The notes beneath the pieces are model-generated. The model did not search any database and was not told where the DNA came from. It worked only from the letters and a program-made list of their open reading frames with translations. This document shows, one piece after another, positions 1 to 64,000 of a stretch of DNA of 64,000 nucleotides. Numbering within the stretch: position 1 is the first letter of the stretch; every line of letters begins with the position of its first letter. The translations under genes and the position numbers were made by a program. The DNA comes from Salegentibacter salegens (GTDB taxonomy: Bacteria; Bacteroidota; Bacteroidia; Flavobacteriales; Flavobacteriaceae), in NCBI RefSeq assembly GCF_900142975.1, contig NZ_LT670848.1, forward strand, positions 124,001 to 188,000. Reading direction: 5' to 3'.

Positions 1-602
1 GTATTATCATCTAAACGTACAAACCCGTGAATAGAAGGAATATCATTTTTTACTAAATATCTAATCTCGGTTTCCTCTAACTTAAGTTTAGAGTATAAAT
101 GCATTCCGTAGAGATTTTCCTGTGGGACTTTAACGCAGTATTTATAATCTTTTTCAATTTCTAATAGTGCGTCTTCCCAATTTTTATCAGATTCCAAAGT
201 GAGTAAAATATCAGGCTGCCTTCTGTTTACAATTTCAATAAGTTTGTGATAATCTTTATTGGGTGTAAGCACATTACTCACTAATATTGAGATATTATCG
301 GTGGGATCGCCATCCTCAAATTTCATGACCTCTTTTTTCGCCAACCAGGTGTAGGGGAAAATTTTGTAAAGTTGATAGATTAGGCTTAAGATTAGTAAGC
401 CAATAGCGATAAAATGAATTGATACAGAAAAATCAAAAACGAAAATAGCTATAATAATAAGCGCGATAATTAGTATTGAAATTTGAAGACGGGGAAAGTC
501 GAAAGCACGTATCCACCACTGGTCAAAGCGGGTGGCAGATGCGAGACTGGGGATTAAAAACAGTCCACAAAAAACAAGCATTATTATTTCTGAAATTTCC
601 AT
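1..602 (-). CDS. EEP-family (endonuclease/exonuclease/phosphatase) membrane protein, 3' end cut by window
   Basis: The gene starts at an ATG (complement of 600-602) and runs off the left edge; about 200 codons are visible. Residues 1-85 contain about three hydrophobic segments, so the protein is probably membrane anchored. The start of an EEP fold follows: strand ISILVSNV with the conserved Asn near 110, then ILLTLESDKNW with the putative metal-binding Glu at 137. The catalytic Asp/His motifs would lie outside the window. A complete relative with the same layout is at 56335-57360. Substrate (nucleic acid, phosphoester or sphingolipid) cannot be told. The family call is from sequence; the function is inference. 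Confidence 0.75.
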   Translation of the reverse strand, partial: MEISEIIMLVFCGLFLIPSLASATRFDQWWIRAFDFPRLQISILIIALIIIAIFVFDFSVSIHFIAIGLLILSLIYQLYKIFPYTWLAKKEVMKFEDGDPTDNISILVSNVLTPNKDYHKLIEIVNRRQPDILLTLESDKNWEDALLEIEKDYKYCVKVPQENLYGMHLYSKLKLEETEIRYLVKNDIPSIHGFVRLDDN

Positions 603-625
603 AGAATAGAATATTAGCTTAAAAC

Positions 626-1429
626 TTATAAGAAAAGGCAAAGCCCCTGGTGTTTATGCCAATTAACATTAAAGCTGGCTGTAGGATACACGTCAATATT
701 TTCTTTTCCTTTTTTATGTAATTCAGGAATTAAAATACCGCTGGCAGCACCTACTATCATACCGGCAATATTATTGGTTAAAAAATGTTTACCCGCTTTA
801 GTTCTCAAATAACCCATTAAAACCGAAATTCCCGTCGCTCCTCCCCATACATAAGGTATAGCCTTATAATCTGGATGAAAATCATTAAAAATTTTAGCTG
901 CAAAAAAACTACCGGCAGCAGCAACGCCTGTATGTTCTGCAATGAAAGATCGCTGGGCACCACCCTCAACACGTTCCCCTAAAGGAAGATCTTCGTTATA
1001 AACCAGGGGTATGCTTTTATCTATTAAGCCTGCAGTCATAGTGTAAAAAACTCCGGTAGTTGCCATAGTTTCAACAAATAGAACGCTTATTTGGCCAAAA
1101 TTCTTTCTTTCGGCCTCGCTAGGTAAAAAGGCCAGTGGCATTGCCAGTGCGGCATAAAATGGAATATAACTTGCAGCATCAGTTTTTTCAGAATAACTTC
1201 CTGCTGCCCAACGATTAATTCCTGCAATATCATTTTTATCTAAAGCGGCTAGTTCAACTTCAGTAAGTGATTCCTTATTTTGAATAAATGTAAATCCTAA
1301 TACGTTTAAGTCAAGGGTTCCGGCAATATAAGCTCCATCTTTCCAGGTATTGTTTTTATAGGGGGAATCCTGGGACCAAGAATTATAAATAAAGCATAAA
1401 CAAAAAAGTATAAGTACTATTTTTTTCAT
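626..1429 (-). CDS. secreted/membrane PAP2-like phosphatase-fold protein
   Basis: I chose the ATG that gives a signal peptide beginning MKKIVLILFC and ending near SWSQ; an in-frame ATG five codons upstream (1444) is possible. The C-terminal half has the spacing of a PAP2 acid phosphatase: motif 2 appears as SFIAEHTG (normally SFPSGHT) and motif 3 as RTKAGKHFLTNNIAG (normally SR..GxHxxTDxxxG). The two His and the motif-3 Arg are kept, but the motif-2 Ser/Gly and the motif-3 Asp (now Asn) are changed. The protein may be inactive or work on an unusual substrate. It lies 23 bp from the EEP gene on the same strand and may be cotranscribed with it. Confidence 0.6.
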   Translation of the reverse strand: MKKIVLILFCLCFIYNSWSQDSPYKNNTWKDGAYIAGTLDLNVLGFTFIQNKESLTEVELAALDKNDIAGINRWAAGSYSEKTDAASYIPFYAALAMPLAFLPSEAERKNFGQISVLFVETMATTGVFYTMTAGLIDKSIPLVYNEDLPLGERVEGGAQRSFIAEHTGVAAAGSFFAAKIFNDFHPDYKAIPYVWGGATGISVLMGYLRTKAGKHFLTNNIAGMIVGAASGILIPELHKKGKENIDVYPTASFNVNWHKHQGLCLFL

Positions 1430-1618
1430 CAATCTATAATTCAAGGGTCAATAATCTTCAAATCTCTAAACTCCATAGTAATTGTTGAAGTATTTAAGAA
1501 AAGAATAACAATATAAAGCTCAATTATAAGACGTACAAATTTATAGATTAACATAAGTTTAATCACTGTTGGAGCTAAAGATTTTCCAATTCTACCTAAA
1601 ATACTGTAATTTTAGAAT

Positions 1619-2749
1619 ATGAAGAAGAAAGATTACAGGCAAGGCAGCGGATTTGTTTTTAATAAGTTTGAAGAACCTGATAAATCACCATTTGACAGGT
1701 TGTTCGAAGTTTTTAAGGAACTCATCACTCATACCTCAGGCGATTTAGACGAAGCTTTAGACTGGCTGAAACAGTTGGACGAGGAATATAAATTATCTAC
1801 AGAAGATTATACGCTAGATGATTTCGTGGAAGACCTTAAAAAGAAAGGTTACATAAAAGAAGAAACCGAAGAAGAAGGCGGCGGAATGGCAATTACTGCC
1901 AAAACCGAACGCGCCATTAGAAAGCAGGCTTTAGACCAAATTTTCGGAAAATTGAAGAAGAGCGCTTCCGGAAGCCATAGAACAAACCACGTAGGCAGGG
2001 GAGACGAGCATACCGGTGATTTTAGGGAATTTCAATTTGGGGATTCGCCCGATAAGATTTCGGTAACCGAAAGTCTTAGGAATGCGCAAATTAACCATGG
2101 CATCGGAAATTTTAATATGACAGAAGAGGATTTGGTGGTAGAAGAAACCCATTACAAATCCAGAATGAGCACCGTTTTAATGATAGACCTTAGCCATAGT
2201 ATGATTTTATATGGCGAAGATCGCATTACTCCCGCGAAAAAAGTAGCGATGGCTCTAGCCGAATTGATCACGACCAGATATCCAAAAGACAGCCTGGATA
2301 TTATTGTTTTTGGTGACGACGCCTGGCCGGTTTCTATTGCAGACCTCCCTTACCTTAAAGTTGGTCCTTATCACACCAATACCGTTGCCGGTTTAAAACT
2401 GGCTATGGATATTCTTAGAAGGAAAAGAAGTACCAACCGTCAAATTTTTATGATTACCGATGGAAAACCGAGTTGTTTAAGAGAACGAGACGGCTCTTAT
2501 TATAAAAACAGTATGGGACTTGATCCTTATATACTTGGAAAATGTTACACGATGGCTCGTCAGGCCCGTAAATTACATATTCCAATAACCACATTTATGA
2601 TCGCGCAAGATCCATATTTAATGCAGTTTGTTAGAGAATTTACTTATGCCAATCAAGGTAAAGCTTTCTACACGGGCCTTAAAGGTCTTGGAGAAATGAT
2701 TTTTGAAGATTACGAAACGAATAGGAAAAAAAGGATTAGGGGGAATTAG
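1619..2749 (+). CDS. VWA (von Willebrand factor A) domain protein, partner of MoxR-type ATPase
   Basis: 376 residues. The first 165 residues are charged and helical with a Gly-rich loop near 87-90. The rest is a VWA domain with a complete MIDAS: DLSHS at 190-194, a Thr near 253-255, and TDG at 280-282. There is no signal peptide or membrane segment, so it is cytoplasmic. VWA proteins of this kind act with MoxR AAA+ ATPases, normally encoded next door. Here the ATPase (3276-4739) is the next real gene but is separated by about 525 bp holding a dead DUF559 cassette, suggesting that the cassette was inserted into a former operon. Likely role: metal-dependent adaptor in protein complex remodelling. 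Substrate unknown. Confidence 0.85.
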   Translation: MKKKDYRQGSGFVFNKFEEPDKSPFDRLFEVFKELITHTSGDLDEALDWLKQLDEEYKLSTEDYTLDDFVEDLKKKGYIKEETEEEGGGMAITAKTERAIRKQALDQIFGKLKKSASGSHRTNHVGRGDEHTGDFREFQFGDSPDKISVTESLRNAQINHGIGNFNMTEEDLVVEETHYKSRMSTVLMIDLSHSMILYGEDRITPAKKVAMALAELITTRYPKDSLDIIVFGDDAWPVSIADLPYLKVGPYHTNTVAGLKLAMDILRRKRSTNRQIFMITDGKPSCLRERDGSYYKNSMGLDPYILGKCYTMARQARKLHIPITTFMIAQDPYLMQFVREFTYANQGKAFYTGLKGLGEMIFEDYETNRKKRIRGN

Positions 2750-2766
2750 TAGAAGTCAAACTCCCT

Positions 2767-2812
2767 GTTTTGGTTTGCAACCAAAACTTCCCCTCTTTAT
2801 CTAAAGAGGGGA
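2767..2812. repeat. left hairpin pair of DUF559 cassette
   Basis: There are two adjacent perfect inverted repeats. Outer: GTTTTGGTT with AACCAAAAC (2767-2787, 3-nt loop). Inner: CCCCTCTTTA with TAAAGAGGGG (2790-2811, 2-nt loop), a pyrimidine arm facing a purine arm. The same two-hairpin arrangement occurs in mirror order at 3194-3241 on the other side of the DUF559 pseudogene, so this looks like the end of a small mobile or REP-like unit rather than only a terminator of the VWA gene. Confidence 0.6.
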
Positions 2813-2830
2813 GCAAATAAAAATGATAAA

Positions 2831-3191
2831 TTGAAAAATAATAAAATCCATACCCGTAAAGAATTAAAAGCCTACCGAAGAAAGCTTCGAGAAAATATGA
2901 CTCCAGCCGAAGCCTTTTTATGGAATTTTTTAAAAGCCCGAAGACTGGAAGGAAAGCGATTTACAAGACAGCTATAGTATTGGAAATTATTTTTAATGTG
3001 CTTTAGAAAAATTGATTATAGAACTTGATGGAGGAGTACATTTAAATTCAGCAACAGAAGAAAGAGATTTAAAAAGAACTGGATATTTAGAAGGTATAGA
3101 ATTTAAAGTTATTCGTTTTGAAAATAAAATGGTATTTGACTTTCTACCTACAGTATTAAAGGAAATTAAAAATAATTTTAGAACCACTTGA
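2831..3191 (+). pseudogene. DUF559 (Vsr-like) endonuclease, frameshifted and interrupted
   Basis: From a TTG at 2831 one frame reads RKLRENMTPAEAFLWNFLK and RRLEGKRFTRQ, then stops at TAG 2975-2977. The neighbouring frame from 2973 reads YSIGNYF, stop (2994-2996), then CALEKLIIELDGGVHL, and continues to TGA at 3189-3191. Joined, these match a DUF559 domain: LW..LR, F.RQH.IGNY, IELDG.H, ERD..R..YLE and VIRF. The breaks fit an extra base near 2972, a short in-frame deletion where IVD normally stands, and a Tyr-to-stop change. The family has a PD-(D/E)XK-like fold; this copy cannot make the intact protein. It lies between VWA and MoxR genes and is flanked by paired hairpins. Confidence 0.8.
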
Positions 3192-3193
3192 AG

Positions 3194-3241
3194 CACTTCC
3201 CTTTTTCAAAGGGAGGTGGCTGAATTTCGATAGAAATTCAG
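3194..3241. repeat. right hairpin pair of DUF559 cassette
   Basis: This is the mirror image of the pair at 2767-2812. The inner hairpin has a TCCCTTT arm and an AAAGGGA arm with a 3-nt loop, extended outwards by a few pairs to 3194-3218. The outer hairpin has CTGAATTTC and GAAATTCAG arms (3220-3241, loop GATA). The inner stem is again pyrimidine against purine; the outer stem has a different sequence from its left counterpart but the same size, so structure rather than sequence seems to be kept. Confidence 0.6.
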
Positions 3242-3275
3242 ACGGAGGCTTAATTCAGGATTAAAAATAAAAAAC

Positions 3276-4739
3276 ATGAAAATAGAAAATATAAATACAC
3301 TAGGCGATTTAAAAAAATCCGGATATAAAAGCCGGGGTATTAAAGAGGAACTTAGAGAAAATTTAATTGAAAAAATAAAGAAAAACGAACCTACTTTTCC
3401 TGGAATTCACGGTTATGAAGATAGCGTGATCCCGGAACTGGAAAGAGCAATTCTATCACGGCATAATATTAATTTACTTGGTTTAAGAGGTCAGGCAAAA
3501 ACCAGGTTAGCCCGATTAATGATCAATTTGCTCGATGAGTATATGCCGGTGGTGCAGGGTTCTGAGATTAGCGACGATCCTTTAAACCCTATTTCCCGTT
3601 ACGCCAGGGAGCTTATAGCCGAGAAAGCAGATGAAACCCCTATAAATTGGGTACATCGGGAAGAACGGTTTTTTGAAAAACTCGCCACACCTGATGTTAC
3701 TGTGGCCGATTTAATTGGCGATGTAGATCCCATTAAAGCTGCAAATTTAAAGTTGAGTTATGCCGATGATCGCGTAATTCACTTTGGGATGATTCCACGA
3801 GCAAATAGAAGCATATTTGTAATCAACGAACTCCCCGATTTACAGGCGCGTATCCAGGTGGCTTTGTTCAATATCCTGCAGGAAGGAGATATCCAAATTC
3901 GTGGATTTAAATTAAGGTTACCACTGGATCTTCAGTTTTTATTTACTGCAAACCCTGAAGATTATACTAATCGCGGTAGTATTGTAACCCCTCTAAAAGA
4001 CAGGATTGGTTCCCAAATCTTAACACATTATCCCAAAAGTATTGAAGTTGCTAAAACAATTACCGCCCAGGAGGCAAAACTAGACAAAAGACAAAGTGAA
4101 TTGGTTTACGTTCCAGAACTCGCCAAAGATCTACTGGAGCAAATTAGTTTTGAAGCTCGTGAAAGTGAATTTATAGACGAAAAAAGCGGAATTAGTGCAA
4201 GATTGAGTATCACCGCTTACGAGAACCTCTTAAGTACTGCAGAAAGACGTTCGCTGAAATCTGGTGAGGATCAAACCTTGTTGAGATTTGGCGACTTTCT
4301 TGGTGTAGTTCCTTCCATTACCGGAAAAGTGGAACTTGTTTACGAAGGGGAAGAAGAAGGAGCGGCCAGTGTTGCTTTGCAATTAATTGGCGATGCTGTA
4401 AAAACTTTGTTTCCGCAGTATTTCCCAAAAATAGAAAAGCTGCAAAAGCCTGACGAAATAACACCTTACGACGATTTGGTAGAATGGTTTTTTGAACAAA
4501 GCGGTTTTGAACTACCCGACGATCTTTCTGATGCCGAATACAAAGAAAAACTGGATTCGGTAGCACCGTTAAATGAATTGATTAAAAAGTATCAGCCAGA
4601 AATTTCAAAGAAAGATTCTTACTTTTTAAAAGAATTTTTGCTTTGGGCTTTGGTAGAATACAAGAAACTAAGCAAACATCGTTTCGCCACCGGTGTTCAG
4701 TTTAAAGATCTCTACGGAAGTTATATAAGTGATCTTTAA
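3276..4739 (+). CDS. MoxR-family AAA+ ATPase (magnesium-chelatase subunit I-like)
   Basis: 487 residues. Walker A is GLRGQAKT at 69-76 (the usual second Gly before Lys is Ala). Walker B appears as SIFVINELPDL near 180, and sensor 1 as FLFTANPEDYTNRG. The C-terminal third is a helical lid plus a family-specific tail. MoxR ATPases act with VWA proteins as chaperones that assemble or activate enzyme complexes; the VWA partner here is 1619-2749. The protein is cytoplasmic, with no signal peptide. An intrinsic terminator follows directly. If the intervening DUF559 cassette carries termination signals, this gene would need its own promoter, but none is clear to me. Confidence 0.85.
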   Translation: MKIENINTLGDLKKSGYKSRGIKEELRENLIEKIKKNEPTFPGIHGYEDSVIPELERAILSRHNINLLGLRGQAKTRLARLMINLLDEYMPVVQGSEISDDPLNPISRYARELIAEKADETPINWVHREERFFEKLATPDVTVADLIGDVDPIKAANLKLSYADDRVIHFGMIPRANRSIFVINELPDLQARIQVALFNILQEGDIQIRGFKLRLPLDLQFLFTANPEDYTNRGSIVTPLKDRIGSQILTHYPKSIEVAKTITAQEAKLDKRQSELVYVPELAKDLLEQISFEARESEFIDEKSGISARLSITAYENLLSTAERRSLKSGEDQTLLRFGDFLGVVPSITGKVELVYEGEEEGAASVALQLIGDAVKTLFPQYFPKIEKLQKPDEITPYDDLVEWFFEQSGFELPDDLSDAEYKEKLDSVAPLNELIKKYQPEISKKDSYFLKEFLLWALVEYKKLSKHRFATGVQFKDLYGSYISDL

Positions 4740-4766
4740 GTAATTATTAAAATAAAACGAAAAAAC

Positions 4767-4799
4767 ACCCGGTTAAATTATTAATCGGGTATTTTTTTT
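4767..4799 (+). terminator. rho-independent terminator after MoxR ATPase gene
   Basis: ACCCGGTTAA pairs with TTAATCGGGT (one G-T wobble, 4-nt loop), followed by a run of eight T. It lies 27 bp after the ATPase stop codon. Confidence 0.85.
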
Positions 4800-4898
4800 G
4801 TTGAATAAAAAGAAATTCATAATTCTGCCCTCAAATTGTCATTTTTGTTTTTATTACACTTAAAAATATATACTTTTATCACCAGAATAAGGTCAAAA

Positions 4899-5000
4899 AT
4901 GAAGATTACAGAAAGCAATAATTTCGGCACTTCAAAAAGCGTTTTCAACGTAGGCATTTCTGGCATGACGATTATTCGTATTACCCCTTTTGGGGTATAA
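4899..5000 (+). CDS. candidate threonine-operon leader peptide, 33 aa
   Basis: This short frame ends 70 bp before thrA. Its last residues are MTIIRITPFGV; the run ATG ACG ATT ATT CGT ATT ACC holds two Thr and three Ile codons, the two amino acids that control thrA attenuation in enterobacteria through ThrL. The Thr/Ile run sits directly before, and its last codons lie inside, a hairpin (4982-4997), as expected for ribosome-position sensing. A TACTTTTA element at 4871-4878 could be a -7 box giving a leader of about 17 nt. An internal start at 4965 would give only the 11 final residues. There is no protein homology to lean on, so the call rests on layout and codon content. Confidence 0.5.
   Translation: MKITESNNFGTSKSVFNVGISGMTIIRITPFGV
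4982..4997 (+). promoter_or_regulatory. hairpin at end of candidate thr leader peptide
   Basis: TACCCC and GGGGTA form a 6-bp perfect stem with a TTTT loop, overlapping the last codons of the leader frame. It is not followed directly by a T run (the nearest is seven or eight T at about 5029-5036), so by itself it is not a classical terminator. It could be a pause or anti-terminator element of an attenuator. Confidence 0.45.
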
Positions 5001-5070
5001 TTTCACATAGCACTTCCGTACACGCCTGTTTTTTTAAAACAAAATCATTCTAATTTAACCAATCTGACTT

Positions 5071-7518
5071 ATGAAAGTCCTAAAATTCGGAGGTACCTCT
5101 TTGGCCTCTCCAGAACGAATAAAACTCGTAGCAAAAATTGTTCAAAAACATTTAAAAGAAGATAAAACCTTAGTGGTTTTTTCCGCTTTTGGTGGCGTTA
5201 CCAACGATTTGCTGGAAATGGCAGACCTCGCTTCCCGCGAAGATCTCGCTTACAAAGATATTCTAGTAAAAAACGAAAAAAGACATCTTGAAGCAGTTCG
5301 GGAATTAATTCCTGTAAACGCTCAAAGCAGTATTTTAAGCAAAGTAAAAACCGAACTTAACCGTCTGGAAACTTTATATGAAGGCGTTTATTTGCTAAAC
5401 GAACTATCGAATAAAACCCGTCACGTAGTGGCCGGTTTTGGCGAGGTTTTGTCTTCACTAATTATTGCCGAATATTTCAAAAATCTCGGGGTAAATTCTC
5501 AATATGTTGAGTCCAGAGAATTGATCGTTTGTAAAAATACAAACGAAAAAGTACAGGTAAATTATGCGCAGACAAATGCGAATATTGAAAAATATTTTGA
5601 AGCAAAAGAAGCCTCCTTGTATATAGCACCAGGTTTTGTTTCAAGAAACGAACAGGGTGTTCCCAGCACGCTGGGACGAGGCGGGTCAGATTTTACTGCG
5701 GCGCTATATGGTGCGGCTTTAGATGTAAAAGAAGTGCTTATTTATACCGATGTAAACGGTATGTACACGGCAAATCCGCAAATTGTGCCACACGCATATC
5801 CTCTTAAAGATATTTCTTACCAGGAAGCGATGGAATTGTCACATTTTGGCGCAAAAGTGCTTTATCCTCCAACACTTCAGCCTTTGTTGGATAAACAAAT
5901 TAATATCATAATTAAAAACACTTTTAAGCCCGATGAAACTGGAACGCTTATTTCCAAATCATCAGATAAAAATTTCCGTTGGGTTACCGGGATTACGCAC
6001 ATAGATTCTATACAACTTCTTAATATTGAAGGCAGTGGAATGGTTGGTATTCCGGGCTTTTCTAAACGATTTTTCGAAGTTCTTTTCCAGGAAAATATCA
6101 ATGTGGTTTTAATCACCCAGGCGTCTTCAGAACACAGTATTTGTATCGCGGTAAAAGATGATGAAGCACAACTTGCAAAGGAAGCTTTAGATGAGGCTTT
6201 TGAAGTTGAAATTCAGTATAAGAAAATAAAACCGGTAGAAATTGAAGACAATGTTGCAATTGTAGCGCTTGTTGGAGACAGGATGAAGAGTCATCACGGT
6301 TTAAGCGGAAAAATGTTTAGTGCCCTTGGGAATAATAACATAAATATTCGGGCAATCGCACAGGGATCTTCAGAGCGTAATATTTCTGCTGTGATCTCTA
6401 AGAAAGATGTGAAAAAGGCGCTTAACACCTTACACGAACAATTTTTTGAAGTGCCTTCCAAAGAACTCAACTTGTTTATTACCGGCGTTGGAAATGTGGG
6501 TAGCAAATTGTTAAACCAGTTAAAGAAGCAGGAAAAATTCTTACTGGAAAAATTACGATTAAAAGTAAGGGTGCACGGCTTATCTAATTCCAGGAAGATG
6601 CTTTTTGATGAGAATGGGATTGATCTTCAAAATTGGGAAGATGCTCTGGAAAAAGGAGAAAAAGCCGATAAAGCTGAATTCTTTAAAAAAGTTGACGAGT
6701 TTAACCTGCGAAATAGCATTTTTGTAGATAATACGGCAAGTCCTGAGATTTCTGCCTGGTATAAAGAATATCTTGCGAATTCGGTTTCGGTGGTAACCTG
6801 TAACAAAATTGCCTGCGCAGATAGTTTTGAGAATTACCAGGAATTGCAAAATTTAGCCCGTGAATATGGTGCTTCATTTTTATATGAAACTAATGTGGGA
6901 GCCGGTTTACCTATTATAGACACGCTAAAAAACCTGGTTGCTTCGGGAGATAGCGTTACTAAAATACAGGCGGTACTATCTGGCAGTTTAAACTTTGTAT
7001 TTAATACTTATAAAGCTGAAGATCCTTTCTATAAAACGGTAGAAATGGCAATGAAAGAAGGGTATACAGAACCCGATCCAAAAATTGATTTGAGTGGAGT
7101 AGATGTGGCGCGTAAAATACTAATCCTTGCCCGCGAAAGTGGTCACGAGATGGAATTGGAGGATATTGAAAGTGAAGATTTTCTTTCTCCGGAAAGTTTG
7201 GCAACCACTAATAATGAAGACTTTTTTGAATTGCTGAAAAAAGATGAACCAAAATTTCAGGAAATCTATAAATCGGCAGAAGAAAAAGGAGAACAATTAA
7301 AATACGTGGCGCAACTGGAAGACGGAAAAGCTGTTGTTGGACTACAATCGGTAGATTCTCAGCATCCATTTTATAATTTGAGTGGTAGCGATAACATCGT
7401 GTTATTCTTCACAGAGCGTTATCCTGAACAACCTCTAATTGTTAAAGGTGCTGGCGCAGGAGCAGAAGTTACTGCCTCAGGAATATTTGCCGATGTAATA
7501 AGAATAGGAAAGAAATAG
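5071..7518 (+). CDS. thrA: bifunctional aspartate kinase / homoserine dehydrogenase
   Basis: 815 residues, the usual length for this fusion. Residues 1-290 are the aspartokinase domain (KFGGTS at 5-10, GRGGSDFTA near 202-210). Residues about 310-455 are paired ACT regulatory domains. From about 465 onwards comes homoserine dehydrogenase, with the nucleotide loop GVGNVG at 472-477 and the motif ETNVGAGLPIIDTL. It catalyses the first and third steps from aspartate to threonine and methionine, and the ACT domains are normally the site of threonine feedback. It is the first gene of thrABC, with 2 bp to thrB. The leader peptide candidate at 4899-5000 suggests transcriptional control by Thr/Ile supply. 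Confidence 0.97.
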   Translation: MKVLKFGGTSLASPERIKLVAKIVQKHLKEDKTLVVFSAFGGVTNDLLEMADLASREDLAYKDILVKNEKRHLEAVRELIPVNAQSSILSKVKTELNRLETLYEGVYLLNELSNKTRHVVAGFGEVLSSLIIAEYFKNLGVNSQYVESRELIVCKNTNEKVQVNYAQTNANIEKYFEAKEASLYIAPGFVSRNEQGVPSTLGRGGSDFTAALYGAALDVKEVLIYTDVNGMYTANPQIVPHAYPLKDISYQEAMELSHFGAKVLYPPTLQPLLDKQINIIIKNTFKPDETGTLISKSSDKNFRWVTGITHIDSIQLLNIEGSGMVGIPGFSKRFFEVLFQENINVVLITQASSEHSICIAVKDDEAQLAKEALDEAFEVEIQYKKIKPVEIEDNVAIVALVGDRMKSHHGLSGKMFSALGNNNINIRAIAQGSSERNISAVISKKDVKKALNTLHEQFFEVPSKELNLFITGVGNVGSKLLNQLKKQEKFLLEKLRLKVRVHGLSNSRKMLFDENGIDLQNWEDALEKGEKADKAEFFKKVDEFNLRNSIFVDNTASPEISAWYKEYLANSVSVVTCNKIACADSFENYQELQNLAREYGASFLYETNVGAGLPIIDTLKNLVASGDSVTKIQAVLSGSLNFVFNTYKAEDPFYKTVEMAMKEGYTEPDPKIDLSGVDVARKILILARESGHEMELEDIESEDFLSPESLATTNNEDFFELLKKDEPKFQEIYKSAEEKGEQLKYVAQLEDGKAVVGLQSVDSQHPFYNLSGSDNIVLFFTERYPEQPLIVKGAGAGAEVTASGIFADVIRIGKK

Positions 7519-7520
7519 GT

Positions 7521-8444
7521 ATGGATAAAATAAAACTATTTGCACCGGCAACGGTGGCCAATCTTTCCTGCGGATTCGACGTTTTGGGCTGTTGCTTAGA
7601 CGGGGTTGGTGATGAGATGATTATTTCAAAAAATTCAGAACAAACGCTAAGAATCACTAAAATCACCGGTCAGGAGTTGCCTTTAAGTATTGATGAAAAC
7701 GTGGCCGGGGTTTCGGCGAAAGCACTCTTAGCAGAATTAGATGAAAAACAAGGATTTGATATTGAAATAAAGAAAAATATCAAAGCTGGCAGCGGAATTG
7801 GTAGTAGTGCTGCGAGCGCTGCAGGTGCCGTTTTTGGGATCAACAAATTACTGGGAGAACCTTTTTCAGCAAATGAATTGATAAAATTTGCGATGGAAGG
7901 CGAACGCCTGGCCAGCGGAAATGCTCACGCTGATAATGTAGCACCGGCCCTTTTGGGCGGCTTTAGCCTGGTTAAAAGTTACGAACCTCTTGAAATAATT
8001 AGTTTACCAAGTTTGCCAGAATTGCGAATGTTGGTGCTTCATCCATTAATCGAACTGAAAACAAGGGATTCCCGGTCGGTAATTAGGCAAAATGTAGAAT
8101 TGAAAAAAGCAATTAGCCAGTGGGGGAATCTGGCTGCGCTGGTAAGTGCACTTTATACCCAGGATTATGAACTTTTAGGCAGAAGTTTAAAAGATGAAAT
8201 TATTGAACCGGTTCGTTCAATTTTGATTCCATATTTCGACGAACTGAAGGCTTTGGCTTTAGCCAATGGCGCACTTGGTTTCGGGATTTCGGGTTCCGGG
8301 CCTTCGGTTTTTGCTATGTGCAAAGGCGATACCGTAGCTGAAAAAGTAAAAGCCGAATTTCAGGAATTTTACCAGGATAAAAATATAGACTTCGACCTGC
8401 ATTTATCAAAAATCAATCCCGGAGGCATAAAAATATTATCATAA
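7521..8444 (+). CDS. thrB: homoserine kinase
   Basis: 307-residue GHMP-family kinase. The ATP loop is AGSGIGSSAASAAG at about 91-104. The N-terminal APATVANLSCGFDVLG and the C-terminal GFGISGSGPSVFA are family hallmarks. It phosphorylates homoserine, giving the substrate of ThrC. It starts 2 bp after the thrA stop, so translational coupling is likely. Confidence 0.96.
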   Translation: MDKIKLFAPATVANLSCGFDVLGCCLDGVGDEMIISKNSEQTLRITKITGQELPLSIDENVAGVSAKALLAELDEKQGFDIEIKKNIKAGSGIGSSAASAAGAVFGINKLLGEPFSANELIKFAMEGERLASGNAHADNVAPALLGGFSLVKSYEPLEIISLPSLPELRMLVLHPLIELKTRDSRSVIRQNVELKKAISQWGNLAALVSALYTQDYELLGRSLKDEIIEPVRSILIPYFDELKALALANGALGFGISGSGPSVFAMCKGDTVAEKVKAEFQEFYQDKNIDFDLHLSKINPGGIKILS

Positions 8445-8540
8445 TGAAACCAGCCTGATGCTGGACCCTGAAATTATCACTAAAGAGGAGCAATATAATT
8501 AGCTCTTGCCAAATCTTAAATGGGGAAAAATTATACACAG

Positions 8541-9836
8541 ATGAAATACATTAGTTTAAACGATAAAAATCATAAAGTTTCCTTTGAAGATGCAGTTGTT
8601 CGCGGCCTTGCACCGGGAAAAGCACTTTATTTTCCAGAAGAAATTCCGAATTTACCTAAAGGTTTCTTTCAAAATTTGAATAAACACTCTAAGGAAGAAA
8701 TTGCTCTTGAAGCGATAAAACCATTTGTTGGTGATGAAATTAATAAAAACGGGCTTCAGAGAATTTTAAAGAAAACCCTGGATTTTGAATTTCCGGTAGT
8801 ACCGATTTCAGAAAATACTGGAACGCTTGAATTATTTCACGGTCCTACACTGGCATTTAAAGATGTAGGCGCAGGATTTATGGCAGGTTGCCTGGGCCAT
8901 TTTGTAAAGAAAGGAAATCTTGGGAAAATCACAGTTTTAGTCGCTACTTCGGGAGATACCGGTGGGGCCGTGGCCAAAGGATTTTTAGGAGTTGAGGGAA
9001 TAGATGTGGTAATTCTTTATCCTAAAGGAAAGGTAAGTGAAATCCAGGAAAAACAGCTTACCACGCTTGGCCAAAATATTACGGCTCTTGAGGTAAATGG
9101 CAATTTTGACGATTGCCAGGATATGGTGAAAAAAGCTTTTTCTGATTCTGAAATTGGTGAAAAACGACAATTAACTTCGGCCAACTCAATTAATGTTGCG
9201 CGCTGGTTGCCACAAATGTTTTATTACTTTTTTGCGTATAAACAATTAGCTGAAAAAGAGCAAAAGCTGGTTTTTTCAGTTCCAAGTGGAAATTTTGGGA
9301 ATATTTGCGCGGGAATGCTGGCTAAAAAAATGGGTTTACCAATTGATCATTTTATCGCATCTAATAACGAAAATAATGTGGTGACCCGTTATTTGAAATC
9401 TCAGAAATATTTATCAAAACCAAGCGTACAAACTATTTCTAACGCAATGGATGTTGGAAACCCAAGTAATTTTGTAAGAATTCTGGAATTATTCAACAAT
9501 GAATTTAAACCACTGTCAAACCAACTTTCTTCCTATAGTTATTCTGATGAGGAAACCAGAAAAGCTATAAAGAAAGTAAAAGAGAAGTATGATTATGTAA
9601 TGGATCCTCACGGAGCAGTTGGATATCTTGGGCTACAGGAATTCTTAGCTGAAAATCCTGATTACTACGGTATATTTTTAGAAACCGCACACCCGGTGAA
9701 ATTTCTTGAAACGGTAGAGAAAGTTATAAGTGAGAAGGTAGAAATTCCAGTGTCAATTAAAGAAGTGATGAATAAAGAGAAAAAATCTATCGAAATTTCA
9801 GATTACGCTGAATTGAAGGAATTTTTGATGCAGTAG
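8541..9836 (+). CDS. thrC: threonine synthase
   Basis: I chose the ATG at 8541 (MKYISLNDKNHKVSFEDA), which matches the usual N-terminus of the family; an upstream in-frame start at 8520 would add seven unlikely residues. It is a PLP enzyme of the tryptophan-synthase-beta fold. The Lys of the motif FHGPTLAFKD carries PLP, ATSGDTGGAV binds the cofactor phosphate, and SANSINVARWLPQ is typical of threonine synthase. It converts O-phosphohomoserine to threonine. It is the last gene of the thr operon, 96 bp after thrB, followed by a long inverted repeat (9847-9973). Confidence 0.96.
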   Translation: MKYISLNDKNHKVSFEDAVVRGLAPGKALYFPEEIPNLPKGFFQNLNKHSKEEIALEAIKPFVGDEINKNGLQRILKKTLDFEFPVVPISENTGTLELFHGPTLAFKDVGAGFMAGCLGHFVKKGNLGKITVLVATSGDTGGAVAKGFLGVEGIDVVILYPKGKVSEIQEKQLTTLGQNITALEVNGNFDDCQDMVKKAFSDSEIGEKRQLTSANSINVARWLPQMFYYFFAYKQLAEKEQKLVFSVPSGNFGNICAGMLAKKMGLPIDHFIASNNENNVVTRYLKSQKYLSKPSVQTISNAMDVGNPSNFVRILELFNNEFKPLSNQLSSYSYSDEETRKAIKKVKEKYDYVMDPHGAVGYLGLQEFLAENPDYYGIFLETAHPVKFLETVEKVISEKVEIPVSIKEVMNKEKKSIEISDYAELKEFLMQ

Positions 9837-9846
9837 TTAAGAAAGA

Positions 9847-9973
9847 AAATGTTTGGGAAGGATTATCTGAATTTTGTCATTCTGAATTTATTTCAGAATC
9901 TAAGTTGAAGTAGATATTAGACCCTGAAACGAGTTCAGGGTGACGTTAGATGAACAATTCTTCCCAAACATTT
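9847..9973. terminator. bidirectional inverted-repeat terminator with a repeat element in its loop
   Basis: AAATGTTTGGGAAG (9847-9860) is perfectly complementary to CTTCCCAAACATTT (9960-9973). The arms lie between the convergent thrC and S10 peptidase genes, the peptidase stop codon being 1 bp past the right arm. The 99-nt loop holds a GTCA...TGAC repeat element (9876-9944). The simplest history is a normal terminator hairpin into whose loop the element inserted. Confidence 0.6.
9876..9944. repeat. GTCA...TGAC intergenic repeat, copy 1
   Basis: The element starts GTCA and ends TGAC. It has two internal hairpins: ATTCTGAA with TTCAGAAT, and ACCCTGAA with TTCAGGGT. Related copies are at 19745-19798, 28970-29028 and 47289-47351. 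This type of short palindromic repeat is common between genes in Bacteroidetes. Confidence 0.7.
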
Positions 9974-9974
9974 A

Positions 9975-11459
9975 TTAATACTTCGCAGGAGCCCCCTCTT
10001 CTGGAAGACTATTTTTTATAAACTCCCGAATATCGTCATTGGCATTTTTAAGATCTTCAGCTCTTAGGTACATCATATGTCCGCTTTCATAGCCTTTAAA
10101 ACTAAGTCGGTCTTTCATTTTACCGCTGGGATCCATTTGCCACATTGTGTATTTTGCATTGAAATAGGTAGTAGCCCCATCAAAATAACCCGATTGAATC
10201 ATTACATCTAAATTTGGGTTTTGAGCCATAGCCTGCCTTAAATTCTCACCACTATTATCACCGCTACGATCCCAGGGATGCACGGGACCGAACATATAAT
10301 ATTTTAGATCGGTTTTAAAATCAAGATCCTGTCTCAGGTAATGATTTATTGCCGGAGTAAACGAATGCAACCAGGAAGTAAGCTCAGCATTATAATCGGG
10401 TGAATCCCCGGCTTCTTTCGCGTCTATTCCCAAATATCTGGAGTCAAGTCTACCAACGGTAACGCCATCTTTTCGCTTTAATTCTTTCCAGAAAAAACGA
10501 TAATCTACGTCTAGGTTATTCTGAAGAATTACCTCTTTAGAAATTCCGGAGTAATAGGCCATTTTTTCGGCTGCAGCTTCCTTTTTGGCAGTTTCAGTAA
10601 AACCTCCTTTTACCAGCACCGGGGTTAATTCATTTATTGTATAATTCTCTACTTCTTCCAGCAAATCTTTCAATTCTCTATTTTGGAGTTCTGCCGGTAG
10701 AGCATCGTGATACCAGGCCGCAGCTGCGAAATATGGTAACCTATTCGCTATGCCTACCGGGCCATCGCGGTCAATGCCGATTTCGGTTGGAGAAACTAAA
10801 ATTACTCCGTTAAGATACATCCACTGGCTGTTTTGTAATTCTAATGCTAAACCAGAAACGCGGGTAGTTCCATAACTTTCGCCAATTAGATATTTTGGCG
10901 ATAACCAGCGCTCATTTCTGCTTACAAAAGTATTTAACCATTCGGCTAAATATTTAATATCGGCTTGTACCCCAAAGAACTTTTCTCTATTTACTTTTCC
11001 TTCTTCATCTGGAATAGGTCGGGAGTAGCCGGTGTTTACCGGATTCACGTAAACAATATCTGCAACGTCTAAAATAGAATGCGGGTTTTCTTTTATTCCG
11101 TAAGGCTGAATTGGGTATCCTTCATCATCAATTTTTAAAACTCGCGGACCTGTATAGGCTACGTGCATCCAAACGGAAGCAGATCCCGGCCCACCATTAA
11201 AAGAAATAACCAAAGGACGATTTTCAGTGTTTTTTACATCACTTCTTTTATAATAAGTATAAAATAAACTGGCAATCGGTTCGCCGTCGTTATCCCAAAG
11301 CGGCTGCATTCCCGTGGTAGCGGTGTAATCTATATTTTCTGAATTAATAGTCACCGAATGATTTGTAGTGACCGTAGTATCTACCGGAATTTCGACTTTT
11401 TGGCTCCAGGCCGTGGTTATAAAAACAATTAAAAATAGAGGGGTAAAGATATTTTTCAT
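9975..11459 (-). CDS. S10 family serine carboxypeptidase-like peptidase, secreted
   Basis: 494 residues with a signal peptide (MKNIFTPLFLIVFITTAWSQ). The oxyanion-region motif NGGPGSAS is at 88-95. The catalytic Ser is S195 in IGESYGT, the Asp D427 in SGYFDGATTY and the His H461 in GHMMYL, so the triad is complete. The alpha/beta-hydrolase fold and length are usual for bacterial S10 members. It is predicted to act in the periplasm, removing C-terminal residues from peptides. It is monocistronic as far as can be seen, with a terminator immediately after the stop. Confidence 0.92.
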   Translation of the reverse strand: MKNIFTPLFLIVFITTAWSQKVEIPVDTTVTTNHSVTINSENIDYTATTGMQPLWDNDGEPIASLFYTYYKRSDVKNTENRPLVISFNGGPGSASVWMHVAYTGPRVLKIDDEGYPIQPYGIKENPHSILDVADIVYVNPVNTGYSRPIPDEEGKVNREKFFGVQADIKYLAEWLNTFVSRNERWLSPKYLIGESYGTTRVSGLALELQNSQWMYLNGVILVSPTEIGIDRDGPVGIANRLPYFAAAAWYHDALPAELQNRELKDLLEEVENYTINELTPVLVKGGFTETAKKEAAAEKMAYYSGISKEVILQNNLDVDYRFFWKELKRKDGVTVGRLDSRYLGIDAKEAGDSPDYNAELTSWLHSFTPAINHYLRQDLDFKTDLKYYMFGPVHPWDRSGDNSGENLRQAMAQNPNLDVMIQSGYFDGATTYFNAKYTMWQMDPSGKMKDRLSFKGYESGHMMYLRAEDLKNANDDIREFIKNSLPEEGAPAKY

Positions 11460-11516
11460 GTGGTTCTAATTTTTAGAACCGAAAAATACACTGAAATACA
11501 CAATTCCCCAAATGCG

Positions 11517-13187
11517 CTAATCTTTATTATTGAGATTTTCGTCCCTGAAAATAATAATATAGCTAAGAATAATTCCACCAACTGCTGCAAGCAAAAAGAA
11601 GAGCATTGCAAGGCCGGGATAACCAAAAATAGTAAAATCTGAAGGTACCTGCATAAGCATAGACGCACCAATAATCATAGCAGCTATAATTAAGCCCAGG
11701 GTAATACGGTTGGCTACTTTCTGAAAACCATCAGTAACCCGTTTTTCATCTATGGCATCAATCTTAATTTTAAACTCGTTTTCTGATAGATTTTTTGAAA
11801 TTGTATTTAAACGATCTGGTAAATATTCTAAGAATTTCTTTGAAGCCAGTAGTGAAGAGAAAAAGTTTTCAGGTTTTAATTCTTCATACATCTTATCGCG
11901 CATTATCTTAGTAGAATGTCTTTTAATCGCATCTCTAAGATCAAATTCAGGGTCTAAGACCGCGATTATCTGATCCATATTTAAAAGAATCTTTCCAAGA
12001 ATGTTTACTTCTACCGGAAGATGAATTCCGCTTTCAGCTGCGAGCCGGTTTAATTGAATAAGAAGTCGGCCGGTTTGCATATCTTTTGCCGTACTATGTT
12101 CGCTATCCATAATAATATCGCTAATGGTCTTCTTGAAGAATTTCAGGTTTGCATCTTCTGTAATCTCACTCATACCTAATAAAACACGAGCGGTTTCTTC
12201 ACCATTATTATTACTAATAGCTAATAAAAGTTCTAAAATATATTCTTTAATTCCCGGGCTAAACTTGGCGACCATACCAAGATCTATGAGGGCAATTTTA
12301 TCATCTTTTGTAAATTGAATATTGCCTGGATGTGGATCGGCGTGTACAAATCCATCATTGATTACCTGTTGCAAATAGGCTTTAACCAACTCATCTACCA
12401 GGGGCGAATAATCTACTTCAATTTGTTTAAGAGGGGATATTGATGTGATTTTTCGTCCTTCAATATATTCCATGGTAAGTACCCTGGCTGCAGAATAATC
12501 CTGAATGGGTTGCGGAACAATAAGATATTTAAAATCTTTTAAATTATTGCCAAGGGTGATTAAGTTTTGTGCCTCCCGGTGGTAATCTAACTCCTGTAAT
12601 AAAATTCGTCTAAGTTCAGTTAAAACATCATCAAAGGCATATTTTTGGGCAGTGGCACTATGTTTTACAGCCAGGTCTGCCAGTTCTTTTAACGTATCTA
12701 AATCTGAAAGGAATTGTTTTTTAATTCCAGGTCTCTGGATCTTTACAGCCACAGGTTTTCCCGATCTTAAAGTAGCTCTATGTACCTGCCCTATGGAAGC
12801 GCTGGCCAAAGGTTTTTCATCAAAACTTTCAAAAGCTTTGGAGATCCTGGTTCCTATTTCTTCTTCAACAATGCGATGTACTTCCTCGTAAGGAATGGGG
12901 GGAACATCATCCTGTAAAGTAGCCAAAGCTTTTAAATAAGCATCGGGAAGTAGGTCTGGCCGGGTAGAAAGTAACTGGCCCATTTTTATATAAGTAGGTC
13001 CCATATTTTTTAGATCTTCCACCAGTTCATCAGGGGTTTGATCGTAAGTATTTTGGGAATTATCTTCATCTGATGTTTCATCCATTGCCTGGGAGGCGGT
13101 ATTGGCAAATAAATCGCTGTTCCAGTATTTTAGCATAAAGCCAATAAATTTCTGGTAACGCAAAAGATCGTCGGGAAGTACAGACAT
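11517..13187 (-). CDS. AarF/UbiB (ABC1) family atypical kinase, membrane anchored
   Basis: 556 residues. The ABC1 kinase core shows SIGQVHRATLRSG with VAVKIQRPG (nucleotide loop and Lys), the family KxGQ motif (YIKMGQLLSTRPDLLP), HADPHPGNI (catalytic loop) and LIDLGMVA (metal-binding Asp). The C-terminus carries two hydrophobic segments, at about 490-512 and 520-545, typical of UbiB anchors. Relatives support quinone biosynthesis or lipid homeostasis; Bacteroidetes use menaquinone, so a strict ubiquinone role is unlikely. It stands alone between the S10 peptidase and the SulP gene. Confidence 0.88.
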   Translation of the reverse strand: MSVLPDDLLRYQKFIGFMLKYWNSDLFANTASQAMDETSDEDNSQNTYDQTPDELVEDLKNMGPTYIKMGQLLSTRPDLLPDAYLKALATLQDDVPPIPYEEVHRIVEEEIGTRISKAFESFDEKPLASASIGQVHRATLRSGKPVAVKIQRPGIKKQFLSDLDTLKELADLAVKHSATAQKYAFDDVLTELRRILLQELDYHREAQNLITLGNNLKDFKYLIVPQPIQDYSAARVLTMEYIEGRKITSISPLKQIEVDYSPLVDELVKAYLQQVINDGFVHADPHPGNIQFTKDDKIALIDLGMVAKFSPGIKEYILELLLAISNNNGEETARVLLGMSEITEDANLKFFKKTISDIIMDSEHSTAKDMQTGRLLIQLNRLAAESGIHLPVEVNILGKILLNMDQIIAVLDPEFDLRDAIKRHSTKIMRDKMYEELKPENFFSSLLASKKFLEYLPDRLNTISKNLSENEFKIKIDAIDEKRVTDGFQKVANRITLGLIIAAMIIGASMLMQVPSDFTIFGYPGLAMLFFLLAAVGGIILSYIIIFRDENLNNKD

Positions 13188-13385
13188 AAGGTTATTGGTT
13201 GTTAGGTTATTTAGATTTTTAAAGATATCTATTTAAAATTATAACACCAATATGTACCGAAATGCAGTGCGTTTTTTTGGTATTATTTAAGAAACCTTTT
13301 GAATGTTTTACAGAAGTTAGGTGGTTAATCACTAAATTTCCTATTTTCAGTATTTAATTTTAATTATTCCTTATACTCTAATTTA

Positions 13386-15632
13386 GTGGGCAAAAACGTT
13401 AATTTTAATTTCAGGGAAAGGGTAGATCAATCTGCTTTAAGCAAGCCATTGTTTTCCCGCCTGGATAAGGACATTCCTTCCAGCATTGTAGTTTTTCTTG
13501 TAGCGCTTCCTTTATGCCTTGGGATTGCACTCGCCAGCGGCGCTCCTTTAGTATCGGGACTAATCTCTGGAATTATTGGCGGAATTGTCATAGGAAGCGT
13601 AAGCCATTCATCCGTAAGTGTTAGTGGTCCTGCTGCCAGTTTAACGGCAGTGGTTTTAGCATCTATAGCCTCGCTTGGTAGTTTTGAGGTGTTTTTAATG
13701 GCCGTTGTACTCGGTGGCGTTTTTCAGTTTATTCTGGGCATCTTAAAAGCCGGACTTATCGCCGATTATATGCCTTCTAATATTATTAAAGGCTTACTTG
13801 CTGCGATTGGAATTATTTTAATTATCGCTCAGCTTCCTTATGCAATTGGTTTTATAGAAGATTCGGGAGCAAATTTTGGTTCCAGGGATAATATGTTTGA
13901 ACAGGTAGCCGCTATGTTTAAAAACTTCTTTTACTCCCTGCATCCGGGAGCAGTGGTTTTGTCGTTAATTTCACTTGTCATTATTATCTTCTGGGAAAAA
14001 AGTCCGCTTAAGAATTTTAAGCTTTTACCGCCCTCCTTAATTGTAGTTATTCTTGGCGTGTTTTTAAATTTGCTTTTCAAGTATATAGCTCCCGTACTCC
14101 ATTTAGGTGAAAAATACCTGGTAAATATTCCAGAAATTGACCGGGTAAGTGAACTTATTACATTTCCAGATTTCACTTCAATTACAAATCCCGATGTTTG
14201 GGGTGTGGCCATAACCATAACCCTTATCGCCTCTATAGCCAGTTTGCTGGCCATTGAAGCTGCAGATGAAATAGACCCGCATAAGCGAAAAACGCCTCCA
14301 AACAGGGAATTGGTAGCCCAGGGAGTTGGAAATACTATAGCAGGCCTTGTGGGTGGTATCCCATTGACTTCAGTGATTGTGCGAAGCTCGGTAAATATTA
14401 ATGCCGGAGCCGAAACTAAACTCTCCACAATTTTACACGGAATTTTTCTTCTTTTAAGCGTTTTATTTTTAAGTTCTATTTTAAACCTTATTCCGCTCTC
14501 CAGCCTTGCGGTAATTTTATTGGTAGTTGGTTATAAACTGGCTTCCTGGGATGTAATTAGCACGATGTATAAAAAGGGATGGAATCAGTTTATTCCATTT
14601 GTAGTTACCGTTGTGGCGATTATTTTAACCGATTTATTAATCGGGATTTTTATAGGCTCGCTGGTGAGTATTTTCTTTTTACTCCGCAGCAATTATCACA
14701 ATGCTTTTTTTATTGAAAACACTAAAATCTTTAAAGGAGAAACCATAAGATTAGAGCTTTCTAACGAAGTTTCATTTTTTAATAAGGCTTCGATAAAAAA
14801 TAGTCTTTGGAATGTTCCGCAGAATTCCAATTTGATTATTGATGCCACTTTTGCCAGCTATATAGATCATGATATTTTGGAGATTTTCGAGGATTTTAAA
14901 ACAACTTTTGCCGAAGAAAACAATATTAACGTGAGCATAATTGGTTTAAAAGACAAATATTCAGCAGGAAAGGAACTGGACTTTGTTCGAGAAGATATTG
15001 AAGAGTCTAAAGAAAAATCTACTCCGCAGGAAATCCTGGAGTATTTAAAAGATGGTAATTCACGATATGTAGATGGAAAATTGGTTTCCAGACGCCTGCG
15101 CAATAAAGAATTAATGGATTTTATTAATTCGCCACCCCTCGCTACCGTTGTTAATTGCATCGATTTAAGGGAACCTTTAAATGTTATGATGAATACCGGA
15201 ATTGGGGATTTAATTCCAATTAGAGCCGCCGGAAACCTGGTAGATAGCCATATTATTAAAAGTATTGAAATTGCCAGTAAACAGCAGGGCGCAAGATTTA
15301 TACTTATAATGGGTAATTCTTCGAATAAAATTTACCTGGAAGCTTTAAAAGAATATATGAAAAACGGATACCAGGAGCCTGATTCTCTTATTGCTGAAGC
15401 ATTAAAAGCGAAACAAATTCCGGTTACGTTTGAAGAAAAAGATTTACATACTTATGCCGATCTTATAACACGCTGGAGTATTAAAGAATCACAACGGCGA
15501 ATTATAAAACAAAATCCATATTTGAAAGAACGAATAGCGCAAGGTAAATTAGGACTTGCCACTGCATTTTTTAATCGTGAAAACGGGAAAATTGAGTTTT
15601 CTGAATTATATGATCCTGCAATGGTTTCCTAA
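13386..15632 (+). CDS. SulP-family anion transporter fused to STAS and degenerate beta-carbonic-anhydrase domain
   Basis: 748 residues, from a GTG start. Residues about 25-435 are a SulP permease with many membrane segments (PSSIVVFLVALPLCLGIALA; SVSGPAASLTA). Residues about 450-525 resemble STAS. Residues about 545-748 align with beta-carbonic anhydrase (C591 in NCIDLRE, then IPIRAAGN), but the second zinc motif, normally GHSxCG, is GNSSNK at 643-648. The His and second Cys ligands are therefore both Asn. SulP-CA fusions are usually taken as bicarbonate transporters; here the enzyme half probably does not bind zinc normally. The stop overlaps the convergent antiporter gene by 4 bp. Confidence 0.88.
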   Translation: MGKNVNFNFRERVDQSALSKPLFSRLDKDIPSSIVVFLVALPLCLGIALASGAPLVSGLISGIIGGIVIGSVSHSSVSVSGPAASLTAVVLASIASLGSFEVFLMAVVLGGVFQFILGILKAGLIADYMPSNIIKGLLAAIGIILIIAQLPYAIGFIEDSGANFGSRDNMFEQVAAMFKNFFYSLHPGAVVLSLISLVIIIFWEKSPLKNFKLLPPSLIVVILGVFLNLLFKYIAPVLHLGEKYLVNIPEIDRVSELITFPDFTSITNPDVWGVAITITLIASIASLLAIEAADEIDPHKRKTPPNRELVAQGVGNTIAGLVGGIPLTSVIVRSSVNINAGAETKLSTILHGIFLLLSVLFLSSILNLIPLSSLAVILLVVGYKLASWDVISTMYKKGWNQFIPFVVTVVAIILTDLLIGIFIGSLVSIFFLLRSNYHNAFFIENTKIFKGETIRLELSNEVSFFNKASIKNSLWNVPQNSNLIIDATFASYIDHDILEIFEDFKTTFAEENNINVSIIGLKDKYSAGKELDFVREDIEESKEKSTPQEILEYLKDGNSRYVDGKLVSRRLRNKELMDFINSPPLATVVNCIDLREPLNVMMNTGIGDLIPIRAAGNLVDSHIIKSIEIASKQQGARFILIMGNSSNKIYLEALKEYMKNGYQEPDSLIAEALKAKQIPVTFEEKDLHTYADLITRWSIKESQRRIIKQNPYLKERIAQGKLGLATAFFNRENGKIEFSELYDPAMVS

Positions 15633-17632
15633 TACGAAAGTACTTCGTTTAGCCTGTTTATGTTTATGGGATTTCCAAAAATATATAATAGATCCCCTTG
15701 TTTAATTTTGGTGTCGGGTAGAATTTCAGTAATGTATTGAGTATCTCTTTTTATTGCCAAAACGGTGACTCTAAAGTTTTTACCAATTCCTGAATTTTGA
15801 ATACTTTTCCCTACAATTTCCCTGTTGTTTTGCTGAACACTTAATGTTACAATTTCCCGGTTGGGGATATGTAAATGTTGTAAAGAAGGTTTATGCGGCC
15901 TGCCCTTTACTGAAGTTAACATTTCATAATCTGAAGATCGAATACTGGCAGTAAAATCCATTATCTCGTTATAAGGAACCAGGTATTTTTTAAGCACCCG
16001 GTTAAAGATTTCTATTGAAGTTTCAAATTCTTCAGGAATAACTTCATCGGCTCCCAGTTTAATATTTTCTTCAATTTCCCTAACGTAACGAGTTCTTACT
16101 ATAATAAAAGCTGTTTTAGAATACAAACGCACATTACTAATAATCTTTTTTGTAGCACCCGGGTCCGATATTGCAATAACCACAACCCGTGCCTCCTGTA
16201 CGTGTAAGTGTTTTAAGATTAAGGAGTTTGTGGCATCACCAAAAATAATAGGTTCGTTATTATTTTTTGCCTTTTTGAAAGTTACAGGATCGGTATCTAA
16301 AATTATATAAGGGATTTCAGCATTACGGGCTGCTTTTGCAATGTTTTCACCATTAATTCCGTAGCCAATAATAATTAAGTGATCGTCCAGTTTTTTAGGT
16401 TCATCGGTTTCTTCGTTAGTTTTGAGTTTATTTAGACTTTCCAGTCTATGCCGTACTGAAGAAGGAACTCTGGCTTTAAGAATTGAATATGTAATCTTTG
16501 GTGCGGCAGCGATTAGAAAGGGTGTTAAACCCATAGTAATAATTGAAATTGCCAGGAAATACTGGTAAATACTATCAGGAATAATATTATTATCTAATCC
16601 AACTCCCGAAAGTAATAAGGAGAATTCACCTACCTGGAACAAACTAAATAAACTTAATAAAACTGTTCTTGGCGGATATTTAAGCAACAAAACCGTTGCA
16701 CCAACTACCAGCATTTTTAAAAATACAACTCCAATTACCAATAGAAGGATCATCAAAATATTATTGATAAAAAATTCTAGATTTAACAGAGAACCTACCG
16801 AGATGAAAAAGAAACTGATAAAGATCTCTCTAAAAGGTAGCACATTTACCGTGGCCTGGTGGCTGTATTCAGATTCAGAAATAATAAGTCCCGCGAAAAA
16901 AGCTCCTAAAGCCAGGGATAATCCCACCGAGGAGGTGAGCCAGGCAATGGCAAAACAAAAAACTACGGTAGTTAATATAAAAAGCTCTTTGCTTTTTGTT
17001 TTTACCACCATACTAAAAATTCGGGGTACAATATACCGCGCCAGTAAGTAGATAACCACTCCAACACCAACAATTTTGAGGACAAGAATTAGCAGTGTAG
17101 TAAGGAGATCGCCACCATCACCCGCTAATATTGGGGTGAGCAACATCATAGGAACTACAATTATATCCTGAAAAATTAAAATTCCAAGCGCAACCCGGCC
17201 GTGCGGTGCGGTAATTTCGCCCCGTTCCTGGATGAGTTTTAAAACAATGGCCGTACTACTTAAAGAGAATAAAAATCCCAAAAAAACCGCCGAATTTAAA
17301 GGTAAACCAAAAAAATAAGCAACTATGGTAGTAAATAGAATAGTCCCGCCCACCTGGAGTCCGCCGCCAATTAAGACGGTATTTTTCATAGAAATAAGTT
17401 CTTTTATAGAGAGTTCAATTCCAATTACAAAAAGCAGGAAAATAATACCAATTTCAGAAAGTAGTTCTACCTCGTGAGACGAGCTTATAAGATTAAAGGC
17501 GTGAGGGCCTGCGATTATACCAGCGAGAAGAAAACCCAGGATTGATGGCACTTTTATCTTTTGAAATAAAAGTATTATCAATATTGAGAGGCCCAGGATA
17601 ATAACAATATCCTGTAAAATAGGAATTTCCAT
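15629..17632 (-). CDS. CPA2-family monovalent cation:proton antiporter with TrkA domains (KefB/KefC-like)
   Basis: 667 residues. The N-terminal 390 residues form about 12 membrane segments of a Na+/H+-exchanger fold (LGFLLAGIIAGPHAFNLI). A TrkA-N Rossmann domain follows near 413 (IIGYGINGENIAKAA), then a TrkA-C domain to the end (IVGKSIQNSGIGKNF). KefB/C-type proteins exchange K+ or Na+ for H+ under control of nucleotides bound by the TrkA-N domain. The gene converges on and overlaps the SulP-CA gene by 4 bp. A joint role of the two in pH or bicarbonate balance is possible but inferred only from adjacency. Confidence 0.9.
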   Translation of the reverse strand: MEIPILQDIVIILGLSILIILLFQKIKVPSILGFLLAGIIAGPHAFNLISSSHEVELLSEIGIIFLLFVIGIELSIKELISMKNTVLIGGGLQVGGTILFTTIVAYFFGLPLNSAVFLGFLFSLSSTAIVLKLIQERGEITAPHGRVALGILIFQDIIVVPMMLLTPILAGDGGDLLTTLLILVLKIVGVGVVIYLLARYIVPRIFSMVVKTKSKELFILTTVVFCFAIAWLTSSVGLSLALGAFFAGLIISESEYSHQATVNVLPFREIFISFFFISVGSLLNLEFFINNILMILLLVIGVVFLKMLVVGATVLLLKYPPRTVLLSLFSLFQVGEFSLLLSGVGLDNNIIPDSIYQYFLAISIITMGLTPFLIAAAPKITYSILKARVPSSVRHRLESLNKLKTNEETDEPKKLDDHLIIIGYGINGENIAKAARNAEIPYIILDTDPVTFKKAKNNNEPIIFGDATNSLILKHLHVQEARVVVIAISDPGATKKIISNVRLYSKTAFIIVRTRYVREIEENIKLGADEVIPEEFETSIEIFNRVLKKYLVPYNEIMDFTASIRSSDYEMLTSVKGRPHKPSLQHLHIPNREIVTLSVQQNNREIVGKSIQNSGIGKNFRVTVLAIKRDTQYITEILPDTKIKQGDLLYIFGNPININRLNEVLSY

Positions 17633-17698
17633 AAATTAATCTTCAAGTTGGTTAGGCGTTCTAATTTAAAAGATAAAACCCGATTATGGAAATAAAAA

Positions 17699-17720
17699 AG
17701 CGGCGGGATTTCCCGCCGCT
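17699..17720 (-). terminator. rho-independent terminator of M61 peptidase gene
   Basis: AGCGGCGGG and CCCGCCGCT form a 9-bp perfect GC-rich stem with a 4-nt loop, followed on the minus strand by a T run. It lies 24 bp past the stop of the M61 gene. Confidence 0.9.
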
Positions 17721-17743
17721 AAAAATACTTAAATTAAAATCTA

Positions 17744-19609
17744 TTAACCTTTTAACCAAGCATTTCTAAGTTTTACTTCTTCACTGCTTTCGAGCAGGTC
17801 TTTTTCGGTAATGGTTGTATCTGCATCAGTTGGCTGGGCAGTAGTTGCCGTAAGTTCCAGCTCTTCGCCATCGCGTACCACTACAAAACTAACTTCTTCA
17901 CCTTCTTCCCAGGATTCAGCTTTCATAATTAGATTGTAAACATTTTGAATATTGTATTCTTCGCCGTTTACAGATTTAATTATATCGCCACCTTCTACAC
18001 CAAGCTCCTTTAAAAATGAATTAAACTGAATGTTTTCTCTAAAAAACAATTCACCTTTAGCAGGATCGCCGTCTATATAAGGAGTTTGACCCTTTATAAA
18101 GTAGCCGGTGTTAATTTTAGTTTCAGCTTCTTGAAGGCCTACTTTTGCGAAAAATTCATTGTAAGGAATTGGTGTTTTACCGCTAATATAAGTTTCCAGG
18201 AACGTTCTTATTTCGGGATAGGTAAGTTCAATAATATCATTAAATAACTCTTCATCCTCAAAAGGTTTATCCATTCCATATTTATCGCTAAGCGCTTTCA
18301 TAAGGTCAAGAATTCCCATTTCTCCATCGCTTAATTCTCTTAAACGAATATCTAAAGCCATCCCTATCAAGGCTCCTTTTTGGTAAACGTTGTAATAACT
18401 GTCTTTATAAGGATCTTCAAGGATATTTTCGCTCATTTCTGTAAATGGCATCGTATCATCAAACTGTTCCGCCGATTTTATCTTATCTGAAATCCTATCG
18501 TAAAAATCCTGTTTTTCTATAAGCTCCTGGTTTATTTGAAAAAGGTTCGCGAAATATTCGGTCACGCCTTCATACATCCACAGGTGCTGAGACATTTTAG
18601 GATCGTTGTAATCAAAATAATGAACTTCTTTAGAATGAACATTTAACGGAGTTAAAATGTGAAAGAATTCGTGAGAAACCACATCGGTCATCGTTTTTTG
18701 TAGTTGTTCTGGCTGCATAGATTCAGGAAGTACAACTACGGTAGAGGTGTGGTGTTCTAAAGCACCAAAACCACGGGCATCCTGGGTTTCACTATCTGAA
18801 AGATATAAGAGAATAGCATATTTCCCGGTGTTATCTACTTCACCTAAAAAGCGTTTTTGGGCACTAATCATCTCTTCTATCCCCGGTTTTATACTTTCTG
18901 AAGTATATTTTTTATTGGGAGAATAAACATTGATAAGCACTTCCATACCTTCTACCATAAAACTTGTAGTATCAGGTCTTGCGTACATAATCGGGTTGTC
19001 TATAACTTCAAAGTATCTACCTAAAGAATAAATATCCTCTTTAAAAGATATATCTTCTGAAGCTGCTACTGTTTTGCTTAGCGCTGTACCGGGAATTAAA
19101 CCTTGTGGTCTTTTAATTTCCAATCGGTAAGGTTCTTCCTGCTCATTTTCAAAGTAACCTACAAATCCGTGCAGGTTAAGCATAAAATTTTCCCCGGCTT
19201 CAATATTGGTTCCCGAGGGGGAGAAAACACCTTCTTCGCCTTCAATATCGTAGGTATCGTTTACCTGGTAGCTTACTTTGTCTAAATTTGCAGCGTTTGG
19301 AATGGTCCAGGAATTATCGTCAATTTTTTCAAATTCTAATTCATTTCCTTCATAATCCAGGGCTTTAAAATTCTCGATAAATTTCCCGTAATTATCGGTA
19401 GAGTAGGTGCCGGGAACGGTTTTAGGAATATAAAAGGTAGTATTTTCAGTAGTAAATCTATCGGGATCAACTGTTACCGAAACTTTGTCTTCTTCAACAT
19501 TTACAAGGTCTATGCTTGCAATTACCGGTTGATCTTTCTTTGAGGTTTGTGTGGTTTTACAACTGTATAGGGCGCCAATAAAGGCCAGCGTATAAATAGC
19601 TTTTTTCAT
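17744..19609 (-). CDS. M61 family (glycyl-aminopeptidase-like) metallopeptidase lipoprotein
   Basis: 621 residues. The N-terminus MKKAIYTLAFIGALYSC is a lipoprotein signal with Cys17. The zinc site is HEFFH at 313-317, with the third ligand Glu in WMYEGVTEYFA (E347). FGALEHH at 281-287 is the conserved gluzincin-side motif of M61. A PDZ-like domain occupies roughly residues 500-595 (ELGVEGGDIIKSVNGEEY). Length and order match M61 peptidases. It is probably anchored to the outer or inner membrane facing the periplasm, trimming peptides. It has its own terminator downstream (17699-17720). Confidence 0.9.
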   Translation of the reverse strand: MKKAIYTLAFIGALYSCKTTQTSKKDQPVIASIDLVNVEEDKVSVTVDPDRFTTENTTFYIPKTVPGTYSTDNYGKFIENFKALDYEGNELEFEKIDDNSWTIPNAANLDKVSYQVNDTYDIEGEEGVFSPSGTNIEAGENFMLNLHGFVGYFENEQEEPYRLEIKRPQGLIPGTALSKTVAASEDISFKEDIYSLGRYFEVIDNPIMYARPDTTSFMVEGMEVLINVYSPNKKYTSESIKPGIEEMISAQKRFLGEVDNTGKYAILLYLSDSETQDARGFGALEHHTSTVVVLPESMQPEQLQKTMTDVVSHEFFHILTPLNVHSKEVHYFDYNDPKMSQHLWMYEGVTEYFANLFQINQELIEKQDFYDRISDKIKSAEQFDDTMPFTEMSENILEDPYKDSYYNVYQKGALIGMALDIRLRELSDGEMGILDLMKALSDKYGMDKPFEDEELFNDIIELTYPEIRTFLETYISGKTPIPYNEFFAKVGLQEAETKINTGYFIKGQTPYIDGDPAKGELFFRENIQFNSFLKELGVEGGDIIKSVNGEEYNIQNVYNLIMKAESWEEGEEVSFVVVRDGEELELTATTAQPTDADTTITEKDLLESSEEVKLRNAWLKG

Positions 19610-19704
19610 TGATAAACGTTTCTTTTTTTATAAGACTCTTAAAGGGCGTAAAAGTTACATTTATAAAGGAAAAAAAATGTTTTATAAAAAAATTAAGCAT
19701 AAAA

Positions 19705-19729
19705 AAACCGCTGAGGAATCCAGCGGTTT
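19705..19729 (-). terminator. rho-independent terminator of proCBA
   Basis: AAACCGCTG pairs with CAGCGGTTT (9 bp, 7-nt loop), followed on the minus strand by a run of seven T. It lies about 100 bp after proA, past a GTCA...TGAC repeat. Confidence 0.88.
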
Positions 19730-19744
19730 AAAACTATTTGTTAC

Positions 19745-19798
19745 GTCAGGCAGAATAAGGTTCAGCCCCTAACAGATCCTGAAATAAATCAGAATGAC
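19745..19798. repeat. GTCA...TGAC intergenic repeat, copy 2 (degenerate)
   Basis: GTCAGG at the left end and AATGAC at the right end, with TCCTGAAATAAATCAG inside. The internal hairpins are weaker than in copy 1. It lies between proA and its terminator and has no flanking inverted arms. Confidence 0.5.
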
Positions 19799-19830
19799 GA
19801 TTTGTTTTTTGTATTAGAAGAAAATATCTA

Positions 19831-21030
19831 CTATTCTCTAATATGGCCTTCACCTAATACATAATATTTATTGGTAACCAATTGCTTTAAGCCAAGTGGT
19901 CCACGGTGGTGAAGTTTATCGGTACTAATTGCAAGCTCAGCACCAACGCCCATTTGACCACCATCGGTAAATCGGGTAGAAGCGTTGTGATACACAGCAG
20001 CACTGTCTACCTGCTCCATAAAATTAGCGGCTTCTTCCTTATCTTTGGTTATAATTACAGCCGAATGTCCACCTGAATATTTGTTGATCTTATCCATTGC
20101 AGCATCGTTACCATCTATAGCACCAAATACAATTCTCATTGCAAGAAATTCTTCATACCAGGTATCTTCTGAAGGTATTTTTTCTTCATTAGGAAGTACT
20201 TTGGCAATATCATCATCTACCTGAATATGTACTTTATTTTCAGTAAACATATCGTAAAGTTCTTTCACTCTTTTTTCAAAGTCTGGCAGATTTTTATCGA
20301 TTAATACCTTATCTAAAGCATTACATCCTGAAATCTTATCGATTTTAGCATTCAGCATTACCTTTTTAGCGGTATCAAAATCGGCGTTCTTAGAAACATA
20401 CAAGAAATTATTTCCTCGTCCGCTAACTAAAACAGCGCCGGTAGAATGCTCTTTTACGAAAGCGATAAGTTTTTCTCCTCCTCTTGGCACTACCAGGTCT
20501 ATATGTTGTGGTGGATTTTTAAGAAATTCCTGGGTTTCGGTTCTATTCATTTGTAATAGCTCGATCCAGTCTTTTTCTAAATTATTTTCCTGAAGCGCTT
20601 CGTGCCAGCATTCCTCAAGAATTCTGTTAGAGTGGTTCGCTTCCTTACCACCTTTTAGATAGATCTTGTTATTTGCTTTAAATGCAAGTACCGCAGCTTC
20701 AATTGTAACATCGGGACGAGATTCATAAATAATCATGATCGTTCCGAATGGTGCGGTTTTGTTGGTAATATCCAATCCGGTGTCCAATCTTCTATGCTCT
20801 ATAGTCTGGCCAACAGGATCATCCTGGTCCATAACTTCTTTTACAGAGCGTATCATATCGTCTACCTTGGCATTGTTTACTACCAATCTATCACGCATAG
20901 CCTGGTCTCCTTCGCCAAAAGCGTCAAGATCTTTTTTGTTAGCGGCTACTATTTCTTCACGTCTTTTATCCAGAATATTAATCATGGATTGCAAAACGTT
21001 ATTTTTGGTTTTAGAATCTAATAATTTCAT
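19831..21030 (-). CDS. proA: glutamate-5-semialdehyde dehydrogenase (gamma-glutamyl phosphate reductase)
   Basis: 399 residues, normal length. NADPH-dependent reductase of the aldehyde dehydrogenase superfamily. Motifs include YESRPDVTIEAA, LKGGKEANHSN, VPRGGEKLIAFV and the catalytic Cys region KISGCNALDKVL; the C-terminal HRGPLGLKQL is typical of ProA. It makes glutamate semialdehyde for proline from the ProB product. It is the last gene of proCBA, 47 bp after proB. Confidence 0.96.
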   Translation of the reverse strand: MKLLDSKTKNNVLQSMINILDKRREEIVAANKKDLDAFGEGDQAMRDRLVVNNAKVDDMIRSVKEVMDQDDPVGQTIEHRRLDTGLDITNKTAPFGTIMIIYESRPDVTIEAAVLAFKANNKIYLKGGKEANHSNRILEECWHEALQENNLEKDWIELLQMNRTETQEFLKNPPQHIDLVVPRGGEKLIAFVKEHSTGAVLVSGRGNNFLYVSKNADFDTAKKVMLNAKIDKISGCNALDKVLIDKNLPDFEKRVKELYDMFTENKVHIQVDDDIAKVLPNEEKIPSEDTWYEEFLAMRIVFGAIDGNDAAMDKINKYSGGHSAVIITKDKEEAANFMEQVDSAAVYHNASTRFTDGGQMGVGAELAISTDKLHHRGPLGLKQLVTNKYYVLGEGHIRE

Positions 21031-21077
21031 TACTCGATTTATTTTTAGTTTGATTAAACTTCAATTTTTGTCTTTCT

Positions 21078-21848
21078 CTATGCAGTAAACTTTGTACCTA
21101 CTGGTTTACCGGCTACGATATCCAGAATTACATTTTTCTGCTTACCGTTTGCGATGTACGTGGTGATGTTTTTAGCAGCGGTACTTTTGGCAATCTTAAT
21201 TTTAGATTCCATACCGCCACGGCCTTCGCCTTCACCTTTTCCAGATTCCTGAACATATTTTTCAACATTTTCATCAACCTGTACTTTATTAAGTTTTTCT
21301 GATTCATCATCTCCTGGGTGACCGGTGTAAAGACCATCGGTATCACTCAAAATAATAAGCGAATCCGCATTAATTAATTCGGCTACAAGACTTGCCAGTT
21401 CATCGTTATCAGAGAACATAGACATTGTTACCGAAACTGCATCATCTTCATTAGCAATTGGGATAATACCTTCAGATAATAAAGATTCGTAGCAGTTAAT
21501 CATATTTTCGCGGTGAATTCCCGGGCTAAAATCTCTTTTAGTGGCCAACACCTGTGCGCAGCGCATTCCAAAATCGTGAAAAATACTATAATAATGGCGC
21601 ATCATACGTGGTTGTCCCACTGCCGAAAATACCTGTCTTCTTTTTGAGGCATCTTCAATATCTACATCTCCAAGAACTTCTTTTCCGGCAATTGCAGATC
21701 CTGATGATACGAGAACTACCATTACATCCTCTTCATATAGTGTAGCTATTTGTTCTACAAGATGTTTTAGTACAGGACCTAAAATCCTGTTATCTTTATT
21801 GGTCATTACATTGGTCCCGACCTTAACTACGATTCTCTTTTTTTCCAT
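21078..21848 (-). CDS. proB: glutamate 5-kinase (short form without PUA domain)
   Basis: 256 residues: the amino-acid-kinase domain only (VVKVGTNVMT at the start, VSSGSAIAGKE, ILSDTDGLYTG, and GRGGMESKIKIAKSTAA near the end). The PUA domain of the 367-residue E. coli enzyme is absent, as in some other ProB lineages. It phosphorylates glutamate, the committed step to proline. It lies between proC and proA on the same strand with short gaps. Confidence 0.95.
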   Translation of the reverse strand: MEKKRIVVKVGTNVMTNKDNRILGPVLKHLVEQIATLYEEDVMVVLVSSGSAIAGKEVLGDVDIEDASKRRQVFSAVGQPRMMRHYYSIFHDFGMRCAQVLATKRDFSPGIHRENMINCYESLLSEGIIPIANEDDAVSVTMSMFSDNDELASLVAELINADSLIILSDTDGLYTGHPGDDESEKLNKVQVDENVEKYVQESGKGEGEGRGGMESKIKIAKSTAAKNITTYIANGKQKNVILDIVAGKPVGTKFTA

Positions 21849-21888
21849 TTTATAAAGTTATATTTAAACTTCCTTTTTTAGATTTAGA

Positions 21889-22692
21889 TTACTCTTTTCC
21901 CAGTTCTACAGCTCTGTCAAATGCCGCGTAAGCCGCATCTTTAATCAATTCTTCAACGTTATTTTCGTCCATAGAATCTAAAGCTGCACGGGTTGTCCCT
22001 CCTTTAGAAGCAACGCGCTCCATCCATGTGCTGGCCGAAAGATCTGATTCATTAAAAAGTTTTACAGCACCTTCAAATGTTTGGCTAACCAATACTTTTG
22101 AATCGTTTTTTGAAAAGCCCATTTTTAATGCTGCTTCCATCATAGAGTTCATAAAATAGAATACATATGCCGGCCCGCTTCCAGAAATTCCTGTAGAAGC
22201 ATCTATAAATTTTTCTGTTTCTACATGAATTGAAGCTCCTGTAGTGTCTAATAAATTTCTAACCATAAGAAGCTCAACTCTCGATATTTCTTTGGATTCG
22301 GTAAAAGAAGTTACTCCTTTTCCTACCTGTGCAGGAAGGTTGGGCATAGAACGAACTACTTTTTTAACGTCCAAACCTAGTTGTATTTTTTCTATAGTAA
22401 TACCGGCCATTAAAGAGACAAATATTTGCTGGTCGTTTACTAAAGGTTTAATTTCTTCAAATAAAGAATCACAGTGATATGGTTTTACAGCAAGGAATAC
22501 GATGTCTGCCTTGGGTAGGCATTCTTCAATATCATCGTATACATCAAAATGGTCTACTTTACTAAGTGTAGTAATTACTTCAGCCGATTTATCAAAAATC
22601 ATAAGATTTCGGTGATTAAGTAAACTAGACTTCGCCATTCCTTCGGCGTAAGTAAGTCCCATATTTCCTGCTCCAATTACTAATACTTTCAT
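21889..22692 (-). CDS. proC: pyrroline-5-carboxylate reductase
   Basis: 267 residues. The N-terminal Rossmann motif is VIGAGNMGLTYAEGM. The C-terminal helical domain contains DASTGISGSGPAYVFYFM and SKGGTTRAAL, hallmarks of ProC. It reduces P5C to proline with NAD(P)H. It is the first gene of proCBA, which here encodes the whole route from glutamate to proline. Its upstream gap is described at 22693-23153. Confidence 0.95.
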   Translation of the reverse strand: MKVLVIGAGNMGLTYAEGMAKSSLLNHRNLMIFDKSAEVITTLSKVDHFDVYDDIEECLPKADIVFLAVKPYHCDSLFEEIKPLVNDQQIFVSLMAGITIEKIQLGLDVKKVVRSMPNLPAQVGKGVTSFTESKEISRVELLMVRNLLDTTGASIHVETEKFIDASTGISGSGPAYVFYFMNSMMEAALKMGFSKNDSKVLVSQTFEGAVKLFNESDLSASTWMERVASKGGTTRAALDSMDENNVEELIKDAAYAAFDRAVELGKE

Positions 22693-23153
22693 TATTTATT
22701 TTTTGGTTAATTAATTTATTTCAACTTTTGGACAATCACATCCGGGCCATTAAGAACAAAGACCATGCAATGTTTCCCAACAAATACATACTTGCCGGCC
22801 AAAAGCCAGGATTAAATTAATTTATTTTGATCGTAACTAATAAAATATAAGGTTAAACTAATCTAAAAACAGTTGTTGCCAGAGGTTTTGAAATAAATTT
22901 CCATCGCGCTTAGGCCTTATAATTAGGTAGATTGAAGCGCTTTCTTTATTAGCTTTTGAGATAATAAAAAATATGAAAAACGTTAAGAATCCTTCAATAC
23001 ACGCACTTTTGCCAGCGGCTTTTACCGAAAATGGAATAAAACGTAATTTTTTCTTTAAATTTTATTCCATTAGAAAACTGCCATTTTACTGCCATTATTG
23101 CAGAAAAAGTGTGCTAAATTGAACGAAAAGGTTTTCGTTAGCTAATTGCGAAT
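22693..23153. other. gap upstream of proC: possible leader region, no clear gene
   Basis: 461 bp between the proC start and the end of the stress operon. Just upstream of proC on the minus strand, a 16-residue frame (22716-22766, MVFVLNGPDVIVQKLK) overlaps a 7-bp inverted repeat (CTTTTGG 22725-22731 with CCAAAAG 22799-22805). It has no proline-rich stretch, so a leader-peptide role is only a guess. A 49-residue plus-strand frame at 22973-23122 has no recognisable domain and overlaps the terminator-like inverted repeat at 23030-23071. I see no other gene. Confidence 0.4.
23030..23071 (-). terminator. inverted repeat, likely terminator of the stress operon
   Basis: AATGGAATAAAA (23030-23041) is perfectly complementary to TTTTATTCCATT (23060-23071), with an 18-nt loop. 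It lies about 80 bp after the stop of the MBL-fold RNase gene, the last gene of the minus-strand operon. The stem is AT-rich and the following T tract is short. Confidence 0.5.
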
Positions 23154-24527
23154 TTATAGCTCTAAATTTATCACATCATTAATCGCGGGAATGCTAACTG
23201 GGTAATTATAACGATCTTTTATTTTGACCCTTAATGAATCTAAGGCAGTAGGTTCACCGTGAATTAAAAATACCTTTTCAGGAATATTTTTTATTTCTGA
23301 AATCCAATTCAGCAACTCCTGCTGATCGGCATGGGCAGAGAGGCTTTCTATTTTTAGTATTTTAGCCTTTACCGGGCAATACTTTCCGAAGATTTTTACT
23401 TCTGAAGCTCCGTTTTCAAGTTGCCTTCCTCTTGTTCCTTCGGCCTGGTATCCTGCCAATAAAACAGTAGTTTCGGGTTTATCTATTAAATAACGCAAAT
23501 AGGTGAGTACGCGACCGCCGGTAACCATTCCACTGCCCGCAATTACAACTTTAGACCTGTTTTCATCTATAGTTTTCCAGGTATCGCGGTATGAAGTGAT
23601 AATATTGAAATAGGAAAGCATTTTTCTAAATTCATCTGGCTCTACTTTATGCCACTTGCTAAAACCTTCAAATAAATCCAGGACTTCATTGCCCATAGGA
23701 CTATCTATGTAAATAGGGATTTCCGGGATTTTATTTGTTTTAATTAAAAGGTAAAGTTTGTACATAATTCCCTGTAAACGCTCTACGGCAAAACTTGGAA
23801 TAATAAGATTTCCTTTTTTGTTGATGGTTTCCTTAATGGTTTCAGTTAGAATTTTATCTGAATCATCTTCGGGATGAAGCCGGTCGCCATAGGTACTTTC
23901 TAAAAACAAGTAATCTGCCCGTTCAGGTTTATTGGGTGCTTCCAAAAGCACATCTTTTTCCCGCCCAATATCTCCTGAAAACACAAAACGTTTATCGAAA
24001 ATCTCAAATTCAATAAAAGTTGAACCTAAAATATGGCCGTTGGTTTGATAACGATATTTTATATTTTCTGAAATTCTATACCACTCATTCAGTTCTATAC
24101 TTTTAAATAAACCTATAGTTTTTTCGGCATCACTGGTGGTATATAGAGGCAAGGCCGGTTGGTGTTTACTATATTCTTCTTTATTGGCTCTTTCTGCATC
24201 TTCTTCCTGGATTTTCGCACTGTCTTTTAAAATTACCCCAGCAATTCCTAAAGTTGGAGGTGTACCAAGAATAGGATTTTTATAACCCTGTTTTACTAAT
24301 CGTGGGAGATATCCCGTGTGATCCAGGTGACCGTGAGTAAGCAATATCAAATCTATATTTGCAGGATCAAAAGGAAAATCTTTCCAATTGAGTTCCCGTA
24401 AACTTTTAACTCCCTGGAATAGTCCGCAATCTATTAAGAAATTTAGTTCTGGGGTTTCTATTAGAAATTTTGATCCGGTAACCGTTCCTGAACCTCCCAG
24501 AAAATGAATTTTGACTTGCTTTTTCAT
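23154..24527 (-). CDS. MBL-fold / beta-CASP RNA-processing exonuclease
   Basis: 457 residues. Metallo-beta-lactamase motif 2 is HGHLDHTG, motif 3 lies around the conserved His of QTNGHILGST, and motif 4 is SGDIG. The beta-CASP domain occupies roughly 210-380 with IPSFAVERLQ and GSGMVTGGR. The C-terminal SLSAHADQQELLNWI supplies the last metal His. Such proteins (CPSF-73/YSH1-like) are RNA exo- or endonucleases. It is the last gene of a five-gene operon, 5 bp after an ATP-cone nuclease and following three universal stress genes, which suggests RNA turnover under stress. Target RNAs unknown. Confidence 0.9.
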   Translation of the reverse strand: MKKQVKIHFLGGSGTVTGSKFLIETPELNFLIDCGLFQGVKSLRELNWKDFPFDPANIDLILLTHGHLDHTGYLPRLVKQGYKNPILGTPPTLGIAGVILKDSAKIQEEDAERANKEEYSKHQPALPLYTTSDAEKTIGLFKSIELNEWYRISENIKYRYQTNGHILGSTFIEFEIFDKRFVFSGDIGREKDVLLEAPNKPERADYLFLESTYGDRLHPEDDSDKILTETIKETINKKGNLIIPSFAVERLQGIMYKLYLLIKTNKIPEIPIYIDSPMGNEVLDLFEGFSKWHKVEPDEFRKMLSYFNIITSYRDTWKTIDENRSKVVIAGSGMVTGGRVLTYLRYLIDKPETTVLLAGYQAEGTRGRQLENGASEVKIFGKYCPVKAKILKIESLSAHADQQELLNWISEIKNIPEKVFLIHGEPTALDSLRVKIKDRYNYPVSIPAINDVINLEL

Positions 24528-24532
24528 AATTT

Positions 24533-25369
24533 TTAATGTTTGCAGAGATCTTTCATTTCTTCAAGTATTCTCTTTTTTCGCGGATTATTAATTCCTAAAT
24601 GGTCAAGGTAAAACGTATCGTTTATTAGTTCCTGGCACAAAACTACGTCCCGACTTAATAAAAAATTTTTTTCTCTTTCTGAAAGTAAGGTTGAAACCGT
24701 AATAGGGTATAAGCCTAATTGGTCTATTCTATCTTTAAGCCCTTCGTCTTTAGGATAATCCCAGCTAAGTAATTTTAGATTGGCACATTTGGCATATTTT
24801 ACCGCATCTGAGGTAAACCTTGTATTGGTAACCACCCAACCTTCTTCAAAATCCAGTTTATTTTCTCCATTACTTCTGAAATTTTTTATATCCCGAAACC
24901 TGGAGTCTATATAAAGCGGAATTTTTACATCACAATTTTTACCTGCATTATGAAATTTACATTCTATTAAAACAAGTTTTGAATCTGTTTTTGCCTCTAC
25001 ATCAATTTCGTGGGTAACGCATTTTCCCTGGTAGATTTTCCCGGTTTGGGTTTTATAACCACTATGAGTTAAAAGTGCGGCAATAAATTTTTCGAATGGG
25101 AAGCCGGTTGGCCCCAATTCGTAAATAGCGGTTTTTAATTTATACTTTGAAGCACTGGTTTTATTGCCTTTTTTAAGTAAATTAAAAGCACGATTATAAA
25201 TTTCTTTGGTAGTGATACCTTCATAAAGTTCGGCTTTTAACTTTTCAATGGTATTTTGAATCAGTTCTTCATTGGCGCCAGACCTCCTTAAAGATTCTGC
25301 AACTCTTTCAATAGAAAAGTTAGCTTTTTCACCAGAAGCTTTTATAATTTTTAGGTTGGAGATATCCAT
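24533..25369 (-). CDS. ATP-cone domain fused to PD-(D/E)XK nuclease
   Basis: 278 residues. Residues about 5-90 are an ATP-cone (KIIKASGEKANFSIERV; EGITTKEIYNRAF), the nucleotide-sensing module known from NrdR and ribonucleotide reductase. Residues about 95-205 are an Mrr-like nuclease domain: GYKTQTG, then E121-I-D123, then E136-C-K138, followed by GWVVTNTRFTSDAVKYA. The C-terminal part (LGINNPRKKRILEEM) may be helix-hairpin-helix-like. There is no methyltransferase nearby, so it is not a classical restriction system. It lies in an operon with universal stress proteins and an MBL RNase. ATP/dATP-gated DNA or RNA cleavage is inference. Confidence 0.82.
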   Translation of the reverse strand: MDISNLKIIKASGEKANFSIERVAESLRRSGANEELIQNTIEKLKAELYEGITTKEIYNRAFNLLKKGNKTSASKYKLKTAIYELGPTGFPFEKFIAALLTHSGYKTQTGKIYQGKCVTHEIDVEAKTDSKLVLIECKFHNAGKNCDVKIPLYIDSRFRDIKNFRSNGENKLDFEEGWVVTNTRFTSDAVKYAKCANLKLLSWDYPKDEGLKDRIDQLGLYPITVSTLLSEREKNFLLSRDVVLCQELINDTFYLDHLGINNPRKKRILEEMKDLCKH

Positions 25370-25405
25370 TTTAGTAGGTTTTTCCAGGATTAATAGTTTT
25401 CAATA

Positions 25406-26239
25406 TTATAAATCTGAAGGCATAAAAAGCATAGGAATTTGGGGTTTCTTTCCTAATTCTTTAAGTAAGGATTTTGAAAAAAGATTTTCGAAAAAACCTC
25501 TTTTTTTATGGTTTAAAACCAACACATCACTATTTCTGCTTTCAATGAAACTATGAATTCCTTTGGTGACTTTAATATTTGTTAGCGTGTGGAAACTGTG
25601 AGAAACCTCCTTAAAATAATCGTGTAATTCTTCTTTTGTATTTTTCTGTTCTTCAGTTAGGTTCTCGGTGTCCTGAATATAAAGAATTCTAATACTGGCT
25701 TTAAATTTCTTAGCCATATCTATTAAAAAGTTTATTTCATAATCTGAAAACGATTTATCGTATCGAGTGGCCAGCACCAGCTCTTTTTTTACTTCTGGCA
25801 CATAAACACAATTATCTGGTATAAGTAAAACCGGCATATGATCTACCGATTCTATTACGTTCATACTATTGGTACCAAAAATACGGTCGTCTGGTTCGGT
25901 TTCACCTTTAGTTCCCATGATTATGAGATCAAAGATTATTTCTTTTTGTATTTCAATAACAGCATCGTCTAACCAGGATTCTATAATTATAGATTTAAAC
26001 CTATGATTTTGGTTCTTGTTAATTATAGCCACCTCTTTTAGTAGCTTTTTCATCGAGATTTCATTTTCGCTTTTAGCCTGGGCTAAACTATTTCCATTAA
26101 TATCTGGAGTATAAAATTCTGGTTTGCAGGCATTCAAAAAATAAAAATTACAAAGCTCATTTTGAAATAGACTAAAGGCATAGACAGTAGCTTTCCAGGC
26201 GTTAGCCGAAAAATCGGTGGGGATGAGTATATTTTTCAT
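25406..26239 (-). CDS. tandem-domain universal stress protein (UspA family), copy 1
   Basis: 277 residues with two Usp folds. The N-terminal domain begins ILIPTDFSANAWKA and ends with the nucleotide motif MGTKG...FGTNS, matching G-2x-G-9x-G(S/T), so ATP binding is likely. The C-terminal domain (ELVLATRYDKSFSDYE to VLNHKKRGFFENLF) lacks that motif. It is the third of three adjacent paralogues that have diverged strongly in sequence. Gaps: 2 bp from the previous usp gene and 36 bp to the ATP-cone nuclease. Confidence 0.9.
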   Translation of the reverse strand: MKNILIPTDFSANAWKATVYAFSLFQNELCNFYFLNACKPEFYTPDINGNSLAQAKSENEISMKKLLKEVAIINKNQNHRFKSIIIESWLDDAVIEIQKEIIFDLIIMGTKGETEPDDRIFGTNSMNVIESVDHMPVLLIPDNCVYVPEVKKELVLATRYDKSFSDYEINFLIDMAKKFKASIRILYIQDTENLTEEQKNTKEELHDYFKEVSHSFHTLTNIKVTKGIHSFIESRNSDVLVLNHKKRGFFENLFSKSLLKELGKKPQIPMLFMPSDL

Positions 26240-26241
26240 AA

Positions 26242-27090
26242 CTAATTGAATTTTCCTGATTGGATGACCATAAAGGGCACCTTAATATGAAAACCTATTT
26301 TATTTACGACGGGCCTAAATAGGAGGTTTTCAAAGAAGCTACGTTTGTTATTTACCATGAATAGTAAATCTACTTCATTTTGTTCCTGGTATTTTTTTAT
26401 GGCTTTGGGTACACTTTTGTTTTCAATTGTATAAAATTGATGCGGAGTGTCTTCCAGAATTTTGCCGAGGTTTTTCTTATTTTTTTCCTGTTTTTCGTCC
26501 AGGTCTTTTCCAAAATAAACATGCAAAATATTAAACTTAGCCGTATGTTTTTCTCCCAAATTAAAAATTGGTTCCAGTTGTGCGGCAATAAAATCTAATT
26601 CAAAATCTGTAGGAAATAGAATGTTTACAGGAGGATGATATTCATAATCTGAAGGAATCATTAATAGGGGAGCTTTTAGCTTATTAATAGCATGCACACT
26701 ATTGGTGCCTATTAGAATTTCCTCGGCACCGGTTGCGCCCTGGGTTCCCATAACCACCAGGTCTATTTCTTTAGATTTCACCTGTACTCTTATCTCATCT
26801 ATTAAAAGATTGAAAGCTGAAATCTTCTCGAAATGATGATTTGGATTTTTGAAATCACGATTAATTTTTCGTTCTACTTTTCGCAATCCGGTAAGGGAAT
26901 TTTTTTTATAAGCTTCAGCGAGATTAGGTTGCGTACTGTTGTATAAAATATATTCAGAATCATATAAAACCGGTGTATAAGTATTAAGAAGATAAAAAGT
27001 ACATTCTTCATCTTTAAACGCTTTAATTGCATAAGCAATCGCATTATAAGCGTTTTCTGAAAAATCTGTGGGTAGGAGTATTTTTTTCAT
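26242..27090 (-). CDS. tandem-domain universal stress protein, copy 2
   Basis: 282 residues, same two-domain layout as its neighbours. The N-terminal domain begins ILLPTDFSENAYNA and carries MGTQGATGAEEILIGTNS, a complete ATP-binding motif. The C-terminal domain starts near NILFPTDFELDFIAAQ and lacks it. Adjacent paralogues lie 2 bp downstream and 12 bp upstream. Confidence 0.9.
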   Translation of the reverse strand: MKKILLPTDFSENAYNAIAYAIKAFKDEECTFYLLNTYTPVLYDSEYILYNSTQPNLAEAYKKNSLTGLRKVERKINRDFKNPNHHFEKISAFNLLIDEIRVQVKSKEIDLVVMGTQGATGAEEILIGTNSVHAINKLKAPLLMIPSDYEYHPPVNILFPTDFELDFIAAQLEPIFNLGEKHTAKFNILHVYFGKDLDEKQEKNKKNLGKILEDTPHQFYTIENKSVPKAIKKYQEQNEVDLLFMVNNKRSFFENLLFRPVVNKIGFHIKVPFMVIQSGKFN

Positions 27091-27102
27091 GATTTCTAAA
27101 TT

Positions 27103-27957
27103 TTAAATGCTTTCCCTATTAAAATTTTGCAACGCAAGCAGGGGAACTTTTGGTTGTAAACCCACTTTATCGATGGTAGAAGTAAGGAGCATATCTTCTA
27201 AATAGGTGTGCCGGGAATTCACCATCACTAAAAGGTCTATTTTATTAGCTGCTATAAATTCTTCTATAGCTTTTTCCTTTTGTAATTCATCACTTTGGTG
27301 TTCTTCTAACCTTATATTGTAGAATTGCTGTTTCAAAAATTCCAGATTATCTTTTTGCCTGGCAGAAGTAGCCTTATGTTTAGATAAATACAGAAAATGA
27401 ATAATAGATTTAAAATCGCGGGCAATTTCTCCAACAATTTTTAATTCCCTTTTTTGATACGGAATCAAAAAATTAGTTGGGAATAAGATGTTTTTTGGTT
27501 CCTGGTAATTAAAGTTCGCCGGAATAGCTAAAACCGGGCACTGCACATACTTTAGAACAAGTAAGGTATTGCTTCCAAAACCAAGATCCCTATCGTTGGT
27601 GGCACCTCGAGTTCCCATGATAACGAGATCGGCATTTTCTGAATTTACCAGGCTGTTTACTTCATCTACCAGGTCGCCAAACGCAGCTATAGATCTAACA
27701 CTATGCCTGGGATTGCAAAATTCGTCGTGAACTTTAGAGCTAATTTCCTTCAGGACCATTTCTGCCTTTGCTCTGGTAACCGCTTTAAGCTCATCTATTA
27801 ATTCTTTACTTAGCAGGTTTTCATCGGTATAAACCTTATCTGCATAAGTATTTAAAAGAATTATTTCGCTCTTCTCATACTTAAAAAGCTGGCAGGCAAA
27901 TCGCAATGCGTTATAGGCATTTTCTGAAAAATCGGTGGGTAAGATTATCTTTCTCAT
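27103..27957 (-). CDS. tandem-domain universal stress protein, copy 3 (first gene of stress operon)
   Basis: 284 residues. The N-terminal Usp domain begins IILPTDFSENAYNALRFA and carries MGTRGATNDRDLGFGSNT, the ATP-binding motif. The second domain begins NILFPTNFLIPYQKRE. It is the first gene of the minus-strand operon usp-usp-usp-ATP-cone nuclease-MBL RNase. Its start codon is about 20 bp downstream of a TAACTTTA -7 element, which lies 23 bp after a Crp/Fnr-like operator (27977-28019), so the operon is probably switched on by the Crp/Fnr-type regulator at 29416-30429. Confidence 0.9.
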   Translation of the reverse strand: MRKIILPTDFSENAYNALRFACQLFKYEKSEIILLNTYADKVYTDENLLSKELIDELKAVTRAKAEMVLKEISSKVHDEFCNPRHSVRSIAAFGDLVDEVNSLVNSENADLVIMGTRGATNDRDLGFGSNTLLVLKYVQCPVLAIPANFNYQEPKNILFPTNFLIPYQKRELKIVGEIARDFKSIIHFLYLSKHKATSARQKDNLEFLKQQFYNIRLEEHQSDELQKEKAIEEFIAANKIDLLVMVNSRHTYLEDMLLTSTIDKVGLQPKVPLLALQNFNRESI

Positions 27958-27976
27958 CTTCTAAAACTTTGAATCT

Positions 27977-28019
27977 TAAAGTTAAGAGAACAGCTAAGTT
28001 TAAACTATGAGGAAAATCA
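27977..28019 (-). promoter_or_regulatory. Crp/Fnr-type promoter of the usp stress operon
   Basis: On the minus strand, TGATTTTCCTCA (28019-28008), 23 bases, then TAACTTTA (27984-27977), about 20 bp before the first usp start. The half-sites TGA and TCA and the 23-base gap match four other promoters in this locus exactly, and the spacing fits a class-II activator site near -41. Confidence 0.6.
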
Positions 28020-28072
28020 GTTTGTACTTGAATTTTAAGCTTTTACAGTTGAAAGATAGCTTTGACTTAATA

Positions 28073-28115
28073 TGACAGGTATCATATTTATTATCAATGC
28101 TTAGGGGTATATTTA
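28073..28115 (+). promoter_or_regulatory. Crp/Fnr-type promoter of the WG-repeat gene
   Basis: TGACAGGTATCA (28073-28084), 23 bases, then TATATTTA (28108-28115), 24 bp before the start codon at 28140. Same architecture as the divergent usp promoter and three others nearby. Confidence 0.6.
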
Positions 28116-28139
28116 GAGGTAATTTTAAAACTCTAACTT

Positions 28140-28763
28140 ATGAAAAATCTAATAATAGGAATCTTACTAAGTATTCCGTTTGTGCTATTTGCACAAGAGA
28201 CAAAAGAATTTGATTTTGTATCCAATCAGGAAGATGGATTTAGCACCGTTAGGCAAGGTGGTAATTGGGGTTTTATAAATACCAGCGGCGAGCTGTTATT
28301 TGAACTTAGAAACGATCTTGTTACAACCGACAATCCTAAAAGTGGTAAGATTGGAGTGGCGGGAATAAAATACCCGCAATTAAAAGATGAACGGGCCATT
28401 ATTAGCAAAAAGAAAGATGGCGTTAATTATTATGGTTTTATAAATACTGAAGGAAAAACAGTTATTGAACCTGAATTTTTAAATGTGAGTAACTTCTCTA
28501 ACGGAAAAGCCCTTGCTTTAAAACTCGAAGAAGAGAGACTTGGTAAAAATCAACTTTTGGGAAAAGGGGTAATTTCTTATAAGTATGATGTAGTTCTTAT
28601 AGATAAAGCCGGGGAAGTAGTAACATATTTAGAAGGGCCTTTTCCGGTTGCGGTTTCTAAGAAAAAATTAAGAGAGGCTCCTGCAATTAATGCAAAATGG
28701 CTGGGAGAAAAAGTGGTTAGTGTAAAGGGGCCTAATGGGAAATGGAAAATTCATAAGCTTTAA
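28140..28763 (+). CDS. secreted WG-repeat protein
   Basis: 207 residues with a signal peptide (MKNLIIGILLSIPFVLFAQ). Two WG (KWG Leptospira-type) repeats are clear: GGNWGFINTSGELLFEL near 40-56 and NYYGFINTEGKTVIEPEF near 97-115. The remainder is degenerate repeat or unassigned. WG repeats are thought to form beta-structures for protein interaction; no enzymatic motif is present. It is divergent from the stress operon and has its own Crp/Fnr-type promoter (28073-28115). Confidence 0.75.
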   Translation: MKNLIIGILLSIPFVLFAQETKEFDFVSNQEDGFSTVRQGGNWGFINTSGELLFELRNDLVTTDNPKSGKIGVAGIKYPQLKDERAIISKKKDGVNYYGFINTEGKTVIEPEFLNVSNFSNGKALALKLEEERLGKNQLLGKGVISYKYDVVLIDKAGEVVTYLEGPFPVAVSKKKLREAPAINAKWLGEKVVSVKGPNGKWKIHKL

Positions 28764-28772
28764 AACAAAAAA

Positions 28773-28799
28773 TGCTGTCCCGGAATTTTCGGGACAGCA
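28773..28799. terminator. strong hairpin after WG gene, T run on minus strand
   Basis: TGCTGTCCCG pairs with CGGGACAGCA (10 bp, 7-nt loop). The T-rich tract lies on the minus-strand side (TTTTTTGTTTT), so it should stop minus-strand transcription best, although it sits 9 bp after a plus-strand gene. It may act in both directions. Confidence 0.7.
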
Positions 28800-28969
28800 G
28801 CAAGTTCAATTTCAAACTCGTTTTCTTTTTCCTTTTTACTTAATGCTGGGAATAGATCTTTATCAAAATCTCCATTAAAAAAACGAGTTAGATTAAAGAT
28901 TACTCCAATCCATTAAATTACGAATTGTATATCCGTATAGTGTCCTAATTATAAAGTTTAGCTTTATAC
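28800..28969. other. gap with possible gene remnant
   Basis: No intact gene is seen. On the minus strand, 28760-28912 is an open frame of about 50 codons without any start codon, reading NGDFDKDLFPALSKKEKENE and ending ELAAVPKIPGQHFLF. It runs through the hairpin at 28773-28799. It could be the decayed 3' end of a former gene, or chance in AT-rich DNA. Confidence 0.25.
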
Positions 28970-29028
28970 GTCACGTCGAGCGCAGTCGAGACGTTTTTGT
29001 TAGACCTTTCGACTGCGCTCAAGGTGAC
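28970..29028. repeat. GTCA...TGAC intergenic repeat, copy 3 (strong palindrome)
   Basis: GTCA at 28970 and TGAC ending at 29028. The inner arms GAGCGCAGTCGA (28978-28989) and TCGACTGCGCTC (29009-29020) are perfectly complementary. This is the well-known GACTGCGCTC type of intergenic palindrome in Bacteroidetes. The outer flanks are also roughly inverted: TCCGTA...CCTAA...AAGTTT on the left, AAACTTAGG...TACGGA on the right. Confidence 0.75.
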
Positions 29029-29140
29029 AAAAACAAACTTAGGATTGTTTACGGACAATCATTAATTACGATCTAAAAAATATATTTAATGAAATGAAAA
29101 TCGGTTGTTTAATAAATTTCAAAATAATAGGGAAGGTCTT

Positions 29141-29340
29141 AAAAGACAGAAACAGGAGACCATTGCCTCCTGTTTCTTAAGAAGATATTAAGTTTACTCT
29201 TTAACACTGTTTTGATATCAGTGATCTTACACGAAGTAAAATTTGTATATCAGGTTAAAAAATACCTTTGATATCTTCTAATTTGATTTACAACTCTAAG
29301 AGTTAGGAAAAACAAATTATTTTATATGGATAAATTTCCT
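29141..29340 (-). ncRNA. candidate small RNA under Crp/Fnr-type control
   Basis: A minus-strand Crp/Fnr-type promoter (29344-29386) faces a stretch without a credible reading frame. The predicted transcript of about 200 nt can form four hairpins: ATATCA+GGT with ACC+TGATAT (2-nt bulge, loop near 29258), TTAC/GTAA around TTCG, CACTG/CAGTG around ATATCAAAA, and a final 11-bp stem AGAAACAGGAG with CTCCTGTTTCT (29148-29177) followed by TGTCTTTT. The 9-mer GATATCAAA occurs twice, once in a stem and once in a loop. This resembles in layout the FNR-dependent sRNA FnrS of enterobacteria, but no sequence relation is claimed. The 3' end assumes the last hairpin terminates. Confidence 0.5.
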
Positions 29341-29343
29341 GCT

Positions 29344-29386
29344 TAAAAATAGAATAAAACATCCTTCAAAAAAATGATAAATGTCA
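29344..29386 (-). promoter_or_regulatory. Crp/Fnr-type promoter of candidate small RNA
   Basis: On the minus strand, TGACATTTATCA (29386-29375), 23 bases, then TATTTTTA (29351-29344). Same half-sites and spacing as the promoters at 27977, 28073, 30642 and 34151. The only minus-strand item directly downstream is the candidate small RNA. Confidence 0.6.
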
Positions 29387-29415
29387 GAAAATCAATATTT
29401 AACAAAAAATTAGGT

Positions 29416-30429
29416 TTATGTGATTTCCTGTAATTTGTCCGGTTTCAGGATGTTTATTTTTTTTCCTTTTATAGCAATAATTCCTTCTTTTTTAAGACTG
29501 GAAAGGCTACGAATAAAACTTTCAGTAGAAATGCCGGCCATACTGGCTAAATCGGTCCTGGAGATATTGAGCCCTTTAAATTCGGGGTTTTCCAATTCGC
29601 TGGCAAATTGAAGAATAGTGTTAGAAGTTTTCTTTAATACCGAAGCATAAGCCATTTCCAAAAGTTGTGATTTTAGAGTCAAAACGGTATCGGCTAAATA
29701 TTGGGCAAGATCCAGGTTTAATTCCTGGTTTTCCTGGAGTATTTCCCTGAATTCTGTATGCAAAATTCTATAAAATTTAGAGGGTTCTAAGCTAGTTGCC
29801 ATTTCGGTAGTAAGCGGGTTTTCATGAAAACCATATAAACCCAGCAAATCATTTTTACGGTAAATCCCTGTAATTAATTCTTTTCCCAATTGATCCATTC
29901 GGGAAGTTTTAATCAAACCCTGCTTAATTAAATAGATGAAACTGGAATGCCGGTTTTCCCGAAATAAAATTTTATGCTTATCCAAACTTATGAGTTCCCC
30001 CTTTTTTTCCATAAAACTTTTTAAGGCTTCAATATCTGGAACCGCGGTTTTTTTAACCTTTTTAGTTCCTTTAAAATTCTTACTTTCAGCATTTGTTAGT
30101 GAAACTATTTTTTGCCATAGCTCCTCCTGGGAATGGGAGTTTGGTAAGAATTTATGTTTAGTATAAAGTGGTTTTTGGGTTTCAATTTTATCTTCAGCAA
30201 CAATAGAAAGTATAGGAAACTTTAAAAGCGCAGGATTTTCACGAAAAATTTTAGAAGAAATTGGTGTTTTTTTATCCCAGATCAGTAAATCAGGTTTATG
30301 CTTTAAAAATAATTCCTGGAAGGTTTTTAGGGAATTTGAATAAATAAATTCATAATCCTGTTCTTCCCTGAATTCACCTGGTATACGATGACCGGAATTA
30401 TTATCTGAAATATAAAGAATACACTTCAT
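29416..30429 (-). CDS. Crp/Fnr-family transcription regulator with N-terminal pseudo-receiver domain
   Basis: 337 residues. Residues 1-110 look like a two-component receiver (KCILYISDNN; PDLLIWDKKTPIS with an Asp at the phosphoacceptor strand), but the acidic pocket is incomplete. Residues about 130-250 are a cNMP-binding-type beta-roll (ILFRENRHSSFIYLIKQGLIK). Residues about 265-330 are a Crp winged helix with recognition helix STESFIRSLSSL, which keeps the Glu and Arg (E..xxR) that read TGA half-sites. The only Cys is C3, so an FNR-type iron-sulfur cluster is excluded. It probably controls the five TGAnnnnnnTCA promoters around it. A TAACTTTG -7 candidate on its own strand is at 30532-30539. 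Confidence 0.88.
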   Translation of the reverse strand: MKCILYISDNNSGHRIPGEFREEQDYEFIYSNSLKTFQELFLKHKPDLLIWDKKTPISSKIFRENPALLKFPILSIVAEDKIETQKPLYTKHKFLPNSHSQEELWQKIVSLTNAESKNFKGTKKVKKTAVPDIEALKSFMEKKGELISLDKHKILFRENRHSSFIYLIKQGLIKTSRMDQLGKELITGIYRKNDLLGLYGFHENPLTTEMATSLEPSKFYRILHTEFREILQENQELNLDLAQYLADTVLTLKSQLLEMAYASVLKKTSNTILQFASELENPEFKGLNISRTDLASMAGISTESFIRSLSSLKKEGIIAIKGKKINILKPDKLQEIT

Positions 30430-30641
30430 CCCTGGAGAGCTTAAATATTAATAATAAGTTAGCTGGGGATTGTTTGGCATTCCAATTGGGGGGAAGTAAG
30501 GGAGAAATGCTTTAAACAACATCTAAATATACAAAGTTATTTTTTATAATCTATAGCAGATTAATTCTATTTATATGATTGATTTTCAAACAATTATGTA
30601 TTTTTAGTTTATCCCGAAAAAGAATGCTTCCGCTTAAAAAC

Positions 30642-30684
30642 TGATTTTTATCATTTTTAGCTAAGTTTATGAGACTTATCTTTA
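30642..30684 (+). promoter_or_regulatory. Crp/Fnr-type promoter of TerB-like gene
   Basis: TGATTTTTATCA (30642-30653), 23 bases, then TATCTTTA (30677-30684), 18 bp before the start codon at 30703. The operator is a full FNR-like palindrome TGATnnnnATCA. Confidence 0.62.
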
Positions 30685-30702
30685 AAGGGTAAAACTTTTA
30701 TT

Positions 30703-31113
30703 ATGAAACTCTCTAAAAAACAAGTCTTCACCGAAGGATTTTATCAGAATATCGGAATGCTTTTCTACGCTATTGCAGCCTCTGATAAAGTGGTGCAAGC
30801 TGAAGAAATTAAAACACTGAATGATCTGGTGCAAAAGAAATGGGTGCCAATTGATGATGCAACCGATGAATTTGGCACCGATGAAGCCTATAAAATTGAA
30901 ATGATCTTTGACTGGCTGGAAGAAAATTCACCTGAAGCTGAATGGGCTTTTAACGAATTTAGGCAATACAAAAAAGACAATGAAAGATTGTTTACTTCGC
31001 AAATTAAGCAGTTAATATGGGAGACTGCCGATGCTATTGCAGCTTCGTTTGCCGGAAAAAACAAATCTGAACTCATTATGCTTTCAAAATTAAAAATATT
31101 ACTTTCTTCCTAA
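30703..31113 (+). CDS. small TerB-like helical protein
   Basis: 136 residues, all-helical, cytoplasmic. The N-terminal LFYAIAASDKVVQAEEIKTLNDLV resembles the TerB/tellurite-resistance-like motif with acidic residues that may bind metal (D..V...E), and the C-terminal part is a helical bundle (ADAIAASFAGKNKSELIMLSKL). No function can be assigned. It is preceded by a Crp/Fnr-type promoter and divergent from the regulator gene, so it probably belongs to the same stress response. Confidence 0.6.
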   Translation: MKLSKKQVFTEGFYQNIGMLFYAIAASDKVVQAEEIKTLNDLVQKKWVPIDDATDEFGTDEAYKIEMIFDWLEENSPEAEWAFNEFRQYKKDNERLFTSQIKQLIWETADAIAASFAGKNKSELIMLSKLKILLSS

Positions 31114-31170
31114 AAGGAATAGAAAGTAACTAACCAAAATTTCTTCGTATATTTTAATGAAAATTAATAG

Positions 31171-31434
31171 ATGAAAACACTTATTTGCCAAAGTTGTGGA
31201 TGGCCTTTTACAAAAGCCACCGTAGGCACAAACCGAGATAAATCAGACAATACCGATTTCTGCCGGGATTGCTACCAGGATGGGGCTTTTACCGATAAAT
31301 CACTTAATTTGCATCAATTAGAAGTGAAATTACTTGAAATGGCAGAAATGCACGAAGATATTAGTCTGGAAGAAGCGCAGCAACTCATAAAGAAACTGCC
31401 CGAGCTTAAAAGATGGCGAATGGACCATATTTAG
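31171..31434 (+). CDS. small protein with putative zinc ribbon
   Basis: 87 residues. The N-terminal CQSCGWPF and FCRDCYQDGAFT form a four-Cys zinc ribbon typical of the short 'putative zinc ribbon' family. The C-terminal part is helical (LEVKLLEMAEMHEDISLEEAQQLIKK). It lies 57 bp after the TerB-like gene on the same strand and may share its transcript. Function unknown; a protein or nucleic-acid binder is plausible. Confidence 0.7.
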   Translation: MKTLICQSCGWPFTKATVGTNRDKSDNTDFCRDCYQDGAFTDKSLNLHQLEVKLLEMAEMHEDISLEEAQQLIKKLPELKRWRMDHI

Positions 31435-31505
31435 CTATTCTATTTTGAAATCTACTCGATTTTAAAGAATAATTTTTTGCTTAATCCTAAATTTATGCAT
31501 CTTTT

Positions 31506-32495
31506 TTATTGATTTTCTTTTTCCTCCCGGGCTTTTTGTCGTTCCAGTTTTCTAAAATATCCGCGGAATAAAATATTATGTTTTAAAGCTTCCATATTCT
31601 CATTAAAACGATGCGTGGCTTCCTCAATATTTTCCATACTTTGATCTAGATGATTCACGAAACTGCTGTCTTTTACCACATAATTAAGCGCTCCTTTTTC
31701 TGAATTTAGGCTATTTGAAAATTGTCCTAAATCGGCGCTAATTTCCTTTATTTGGGAAGATGTAGTTTCTAAATCTTTAATAATTGTGCTGAAACTTTTC
31801 TGTGCGCTAGAGTCACTAAGGAGTAAACCGGCCACGCTATTTTCGTAATCTACATTATTTAAAATACCATTTAGTTTTGCAAGTCCTGATTTTGCAGATT
31901 TGGTTGTTTCCTTCAAATTTTCAACGCTTTCCTGTACATTTTTAGCCAGGCTTTTATCTTTAAGTAAATCGCCTAAAACGCCTTCCCCGGAATTTATACT
32001 ATTGGTAATTTTTAAAAGGTCCTGGGTTAAAAGTGCTGCATTTTCATTGGTTTTGTTCAGGGTGTTCAGCATATCGGCAGTAGCAACCTGGCTAATTGAA
32101 ACAAGCGTGTCACCTTCTTGTAAGGTTGGTGATGGCACCTGATTGTTGGGTAAAATATTTAAAACCATACTTCCTACTAACCCGTCTGAATTTATGGTAG
32201 CGAGAGCATTGTTTTTAATTAAGTTTGCGGCTTCCCGATTAATAAGAATATCTACACAAATTGCCGTATCATTTAAAAATTTAATTTCTTTAACGGTTCC
32301 TACGTTCACCCCGGAATAACGAACATTATTGCCCGATTGCAATCCGTTTACATTCTTAAAAACAGAACTTACCATCATTGAATCACCAAACAGGTTTTGC
32401 TTATTTCCAATAAAAAAAACTCCCAGGGTGAAGATAATAAGCCCCGAAACAATAAGAAGACCCAGTTTTATATTTTGTGCAGAATTTGATTTCAT
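31506..32495 (-). CDS. mlaD: MlaD/MCE-family lipid transport substrate-binding protein
   Basis: 329 residues. One N-terminal membrane anchor (LGLLIVSGLIIFTLGVFFIG) is followed by an MCE domain (VRYSGVNVGTVKEIKFL; ATINSDGLVGSMVLNI) and a long coiled-coil tail (NLKETTKSAKSGLAKLNGI). It is the periplasmic lipid-binding component of a Mla-type phospholipid transporter. It is the last gene of mlaEFD, 6 bp after mlaF. Confidence 0.92.
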   Translation of the reverse strand: MKSNSAQNIKLGLLIVSGLIIFTLGVFFIGNKQNLFGDSMMVSSVFKNVNGLQSGNNVRYSGVNVGTVKEIKFLNDTAICVDILINREAANLIKNNALATINSDGLVGSMVLNILPNNQVPSPTLQEGDTLVSISQVATADMLNTLNKTNENAALLTQDLLKITNSINSGEGVLGDLLKDKSLAKNVQESVENLKETTKSAKSGLAKLNGILNNVDYENSVAGLLLSDSSAQKSFSTIIKDLETTSSQIKEISADLGQFSNSLNSEKGALNYVVKDSSFVNHLDQSMENIEEATHRFNENMEALKHNILFRGYFRKLERQKAREEKENQ

Positions 32496-32501
32496 AACTT
32501 T

Positions 32502-33233
32502 TTATTTAAAGAATGCTTTAATTTTTGGGTCACCAGATGCCGCCAGCTCATTAAAAGTTCCTTCGGCATAATCTTTTCCATCAAGCAATAAGATCATTCG
32601 GTTTGAAATTACCCGCGCACAATCCACATCGTGCGTAATTATTAAAGATGAGGTTGCATATTTCTTCTGAATATTCATCATTAATAAAATGATTTCTTTT
32701 GCCGTAATAGGGTCTAAACCCGTGGTAGGTTCGTCGTAAATTATAATCTTCGGTTTTAAAATAAGTGCTCTTGCCAGTGCTATGCGGCGTTGCATTCCTC
32801 CAGAAAGTTCTGCAGGCATAAGATCTATAGTTTGTGGTAAGCCTACATTTTCCAGTGCTTCTTTTACTAGAGCTTCAGTTTTCTTTTCAGAATCTTTTCT
32901 ATGTCTTCTTAACGGAAATTCTAAATTTTCCCGTACCGTCATAGAATCGTACAAAGCGCTGCCCTGAAATAAAAAACCGATGTTAGTTCTCAACTCATCC
33001 AGTTCATGTTGTTTCATTTTAGAGATATCTTTTCCTAAAACTTTAATACTGCCCTGGTCAAAATCCATTAAACCTACCAGGCATTTTATCATCACCGATT
33101 TCCCCGATCCCGATTTCCCCATTAAAACCAGGTTTTCACCTTCAAATAGTTTTAAATTGAAATTCTTTAAAACTTCAGCCTCGCCAAAGCTCTTATACAT
33201 ATCTTTTATCTCTATGACGGTTTTATTTTTCAT
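32502..33233 (-). CDS. mlaF: Mla-type phospholipid ABC transporter ATPase
   Basis: 243 residues. Walker A GKSGSGKS, signature LSGGMQRR, Walker B IIIYDEPTTGLDP and H-loop IITHDVDCARV are complete. It is the cytoplasmic ATPase of the lipid transporter with MlaE and MlaD. Start of mlaF and end of mlaE are 2 bp apart. Confidence 0.95.
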   Translation of the reverse strand: MKNKTVIEIKDMYKSFGEAEVLKNFNLKLFEGENLVLMGKSGSGKSVMIKCLVGLMDFDQGSIKVLGKDISKMKQHELDELRTNIGFLFQGSALYDSMTVRENLEFPLRRHRKDSEKKTEALVKEALENVGLPQTIDLMPAELSGGMQRRIALARALILKPKIIIYDEPTTGLDPITAKEIILLMMNIQKKYATSSLIITHDVDCARVISNRMILLLDGKDYAEGTFNELAASGDPKIKAFFK

Positions 33234-33235
33234 TT

Positions 33236-34015
33236 TTAGTTATAAAAAATATCAGTGATGAAAACGGCGATAAAATCTAATACAAACAGTAGCATAGAAG
33301 TAAAAACTACCGCTGAATTTGAGGCTTTCCCAACGCCGGCGGTTCCTTTTTTACTGTTATAGCCTTTAAAACAACCCACCAGGCCAATGGCAAAACCAAA
33401 GAAAAAGGTTTTTACCGTTGCGGGAAGAAGATCGGTAAATTCCAGGGCGGCAAAAACCTGGTTAAAATAGAGGGTAAAAGAAACATCGCCCTTTATGTTT
33501 TCTATAATTGCAGAGCCAATTAGCGCTACAAAATCGCCCACTATTACCAAAAGTGGCAACATACAGGTGGCAGCCAGAATCCTGGTTACTACCAGAAATT
33601 TAAACGGGTTAGTCCCTGAAACTTCCATAGCATCTATTTGTTCGGTAACCCGCATAGAGCCTAATTCGGCACCTATACTTGAACCAATTCTTCCGGCGCA
33701 AATAAGCGCGATAATTACTGGACCAATTTCCCGAACAATAGATATGCTTATCATAGACGGCATCCAGGAAACCGCACCAAATTCCATTAAAGTTGGCCGG
33801 GATTGCAGGGTAAATACGAGACCCAGAATAAACCCGGTAACACTCACTAAAAGCAAAGATTTATTGCCCATTTGGTAGCATTGCTTCAGGAATTCCCTGA
33901 ACTCAAATGGCATACTGAAAAGTTCTCTAAAATACCTGCCGGTAAACTTCCCCATTTCCCCGATTTCCAGGAAGAAGGAACCTAAACCCGATTGATATGA
34001 GGATAACATTTTCAT
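33236..34015 (-). CDS. mlaE: Mla-type phospholipid ABC transporter permease
   Basis: 259 residues with about five or six membrane segments. MlaE motifs include REIGPVIIALICAGRIGSS, GAELGSMRVTEQIDAMEV and FFGFAIGLVGCFKGY. It is the first gene of mlaEFD. Its 5' leader is about 130 nt and starts at a Crp/Fnr-type promoter (34151-34193), linking outer-membrane lipid asymmetry to the same stress regulator. Confidence 0.94.
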   Translation of the reverse strand: MKMLSSYQSGLGSFFLEIGEMGKFTGRYFRELFSMPFEFREFLKQCYQMGNKSLLLVSVTGFILGLVFTLQSRPTLMEFGAVSWMPSMISISIVREIGPVIIALICAGRIGSSIGAELGSMRVTEQIDAMEVSGTNPFKFLVVTRILAATCMLPLLVIVGDFVALIGSAIIENIKGDVSFTLYFNQVFAALEFTDLLPATVKTFFFGFAIGLVGCFKGYNSKKGTAGVGKASNSAVVFTSMLLFVLDFIAVFITDIFYN

Positions 34016-34150
34016 CTTTAAACATTTAGGTGAATAACCAGAAATTAAAAATCTTGCATAAAAGTAAAGTGGCGCGCCGCAAGAGGCATTATTGGAATAT
34101 ATCTTGATTTTGTGACGAGCCTTTGATTCTTTAAAATCTCGGTTACCAAG

Positions 34151-34193
34151 TAAATTTAGCGTTAAACGGCTTCAATAGAAATGATATAAATCA
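34151..34193 (-). promoter_or_regulatory. Crp/Fnr-type promoter of mlaEFD
   Basis: On the minus strand, TGATTTATATCA (34193-34182), 23 bases, then TAAATTTA (34158-34151). Same layout as the four other promoters of this type. The start codon of mlaE is 135 bp downstream. Confidence 0.58.
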
Positions 34194-34464
34194 GCTTTAT
34201 TAAAGCTTATAGGTGTAAACGTTAGGTAGAAATTTGTGCCAGTGAAAATGAATTAAAATATAATTTTAACATTTTAATATTAAAATACTTGTTAATTTTA
34301 GCTGCTTAAAAATTAACTTTTGAAATTCTGAAGGGGTGGTTTCCGCAGTTTTAGGGCGATTTTGTTAATATAAATGGCAAATGGGTTCATATTTCTCTGA
34401 CTTAACATATAATTTTGGTTTTTGCCTTTTTAATTTTCTATAAGACTGACTTAATCATTTCTAA
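34194..34464. other. upstream region of the light-sensing cluster
   Basis: No gene is seen. A -7-like TAATTTTG lies at 34410-34417, about 47 bp before the kinase start codon, but no TTG is found at the usual upstream distance. The middle (34240-34310) is extremely AT-rich. I see no Crp/Fnr-type site positioned for the plus strand here. Confidence 0.35.
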
Positions 34465-37400
34465 ATGACAAAAGTAAATAACTATCCTTCTAAATCGGAG
34501 TTAGAAACTAAGCTTAAAATAGACGAGCCACGCGTTATTGCAGTAGGCGCAAGTGCCGGGGGCCTGGAAGCTCTTAAAGCTTTTTTTAAAGACATACCCG
34601 AAAACGATAAGAATGCTTATGTAGTTATTCAGCATCTTTCTCCCGATTATAAGAGCATGATGGCAGAGCTTCTTAAAAAAAGTACCAATCTGCCAATTCG
34701 TGGAATTAAGGATAAAATGAAGATGAAGCAGGGGCATATTTATCTAATACCTCCGGCCAATAATCTGTCGATTGAAGATAATAAACTTAACCTTGTAGAA
34801 AAACCAAAAGATCAAAGCTTAAACCTACCCATAGATATGTTCTTTGAAGCACTTTCTAAAGAGCGCAAAGAAAAAGCTATTGGGATAATTTTAAGCGGTA
34901 CTGGTAGTGACGGTTCCAGAGGAGTAAGGGCAATAAAAGAACGTGACGGAATGATTATGGTTCAGGATCCCGAAGAATCTAAGTTTGATGGGATGCCACA
35001 AAGTGCCATTAACACGGGATTGGTAGATTACGTCTTACCAATTTCTAAAATGGCCCAGGAACTCAAGAATTTTATAGATTCTCCCGCGGTTTTTCATTTT
35101 AAAGACGGGGATTATAACTACAACGAAAGCGAATTAATGAAAATTCTTCGCTTTATAGACGAAAAAACCGGTCTTGATTTCAGGGAATATAAACACGCCA
35201 CACTTGCCCGTAGAATTGCCAGAAGGGTGAATGTGTGTAAATGTAATAGTCTTTCAGATTATTATCAGTTCTTATTGAATAACGATGAAGAGGTAGAAAT
35301 ACTGCATCGGGAGTTTTTAATTGGGGTTACCAAGTTTTTTAGAGATTCTAAGGTTTGGAAAGTGCTTAGAAAAGAAGTGATCCCTAAACTGGTAGCACAA
35401 AAAAAAGATGGAGAGGTTATAAAACTTTGGGATGTTGCCTGCAGTAGTGGAGAAGAAGCCTATTCTTTTGCCATGCTTATTAATGAAGAAATTGAAAAGC
35501 AGCGAAAAAGTGTAGACCTGAAGATTTTTGCAACCGATATTTCTCAAAAACACCTGGATATTGGTGCTGAAGCATTTTATCCCGAAAGTATTGTTGCCGA
35601 TATCGATTCAGAATTATTGCTGAAATATTTTATTAGCGAACCTAATGGATATAAGGTAATAGATAAGATGCGCCGAATGGTAGTTTTCTCCAGGCACAAT
35701 ATCATTAAAAATCCGCCTTTCAGTAATATGGATATGGTGTCTTGCCGAAACCTATTAATTTATTTTCAACCCGGAATCCAAAATAAAGCTTTAAACTTTT
35801 TACAATACGCTTTAAAAGTTGGCGGCTATCTGGTTTTAGGAACTTCAGAAAATGTTTCGTCCCAGAAAAATAACTTTAAAGTGATAAATCGTTCAGCAAA
35901 AATTTATCAAAATGAAAGTGCCGATAAACGGTTAAATTCAAATATTTCGCCAGCGATATCGCAAAATAGGTCGTTTTCTAATACAAAGGAAATTCAACGC
36001 CCAGCTTATAGAAAATCTTCAAATCCCGTTAAGAATAAACTCACCGAAGAACTTAATGAAACTATCCTGGAAACTTTTGGTGGATCCAGTGTGTTTATAG
36101 ACAACGATTTTAATATTTTACAGGCGGTAGGGGAATTTAGAAAATATGCAAATTTACCGGTTAATGGTTTTTCGGTAAATCTACTGGATATGCTAAGTGT
36201 AGACTTAAAATATATTATACAAAGTACCGTAAAAAAGTCTAAAAAGAATAGCGAAAAACTTAGATATCAAGATGCTGCTTTTGAGCATAACGGTGAAAAG
36301 AAATCGGTAGATATTATAATAAAACCCTACCAACAGCAAATTGAAAATTCTAATGCGAGTTTTGTTGTTACTTTCATAGAAAAAGAAGTAAACCTAATAG
36401 ATGTTAAAACCCTTGATAAATTAACGCTTACCAATCGTACCAAGGAATTTGTTGCAGATCTTGAAGAAGAGCTGAAAGAGACTAAAGAAGAGCTGCATAC
36501 TTCAATGGAGGAAATTGAAACCAGTAACGAAGAGTTACAGGCTGCAAATGAAGAACTGCTGGCATCTAACGAAGAATTGCAAAGTACCAATGAAGAATTG
36601 CAAAGTGTAAATGAAGAGATTAATACGGTTAATGCTGAAAATCTTCAAAAGGTAGAAGATCTGGCGGCACTAAATACCGATATGAACAACTTGCTGGAAA
36701 GTACCGAAATTGGAGTTATTTTCCTGGATGAGGGCTTAAGAATAAGGAAATTTACACCGGCTATCCAAAGACATTTTAATTTAATAGAATCAGATGAAGG
36801 CCGGCCTATAGAACATTTTACCTCCAGTATGGGTAAAAGCAATTTAATTACCCGTTGTAAGCGAGTACTTAGAACAGGAAAAATTTTAGAAAAGCAGATT
36901 ATGACCAAAGAAGGGACATACTATCTGCGAAGAATTTCTCCCTATATTAATTCTAATAACGAAATTAATGGTGTTGTAATTACCTTTATAGACGTAGGCT
37001 TATTGCAACGTTCTAAAGAAAGATTAATAGCCAGTGAAAAACGATTTAAATCTTTCTATGAAGAAGATCCTGTAATTCATATTAGTGTAGATTCCCAAAC
37101 CCAGTTAATAGCACAATGCAATGAAATGGCAGTTAGTAGATTGGGATATAATACCAAAGAAGAATTAATAGACAAGCCTGTTTTTGATCTTTATACCGAA
37201 GAATCACAACTTAGAGCTTTAAAATCTAATAAAGAATTTAAAGAGACTGGTGTTATTGTAAATATGGAGCAGGAAATACTTACTGCTTCAGGAGATTTAC
37301 TTCCAGTAATATTAAATGCCACTGCAGAGAGGGATGTTGATGGTAAGATAATGACCATTAGATATACCTGTGTAGATATTTCAGCCTTAAAGAAAGCCGA

Positions 37401-38106
37401 ATCAAAATTAAAGCAACAACACGAAGATCTTGAACGTGCCAATAAAGATTTGGAACAATTTGTATCTATTTGTTCTCACGATCTTCAGGAGCCGCTTTCA
37501 ACTATAAAATTTGGTAGTGATGTACTTGGTAAAATGTATTCCTCGCAATTAGACGAAAAAGGAAAAGATTATGTGCAGTATATAAAAGATGCTTCTACAA
37601 GACTTTCAGAACAAATTAAAGCATTACTGGAGCATTCAAGAATTGGCCGAAATGGAGAGAAAAGCCTGGTGAACACAAAAGAAGTTGTTGAGGTTGTAAA
37701 GTATGATCTTGGCAAAAGAATTAAAGATACCAATGCAAAAGTTAATGCCGGTACGCTTCCAAAAATAATGGGTTACGAAGTAGAATTGCGCTTGCTATTT
37801 CAAAATCTAATAAGTAATGCCATAAAATATACGCCTAAAGAGCGCAATCCCGATATTCGCATTGCAGCGTATCGTGAAGGGAAATTTTGGGTTTTCTCGG
37901 TGATGGATAATGGCTACGGAATTTCAGAAGAAGATAAAAAGAATATTTTTACCATTTTTAACCGCGTGAAAGAAACCAACGGAAATGATGGTACAGGAGT
38001 TGGGCTGGCACACGTAGAAAAAATTGTACAACTTCACGAAGGCACCATTTGGGTAGATAGCCAGGTTGGGGTGGGTAGTACTTTCTATTTTAAATTAAAA
38101 GGATAG
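34465..38106 (+). CDS. CheB-CheR-PAS hybrid sensor histidine kinase
   Basis: 1213 residues. Residues 20-205: CheB methylesterase with triad S30 (GASAGG), H57 (IQHLSP) and D149 (GTGSDG). Residues 215-485: CheR methyltransferase with the SAM motif [10 protein letters not shown]. Residues about 650-740: a repetitive coiled coil built on NEELQ repeats. Two PAS domains follow to about 980. HisKA has H1005 in CSHDLQEP, and the HATPase ends in GTGVGLAHV. No flagellar or MCP genes are nearby, so the CheB/CheR halves probably act inside the receptor, not in swimming chemotaxis. The gap to the bacteriophytochrome gene is only 6 bp, suggesting joint signalling. Confidence 0.92.
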
Positions 38107-38112
38107 CTGTGT

Positions 38113-40326
38113 ATGAGCTCAGGGCAGCTTTCGTATCCTGAAAGGATAGATATTCGAAATTGTGAGAAAGAACCTATTCATTTAATTGGAAAAACCCAGG
38201 CTCACGGAGTTGTTCTTGCAGTAGATCCTGCAACTTTTAAAATTACCCAGGCGAGTGAAAATACCTTAAAGTTTTTCGGGATTTCGCATAAAAATATTCT
38301 TGGTGATTCCCTTGAAAACCTCATTGGTAAATCGGCTTTTGCAAGAATTACTAGCGCCATTGATCAAAAAACAGGTTTTAAAGATGAAAAGCTAAAAGTT
38401 GGCCATAAGGATTTCATAATTTTACCGCATTTTTCTGAAGAGCACCTTATTCTAGATTTTGAAGATCTGGGTGAAGTTTGGGAACCAATGTATTTTCAGC
38501 AGCAATTAACCAATATTATTAATGGTTTAGATGCCGATGAAACTGTTCCCGATCTTTGTAAGACAGCTGCGAAATTAATGAAAAATACCTTCGGCTACGA
38601 TCGGGTAATGGTTTACCGGTTTGACGAAGAATGGAATGGCGAAGTAGTTGCTGAAGAAAAGGAAGAACATTTAGAAAGCTGGCTGGGTTTACATTATCCT
38701 GCAAGCGATATTCCCTCACAATCCCGAGATTTATTTTTAAAACATAAGGTAAGGATAATTTCAGATGTAAATTATGAGCCCGTTCCCATTTCTCCTGAAC
38801 TTTCACCAATTACCAACAAAGCCTTAGACCTTTCAAAATCAACATTACGCGGGGTTTCACCCATTCATATTGAATATTTACAGAATATGGAGGTTGGAGC
38901 CACTTTAACCGCTGCTATTATTGTTCATGGGAAACTCTGGGGCCTTATAGCCTGTCATCATTATTCGGCGAAGTTTATCAATTATTTTCAGCGGGAAACC
39001 TGTAAATTTTTAGCCCAGGTTTTTTCGAATAATATTGCATCCATACAAACGGGTATTTTTAATAAAAAATTAAATGAGAATTCTGAATTAAGAGCCAGGA
39101 TTTTAACCGATCTAAAAATTGAAAATACATTAGTTGACGGACTTGAGAATGCGGAAATTCCTTTTACTTCTCTTATAGAAAGTGGGGGAGGTGCAGTGGT
39201 TTTTGATGATAAAATCAAACTTTTTGGGAATACACCAACTGAAGCTGAAGTATTGGATTTAAGTAATTTTCTTGCTGAAAATGAAGAAGTTATTTTCTAC
39301 ACCAAAAACCTTAAAAATTCTTATCCGGTAGCCGAAAACTATAAGAAATCGGCTTCAGGTATTTTAAGTTTTAAATTGGGACGGGCAAAAAATAATTTTA
39401 TAATCTGGTTTAGGCCTGAAGTAGCCGAAACTGTGAGTTGGGGTGGGAATCCCAATAAAAAGGTCTCCTACAACGAAGAAAAACAACGATTAAGTCCGCG
39501 GAAATCTTTTAAAAAATGGACAGAAAAACTGGATGGAATTTCTAATTCCTGGCAGGATTACGAAATTGAAACTGCCAAAGCATTCCGGGAGAATTTAAAC
39601 CAGTTTATCTTAAAAAAGCAAAAAGAAGAGATTGGTAGATTAAATCAAAATCTACAGGAAGCTAATAAAGATTTGGAACTTTTTAGTTACGGTATTTCCC
39701 ACGATCTTCGTAGTCCTTTGCGGGGCATTAAAGGTTACGCACAAATTTTGAAGGAAGATTTTGGTGAAGAACTACCTGCCGAAGCTTCAGAAACCATAGA
39801 AACTATTTTAAGATCTTCAGGAAGGATGGAAGGCATTATAGACGATACTCTTTCCTTTTCAAAAATTACCGGCGGGAAACTTCAGAAGAAAAATTTCGGT
39901 ACCAATAAATTGCTGGAAGAACTATTATTAAGTTTCAATATCAAAGCAAATTTCCCAGATTTTGACATAGAAATAGATGAAAATTTGCCAAATACCTACG
40001 CAGATCGCCGAATGATCTTTCAGGTTTGGAGTAATTTAATAGGCAATGCTTTAAAATATACTCAACCTGGCGCATACCCAAGGATTGAAATTGGAAGTTT
40101 TTCAGAAGAAAATAAGAATATTTTCTACATAAAAGATAACGGGATTGGGATTGCTGAAAACCAAAAAGATAAAGTCTTTAAGATGTTTTCCCGGTTTGCC
40201 AAAAAAGATTTTAAAGGAACGGGTATTGGTCTTGCTATTGTAGCCCGGATTTTAGAAAAGCATAACGGAAAAATTTGGGTAGAAAGTGAACCCGAAAACG
40301 GCAGTACGTTTTTCTTTCATCTATAA
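38113..40326 (+). CDS. bphP: bacteriophytochrome histidine kinase (PAS-GAF-PHY-HisKA-HATPase)
   Basis: 737 residues. C17 (NCEKEPIH) is at the position of the biliverdin-binding Cys of BphPs, ahead of the PAS domain. The GAF domain has PASDIP at 196-201 with D199, SPIHIEYL with H252, and ACHH with H282, the pocket residues of true phytochromes. The PHY tongue is recognisable (WGGNP, SPRKSF..W). HisKA has H530 in ISHDLRSPL, and the HATPase ends in GTGIGLAIV. It is expected to be a red/far-red photoreceptor kinase. The adjacent heme oxygenase (40945-41511) can make its chromophore, and the single-domain regulator 40401-40955 is the likely phosphoacceptor. Confidence 0.95.
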   Translation: MSSGQLSYPERIDIRNCEKEPIHLIGKTQAHGVVLAVDPATFKITQASENTLKFFGISHKNILGDSLENLIGKSAFARITSAIDQKTGFKDEKLKVGHKDFIILPHFSEEHLILDFEDLGEVWEPMYFQQQLTNIINGLDADETVPDLCKTAAKLMKNTFGYDRVMVYRFDEEWNGEVVAEEKEEHLESWLGLHYPASDIPSQSRDLFLKHKVRIISDVNYEPVPISPELSPITNKALDLSKSTLRGVSPIHIEYLQNMEVGATLTAAIIVHGKLWGLIACHHYSAKFINYFQRETCKFLAQVFSNNIASIQTGIFNKKLNENSELRARILTDLKIENTLVDGLENAEIPFTSLIESGGGAVVFDDKIKLFGNTPTEAEVLDLSNFLAENEEVIFYTKNLKNSYPVAENYKKSASGILSFKLGRAKNNFIIWFRPEVAETVSWGGNPNKKVSYNEEKQRLSPRKSFKKWTEKLDGISNSWQDYEIETAKAFRENLNQFILKKQKEEIGRLNQNLQEANKDLELFSYGISHDLRSPLRGIKGYAQILKEDFGEELPAEASETIETILRSSGRMEGIIDDTLSFSKITGGKLQKKNFGTNKLLEELLLSFNIKANFPDFDIEIDENLPNTYADRRMIFQVWSNLIGNALKYTQPGAYPRIEIGSFSEENKNIFYIKDNGIGIAENQKDKVFKMFSRFAKKDFKGTGIGLAIVARILEKHNGKIWVESEPENGSTFFFHL

Positions 40327-40358
40327 TTAAGGCCTGCATGTTGTTTAAATGTGGTTCC

Positions 40359-40384
40359 TTGCATTAACTAGTTTAGTATTTTTG
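40359..40384 (+). promoter_or_regulatory. possible internal promoter before response regulator / heme oxygenase
   Basis: TTG (40359-40361), 15 bases, TATTTTTG (40377-40384), 16 bp before the start codon. The -7 box is perfect for Bacteroidetes; the gap to TTG is a little shorter than usual. It could express the regulator and heme oxygenase independently of the kinases. Confidence 0.35.
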
Positions 40385-40400
40385 TATAAATTTTGAAGTA

Positions 40401-40955
40401 ATGATCACAACTCCGTTGCGCATAATTTTGGTGGAAGATGAGGAAACCGATGCAGTTTTAATTAAAAGACAAATTGCTAAAATTGTAGAAAAACCTGAAA
40501 TAAAAGTGGTAAAAGATTTACCGGGTTTTGAAGGAATATTCACCAGTTTTTTACCCGATGTAATAATTTCAGACTATGACCTTCCTACAAGTACAGGACT
40601 TGATATTATGCAGCTGGCGAAATCTATAGACGATACTATTCCTTTAATCTTTGTAACCGGCGCATTAGACGATGATGAGTTGGCAACCGATACTATTCTT
40701 TCTGGAGCTTCAGGTTTTATATTAAAAAAGCATATGGAGGTTCTTGATGAAAAATTAGAGCCTTTACTGAGACAAGTAGTTTATAATATGGTGCAGCACG
40801 GTGAATTAAGAGAAAGAATTCGAAAGAATAAAATAGCGGTTCACCAAATTTACAGTTACCTGGACAATATGAAAGCCGATGACAGGGAACAGCGGGAAAA
40901 CATCGAAAAAATAAGAAAGAATCTTGATAAATTTAATGTAGAAGATGCTGAGTAA
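40401..40955 (+). CDS. single-domain response regulator of the phytochrome cluster
   Basis: 184 residues. Receiver domain at 5-130: acidic pair in LVEDEET, phosphoacceptor Asp in VIISDYDLPT, Thr in FVTGA and Lys in ILKKH. The tail (130-184) is a charged helix without a DNA-binding domain, so output is by protein interaction. It lies 74 bp after bphP and overlaps the heme oxygenase gene by 11 bp, so it is very likely the partner of the two kinases upstream. Confidence 0.92.
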   Translation: MITTPLRIILVEDEETDAVLIKRQIAKIVEKPEIKVVKDLPGFEGIFTSFLPDVIISDYDLPTSTGLDIMQLAKSIDDTIPLIFVTGALDDDELATDTILSGASGFILKKHMEVLDEKLEPLLRQVVYNMVQHGELRERIRKNKIAVHQIYSYLDNMKADDREQRENIEKIRKNLDKFNVEDAE

Positions 40956-41511
40956 CCTTAGAAATGCTACCCAAAAACTGCACGAAGAACTGGAAAAAGA
41001 AAATCTTGCAGGGCAGATTATTTCACACGATATAAGCCTGGAAGATTATAAACTTTTACTCCTTCAAAACTATATTGCCTATAAAATTACCGAGGCTGAA
41101 ATTGCTAAATATATTCCATCTTACCAATCAGATAAAAGCGATCAACTTGCAAAAGACCTTGAGAATTTAAAAGTTGATACTTCAATTTCTGAAGAATTTC
41201 AGGATAAATTCAACATCACATCTTATGAAGAAGCCCTGGGGGCCGCTTACGTGGTTTTGGGTTCTGCCTTGGGCGGAATGTATATTTCTAAAGAAATTCC
41301 TAATTGTCCTGAATTAAATGAAATTTCCAGACCTAATTTCTTTAATGGTGATCGTGAGGGTCTAAAAGCCTGGAACAAATTTGTAAAGAAACTTAAAGCT
41401 GAAGATTTCAATGAAACTCAAATTGCTGTAGCTTCTAAAAAAGCTCAGGAAACTTTTGAATTTTTCGGAAGTGTTTTTAGAGAAACTTCGTTGATTGTAC
41501 AGAATAGTTAA
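40945..41511 (+). CDS. bphO: biliverdin-producing heme oxygenase
   Basis: 188 residues. The proximal His is H13 in KLHEELEKE. The distal-helix signature is ALGAAYVVLGSALGGMYIS, as in BphO/HmuO-type heme oxygenases. It opens heme to biliverdin, CO and iron; in this setting biliverdin would load the bacteriophytochrome. The start overlaps the response regulator by 11 bp, so the two are translationally coupled. The cluster ends here; an IS4 element begins 139 bp downstream. Confidence 0.9.
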   Translation: MLSNLRNATQKLHEELEKENLAGQIISHDISLEDYKLLLLQNYIAYKITEAEIAKYIPSYQSDKSDQLAKDLENLKVDTSISEEFQDKFNITSYEEALGAAYVVLGSALGGMYISKEIPNCPELNEISRPNFFNGDREGLKAWNKFVKKLKAEDFNETQIAVASKKAQETFEFFGSVFRETSLIVQNS

Positions 41512-41650
41512 TTTCTATTATTTTTCAATCTTGTTTCTTCTCACCTTTTTCTTTAGGTTTACCCGATAAGTTAGATTTAAATAAGGGTTTTTGTAATCGA
41601 ATTTAAACAGCTCAATACCTCAAAATATAACGATATTTTATAATCCAAGT

Positions 41651-43038
41651 CACAACCATCCGAAAGTTGAAAAATAAAATAGCCTGAGAATCCCTTATTT
41701 TTGTTTTGGACAAAAAAAATAATTTTTATGGGACTCTTCAGGCGCACTAAAAATACAAACAAACCTCTTCTTCGACAAATAATTGACCTATGTCCTCGCT
41801 GGATGCTCACGCGTTGTGCCGATGAGCACAATGGCGACAAGGGGTGCAGCAGATATAAGACCTACGATCAATTCGTTGCCCAAACTTTCGGACAGCTGAA
41901 TAAATGCTACACTCTTAGTGACATTTCCACTGGTATCGGGGTCAGCGAAACATTTATTTCGGATTTGGGTCTTGAGCAGAGCCCAGCGCGTTCTACCATG
42001 AGCGATGGCAACAAAAAGAGGAGTTATAAAGTCTTCGAGAGCTTATATTACCGGTTGTTAGGGCACTATGGCCGACTATTGTCGAAGCACGGACAGTCTC
42101 ATATAATCAAGGAAATCAAAGACCGTGACATAAAATTGATCGACAGCACCACGATCAGTCTATGTCTGTCCATGTTCGATTGGGCAAAGTTTCGGACAGC
42201 TAAAGGAGGTATAAAAATACATACCTGCTGGGACGATGCCATGATGATCCCCGATATGGTCAATATAACAGAGGCAAAGCTCCATGACAGCAAAGGACTG
42301 GCCCAATCCGTTTTCCGAAAGGGAACGGTCATCGTGGAGGACAGGGCGTACTTCGATTTTCTGTTGATGCGCCAGAGGATCGCGGCAGAAAATGTTTTTG
42401 TCACTCGCATCAAGATCAATACGGTCTATCAAACCTTGGAAGAACTGGAGCTCCCCGAAGGTAGCGATCAGGATATCCTAAAAGACGAGATCATCGTTTT
42501 ACCAAGCAAGAAGGCCGTGGAAACAGGCATTGCGGAACACCCTCTCCGGTTGGTGCACGTTTATAAGCAGGACGAGAACAAAGTGATAGAAATAATCACC
42601 AACAACTTGGATTGGAGCGCCAGGACCATCGCGGACCTTTATAAAAAACGATGGGATATTGAACTTTTTTTTAAGGCGATAAAACAGAACCTCCAAATAA
42701 AGACCTTCCTTGGAACCAGTGAGAACGCCGTAAAATCACAAATATACATCGCGCTCATAACCTATTTGCTGCTCCAGATAATTGTGAGGACAATAGCCAA
42801 AAAAGAACATGCATTTTCCAATTTCGTGGAAAAGATCAGGATCTGTCTATGTTTTTATCTTACCCTCGATTATGCCTGCAATACCGTAGGAGAAGGGGCG
42901 AAAAGAATAAGGGGTCAGACCAAACTCCACTATAGGGTAGATCCAGACTTATTTTCTCCCATTAGCCCTAATTGAAGCCTGAAAATAGGGGTGGCCGAAG
43001 GTTTTAGGTTTAAAGTCAAAAACTTTCGGATGAGTGTG
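41651..43038. mobile_element. complete IS4-family insertion sequence with terminal repeats and 9-bp target duplication
   Basis: 1388 bp. The ends are imperfect inverted repeats: CACAACCATCCGAAAGTT on the left, and the complement of CACACTCATCCGAAAGTT on the right (16 of 18 identical). Both sides carry the direct repeat AATCCAAGT (41642-41650 and 43039-43047), a 9-bp target duplication. One transposase gene fills the element. Its codon choice looks more GC-rich than the neighbouring genes. The intact ends, duplication and open reading frame suggest a recent insertion. Confidence 0.92.
41728..42975 (+). CDS. IS4-family DDE transposase
   Basis: I chose the ATG at 41728 (MGLFRRTKNTNKPLL); upstream in-frame codons are unlikely. 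About 415 residues, with an N-terminal DUF4372-like region. DDE residues: first Asp in KLIDSTTISL, second in VEDRAYFDF, and Glu in the IS4 signature Y-2-R-3-E-6-K (YKKRWDIELFFKAIKQ). There is no frameshift or internal stop, so it is probably active. Confidence 0.93.
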   Translation: MGLFRRTKNTNKPLLRQIIDLCPRWMLTRCADEHNGDKGCSRYKTYDQFVAQTFGQLNKCYTLSDISTGIGVSETFISDLGLEQSPARSTMSDGNKKRSYKVFESLYYRLLGHYGRLLSKHGQSHIIKEIKDRDIKLIDSTTISLCLSMFDWAKFRTAKGGIKIHTCWDDAMMIPDMVNITEAKLHDSKGLAQSVFRKGTVIVEDRAYFDFLLMRQRIAAENVFVTRIKINTVYQTLEELELPEGSDQDILKDEIIVLPSKKAVETGIAEHPLRLVHVYKQDENKVIEIITNNLDWSARTIADLYKKRWDIELFFKAIKQNLQIKTFLGTSENAVKSQIYIALITYLLLQIIVRTIAKKEHAFSNFVEKIRICLCFYLTLDYACNTVGEGAKRIRGQTKLHYRVDPDLFSPISPN

Positions 43039-43057
43039 AATCCAAGTGCTAAAAAAT

Positions 43058-44776
43058 ATGAAACAAAAGTTTAAATCTTTACTCTGCCTATTTCTAGCTT
43101 TCAGTTTTTACTTTCCAACTTTTGCACAATCTGGCCGCACCCCGGTTAGGGCAGAAAATGGAATGGTAGTTACAAGCCATTACCTGGCTTCAGAAGTGGG
43201 AAAAGATATTCTTGCCAGGGGTGGGAATGCAATAGATGCCAGCGTAGCTACAGCTTTTACACTCGCGGTTACTTTGCCTTCCGCAGGAAATCTTGGAGGA
43301 GGTGGTTTTTTGGTTTATCACGGTAACGATGGCCATAAAACTTCATTTAATTTTCGTGAAAAAGCACCAATGGCGTCCACTCTCAATATGTTTTTAGATG
43401 AAGACGGAAAGATTAAAGATAATTCTAATCACGAAGGTTTGCTTTCAGTTGGGGTGCCCGGCACAGTTGCCGGACTTTATAAAGCTCACCAAAAAATGGG
43501 AAGTTTGCCCTGGAAAGAACTTTTGCAGCCGGCCATAGAACTTGCTGAAAAGGGTTTTGAATCTACCTATAATATGAATTGGTTTCTTAATTGGGTAAAA
43601 GACCGAAAAGATGAAAAACTGTATGCAGCTACTGCACAGGCTTTTCTTAAAAATGGAGAAGAAATTTATAAACCCGGCGAAACCTGGGAACAGCCAGATC
43701 TTGCTAAAACTTTAAAACGAATTCAGAAAAATGGCGCCGATGGTTTTTATAAAGGAAAAACCGCCAAATTGATCGCTGATTTTATGCAAACACATGGCGG
43801 ACTTATAACCAAAGAAGATCTTGCCAAATATGAAGCTGAAGAACTGGTACCTGTTACCGGTACTTATCGCGGTCACGAAATTGTAGCAATACCGCCACCA
43901 AGTTCAGGTGGAGTAGCGCTTATAGAAATGCTAAACATTCTGGAAGGTTTTGATATTGAAGAAGCTGGACATAACTCGGCGGCTTCCCTTCATTTACTCA
44001 CCGAAGCAATGCGAAGAGCTTATGCAGATAGGGCTTTATATTTAGGAGATCCCAATTTTAATCCCGAAATGCCAATAGAACAAATTATATCTAAAGAATA
44101 CGCCGCTGAACTTAGGGAAGGAATTGAAGTTAAAAGAGCTTCGGTAAGTGATTCTACGAATTTTAATAATGCACATTTACAGTATGAAAGTCCGCAAACC
44201 ACGCATATTTCGGTTGTAGATAATAAAGGAAATGCGGTTTCCCTGACTTATACTTTAGAAAGAAGTTATGGTTCAAAAATAGTAGTGGAAGGTGCCGGCT
44301 TTCTGCTGAATAATGAAATGGGCGATTTTAACCCGATTCCGGGTTATACTGATACCAGAGGGTTAATTGGAACATCACCTAATCTTGTAGCTCCCGAAAA
44401 ACGAATGTTGTCCAGTATGACGCCAACGATTGTAGCAAAAGATGGAAAACCACTTTTAGTAATTGGTAGTCCTGGCGGAAGGACCATTATTAACACTGTG
44501 TTACAGGTGATTGTAAATACTCTAGATCATAAAATGAATATTGCCGAAGCGATTGAATCTCCCAGGATTCACCACCAATGGCTTCCAGACCGCACCCGAT
44601 TTGAAGATTGGGGGATATCTCCCGACACCAAACGTATTTATGAAGAAATGGGCCACGAAGTTTATGAAGCAGGAAACCAGGGTCAGGCAATGGGAATTTA
44701 TATAGATTGGGAGAACGAGCTTATTTACGGGGCTGCAGATTCTCGTAGCTATGATGGCAAAGCGATAGGAAATTAA
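43058..44776 (+). CDS. ggt: gamma-glutamyltransferase, secreted
   Basis: I chose the ATG at 43058, giving a signal peptide (MKQKFKSLLCLFLAFSFYF to AQ). About 572 residues. The autoprocessing site is the Thr of PQTTHISVVD (codon at 44198), nucleophile of the small subunit; the GGT motif SSMTPTIV and the substrate-binding PGGRTIINT follow. It is a periplasmic enzyme hydrolysing or transferring the gamma-glutamyl group of glutathione. The IS4 element lies 10 bp plus one target-repeat copy from the start codon, so the native 5' region has been displaced about 1.4 kb upstream. Confidence 0.94.
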   Translation: MKQKFKSLLCLFLAFSFYFPTFAQSGRTPVRAENGMVVTSHYLASEVGKDILARGGNAIDASVATAFTLAVTLPSAGNLGGGGFLVYHGNDGHKTSFNFREKAPMASTLNMFLDEDGKIKDNSNHEGLLSVGVPGTVAGLYKAHQKMGSLPWKELLQPAIELAEKGFESTYNMNWFLNWVKDRKDEKLYAATAQAFLKNGEEIYKPGETWEQPDLAKTLKRIQKNGADGFYKGKTAKLIADFMQTHGGLITKEDLAKYEAEELVPVTGTYRGHEIVAIPPPSSGGVALIEMLNILEGFDIEEAGHNSAASLHLLTEAMRRAYADRALYLGDPNFNPEMPIEQIISKEYAAELREGIEVKRASVSDSTNFNNAHLQYESPQTTHISVVDNKGNAVSLTYTLERSYGSKIVVEGAGFLLNNEMGDFNPIPGYTDTRGLIGTSPNLVAPEKRMLSSMTPTIVAKDGKPLLVIGSPGGRTIINTVLQVIVNTLDHKMNIAEAIESPRIHHQWLPDRTRFEDWGISPDTKRIYEEMGHEVYEAGNQGQAMGIYIDWENELIYGAADSRSYDGKAIGN

Positions 44777-46356
44777 ACCTTACTTCTAAAAAGAGCAAGA
44801 TGCTGGATTACCGTTCTGCTCTCTAGTCCTCCCGCCAAAGCTCCTGTAGTAACACCAATGGTACTTATAAAAACAGCCAGTCTTATTTTATCGATGGTGG
44901 TAATTTCCTGTTTTTTTAAAGTGGGCCAGGTTTGAATAAGATCGGCAGGGAAAACATAGATTTCAATGATTAGCATTAACCCGGTTAGCATAGTGAATAA
45001 GCCAATACAGGCTAAAAAAATACTAAAATAAATCACAGTATTAGCGACGGCTAAATGTTCGGTTATTATTCTTTTCTCCCTTCTTGGTAAAAATAAAGAT
45101 TGTATTCTCACCAGGTAAAAACTGGCAAACATGATACTAATCACAGCAAAAAGTCCGGCGGTTACATTGGTCATTCCAAAACCTACATCCCAGGTTTCTG
45201 CCGTAAAAATTAAAATAAGAGCGGGTGCAACTGCGGCGGTAGCTAAACCGGGAAGTGAAAGCGGTAAAAAAATGGCCCAGTTTCTTAATATAGGAGTGAA
45301 AAATGAAGCAGGATGCCTAAAGGTCATTAAGATGTGAAAAACCAGGCTCTCTAAAACATTTCCTTCTTTTAATTCTCTATCGGGGGCAGTATTGGCTTTT
45401 TTCTTCAAAATTTTTCGTTCTTCTGCATTAAAAGAAGGAATCTCATTTCTTTCTTCAGAAAAACTTTTGGCGCCCATAATTTTTTTGCGCCTCGAAGAAG
45501 ATTTTTTTAAACCTAGAATTTGTCCAGTGAGATGAAGGAATAATAACGCAGCCTTGTACCTCACCCGATTCTGATTTAGTTTATAGGTTGGTTCATCTCT
45601 TCCAGCGGTAAGCAATTTACGCGTAGAGAGCACCATAATTCTGGCTACTGAAGAACTTAAACCGAGCTCAGTTTTATTTTTTCTTGAAATAAGAGAAACG
45701 TCGGTAATTACACTTACCATATCATAAGGTCCTTCCGCCATACGCTGACTTGCTACATCAAGAAAATCGGAGGGCCTTTTCGGCTTTCTGCTATCCAATT
45801 CAGCATATTCAATATTAAAAAACCACTTTATTCCGGTACTCTCCTGGAGTTCAGATTTCACATCTTGTATCAACTGCTTTCCAAAATCGGTAACGGATTC
45901 TTCATTTTCCTTTTTTCCGCAGGTTATTAAAAAACAAACATTCATTTCTTTTTCAGGTACCGGGCCTTGTGCCTCTTGTAAAGCACTAAAAAAACGTTTT
46001 CCCGAAGTTAGAGCCCTTATAATGCGGGTAGAATTAATAACCCTTACAGACTGTAAAAGACGAAGGGCATAAAAGATCCTGAAAACGCGTAATGCAGGAA
46101 TAATCAAGGCTATTACTGTGATCCAATTGTTCTTAACAAAATCTAATTTCCTTGGTGCTACAACAAGCTTTATAAGAAATTCTGCGATAAAAAGAATCCA
46201 GATAATTATAATGAGATCTTCCTGGGTAGAAGTAAGGCCACTTACAAGTTCAGCTATAAAAAGATAGAGCCAAAAAAGCGCCAATAGAAACATGGGGATT
46301 TCCAGGTGTTCTTCAAGTTTGTAAAATATCCGGTAAGTTTTGTTTTTTCTGGTCAA
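44773..46356 (-). CDS. membrane protein: voltage-sensor-like domain, degenerate metzincin-like domain, C-terminal membrane domain
   Basis: 527 residues. Residues 18-115 look like S1-S4 of a voltage-gated ion channel, with S4 carrying regularly spaced Arg (LRVFRIFYALRLLQSVRV). Residues about 138-290 are cytosolic. DMVSVITDVSLIS, then ARIMVLSTRKLL, then FLHLTGQILGLKKS at 273-286, has the order of a metzincin/archaemetzincin domain, but the normal HExxHxxGxxH reads HLTGQILGLKK: Glu and the later His are lost. About four membrane segments follow at 355-475, with one more near the C-terminus. No pore motif is visible. The gene converges on ggt with a 4-bp overlap. Confidence 0.6.
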   Translation of the reverse strand: MTRKNKTYRIFYKLEEHLEIPMFLLALFWLYLFIAELVSGLTSTQEDLIIIIWILFIAEFLIKLVVAPRKLDFVKNNWITVIALIIPALRVFRIFYALRLLQSVRVINSTRIIRALTSGKRFFSALQEAQGPVPEKEMNVCFLITCGKKENEESVTDFGKQLIQDVKSELQESTGIKWFFNIEYAELDSRKPKRPSDFLDVASQRMAEGPYDMVSVITDVSLISRKNKTELGLSSSVARIMVLSTRKLLTAGRDEPTYKLNQNRVRYKAALLFLHLTGQILGLKKSSSRRKKIMGAKSFSEERNEIPSFNAEERKILKKKANTAPDRELKEGNVLESLVFHILMTFRHPASFFTPILRNWAIFLPLSLPGLATAAVAPALILIFTAETWDVGFGMTNVTAGLFAVISIMFASFYLVRIQSLFLPRREKRIITEHLAVANTVIYFSIFLACIGLFTMLTGLMLIIEIYVFPADLIQTWPTLKKQEITTIDKIRLAVFISTIGVTTGALAGGLESRTVIQHLALFRSKV

Positions 46357-46391
46357 GGAATTAGATTTTTTAAAAGACCTATTGGTTATTG

Positions 46392-46507
46392 TATTTTACT
46401 CGATAATCGGGATTTAATTGCTCCGTTCCGAAGCATCTTGATGCCTCGAAATTAAAAAATTATTTCCTATTTATGCCTCGTGAGCTTGCTTCGAGCTAGT
46501 TTACTAA
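46392..46507. repeat. dispersed intergenic repeat, copy A
   Basis: About 115 bp, starting TATTTTACTCGATAATCG and ending CTAGTTTACTAA. A clearly related copy is at 60414-60518. Two small hairpins with TT loops, GCATC/GATGC (46433-46444) and GAGC/GCTT (46482-46491), occupy the same positions as GAGGC/GCCTC and GGGC/GCCC in copy B; the stems differ in sequence but still pair. Confidence 0.75.
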
Positions 46508-46632
46508 GATAGCTAAAATTTAGAACCTCACTTAGTCACTATTAGTCCATATTTTATAATAACCTTAAAACTATTGGCTCTAATTTGTTTTATCTTTAAG
46601 TGAAAAAATTAATCAATTTTAAAGGAAAAATT

Positions 46633-47235
46633 ATGAGTCAACCAAAAGTAGCAGTGATATTTTATAGTGCCACAGGGACAAATCACCAATTAGCAGAATG
46701 GGCTGGGGAAGCAGCTAAACAAGCAGGAGCGGCAGAAGTGAGAGTTAAAAAAATTCAGGAAACTGCGCCTCAGCAAGCTATAGATCAAAATGAAGCCTGG
46801 AAGAAATATGTAGCAGAAAATAAAGATTTTCCAACTGCAGAACTGGATGATCTTGAATGGGCAGATGCTATTATTTTTAGCACCCCAACTCGATATGGAA
46901 ATCTTCCTTCACAATTACAAGCTTTTTTTGATACCACGGGCGGACTTTGGTCCAGCGGAAAATTAGCTAATAAAATAGTTAGCGGAATGACCAGCGCAGC
47001 CAACCCGCACGGAGGGCAGGAAGCAACTTTACTTTCTTTGTATAAAACCGTGATGCACTGGGGGTCTATAATCGTTGCTCCAGGATATACCGATCCTTGT
47101 TTGTTTGAAGCTGGAGGGAATCCTTACGGAATAAGTGTTACTGCCGATGGAAGTAAACCCGGAGATAATATTAAAAAAGCAGTAACCCACCAGGTTAAAA
47201 GAACGGTTGAAATGGCTGGAAAGTTTAAAAGCTAG
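46633..47235 (+). CDS. wrbA: NAD(P)H:quinone oxidoreductase, WrbA type
   Basis: I chose the ATG at 46633 (MSQPKVAVIFYSATGTN), preceded by AAAGGA; an upstream GTG at 46600 would add an unusual N-terminus. 200 residues, flavodoxin-like. The FMN phosphate loop is YSATGTNHQLA, with the WrbA motifs STPTRYGNLPSQL and FFDTTGGLW. It is a two-electron quinone reductase protecting against redox cycling. It stands alone, ending at the inverted-repeat terminator 47264-47375. Confidence 0.94.
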   Translation: MSQPKVAVIFYSATGTNHQLAEWAGEAAKQAGAAEVRVKKIQETAPQQAIDQNEAWKKYVAENKDFPTAELDDLEWADAIIFSTPTRYGNLPSQLQAFFDTTGGLWSSGKLANKIVSGMTSAANPHGGQEATLLSLYKTVMHWGSIIVAPGYTDPCLFEAGGNPYGISVTADGSKPGDNIKKAVTHQVKRTVEMAGKFKS

Positions 47236-47263
47236 AAAAAGAAGTAACTAAAAAAATTATCAG

Positions 47264-47375
47264 AAACTGTTTGAAAAATTTGATCTCTGTCAGGCTGCTT
47301 CAACAGATAGATTAGTGTCAAAATTAGAACCTGAAATAAATTCAGGATGACGTATTAAAACTTTTCAAACAGTTT
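47264..47375. terminator. bidirectional inverted-repeat terminator with repeat in its loop
   Basis: AAACTGTTTGAAAA (47264-47277) is perfectly complementary to TTTTCAAACAGTTT (47362-47375), followed by TTCTTTT on the plus strand. It lies between the convergent wrbA and DUF3037 genes. The 84-nt loop contains a GTCA...TGAC repeat (47289-47351), the same arrangement as at 9847-9973. Confidence 0.65.
47289..47351. repeat. GTCA...TGAC intergenic repeat, copy 4
   Basis: Begins GTCAGGCTG and ends AGGATGAC. The right half folds as CCTGAA with TTCAGG; the left hairpin is weak. It is embedded in the loop of the terminator at 47264-47375. Confidence 0.65.
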
Positions 47376-47380
47376 TTCTT

Positions 47381-47764
47381 TTATAACACAAGTTCAGTAA
47401 AAAGCCTATCCAGGGTTCTATCGAGATCATTGGTCATTCCCGGGTGTGGACGTGAAGTTTGAATTATAGAACTACGCACGGCAGTAAGCCATCTAAATCG
47501 GGAAGGTAAATCCAGTTGAGCAATTGGGCCGCCATTTTTATTTCCATCGCATATCTTTTTAAAAGAATCAAGATTATTACAAAGGTCGTCTTTGTCGAGA
47601 TCCTTACAGAAAACACGTAGCCGCTTTTCATCCACTTCAAATAAAGTTTTTAAGTATTTTCCCTGCTTGCTGAACACTATAATTCCCACGTTTAGAAATT
47701 CTTCTCGTTCAACTTTAGGTACCAGCCTAATTACAGCATATTCATATAAGTGCTTTTCTTGCAT
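47381..47764 (-). CDS. DUF3037 protein, partner of HipA-like kinase
   Basis: 127 residues covering one DUF3037 domain (YEYAVIRLVPKVEREEFLNVGIIVF; RFRWLTAVRSSIIQTSRPHPG). No catalytic motif is known for the family. It overlaps the HipA-like kinase gene by 23 bp, so they form a coupled pair, a combination I associate with many bacterial genomes without a known role. Confidence 0.85.
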   Translation of the reverse strand: MQEKHLYEYAVIRLVPKVEREEFLNVGIIVFSKQGKYLKTLFEVDEKRLRVFCKDLDKDDLCNNLDSFKKICDGNKNGGPIAQLDLPSRFRWLTAVRSSIIQTSRPHPGMTNDLDRTLDRLFTELVL

Positions 47765-48533
47765 TTTCTGCTTCTTTTATAAAAATTTCTGAATGCTCGA
47801 GTCGTGTTGTTAAAAACTGCGTATATACTTCTTTAATTTCTTTTTCGGTTTCATCTGTGTCTTGCCATTGTAACCATTCAGATGGAATTAGCGATACAAT
47901 TTCTTTTATTTTTCCGGGAGTAATTAATTTTCTGCAATACTCATCGGCTTCCTGCAACTTAGTGGCCCTTGGAAGTAAAACGTGATCTTTAATAAAGCTG
48001 AAGGGCGTTTTAGCTTTTTCTTCAACATTAGTCCACGAGTGGTGAAAATAAAAGGAAGCACCGTGGTCTATGAGCCATAATTCCTTGTGCCAAATAAGCA
48101 TATTGGTATTTCTGAAAGTGCGATCTACATTAGTTATAAAAGCATCTAGCCAAACAATTTTTGAAGCTTCAAACTTATCAACTTCAGTAACCACGGGGTC
48201 AAAATTTATGGCTCCAGATAAAAAGTGAAGCGCGAGGTTTAAACCCTGACTGGCCTGTAATAAATCCTGAATTTCCTCATCACCTTCTGTTCTCCCAAAA
48301 GCTTCATCTAAATGCGCAAAAACAAGTTCTGGTACTTTAAAACCTAAAGCACGGGCAATTTCACTACCTAAAAGTTCGGCGATTAAAGCTTTTACACCGT
48401 GGCCGGCACCTTTAAATTTCAGTACATATTTAAAATCATCGTCAGCTTCGGTGAGTGCCGGCAACGAGCCACCTTCCCTTAGCGGAGTGATATACCGGGT
48501 TACCGTAACCGTTCTTAAGTCTGCTTTTTGCAT
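47742..48533 (-). CDS. HipA-like kinase domain protein
   Basis: 263 residues. It resembles the kinase half of HipA: an N-terminal phosphate-binding-like segment (KFKGAGHGVKALIAELLGSEIARALG), catalytic segment WLDAFITNVDRTFRNTNML (D..N..R...N) and metal motif LWLIDHGASF. It lacks the N-terminal subdomain of full HipA (about 440 residues) and there is no hipB-type antitoxin next to it, so it should not be called a toxin. It overlaps the DUF3037 gene. Substrate unknown. Confidence 0.8.
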   Translation of the reverse strand: MQKADLRTVTVTRYITPLREGGSLPALTEADDDFKYVLKFKGAGHGVKALIAELLGSEIARALGFKVPELVFAHLDEAFGRTEGDEEIQDLLQASQGLNLALHFLSGAINFDPVVTEVDKFEASKIVWLDAFITNVDRTFRNTNMLIWHKELWLIDHGASFYFHHSWTNVEEKAKTPFSFIKDHVLLPRATKLQEADEYCRKLITPGKIKEIVSLIPSEWLQWQDTDETEKEIKEVYTQFLTTRLEHSEIFIKEAENARKALI

Positions 48534-48609
48534 AAGTTATTATAAAGCTTCAAAGTTAAGGTTTGTAGGGCTAATATGAAATAACTGGCGGTGGCTTGAA
48601 AAATAATAT

Positions 48610-49182
48610 TTAATAAGAAAACGCAGGTAGTTCAATAACCTCGCCGGCATCCATTCCATTCAGTTTTTCGTTGCCAATCCTCACGCGAACCAATCTTAAA
48701 GTGGGAAAGCCCACCGCGGCAGTCATCTTCTTGACCTGCCGGAATTTACCTTCATTTAGAGTTACCGAAATCCAACTGGTAGGACCATGACGTTCATCGC
48801 GAATTTTCTTGGCTCGAGCAGGAAATGTTGGTCTGTTTTCCAGAATATAAGCTTCGCATGGCATTGTTTTATAGCTTTTACCGTTAATGCTTATTTCTAC
48901 GCCAAATTGTAGTTTTTCAATAGCTTCCGGCGTAATTTGCCCATCAACCTGAACGTAGTATTCTTTTTCAATTTTATTCCCGTTTATTTTAGCGCTAAGC
49001 TTACCATTGGTGGTAAGAAAAAGCAAACCTTCAGAATCCTGGTCCAACCGGCCAATAGACATTGTGTCTACGGGAAAGTCGCCTAAATCTCCCAATAGTT
49101 TCTTTTTCTTCCGGGGGCGTTCATTGGTGATAAACTGACTTAAATAACCGTAAGGTTTATAGATTTTGAAATGACGGTGCAC
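48610..49182 (-). CDS. rluE: 23S rRNA pseudouridine synthase, RluE-like
   Basis: 190 residues, without the S4 domain found in RsuA/RluB. FKIYKPYGYLSQF and the catalytic GRLDQDSEGLLFLT (Asp of GRLD) match RluE/RluF-type enzymes; the C-terminal EGKFRQVKKMTAAVGFPTLR is the usual family end. The exact target uridine is inferred from RluE similarity only. It lies 10 bp after the DUF721 gene. Confidence 0.85.
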   Translation of the reverse strand: MHRHFKIYKPYGYLSQFITNERPRKKKKLLGDLGDFPVDTMSIGRLDQDSEGLLFLTTNGKLSAKINGNKIEKEYYVQVDGQITPEAIEKLQFGVEISINGKSYKTMPCEAYILENRPTFPARAKKIRDERHGPTSWISVTLNEGKFRQVKKMTAAVGFPTLRLVRVRIGNEKLNGMDAGEVIELPAFSY

Positions 49183-49192
49183 GGGAATAATT

Positions 49193-49495
49193 TTAACGTA
49201 AAACCAGTTTTTTAATCAGGTCTTTTCCCAATTCCCTGTTTAGCATGGTGATAATCTTTTCCTTACCGTAACTAAGCTCTTCTCTTAAAACCGAAGAACT
49301 TAACTGAACAAAGAGTGTTTCATTTTGAAGTTTAATGGCTGTAGTGTATTTTTCTATTGCAGGGCCCATTTCCCGATACCAAACATCCTTGACGCTAACT
49401 TTATCCAGACCGCTCTGAAGTTTGTTATGGTCTACAAATTCTTGTAAAACTTCGCTTAAACTTTGATTTTCACTATTTCTCTTCTTCATTTTCAT
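49193..49495 (-). CDS. DUF721 (DciA-like) protein
   Basis: 100 residues. WYREMGPAIEKYTTAIKL and LFVQLSSSVLREELSYGKEKIITMLN are the DUF721 core. DciA proteins load the DnaB helicase in bacteria without DnaC. It is encoded next to recF, as often seen, and overlaps the start of the upstream lipoprotein gene's end by 23 bp. Confidence 0.82.
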   Translation of the reverse strand: MKMKKRNSENQSLSEVLQEFVDHNKLQSGLDKVSVKDVWYREMGPAIEKYTTAIKLQNETLFVQLSSSVLREELSYGKEKIITMLNRELGKDLIKKLVLR

Positions 49496-49907
49496 CTAAT
49501 AAGGAGGTGAATTTTGTATAATGATATATTTTACCATCCTGGTTTAACACGCTAAATTTATCTTCTTCAGCAGAAATTACGGTTTCTTTCCACTCATCAA
49601 AAGGTGTTGTATAATAAAGACGCAGACTATCATTTTCTATTCGTGCTGAAATTTCCTCTACATCTTCGGTGATTTTGTAACTGCCATCAAATTGTGGCTT
49701 TACTTTTTTACGAAAACCTTCTTCGCCATCAAATTCCATATAATCTACGGTGGCGTTTACCTTGTAATTAATTACTGAATCTTCTGTAATTTGCACACGG
49801 TCAATTTCCCAATAACCCGTAAGGTGTTCTAATTGTTCTTCAGGATTATTTTGCTGGCATCCTAAAAGTACGATTCCAAAGAGGAAAAAAAGAATTTTTT
49901 TATTCAC
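49473..49907 (-). CDS. small lipoprotein, lipocalin-like
   Basis: 144 residues. Signal [17 protein letters not shown], with Cys17 as the lipid site. The mature part starts with [12 protein letters not shown] and alternates strands, like the lipocalin-like domains common in Bacteroidetes lipoproteins. It overlaps recF by 4 bp (ATGA) and DUF721 by 23 bp, so it sits in a tight operon. Function unknown. Confidence 0.7.
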
Positions 49908-50983
49908 AATTTAAAGATTTTGTAAGATTGATTACTGCTTTTTACCACAGCTTCTGTGCGCTCTGCATGCGTATCGCTGATAAATATTTGTCCCAGCTGA
50001 TTTGTAGCTACCAAAGCTACAATATGTGCCACACGTTGTTCGTCTAATTTGTCAAAAATATCATCGAGCAGTAAAATTGGGTTTACTTTACTTATAGCTT
50101 TTATAAAATCAAATTGCGCCAATTTTAACGCAACCAAAAAAGATTTTTGTTGTCCCTGGGAACCAAATTTTTTAATGGGATGGCCTTCAATTTCAAAACT
50201 TAAATCATCTTTATGCGTGCCTACACTTGTATATTGCAAAGCCATATCCTTTTGAAGGTTTGCTTCCAGTAAGTTTTCTAAGTTGCTATCAAACAGCTGA
50301 CTTTTGTAACTAATATCTACCTGCTCTTCGTTTTTGGTGATATCGGCATAACGTTTATTAAAAATAGGGATGAATTCTTCTAAAAAGGCTTTTCGCTTTT
50401 CGAAAATATATTGGCCAAGGTCACTAAGCTGAAGATTATAAACTTCTAAAGTATCACGATCAAAACTATGATTAGCTGCGAAATATTTCAGCAACGAATT
50501 ACGCTGCGCATTTATTTTTCCGTATTGAATAAGCTTATTGAGATAAACATTATCGCTTTGTGAGATCACCCCGTCTATAAATTTACGCCGGGTTTCACTC
50601 CCTTCAATTATAAGGTCGCGATCGGCAGGAGAAATTATTACGGTGGGAATAAACCCAATATGTTCACTGAATTTCTCGTACGGTTTATTGTTCCTCTTTA
50701 TAACCTTTTTTTGTCCGCGTTTCGCACTGACTAAGATATGCTCGTCTTTTTCTGATTTTTCAAAATGCCCTTCAACCACAAAAAATTCGGCTTCGTGATT
50801 TATATTCTGGCTGGTAATTGGGTTAAAATAACTTTTTCCAAAAGCCAGATGATAAATACTGTCTAAAACGTTGGTTTTACCAACGCCATTATTACCCACA
50901 AAACAATTTATTTTAGTGTCAAACTCGAAAGAAGCCGAATCCAGGTTTTTGTAATTAACTAAAGAGAGATGTTTTAAAAACAT
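49904..50983 (-). CDS. recF: DNA replication/repair protein RecF
   Basis: 359 residues, normal length. Walker A is [18 protein letters not shown] at about 29-46, the RecF signature includes [10 protein letters not shown], and Walker B is [13 protein letters not shown]. It loads RecA at gaps together with RecO and RecR. It is the first gene of an operon with lipoprotein, DUF721 and RluE. Divergent from the TPR gene at 51130. Confidence 0.95.
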
Positions 50984-51101
50984 AAAATGCTGTTATTCAG
51001 CTTTTTGATATTTATATAAAAGAATTCTGAAAGTAAAGCGAATGACCCGAAAATATTAAAAAAATACAAATAATTTCCCTTTTAATTTTGAATAAAAATC
51101 A

Positions 51102-51109
51102 TATTTTTG
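51102..51109 (+). promoter_or_regulatory. -7 promoter element of TPR-ribH genes
   Basis: TATTTTTG, matching Bacteroidetes TAnnTTTG, 20 bp before the start codon at 51130. A good -33 TTG at the normal distance is not evident. Confidence 0.4.
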
Positions 51110-51129
51110 CCACGCATTAAACAGTTTTT

Positions 51130-51903
51130 ATGGCAACTTACAAGAAAAAAGGATATAAACCATCTAATAAGGAAGAACAGCAACAACAGGTAGAAGACGA
51201 ATCTACAACTGCTGAAGTATTTAACACTCTTGACGAAGGTGCTGGCAGGACCGAAACCTGGGTAGCAGAGAACCAAAAGTATATTTATATCATTGTGGCA
51301 GTAGCAATCGTAGCCGTTTTAGGTTACCTTGGTTACGAACGTTTTGTAAGTGAACCAAAACAGGAAGAAGCAGCTAATGAAATGGCACAGGCTCAAAATT
51401 ATTTTGCTTCGGCTTTAAACGCAACTGGCGCTGAGCGCGATTCACTTTTTACCATGTCTTTAAATGGCGGGGAAGGTAAATACGGATTTATTGATATTAT
51501 AGATAACTACGGAAGTACCGATGCAGCAAACCTTGCAACTTACAACGCTGGTTTTGCGTATTTAAATACCGGAAACTATCAGGAAGCGATCAATTACCTT
51601 GAAGACTTTAACAGTGATGATGAAGTTTTGGCAGCATTGGCTACCGGGGGAATTGGAGATGCTTTTATGCAATTAGAACAACCGGAAGAAGCTTTAGGTT
51701 ATTATGAAAAAGCCGCTTCTATGCGATCTAATGAATTTACAACACCAAAATTTTTACTAAAAGCAGCAATTACCGCTTTAGAAGTAGGGCAACCCGCAGA
51801 TGCTGAAGAACACCTTCAGAAAATAAAAGATGAGTATCCTGAAGCTCCTGAAGCTGAGCAGGTGCCAATCTATATGGGGCAGGCTCGTGCTGCAAAACAA
51901 TAA
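51130..51903 (+). CDS. membrane-anchored tetratricopeptide protein (YfgM-like)
   Basis: 257 residues. A charged cytoplasmic N-terminus rich in Gln/Glu is followed by one membrane helix at about 55-73 (YIYIIVAVAIVAVLGYLGY) and TPR-type helical repeats at 95-255 (YNAGFAYLNTGNYQEAINYL; IGDAFMQLEQPEEALGYYEKA). The layout is like YfgM, an accessory of periplasmic chaperones. It is followed 2 bp later by ribH, probably cotranscribed. Confidence 0.82.
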   Translation: MATYKKKGYKPSNKEEQQQQVEDESTTAEVFNTLDEGAGRTETWVAENQKYIYIIVAVAIVAVLGYLGYERFVSEPKQEEAANEMAQAQNYFASALNATGAERDSLFTMSLNGGEGKYGFIDIIDNYGSTDAANLATYNAGFAYLNTGNYQEAINYLEDFNSDDEVLAALATGGIGDAFMQLEQPEEALGYYEKAASMRSNEFTTPKFLLKAAITALEVGQPADAEEHLQKIKDEYPEAPEAEQVPIYMGQARAAKQ

Positions 51904-51905
51904 TT

Positions 51906-52403
51906 ATGGCAACAGAAGGAAATAACCTTTCAGATTACGATAAAGACAAACTTCCCGATGCGAGTGATTTTCGCATCGGGATTGTTGTTTCAGAATGGAA
52001 CGAGAAAATTACCGAAGGCCTCTATGAAGGAGCCTACAATGCGCTAATAGAAAATAAGGTGCAGCCAAAGAGAATTGTTAGGTGGAATGTTCCCGGCAGT
52101 TTTGAACTTATTTACGGTTGCAAAAAAATGCAGGAAAGCTTTGATATGCTCGATGCAATTATTGCCATTGGAAGTGTAATTGAAGGCGAAACAAAACATT
52201 TTGATTTTGTTTGTGAAGGAGTGACCCAGGGCATTAAAGATCTTAATGTGCAAAACGATACTCCAATTATCTTTTGTGTTTTAACCGATCAAAATATGCA
52301 ACAGGCCATAGATAGAAGTGGTGGAAAACACGGTAATAAAGGTACTGAAGCTGCCATAGCAGCTATTAAAATGGCCAAACTACGCCAGGACGCCAGATAT
52401 TAA
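51906..52403 (+). CDS. ribH: 6,7-dimethyl-8-ribityllumazine synthase
   Basis: 165 residues. VVSEWNEKITEGLYEGA, VPGSFELIYGCKKM, IGSVIEGETKHFDFVCEGVT and the GNKGTEAAIAAIKM end are lumazine synthase hallmarks, including the catalytic His of TKHFDF. It is the penultimate step of riboflavin synthesis. No other rib gene is nearby. Confidence 0.96.
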   Translation: MATEGNNLSDYDKDKLPDASDFRIGIVVSEWNEKITEGLYEGAYNALIENKVQPKRIVRWNVPGSFELIYGCKKMQESFDMLDAIIAIGSVIEGETKHFDFVCEGVTQGIKDLNVQNDTPIIFCVLTDQNMQQAIDRSGGKHGNKGTEAAIAAIKMAKLRQDARY

Positions 52404-52513
52404 ACCTGTTTATAAATCGGCATTATTCTTGTTGATTTCTTTTTAAGCTCGTTAGCTTCGTTTTTTTGAAGCAATTTGAGTAAATTTGAACGACCACGAA
52501 AAATCAGCATATT

Positions 52514-52807
52514 TTGAAACTCAAAATTTATAAACCTAGAAAGAATGCCCGTTATAATTACACCCCACGTTATTATAAGGGTAAAGATGCGGGTAATATT
52601 TATAGTTTTGATTCTAAATTCAATAAATACAAAGAAACTACCAATGCCATAGATTTTGGCTCCCAGTGGGCTCAAGTTCGTGAATCCAGTAGAACTCGCG
52701 GTAACCGGGAGATCAATAAACGATTGCTTATAATTATCATGGTTCTGGTTCTTATTTTTCTATGGATAATAGACTTTGATCTGTCCATCTTTTCCAATCA
52801 ACCTTAA
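52514..52807 (+). CDS. small conserved protein with C-terminal membrane helix
   Basis: 97 residues from a TTG start (MKLKIYKPRKNARYNY). The N-terminal half is basic and Tyr-rich, and the last 25 residues form a membrane helix (LLIIIMVLVLIFLWIIDFDL). The mutL ATG follows the stop directly. Homologues have sometimes been labelled riboflavin synthase beta subunit because of the neighbouring ribH, but nothing in the sequence supports enzyme activity. Function unknown. Confidence 0.7.
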   Translation: MKLKIYKPRKNARYNYTPRYYKGKDAGNIYSFDSKFNKYKETTNAIDFGSQWAQVRESSRTRGNREINKRLLIIIMVLVLIFLWIIDFDLSIFSNQP

Positions 52808-54676
52808 ATGACAGATATAATTCAACTTTTACCAGACCATGTAGCGAACCAGATTGCTGCCGGGGAAGTGGTACAACGCCCTGCCTCTGTGGTTAAAGAA
52901 TTGGTTGAAAATGCTATTGATGCCGGTTCTGGCAATATCCAGGTGGTAATTAAAGATGCGGGTAAAACCCTTATTCAGGTTGTGGACGACGGGAAAGGAA
53001 TGAGCCTTACCGATGCCAGGATGTGTTTTGAACGTCACGCTACTTCAAAGATTAAAACTGCTGAAGATCTTTTTAGTTTACAAACCAAAGGTTTTCGAGG
53101 AGAAGCCCTGGCTTCTATCGCCGCGATTGCCCACGTAGAATTAAAAACGAAACCTGAAGACGAAGAAGTAGGCACGCAAATTAAGGTAGAAGGCAGTAAG
53201 GTAGCCAATCAGGATGTTTGTGTTTGCCCAAAAGGAACATCGGTAAGTGTAAAGAACCTGTTTTATAATATTCCGGCGCGAAGAAATTTTCTGAAATCAG
53301 ATTCGGTAGAAACCAGGCATATTATAGATGAATTTCAACGTGTGGCTTTGGCACATCCGCAAATTGCCTTCTCTTTATTTCATAACGGGAGTGAACTTTT
53401 TCAGCTTCCAGAAACTAATCACAGGCAGCGAATTACTAATATTTTTGGCGGAAAAACCAACGAAAAACTGGTGCCGGTAACCGAAGAAACAGAAATTGTT
53501 GAAATTTCTGGCTTTGTAGGTAAACCTGAATTCGCCAAGAAATCACGGGGAGAACAGTTCTTTTTTGTAAATAATCGATTCATAAAAAGTCCTTACTTAA
53601 ATCACGCTGTTGTAGCTGCTTTTGAAGGTTTACTGAAGGATAAATCCTATCCCAGCTATTTTCTTTTCTTAAAAGTGGATCCTAAAAGTATAGATATCAA
53701 TATTCATCCCACAAAAACTGAAATTAAGTTTGACGATGAACACGCGCTTTATGCGATTTTAAGAAGTGCTATAAAACATAGTTTGGGGCAGTTTAATGTA
53801 GCCCCTGTTTTAGATTTTGATCGGGATGCAAACCTGGACACGCCTTACGATTATAAAAATAGATCGGCCGAAGTGCCACAGGTAGAAGTAGATCGTAATT
53901 TTAATCCCTTCCAGGAAGAAAATGCAAGAACTCATAAAAGCTTTTCACATTCGTATTCTTCAAACTTTAAGAAAGAGCGGGGTGAAAGCTGGGAAAGTTT
54001 ATACGCCGGTTTGCAAAGCGAAGATACGCCCAAGCCTGATAGTGATTTTAGGGAAATAGAATTTGAAAGTGAAGAAGTAACCGGAAATCTATTCCAACCT
54101 TCTGAAGATTCACAGGAAAAATCTACCTTTCAGCTTCATAAAAAATATATTGTGAGTACACTGAAAAGCGGGATTTTAGTGATAGATCAACACCGTGCGC
54201 ATACCCGGATTTTATATGAAGAAATGCTGAAAAACATTACCGTTTCAGCCGCGGTGAGTCAGCAGTTGTTGTTTCCGCTTAATCTTCAGTTTAATACGCA
54301 CGAAATAGAAATACTAAAACAACTACAGGATTCACTGGAACAAACAGGATTTGTTTTTTCCGAAGTGAAAAGTAATTCCGTAGAAATTGTAGGAATTCCA
54401 ACGCTTATTTCAGAAAGTGAAGTAGAAATATTACTGGAACAACTTATTGCAGATTTTGAAAATGACGTGCCCGATAATGGTTTTTCACAAACCGATTTAC
54501 TGGCAAAGTCGCTCGCAAAAGGAATGGCGGTAAAATCTGGAACACTTTTAAACAATACCGAGCAGCAACATATCGTTAACAGGTTGTTTGCTTGTAAAGA
54601 ACCCGGGTTAAGCCCGTCTAACAGATCGGTTTTCGTTACTTTAACGGTAGACGAGCTGGATAAAAAATTTATGTAA
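52808..54676 (+). CDS. mutL: DNA mismatch repair protein MutL
   Basis: 622 residues. GHKL ATPase motifs: ELVENAIDAGS, DDGKGMS and TKGFRGEALASIAA, plus a transducer domain to about 330 (HPTKTEIKF). A variable linker leads to the C-terminal dimerisation domain from about 430. The endonuclease motif of many MutLs, DQHAxxExxxxE, reads DQHRAHTRILYE here: the first Glu is Thr, so nicking activity is doubtful. The C-terminal CKEPGLSPSNR replaces the usual CPHGRP zinc site. It is the second gene of a compact run with two rhomboids and an EEP protein. Confidence 0.94.
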   Translation: MTDIIQLLPDHVANQIAAGEVVQRPASVVKELVENAIDAGSGNIQVVIKDAGKTLIQVVDDGKGMSLTDARMCFERHATSKIKTAEDLFSLQTKGFRGEALASIAAIAHVELKTKPEDEEVGTQIKVEGSKVANQDVCVCPKGTSVSVKNLFYNIPARRNFLKSDSVETRHIIDEFQRVALAHPQIAFSLFHNGSELFQLPETNHRQRITNIFGGKTNEKLVPVTEETEIVEISGFVGKPEFAKKSRGEQFFFVNNRFIKSPYLNHAVVAAFEGLLKDKSYPSYFLFLKVDPKSIDINIHPTKTEIKFDDEHALYAILRSAIKHSLGQFNVAPVLDFDRDANLDTPYDYKNRSAEVPQVEVDRNFNPFQEENARTHKSFSHSYSSNFKKERGESWESLYAGLQSEDTPKPDSDFREIEFESEEVTGNLFQPSEDSQEKSTFQLHKKYIVSTLKSGILVIDQHRAHTRILYEEMLKNITVSAAVSQQLLFPLNLQFNTHEIEILKQLQDSLEQTGFVFSEVKSNSVEIVGIPTLISESEVEILLEQLIADFENDVPDNGFSQTDLLAKSLAKGMAVKSGTLLNNTEQQHIVNRLFACKEPGLSPSNRSVFVTLTVDELDKKFM

Positions 54677-55420
54677 ATGGGAAGAATTACCGAAACTGTA
54701 AAAGTACTTTTAATCATCAACGTCATCTTTTTTGTTGGTAGCCAGTTTCTGGGCGATTATGCCTATCAATTATTTGCACTTTGGTTCTTTGAGAACGATA
54801 ATTTTATGGCGTGGCAGTTTGTGAGCCATATGTTTATGCACGGCGGTCTTATGCATATTGTTTTTAATATGTATGCCCTTTGGGCGTTTGGTGGCCCTAT
54901 AGAGCAAATGTTGGGGCAAAAGAAATTTATATTCTTTTACTTTTCAGCCGGGCTTGGAGCGGCTTTTTTACATACGCTGGTAAATTATATAGAATTTAAA
55001 ACCGGTTATAATGCTTTGCTGGATGCCGGGATGAGTATGGGAAGTATAGAACAATTGCTTAAAACGGGAGAATACTCTACCGCAATACTTGATTCTGTAC
55101 CACGGGAAACTTTGCAGGGGTTATATCAAAGTGTGAACACCCCGGCGGTGGGAGCATCGGGTGCTATCTATGGGATTCTTGTTGCTTTTGGAATGATGTT
55201 CCCCAATGTAGAATTATTCCTTTTATTTGTGCCGGTTCCTATTAAAGCGAAATTCTTTATTCCTGCACTTATTTTACTTGATTTATTTTCAGGATTAACC
55301 GGATATTCTTTATTTGGAGGAGGTATTGCTCACTTTGCTCACATTGGGGGAGCCTTGTTCGGCTTTATTATGATGTGGTACTGGAAGAAAAACCAGTTTA
55401 ATCAAAATCGATGGGATTGA
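54677..55420 (+). CDS. rhomboid-family intramembrane serine protease, copy 1
   Basis: 247 residues, about six membrane segments. Rhomboid motifs: HMFMHGGLMHIVFNMYALW, catalytic Ser in VGASGAIYG and catalytic His in HFAHIGGALFGF. It begins directly after the mutL stop and overlaps the next rhomboid gene by 10 bp. Substrates unknown. Confidence 0.92.
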   Translation: MGRITETVKVLLIINVIFFVGSQFLGDYAYQLFALWFFENDNFMAWQFVSHMFMHGGLMHIVFNMYALWAFGGPIEQMLGQKKFIFFYFSAGLGAAFLHTLVNYIEFKTGYNALLDAGMSMGSIEQLLKTGEYSTAILDSVPRETLQGLYQSVNTPAVGASGAIYGILVAFGMMFPNVELFLLFVPVPIKAKFFIPALILLDLFSGLTGYSLFGGGIAHFAHIGGALFGFIMMWYWKKNQFNQNRWD

Positions 55421-56334
55421 TGAAAGGATCTGATAAATTCAAATATAAACTGCAAACCGCTACGGTTGTTGAAAAACTAATCGCAGTTAATGTGCTGGTT
55501 TTTCTGCTGTTTTATCTTTTTAGAACCTTAACCTTTTTGTTTCAGTTACCTTCAGATTTTTTACTGGAGTGGTTTTCTTTTCCGAAGGAATTAGGAGAAT
55601 TTATTTTTAAGCCCTGGTCTATAATTACCTACGCTTTTTTACACGGGGGGATTTGGCATATTCTCTCTAATATGCTAATCTTATATTTCTCTGGAATTTA
55701 TTTTCTGAATTATTTTTCACCCAAACGATTGCTTAATTATTTCTTCTTAGGGGTCATTATGGGGGCTTTGGTATATATGTTAAGTTATAATCTATTTCCT
55801 GCATTTCAGGCCACAGGGAGATCTTATTTAATAGGAGCTTCAGCAGGTGTGATGGCGGTTTTAGTGGGTATTGCTACTTATATTCCAAATATGCGGGTAA
55901 AACTGCTTTTAATAGGAAGCATCAAATTCTGGTATATCGCCGCTTTTTTGGTAGCCCTGGATGTTATTCAAATTCCTATGGGTAATGCCGGTGGGCATTT
56001 AGCCCATCTTGGTGGTGCCGCTTTAGGTTATGCTTACACTAAACAATTACAAAAGGGGAATGATATTGGTGCCTGGTTTGAAAAAATAATGGATAGCTTT
56101 GCTGCTTTGTTTCAACCTACCGAGCGCAAGGCCAAAATGAAAACTGTATACCGAAAAAATACCAATAAAAAATCTGCTGCAGCACAGCGTAAATCTACTT
56201 TTTCTAAGAAGTTGGATAAAGATGAAAAGCAAAAACAAATTGATGCTATTTTAGATAAAATAAGCAAAAGCGGTTATGATAGTTTGAGCAAAAGCGAGAA
56301 AGATTTTCTATTTAAAGCCGGTAAAGAAGATTAA
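55411..56334 (+). CDS. rhomboid-family intramembrane serine protease, copy 2
   Basis: 307 residues. Six membrane segments with FLHGGIWHILSNMLILY, catalytic Ser in IGASAGVMAVL and His in GHLAHLGGAALGY. The soluble tail from about 235 is very basic and ends with an acidic-basic helix pair (KDEKQKQIDAILDKISKSG; LSKSEKDFLFKAGKE), a tail seen in Bacteroidetes rhomboids. It overlaps copy 1 by 10 bp and abuts the EEP gene, so the two proteases are coexpressed. Confidence 0.9.
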   Translation: MGLMKGSDKFKYKLQTATVVEKLIAVNVLVFLLFYLFRTLTFLFQLPSDFLLEWFSFPKELGEFIFKPWSIITYAFLHGGIWHILSNMLILYFSGIYFLNYFSPKRLLNYFFLGVIMGALVYMLSYNLFPAFQATGRSYLIGASAGVMAVLVGIATYIPNMRVKLLLIGSIKFWYIAAFLVALDVIQIPMGNAGGHLAHLGGAALGYAYTKQLQKGNDIGAWFEKIMDSFAALFQPTERKAKMKTVYRKNTNKKSAAAQRKSTFSKKLDKDEKQKQIDAILDKISKSGYDSLSKSEKDFLFKAGKED

Positions 56335-57360
56335 ATGAAGAATCTCGGACTCATAGATAAGATTATTTTTATCTTAAATTCCCTTGCTGCTACGGCGCTT
56401 TTATTATCGTATTTGCTTGCTTTTATCCCTCCAAAATCTTTTCCATTACTTTCAGTATTAAGCCTTGGGGTTCCGGTTTTAATTCTAATAAACCTGGTAT
56501 TTATGGTTTATTGGATTATAAGGTTTAAAAGACAATTTCTATTATCTCTTATTATTTTGCTTGTGGGCTATAATTATGTGACCAATCTGTACCATTTTAC
56601 GGGAGATACGCAAACTTCTGAAGAGGAGCTGAGCATTATGAGCTATAATGTTAGAATGTTTAACTCTTATGAATGGACAGATGAAAAGGATATTCCGGAT
56701 AAAATAACGAATTTTATTAAGGAGAAAGATCCAGACATTCTATTAACCCAGGAACATACAGTAGATATAACTAATTTAAAAGAGATTTATCCTTACTATT
56801 TTGTTCATCGCAAAGGAAGAAATTCAGAATTTGGGTCAGCGATTTTCTCTAAGTATCCAATATTGGAGAAGATTTCTGTAGATTTTCCTCATAACGGTAA
56901 CAATAATGCGATTTACACAGATGTCGTGGTGAAAGAAGATACCCTGCGAATTTTTAATGTTCATTTTCAATCCCTTAATATAAAACCAGATATAGGTTCA
57001 CTTCGTAGAGAAGATTCTAAAAAATTGCTGGGTCGTATAGGTTACGGTTTTAGTTTACAGCAAGAGCAGGCCGAAATGATGATGGAGAAGGTTAATAAAA
57101 CACCTTATAAAACCATAATCGCCGGTGATTTTAATAATACCGCTTTCTCCTACATTTATGAAATGATAAATAAAGAAGATAGGTTTACCGATGCTTTTTT
57201 ACATTCGGGAGAAGGTTTTGGACAAACCTTTAAACTGAATTACTTCCCCTTAAGAATTGATTTTATTTGGGTTGATAATAACTTTCAAATAAACGACTAT
57301 AAGCGATTTAAAAATGAATTTTCAGACCACTATCCTATTATAACCAAAATTAAAATTTAA
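56335..57360 (+). CDS. EEP-family hydrolase with N-terminal membrane segments
   Basis: 341 residues. Three membrane segments within 1-85, then a complete EEP domain: SIMSYNVRMFN (Asn), LLTQEHT (Glu), FNVHFQSL, IAGDFNNT (Asp/Asn) and the C-terminal SDHYPI (Asp/His). All catalytic residues are visible, unlike in the cut relative at 1-602. A periplasmic or outer-leaflet phosphodiesterase is likely; substrate unknown. It starts immediately after the rhomboid stop; its 3' end overlaps the convergent WbqC gene by 11 bp. Confidence 0.85.
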   Translation: MKNLGLIDKIIFILNSLAATALLLSYLLAFIPPKSFPLLSVLSLGVPVLILINLVFMVYWIIRFKRQFLLSLIILLVGYNYVTNLYHFTGDTQTSEEELSIMSYNVRMFNSYEWTDEKDIPDKITNFIKEKDPDILLTQEHTVDITNLKEIYPYYFVHRKGRNSEFGSAIFSKYPILEKISVDFPHNGNNNAIYTDVVVKEDTLRIFNVHFQSLNIKPDIGSLRREDSKKLLGRIGYGFSLQQEQAEMMMEKVNKTPYKTIIAGDFNNTAFSYIYEMINKEDRFTDAFLHSGEGFGQTFKLNYFPLRIDFIWVDNNFQINDYKRFKNEFSDHYPIITKIKI

Positions 57361-58000
57361 GCTCCTGGGCTTCGAGGTAACTGGTAGTGTTTGGTCCTTC
57401 ATTAAAAAGAAGGTCTAAAATACATAAATTAGGTAAAAAACCATGTTTCTCTTTAAAAACCTGGGTGTACTCTTCCTGATTAAATTTGAATTTCCCTTTA
57501 GCTTTAATCAAGGTTCGCAGATCTTTTTTATCTTCAGGATGAAGAATATATTCTGAAGTTTTCCTGAAATCAAAATCCAGCTGAAGTGAATCTGTAATAA
57601 ATTCCAGACAGGCATAATTGAAATCTAAGAGATAATCGAATTTCTTATGATAGAGAGGATAAATATCATCTTCATAAAATTCGAAAAAAGGCGACGTCTG
57701 GTAAGAAGCTTTTAAGGCCCGCCAATGTTGCTTTTGCCATTCAAAATCGTTTTCAATTTTAACTTCTTTATAAAGTTGATGCTTTCCGGCTTCTTTAGGT
57801 TCGCCGGTTAAAGCAGAACGATGTTTAATAGGAATATTCAGCAGTAATTTCCCATTGGAATCATAGATATACATCCGGTTTCTATAGGTTTGCTTTTGGT
57901 AATTATCTTCATTTTCAAAAAAGACTTTATCTGCATTTACCAGCGCAACAAATTGAGAAACCGGCCCGAAATAGGCCGGATGTATTAAAATTTCTTCCAT
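57350..58000 (-). CDS. WbqC family protein
   Basis: 216 residues. HPAYFGPVSQFVALVNADKVF at the N-terminus and NRMYIYDSNGKLLLNIPIKH are WbqC motifs; the C-terminus contains CILDLLFNEGPNT. The family is tied to polysaccharide gene clusters in some bacteria, but in Flavobacteriia it is found after lepB, as here. The gene begins 1 bp from the lepB stop. Exact role unknown. Confidence 0.88.
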   Translation of the reverse strand: MEEILIHPAYFGPVSQFVALVNADKVFFENEDNYQKQTYRNRMYIYDSNGKLLLNIPIKHRSALTGEPKEAGKHQLYKEVKIENDFEWQKQHWRALKASYQTSPFFEFYEDDIYPLYHKKFDYLLDFNYACLEFITDSLQLDFDFRKTSEYILHPEDKKDLRTLIKAKGKFKFNQEEYTQVFKEKHGFLPNLCILDLLFNEGPNTTSYLEAQELKF

Positions 58001-59575
58001 TTAGGCGTTTTTCCTGCGTTTTTTGAAGTAATTGAAAGCGATAATTATAACTACTAATATCAGGAAATAGGGGAGGTAAGAAGTTGGTGTTGCATCTCCC
58101 TTTACCGTTGTAAAAACGCGATCCCATCTAATTTTATTAAAGAAGCCCTGGGCGTTGGTATCCCAGCTCATCCATACAAAAACAGGTTTTCCTACTACGT
58201 GATTTTCGGGAACAAAGCCCCAGGTACGGCTGTCTTCACTGTTATGGCGGTTATCACCCATCATCCAGTAATAATTCTGCTTAAAAGTGTAAGAATTTGT
58301 GGGTTGCCCATTTAATAAAACCTGGGTTCCGTTAAGGCTTAGTTTGTTATTTATTCCCATTTCACTCCCTTCGTAAGTTTCTATAACTCGCTTGTAGAAG
58401 GGCATTGATTCAGCAGTAAGATCTACCGTGGCACCTTCTTCGGGAATATAAATTGGGCCCATATAGTCGTTATTCCAATTTAGCTTTCCATTATTGGGAA
58501 AAATGCTTCGATCTTTAGACCCTAAGGAATCAGAGTATCTTTCAATACTGGTAACGTTAGGATGATTTTTAATTCGATTATATGCAGCTTCGGTTAAAGC
58601 TTTTATATAAAACTGATTTGTGTTTGAATCGTGATAATAACCATCGGTGATATCATATTCTTCATATAAATAGCGAGGATTAAAACCTTGTCCGTTGGTA
58701 GTACCAATATAAGTGAACTGGGTTTTTGCACGCCCCGGAAGCTGAAGCGGCTCGTTATTTACCACCACTTTTCCTGCGCGAACCTCTAGCGAATCCCCGG
58801 GAATTCCAACAGCACGTTTTACGTAGTTAGATTTCTTGTCTATGGGTTTATAATAATATTTCCCATCTCCATATTGTTGAAAAGCGTTTACCGTATCTAC
58901 GGGCCAGTTAAATACTACAATATCGTTTCGTTCTATCTCTTCAAAACCCGGTAATCTTAAATATGGGATTTGAGGGTCGGTTAAGTAAGATTTCACTCCT
59001 AAAACCGGAATTGTATCGTGAACCATAGGAAACGCAACCGCTGTTCTCGGTAACCTTGCACCATAATGAAACTTACTTACAAACAAAAAATCCCCAACCA
59101 GTAAGGTTTTCTCCAAAGAGGAAGTTGGGATGGTGAATGGTTGCATCACATAGGTATGCACAATGGTTGCGGCAATTACTGCAAAAAGTATAGAGCTTAT
59201 CCATTCGCCGGCAGCGGTTCCTGGTTTCAGGCTTCGATCTTCAATATATTTTACATCGGTTGCATAATTAATGTAGTAAATATAAAAACCGAGTGTTATA
59301 ATAGCTAAAATAGTATCTGTGGTACTATGCCGTCCATAACTTCTAATGGTTTCTACCCAAATTACCGGGAACATAATGAGGTTTACAATAGGGATAAACA
59401 GAAGGATCACCCACCACCATGGGCGGTTTATGATTTTCATTAAAATTACTGCATTGTAAATAGGAATTGCGGCTTCCCAGGCTTGTCTTCCCGCTTTTTG
59501 ATAAAGTTTCCAGGTACCTGCAAAGTGAATAACCTGAACCAGCAGAAAAAAGAGAAACCATTGTGTAAACGTCAT
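58001..59575 (-). CDS. lepB: signal peptidase I, long Bacteroidetes form
   Basis: 524 residues, much longer than the 324-residue E. coli enzyme. Residues 1-110 hold about three extra membrane segments of the DUF5684 type (KAGRQAWEAAIPIYN; WWWVILLFIPIVNL). The S26 core starts near 130: the catalytic Ser lies in TIPTSSLEKTLLVGD, the general-base Lys region in NYVKRAVGIPGDSLEV, and MGDNRHNSEDSRTWG near the end. An insertion of about 140 residues lies between the Lys region and the last motif. It cleaves signal peptides of exported proteins. Order dapB-lepB-WbqC is typical of the group. Confidence 0.94.
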   Translation of the reverse strand: MTFTQWFLFFLLVQVIHFAGTWKLYQKAGRQAWEAAIPIYNAVILMKIINRPWWWVILLFIPIVNLIMFPVIWVETIRSYGRHSTTDTILAIITLGFYIYYINYATDVKYIEDRSLKPGTAAGEWISSILFAVIAATIVHTYVMQPFTIPTSSLEKTLLVGDFLFVSKFHYGARLPRTAVAFPMVHDTIPVLGVKSYLTDPQIPYLRLPGFEEIERNDIVVFNWPVDTVNAFQQYGDGKYYYKPIDKKSNYVKRAVGIPGDSLEVRAGKVVVNNEPLQLPGRAKTQFTYIGTTNGQGFNPRYLYEEYDITDGYYHDSNTNQFYIKALTEAAYNRIKNHPNVTSIERYSDSLGSKDRSIFPNNGKLNWNNDYMGPIYIPEEGATVDLTAESMPFYKRVIETYEGSEMGINNKLSLNGTQVLLNGQPTNSYTFKQNYYWMMGDNRHNSEDSRTWGFVPENHVVGKPVFVWMSWDTNAQGFFNKIRWDRVFTTVKGDATPTSYLPYFLILVVIIIAFNYFKKRRKNA

Positions 59576-59630
59576 ATTTTTATTCTTTGCTTATTAGTAA
59601 CAAAATCCACTCTTTGTTACTATATTTTGT

Positions 59631-60344
59631 TTAAAATTGGCTGGAAAGTACATCTTGCATGGTGAATACTCCTTTTTTATCTTTAAGCCATTCAGCAGCA
59701 ATTACTGCACCCAGGGCAAATCCCTGTCGCGAATTTGCGGTATGCATAATTTCTATAGAATCTATTTTAGATTTATAAGAAACGGTATGAGTGCCGGGCA
59801 CGTCCTCAATTCTTTTTGCTTTAATCGGGATTTCATCGGCTGCAGCGTGATCCAGTTGCCAATTGTTCTTTTTATCGTTTTCAGAAACTATTTGTTGGGC
59901 CAAACTTATAGCGGTACCGCTTGGGGCGTCTTGTTTTTGTGTATGATGAATTTCTTCAATTTCAACGGCATAATCATCCATACCGTTCATCATTTTGGCT
60001 AATTTTTTATTCAGCTCAAAGAATAAATTTACGCCTACACTAAAGTTTGAAGCATAAATAAAAGCGCTATCTTCTTTTTTGCAAATTTCTGTAGCCTTTT
60101 CATAATCATCAAGCCAGCCTGTAGTTCCACAAACTACCGGGATATTATTTTTAAAACAAGTAGTGATATTTTTAAACGCTGCTTTAGGAACGCTAAAGTC
60201 TATAGCAACATCAATTTCCATCTTATCTATCTCGAAAGTATCAATATCTTCTTCGAGCTTCAAAACAATTTCGTGTCCACGGTTTGCTGCAATCTCTTCG
60301 ATTGTTTTCCCCATTTTTCCGTAACCTAAAAGTGCTATTTTCAT
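59631..60344 (-). CDS. dapB: 4-hydroxy-tetrahydrodipicolinate reductase
   Basis: 237 residues. NAD(P)-binding LLGYGKMGKTIEE at the start, CGTTGW near 92, ASNFSVGVN, and EIHHTQKQDAPSGTA with the catalytic His and Lys. It is slightly shorter than the E. coli enzyme (273), usual for Bacteroidetes. It acts in lysine and diaminopimelate synthesis, downstream of the aspartate semialdehyde branch that also feeds thrA. Confidence 0.95.
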   Translation of the reverse strand: MKIALLGYGKMGKTIEEIAANRGHEIVLKLEEDIDTFEIDKMEIDVAIDFSVPKAAFKNITTCFKNNIPVVCGTTGWLDDYEKATEICKKEDSAFIYASNFSVGVNLFFELNKKLAKMMNGMDDYAVEIEEIHHTQKQDAPSGTAISLAQQIVSENDKKNNWQLDHAAADEIPIKAKRIEDVPGTHTVSYKSKIDSIEIMHTANSRQGFALGAVIAAEWLKDKKGVFTMQDVLSSQF

Positions 60345-60413
60345 CTCTATAAGTTTTTAAGCTATGTTTTAATCTTTTGCAATACGATTAAAACGATAAC
60401 AAATATTACTATC

Positions 60414-60518
60414 TATTTTTACTCGATAATCGAAATTTAATGCTCCGAGGCTTGCCTCAAAATTAAAATATTGTTTCCTATGTATGCCTCATGGGCTTGC
60501 CCCGAGGTAGTTTACTAA
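60414..60518. repeat. dispersed intergenic repeat, copy B
   Basis: Same order as copy A (46392-46507): TATTTTTACTCGATAATCG, hairpin GAGGC-TT-GCCTC (60447-60458), TTTCCTAT, hairpin GGGC-TT-GCCC (60493-60502), TAGTTTACTAA. Its right end overlaps the last bases and stop codon of the DUF5683 gene. Confidence 0.75.
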
Positions 60519-61105
60519 AATCTATAATTTAGGGATACTCCATATTTGGATTTGCCCGTAAAATTATCGAATTCCATATTAGGTTTTAAACTAAGATCTT
60601 CACTAACATTAAATTGCTGTAGGTGTGCGTCTACATTGGCATCTATAATATTCAAGACATAAAATCCTGCGATTACCAATATCGATATTTCTTTATTTCT
60701 GCGGTAAAATTCCTGGGCTCTTATTAGCCCATCGTCAGTTATTCTTTGATCCCCGTCTACAGTAAATTCATCTTTCCTGCCGGCGAGTCGATTTTTATAA
60801 GCATCTCTATATCGGTTCCATTCTTTATTGTTATTGATATAGAAATATACTCCGGTTCCAATTCCTGCATAAACGAGAGGGATTTTCCAATAACGGCCAT
60901 TATATGCCTGTCCTAAGCCGGGTAGAATAGCCGAATAAAATGCAGCTTTAGCGGGTGCCAGCGCATTGTAAGGTTTATAATCTTTTTCTTCTGAAACAGT
61001 ATCTGGTACTTCAGGAGTTTCAACTCTTAAAGAATCTTCCTGGGCTGTAAGTTTGAAAACGAACAACAGAAAAAAGAGAAATGATAGTACCCGATTAGTC
61101 TTCAC
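60515..61105 (-). CDS. DUF5683 membrane protein
   Basis: 196 residues. Signal peptide (VLSFLFFLLFVFKLTAQ), then the DUF5683 core: APAKAAFYSAILPGLGQAYN, WKIPLVYAGIGTGVYFYINN and IDANVDAHLQQFNVSEDL. Two or three membrane segments. Probably an outer-membrane or envelope protein specific to Bacteroidetes; role unknown. It overlaps parB by 11 bp and sits in the typical order parA-parB-DUF5683-dapB-lepB. Confidence 0.88.
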   Translation of the reverse strand: MKTNRVLSFLFFLLFVFKLTAQEDSLRVETPEVPDTVSEEKDYKPYNALAPAKAAFYSAILPGLGQAYNGRYWKIPLVYAGIGTGVYFYINNNKEWNRYRDAYKNRLAGRKDEFTVDGDQRITDDGLIRAQEFYRRNKEISILVIAGFYVLNIIDANVDAHLQQFNVSEDLSLKPNMEFDNFTGKSKYGVSLNYRF

Positions 61106-62000
61106 CCTGAATAAGTTTTTTTAGTCGCATAAAATCTTCTTCGGAAGTAAAAGGAATACTAAGTTTTCCCGAGCCTTTTTTAGTGACTTTAACATCAACT
61201 TTTGTCCTGAGATATTCTGAAAATTCTTTGATTCCTTTTTTATAAGAAGTAGGGACTGAAGCTGCTTTCTTAGTAGATTTTGAAGCTTTCGCACCTTCGT
61301 TTACTTCACGTACTAATTGCTCGGTCTCTCTAACCGATAAAGACTTTTGAAGTATTTTTTCGTAAATATCTAATTGCTTCTGCGGATCGTTCACATTTAT
61401 AAGTGCACGGCCGTGGCCCATACTCATAAACCCATCTCGCATTCCTGTTTGAATTATAGGATCTAATTTTAGAAGGCGCAAGTAATTAGCAATAGTAGAT
61501 CGATTTTTACCAATACGTTCACTTAATTGTTCCTGGGTAAGGTTTATTTCGTCTATTAAACGTTGGTAGGAAAGTGAAATCTCAATGGGATCCAGATCCT
61601 GGCGTTGAATGTTTTCAACCAAAGCCATTTCTAAAGATTCCTGGTCGTTGGCAATCCTTATGTATGCTGGAATTGTTTTTAAACCTACCAATTTTGAAGC
61701 GCGATAACGGCGTTCTCCCGAAACCAGTTGGTATTTATCAAAATCCAGTTTTCTTACGGTAATTGGTTGAATTACGCCGAGTTCCTTGATGGAAGAGGCT
61801 AGCTCTTTAAGGCTGTCTTCATTAAAACTCGTTCTTGGTTGAAACGGATTTACTTCAACAGAGTCTAAATCCAATTCCACAATATGCCCAACTAGTTTGT
61901 CGGCATTTTTATCTTCTGCAGATTGTATATCGTTTTGCGGATCTTTCAATAAAGCCGAGAGTCCACGTCCTAAAGCTTGTTTTTTGGTCGCCTTCGCCAT
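61095..62000 (-). CDS. parB: chromosome partitioning protein ParB
   Basis: 301 residues. The N-terminal KKQALGRGLSALL is typical. The CTPase/ParB box is LVSGERRYRASKLVGL, with the preceding NPFQPRTSFNEDSLKELASS. Helix-turn-helix LTQEQLSERIGKNRSTIANYL near 160-180. The C-terminal dimerisation region follows a basic linker. It binds parS and works with ParA 3 bp upstream. I found no clear parS palindrome in the window. Confidence 0.95.
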   Translation of the reverse strand: MAKATKKQALGRGLSALLKDPQNDIQSAEDKNADKLVGHIVELDLDSVEVNPFQPRTSFNEDSLKELASSIKELGVIQPITVRKLDFDKYQLVSGERRYRASKLVGLKTIPAYIRIANDQESLEMALVENIQRQDLDPIEISLSYQRLIDEINLTQEQLSERIGKNRSTIANYLRLLKLDPIIQTGMRDGFMSMGHGRALINVNDPQKQLDIYEKILQKSLSVRETEQLVREVNEGAKASKSTKKAASVPTSYKKGIKEFSEYLRTKVDVKVTKKGSGKLSIPFTSEEDFMRLKKLIQGED

Positions 62001-62003
62001 CTT

Positions 62004-62768
62004 CTACGGGTTTTTCTTTATAATTTCGTGTGCCAGGCTCAAATAGTTACTGGCTCCTTTGCTGCCCGCGTCATAGTTAATAATACTTTCACCATAACTT
62101 GGGGCTTCACTTAAACGCACATTTCTTTGAATGATTGTATCGAAAACCATCTCGCCAAAATGCTTCTGCACTTCTTCTACAACCTGGTTAGATAACCTTA
62201 AACGGGAATCATACATAGTAAGCAATAAACCTTCAATATCCAGTTTGTTATTATGAATTTTCTGAACGCTTTTAATGGTATTTAATAATTTTCCTAAACC
62301 TTCCAGCGCAAAATATTCACACTGTATTGGGATAACCACAGAATCTGAAGCGGTCAAAGCATTTAATGTTAACAAACCCAGGGAAGGGGCACAGTCAATT
62401 AAAATAAAATCATAAAGCTCTTTTAGCGGGGTAATCGCCTTTTTCAGCATAGATTCCCTGGCATCCTGATCTACCAACTCAATTTCTATAGCTACAAGAT
62501 CTATATGTGCAGGTATAATATCAAGATTTGGGGAGCTGGTTTTTTGAATGCAATCCTCGGGAGCTATGGAGTCTTCAAAAAGCTGGTAAGTACCTAATTC
62601 AACCTCTTCCACGTCAATCCCGAGTCCGGAAGTGGCGTTGGCCTGTGGGTCTGCATCTATTAACAATACTTTCTTTTCAAGTACTCCAAGCGAAGCGGCC
62701 AGGTTTACCGAGGTAGTGGTTTTGCCCACTCCTCCTTTTTGGTTTGCAATAGCAATGATTTTACCCAT
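62004..62768 (-). CDS. parA: chromosome partitioning ATPase ParA
   Basis: 254 residues. The deviant Walker A is QKGGVGKTTTSVNLAA at 10-25, Walker A' LLIDADPQANAT, and Walker B ILIDCAPSLG. It is short, as for chromosomal Soj/ParA without an N-terminal helix-turn-helix. It starts the minus-strand run parA-parB-DUF5683, after the terminator of the SDR gene. Confidence 0.95.
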   Translation of the reverse strand: MGKIIAIANQKGGVGKTTTSVNLAASLGVLEKKVLLIDADPQANATSGLGIDVEEVELGTYQLFEDSIAPEDCIQKTSSPNLDIIPAHIDLVAIEIELVDQDARESMLKKAITPLKELYDFILIDCAPSLGLLTLNALTASDSVVIPIQCEYFALEGLGKLLNTIKSVQKIHNNKLDIEGLLLTMYDSRLRLSNQVVEEVQKHFGEMVFDTIIQRNVRLSEAPSYGESIINYDAGSKGASNYLSLAHEIIKKNP

Positions 62769-62849
62769 TAAGTCTTTATGATTTTTGAAGGGTAAAAATA
62801 CAATTTATTACAGGTTTATAAAATGATTTTGTTAACAGCTTATACATAA

Positions 62850-62888
62850 AAAACCGATTGTTGCCGGAAAAGCACAACAATCGGTTTT
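62850..62888 (-). terminator. rho-independent terminator of SDR gene
   Basis: AAAACCGATTGTTG is perfectly complementary to CAACAATCGGTTTT (14 bp, 11-nt loop), followed by a T run on the minus strand. It lies 43 bp after the SDR stop and before parA. Confidence 0.9.
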
Positions 62889-62931
62889 AAATGAAATAAA
62901 TTCAGTAGAATTAATCTCTATTAAAATGGAG

Positions 62932-63813
62932 TTAGCTCCCTTTTTTCGATTTGATCATTGCTTCTAATTGGTCCCACATTTCCTCGGGAATTGCTTCCAG
63001 TAAATTGAACTGTCCGGCACCTTTTAGCCATTCCCCGCCATCTATGGTAATTACTTCACCATTTACATAAGCTGAAAAGTCTGAAACTAAATAAGCGGCA
63101 AGATTTGCCAGTTCCTGATGTTCCCCAACCCGTTTAAGCGGAACTTTTTTAGCAAGATCGAATTTGTCTTTCAAATCTCCCGGCAATAATCTATCCCAGG
63201 CACCTTTGGTAGGGAAGGGGCCTGGTGCAATTGCGTTAAACCTAATTCCGTATTTCGCCCATTCTACCGCTAAAGAGCGCGTCATAGCCAAAACTCCTGC
63301 TTTTGCGGTAGCGCTTGGTACTACATAAGCAGAACCTGTCCACGCATAAGTGGTCACAATATTAAGTACGGTTTTATCTTTTTGTTTTGTATCTATCCAA
63401 TGCTTTCCAAGCGCCATTGTGCAGTTTTTGCTTCCTTTTAAAACTATATCTATAATAGTATCAAATGCGTTGGCGCTTAATCTTTCAGTTGGGGAAATAA
63501 AGTTTCCTGCAGCGTTATTTAATAATACATCCACGCTTCCAAATTCTTTTAGAACTTCATCCCGCATATTTTCTACCTGTTCGTAATGCCTAACATCACA
63601 TTGAACAGCAAAACATTTACCTCCGGTTTCATTTTCAAGTTCTTTGGCGGTATTTTGTAGTTTTTCCAGGTTCCTGGAAGTAATAGCCACGTTAGCGCCA
63701 AGTTCCATAAAGTATTTGGTCATTGCTTTCCCGAGGCCGCTTCCTCCACCGGTTACGATTATCGTTTTGCCTTTTAAAGCATCGTCCCGAAGCATTTTTT
63801 TAGTATAATCCAT
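62932..63813 (-). CDS. SDR-family oxidoreductase, 2,4-dienoyl-CoA reductase-like
   Basis: 293 residues. Cofactor motif TGGGSGLGKAM at 21-31, NNAAGNF near 99, and GVLAMTRSLAVEWAKYGIRFNAIAPGP in the C-terminal half. As in DECR2-type 2,4-dienoyl-CoA reductases, the usual YxxxK is replaced: the region reads SAYVVPSATAKAGV. It probably acts in oxidation of unsaturated fatty acyl-CoAs. It stands alone, with a terminator downstream. Confidence 0.85.
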   Translation of the reverse strand: MDYTKKMLRDDALKGKTIIVTGGGSGLGKAMTKYFMELGANVAITSRNLEKLQNTAKELENETGGKCFAVQCDVRHYEQVENMRDEVLKEFGSVDVLLNNAAGNFISPTERLSANAFDTIIDIVLKGSKNCTMALGKHWIDTKQKDKTVLNIVTTYAWTGSAYVVPSATAKAGVLAMTRSLAVEWAKYGIRFNAIAPGPFPTKGAWDRLLPGDLKDKFDLAKKVPLKRVGEHQELANLAAYLVSDFSAYVNGEVITIDGGEWLKGAGQFNLLEAIPEEMWDQLEAMIKSKKGS

Positions 63814-63930
63814 AATTTTTTTAATTATCGGTTATCTGTTGTCAATTGTTAGTAATTTGTTGTGAGTTGTGGTTTTACCCCCGTTTAAATTAGGCTAGTG
63901 TAATTTAATAAGTTCGCCTGGTTACTTTCT

Positions 63931-64000
63931 TTAATTGTGGGCATTTATTTCGTTAAGTTTAAGTCCTGGCAATTGCTTTTCCTCAAAAAAAATAACCACC
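63931..64000 (-). CDS. possible C-terminal end of a gene running off the right edge
   Basis: On the minus strand, an open frame enters from the edge and ends at TAA (63931-63933), reading VVIFFEEKQLPGLKLNEINA then HN. Only 22 codons are visible, so this is weak. The 117 bp between it and the SDR start (63814-63930) contains a TTGT-rich stretch and no gene. Confidence 0.25.
   Translation of the reverse strand, partial: VVIFFEEKQLPGLKLNEINAHN

Follow-up and report, generated by a model that had tools for sequence, protein, structure and literature searches.

In the FNR/Anr/FixK regulons of Proteobacteria, a Crp/Fnr operator with TGA/TCA half-sites is centred at -41.5, and the genes controlled include those for cbb3 oxidase, hemN, denitrification and Usp proteins. 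In the rhizobial FixL-FixJ-FixK cascade, a PAS kinase acts through a receiver on a Crp-type activator and hence on class-II targets, while in E. coli the small RNA FnrS is driven directly by an FNR-type activator. One report gives the FixK/FnrN consensus as TTGANCNNGATCAANG (PMC4999443). With the Flavobacteriaceae, no description of an oxygen regulon, operator or sensor was found among the papers listed by a full-text literature search, which had most subscription papers outside its scope and is weak evidence of absence. Crp homologues of Flavobacteriales were assigned to MalR-like carbon sensing in another study (PMC8510549), which neither supports nor tests the operator code described below.

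The window analysed here is a stretch of 64,000 nucleotides from Salegentibacter salegens (NZ_LT670848.1, positions 124,001 to 188,000). An earlier note on this DNA had claimed that five of its promoters share one layout, a TGA-N6-TCA palindrome followed by exactly 23 bases and a -7 box, and this observation is confirmed: each of the five 43-base units was found at its coordinates and strand with a gap of exactly 23 bases, four of them begin with TGAY and end with RTCA, as stated earlier, the usp site reading TGATTTTCCTCA, and all five lie between open reading frames (ORFs) of at least 80 aa. When the window was scanned with spacers (k) of 10-39 bases and the box TAnnTTTR, k=23 returned five matches and every other k zero to two; in 300 dinucleotide shuffles of the window, the same spacing was matched 0.053 times on average (maximum, 2), which upholds the contention that five sites at one distance did not arise by chance. 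The start-site geometry of F. psychrophilum, as described in PMC9723704, places TAnnTTTG at -12 to -5. If the boxes of the window sit likewise, the 23-base spacing puts the operator centre at -41.5, the class-II position, and an activator bound there would occupy the place of the -33 element.

The usp site (27977..28019, minus strand), with its operator at 28019-28008, its box at 27984-27977 and transcription predicted to start near 27972, precedes three minus-strand genes for universal stress proteins (25406-27957; Pfam Usp), located at 27103..27957, 26242..27090 and 25406..26239. Judged by spacing, this operon probably extends to two further minus-strand genes, encoding an ATP-cone and Mrr-type endonuclease-like protein (24533..25369) and a beta-CASP metallo-beta-lactamase nuclease-like protein (23154..24527), both assigned with Pfam. 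On the plus strand, the site at 28073..28115 (predicted start about 28120) precedes the gene for a WG-repeat protein (28140..28763; Pfam WG_beta_rep), and that at 30642..30684 precedes a gene for a small protein (30703..31113) previously named TerB-like; Pfam and NCBIfam searches returned no match and gave that name no support. The spacing of the plus-strand gene that follows (31171..31434), which encodes a zinc-ribbon protein (Pfam Zn_ribbon_2), suggests that it is perhaps cotranscribed. The minus-strand site at 34151..34193 precedes the gene for the MlaE permease (33236..34015, minus strand; Pfam MlaE), after which lie an ATPase-like ORF (32502-33233) and a substrate-binding-like ORF (31506-32495), both named by eye; the distance from the end of the box to the mlaE start codon is 136 bases in the window and 16-17 in loci L063, L064 and L066. 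The remaining site (29344..29386, minus strand) is the apparent promoter of a small RNA with a predicted structure.

In the genome-wide check for which the earlier note had asked, the strict pattern gave 26 matches compared to none for the reversed pattern. The five promoters, though clustered in 6.2 kb around a Crp/Fnr gene, are consequently members of a larger regulon, of no fewer than 26 strict sites; a set confined to this neighbourhood is ruled out by the count. With TGATN4RTCA and gaps of 8-38 bases, 23 matches were obtained, ten of them at gap 23 and an eleventh (154642) listed at a shorter gap, against nine over all gaps for the reversed control; with the box loosened to TAnnTT, the counts were 26 and 4, five of the 26 being copies of two repeated sequences. 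The genes first or near downstream of the sites include, by Pfam, those for CcoNO/FixO, a heavy-metal P-type ATPase, the NosZ propeller, cytochrome c, radical SAM (hemN-like), Usp, Ribosomal_S30AE, NadA and FTHFS proteins. A target set that includes cbb3 oxidase, hemN-like, nosZ, cytochrome c, Usp, NadA and ribosome hibernation genes looks like a low-oxygen regulon; counting against this reading, 6 of the 21 sites outside the window lie more than 45 nt from the called start, two of them more than 400 nt. The flavobacterial sites share TGA/TCA half-sites with those of Proteobacterial FNR, Anr and FixK and differ from them in that the outer TT/AA is not conserved, the TAnnTTTR box replaces the -10 element, and the base T directly follows the palindrome (23 of 26 genomic sites).

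The arrangement is conserved in relatives. In eight Salegentibacter loci, k=23 gave 37 matches and any other k at most four; the usp and TerB-like promoters were matched in 8/8 loci, mla in the 7/7 that reach it, the RNA in 7/8 (strict pattern) and WG in 6/8. The one match left over (the 37th, in L065) is apparently fortuitous. Among 19 loci of other Bacteroidia, eight matches were found at k=23, four at k=22 and at most one at any other k. Across 120 Flavobacteriaceae genomes, 2092 sites were counted, compared to 443 with a spacer of N20 and 305 with the reversed pattern. The excess over controls in the genome and the conservation in relatives together support the class-II Crp/Fnr reading. 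A chance or compositional origin in AT-rich intergenic DNA might be entertained given that TGA/TCA and TAnnTTT are AT-rich words, but it is refuted by the spacing, shuffle, reversed-pattern and N20 controls, and its probability is negligible.

The number of sites in these 120 genomes follows two regulators, an FNR bearing a CxxC motif and a fusion of a receiver to a Crp-type activator (receiver-Crp): the median was 3 sites per genome with neither, 14.5 with FNR only, 18 with the fusion only and 28.5 with both (p below 1e-7 for each class versus neither, on plain counts that ignore kinship). Exceptions were G048, with 33 sites and neither regulator found in a genome 82% complete and 6% contaminated; six fusion-only genomes with at most 11 sites; G098, at background with 6 sites versus 7 reversed; and eight FNR-only genomes with 6-7 sites. 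Each of the ten FNRs examined, which are probably Fe-S proteins, has an N-terminal CxxC and the helix ESAIR. The S. salegens genome encodes no orthologue of this FNR (best match, the receiver-Crp protein, E 1.6e-28), and the CxxC FNR is thereby ruled out as the regulator in this organism; one other Crp-family protein of the genome, encoded at 1.97 Mb, contains CxxC (residues 46-49), though with a different helix (STRAVVNR).

The receiver-Crp gene of S. salegens lies at 2.23 Mb, and the family is encoded beside a FixL-like PAS kinase. When the region after the receiver-Crp stop codon was scanned with the box relaxed to TAnnT[TA], a class-II site was found 9-76 nt past the stop in 26 of the 28 scored loci among the 30 best-scoring. 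At 2.235 Mb, the partner kinase comprises, by sequence, a PAS domain with the position of the haem-ligand His, HisKA and HATPase. The seven PDB sequences that best match this PAS are FixL (best E 1e-16), followed by DosP; its haem-ligand His column aligns with theirs, and the motif LIP-x6-H is present in 27 of 29 partner ORFs. The PAS of the partner kinase is thus predicted to be probably haem-binding.

The Crp/Fnr regulator of the window itself (337 aa; 29416..30429, minus strand) has both cNMP_binding and HTH_Crp_2 domains (Pfam) with the recognition helix ESFIR, preceded by a decayed receiver that Pfam did not match. The receiver positions (acidic pair, phospho-Asp, Thr/Ser, Lys), all retained in loci L125-L127, read D, N, D, V, N in the window protein, which lacks the full residue set of a receiver-Crp response regulator; in nine aligned Salegentibacter receivers, the Lys and Thr/Ser positions were gone from all and the Asp from seven. 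It has one Cys, and the cluster-ligand cysteines of FNR were not found in it. On its sequence, it is a paralogue of the receiver-Crp fusion with a decayed receiver, and it may share the operator of the fusion but not its phosphorylation switch. Since the genome has no FNR orthologue, the receiver-Crp protein at 2.23 Mb and/or the window paralogue are the likely activators here. This qualifies the earlier note: the Crp/Fnr gene beside the sites encodes just one of the candidate activators, and one with a decayed receiver.

Were the regulon real but the window Crp/Fnr its main activator, dedicated to its own neighbourhood and to a signal other than oxygen, the clustering of five sites in the 6.2 kb surrounding its gene, the retention of gene and sites together in Salegentibacter and a recognition helix of the same type would be accounted for. 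The same operator, however, occurs genome-wide before respiration genes and in many other genera, and this, with the loss of receiver residues noted above, makes such a role unlikely, if worth bearing in mind. It is more doubtful still that another Crp-family protein binds the sites, with receiver-Crp sharing some: a protein of 198 aa at 3.59 Mb has a helix of the same type (ETVIR) and lies about 6 kb from the nosZ sites, but the number of sites over the 120 genomes tracks the receiver-Crp and FNR families. We favour with good confidence the reading that the five sites are class-II operator-promoters of a low-oxygen regulon common to much of the Flavobacteriaceae and served by two sensor types.

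The small RNA is predicted to span about 199 nt (29141..29339, minus strand; ends predicted), with a 5' hairpin, a rod of about 100 nt and a terminator hairpin (AAACAGGAG..CTCCTGTTT followed by a T-run). Its fold has a z of -6.2, and double changes were seen in 13 of 58 pairs, a level reached in none of 500 shuffles. The candidate sRNA of the earlier note is thus backed by a conserved, covarying structure. Other genera have related RNAs, a few of which form tandem arrays; most are found downstream of this type of promoter, and in 9 of 16 cases a receiver-Crp gene lies no more than 2 kb away. Matches of the R2 search at L177 (G074, E 1e-5), L179 and L181 were taken as false because they lack an upstream class-II site and overlap coding ORFs; the R1 search of 29 receiver-Crp loci (L086-L114), which extend just 1.5 kb past the receiver-Crp gene, gave nothing convincing (best E 0.67). 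Rfam families had no match in positions 25000-35500 of the window at E 1, and in seven loci with RNA relatives just two weak matches, both in L061 and far from the RNA; membership of a known family was accordingly rejected. An Hsp20-like gene lies about 330 nt past the promoter in L061 (where Pfam was run), L062, L063 and L065, and the RNA could be the long 5' leader of hsp20. This is quite improbable: the RNA ends with a terminator hairpin of its own; between it and hsp20, a class-II site with a relaxed box intervenes in 5/5 loci (L061, L062, L063, L065 and L066); and no hsp20 ORF of at least 80 aa is present at this place in the window, where the RNA is nevertheless intact. Flavobacteriaceae are not known to possess Hfq. 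The RNA resembles FnrS of E. coli in its predicted control by an FNR-type activator, and differs from it in being about 200 nt long, rod-like, sometimes tandem, near the regulator gene and without an Rfam match. Flavo-1 and the Rfp RNAs, described in PMC9723704, are likewise structured RNAs of Flavobacteriaceae; the RNA described here differs in having no Rfam match.

In the low-oxygen regulon that we favour, the activators binding at the operator TGAY-N4-RTCAT would be Crp/Fnr proteins whose recognition helix is of the E-S/T-x-I-R type, and one code would serve two sensors, either the CxxC (probably Fe-S) FNR or the receiver-Crp fusion fed by its partner kinase through the FixL-like, probably haem-binding PAS. 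Low oxygen would then induce respiratory and haem genes in other parts of the genome and, in the window, those for the Usp proteins, the WG protein, the TerB-like protein, Mla lipid transport and the structured RNA. The likeness to FixL-FixJ-FixK extends to the PAS kinase, receiver, Crp-type activator and class-II targets; because receiver and activator are a single flavobacterial protein, there would be one transcriptional step fewer. We lean, with less assurance, towards a broader proposal: a family-wide class-II oxygen code with interchangeable sensors (CxxC FNR, or a FixJ-FixK fusion under a FixL-like kinase), the output of which includes an FnrS-like arm of fast-evolving, terminator-ended rod RNAs, sometimes tandem, near the sensor or usp locus, and in which the second fusion of Salegentibacter, having lost its phosphorylation site, forms a branch that works independently of the receiver and has an RNA to itself. 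The operator pattern lets anyone enumerate the regulon in a flavobacterial genome, the operator/regulator code predicts where oxygen would act through a haem kinase and where through an Fe-S FNR, and the family of structured RNAs, its promoter now defined, is available for testing.

All five promoters that the earlier note had described in the window, each a TGA/TCA palindrome (a predicted Crp/Fnr operator) followed by exactly 23 bases and a -7 box, were recovered as 43-base units matching that description upstream of the usp operon, the WG-repeat gene, a predicted small RNA (site at 29344..29386, minus strand), the TerB-like gene and mlaE. A spacing of 23 was the only one enriched in the window (mean of 0.053 matches over 300 shuffles), and the conservation proposed for relatives held, as this spacing gave 37 matches in the eight Salegentibacter loci found, with at most four at any other (10-39). 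Across the 4.01-Mb contig, of which the window is 124001-188000, the pattern with a TAnnTTTR box occurred 26 times and its reversed control not once, bearing out the suggested genome-wide excess. A start-site map of Flavobacterium psychrophilum (PMC9723704) places TAnnTTTG at -12 to -5 and reports induction of the cbb3 oxidase under oxygen limitation; its main text does not contain the word "Crp." With such a box and 23 intervening bases, the operator would be centered at -41.5. In 23 of the 26 genomic sites a T directly follows the palindrome, approximately at the position expected for a -33 element.

Outside the window there are 21 sites, none of them intragenic by the ORF caller used; on a looser ORF list, one (locus L008) lies inside a short ORF. 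The distance from site end to start codon is 15-42 nt in 15 of these and 83, 106, 205, 292, 452, and 654 nt in the remaining six. Genes standing first or near downstream include those for NosZ, cytochrome c, CcoNO/FixO oxidase, a radical-SAM hemN-like protein and a heavy-metal P-type ATPase, together with NadA, FTHFS, Ribosomal_S30AE, Usp and a PEP-synthase-like protein, a gene set typical of an anaerobic or microaerobic regulon; a further protein, named by eye as truncated-haemoglobin-like, was not picked up by Pfam. At loci L071 and L072 (G000:C1:1743447-1743489 and 1924442-1924484), the next called gene lies 654 and 452 nt away, and these sites possibly serve further small RNAs or long leaders. 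An identical 41-base match (TGACCTTAATCACAATATT...) at G000:C1:1064752, 1576090, and 3306683 is probably a repeated element; a second, distinct 41-base match is present twice (1889748, 1898241). Adjoining the mla genes, window 34465-40326 holds CheB/CheR-PAS-kinase-like and phytochrome-like kinase genes, named by eye.

In 120 Flavobacteriaceae genomes, 2092 sites were counted vs. 443 with a 20-base spacing and 305 with the reversed pattern. Median sites per genome, as raw counts ignoring kinship, were 3 with neither regulator (n = 24), 14.5 with only a CxxC-bearing FNR (n = 42), 18 with only a receiver-cNMP_binding-HTH_Crp_2 fusion (n = 28), and 28.5 with both (n = 26). The N-terminal CxxC was present in 10 of 10 FNR orthologs read, all from fusion-less genomes rich in sites. 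Exceptions are G048, with 33 sites and neither regulator found, and G098, with the fusion and six sites; further low-count genomes exist. The fusion was detected in 54 of the 120 genomes; a class-level search at E 1e-50 recovered it from 74 of 149. S. salegens has six HTH_Crp_2 matches, five above cut-off, and the protein at 2.23 Mb is a canonical fusion directly behind a PAS histidine kinase whose PAS domain has FixL as its best PDB match, with the haem His aligned. By eye, LIP-x6-H was recognized in 13 neighboring kinases at 18 fusion loci belonging to other families within the class (19 taken, one dropped). A class-II site with a relaxed box lies 9-76 nt past the receiver-Crp stop codon in 26 of 28 loci (those scorable among the 30 best-scoring of the regulator family), and the ORF that follows usually looks, by eye, like usp.

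Downstream of the third window site, about 190 nt are strongly conserved and end in a terminator hairpin in 9/9 Salegentibacter sequences; the RNA, predicted at 29141..29339 (minus strand, about 199 nt), has a folding z of -6.2 and no match in Rfam. In an alignment of 17 sequences, to which some genomes contribute second and tandem copies, pairing holds in 97.3% of pair cells, and 13/58 pairs carry double changes, a count equalled in 0/500 shuffles; the 48/58 obtained with 25 sequences is biased toward the model, because the model was fitted to that alignment. In five Salegentibacter relatives (L061-L063, L065, L066), the RNA is followed by a class-II site with a variant -7 box (TAAATTAG or TAATTTAA) and then hsp20; in the window the RNA is kept and hsp20 is gone. 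An inverted-repeat-like element, GTCGAGCGCAGTCGAG...CGACTGCGCTCAAGGTGACA, at 28960-29040, about where relatives have hsp20, may represent a short mobile repeat associated with that loss. TAnnTTAG boxes were also found at RNA promoters in other genera, and their recurrence means that the strict pattern undercounts sites. At L146, in a genome lacking receiver-Crp (G116), the Salegentibacter order recurs: a site, an RNA-like match, another site, then an ORF judged Hsp20-like by eye.

BLAST matched the RNA in 14 of 60 relatives, one match (E 1e-3, 21 bases) being discounted as not real. Using successive search models, whose E-values are rough, R1 gave 19 matches in 15/120 genomes and R2 matched 33/120 at E 0.01, many weakly. 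At E 1e-5, outside the genus and G007, R2 yielded 16 loci, seven of them R1 matches that had trained it (the first locus of G061, G034, G108, G110, G018, G049, G032) and nine untrained. A receiver-Crp gene lies within 2 kb of nine of the 16 (five of the nine untrained) and within 13 kb of three more, and a class-II site (box TAnnT[TA]) stands within approximately 270 nt upstream of 14; of the two lacking one, G037 is truncated by a contig end and G074 is a match taken as false. Two or more neighboring matches on the same strand occur in at least G031, G108, G034, G061, G037, G028, and G110. Eleven RNAs folded with z of -2.6 to -11.2 (60 shuffles each), all ending in a terminator hairpin and nine forming a single long rod, which is absent from the minimum-energy folds of L139 and L141.

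The window regulator (29416..30429, minus strand) is itself a second fusion with a decayed receiver: the Lys and Thr/Ser positions are lost in 9/9 aligned Salegentibacter proteins and the Asp in 7/9, the orthologs at L125-L127 having a canonical receiver. Its helix, ESFIR, is similar to ETLIR and ESAIR, and, judged by this resemblance, the window regulator likely uses the same operator.
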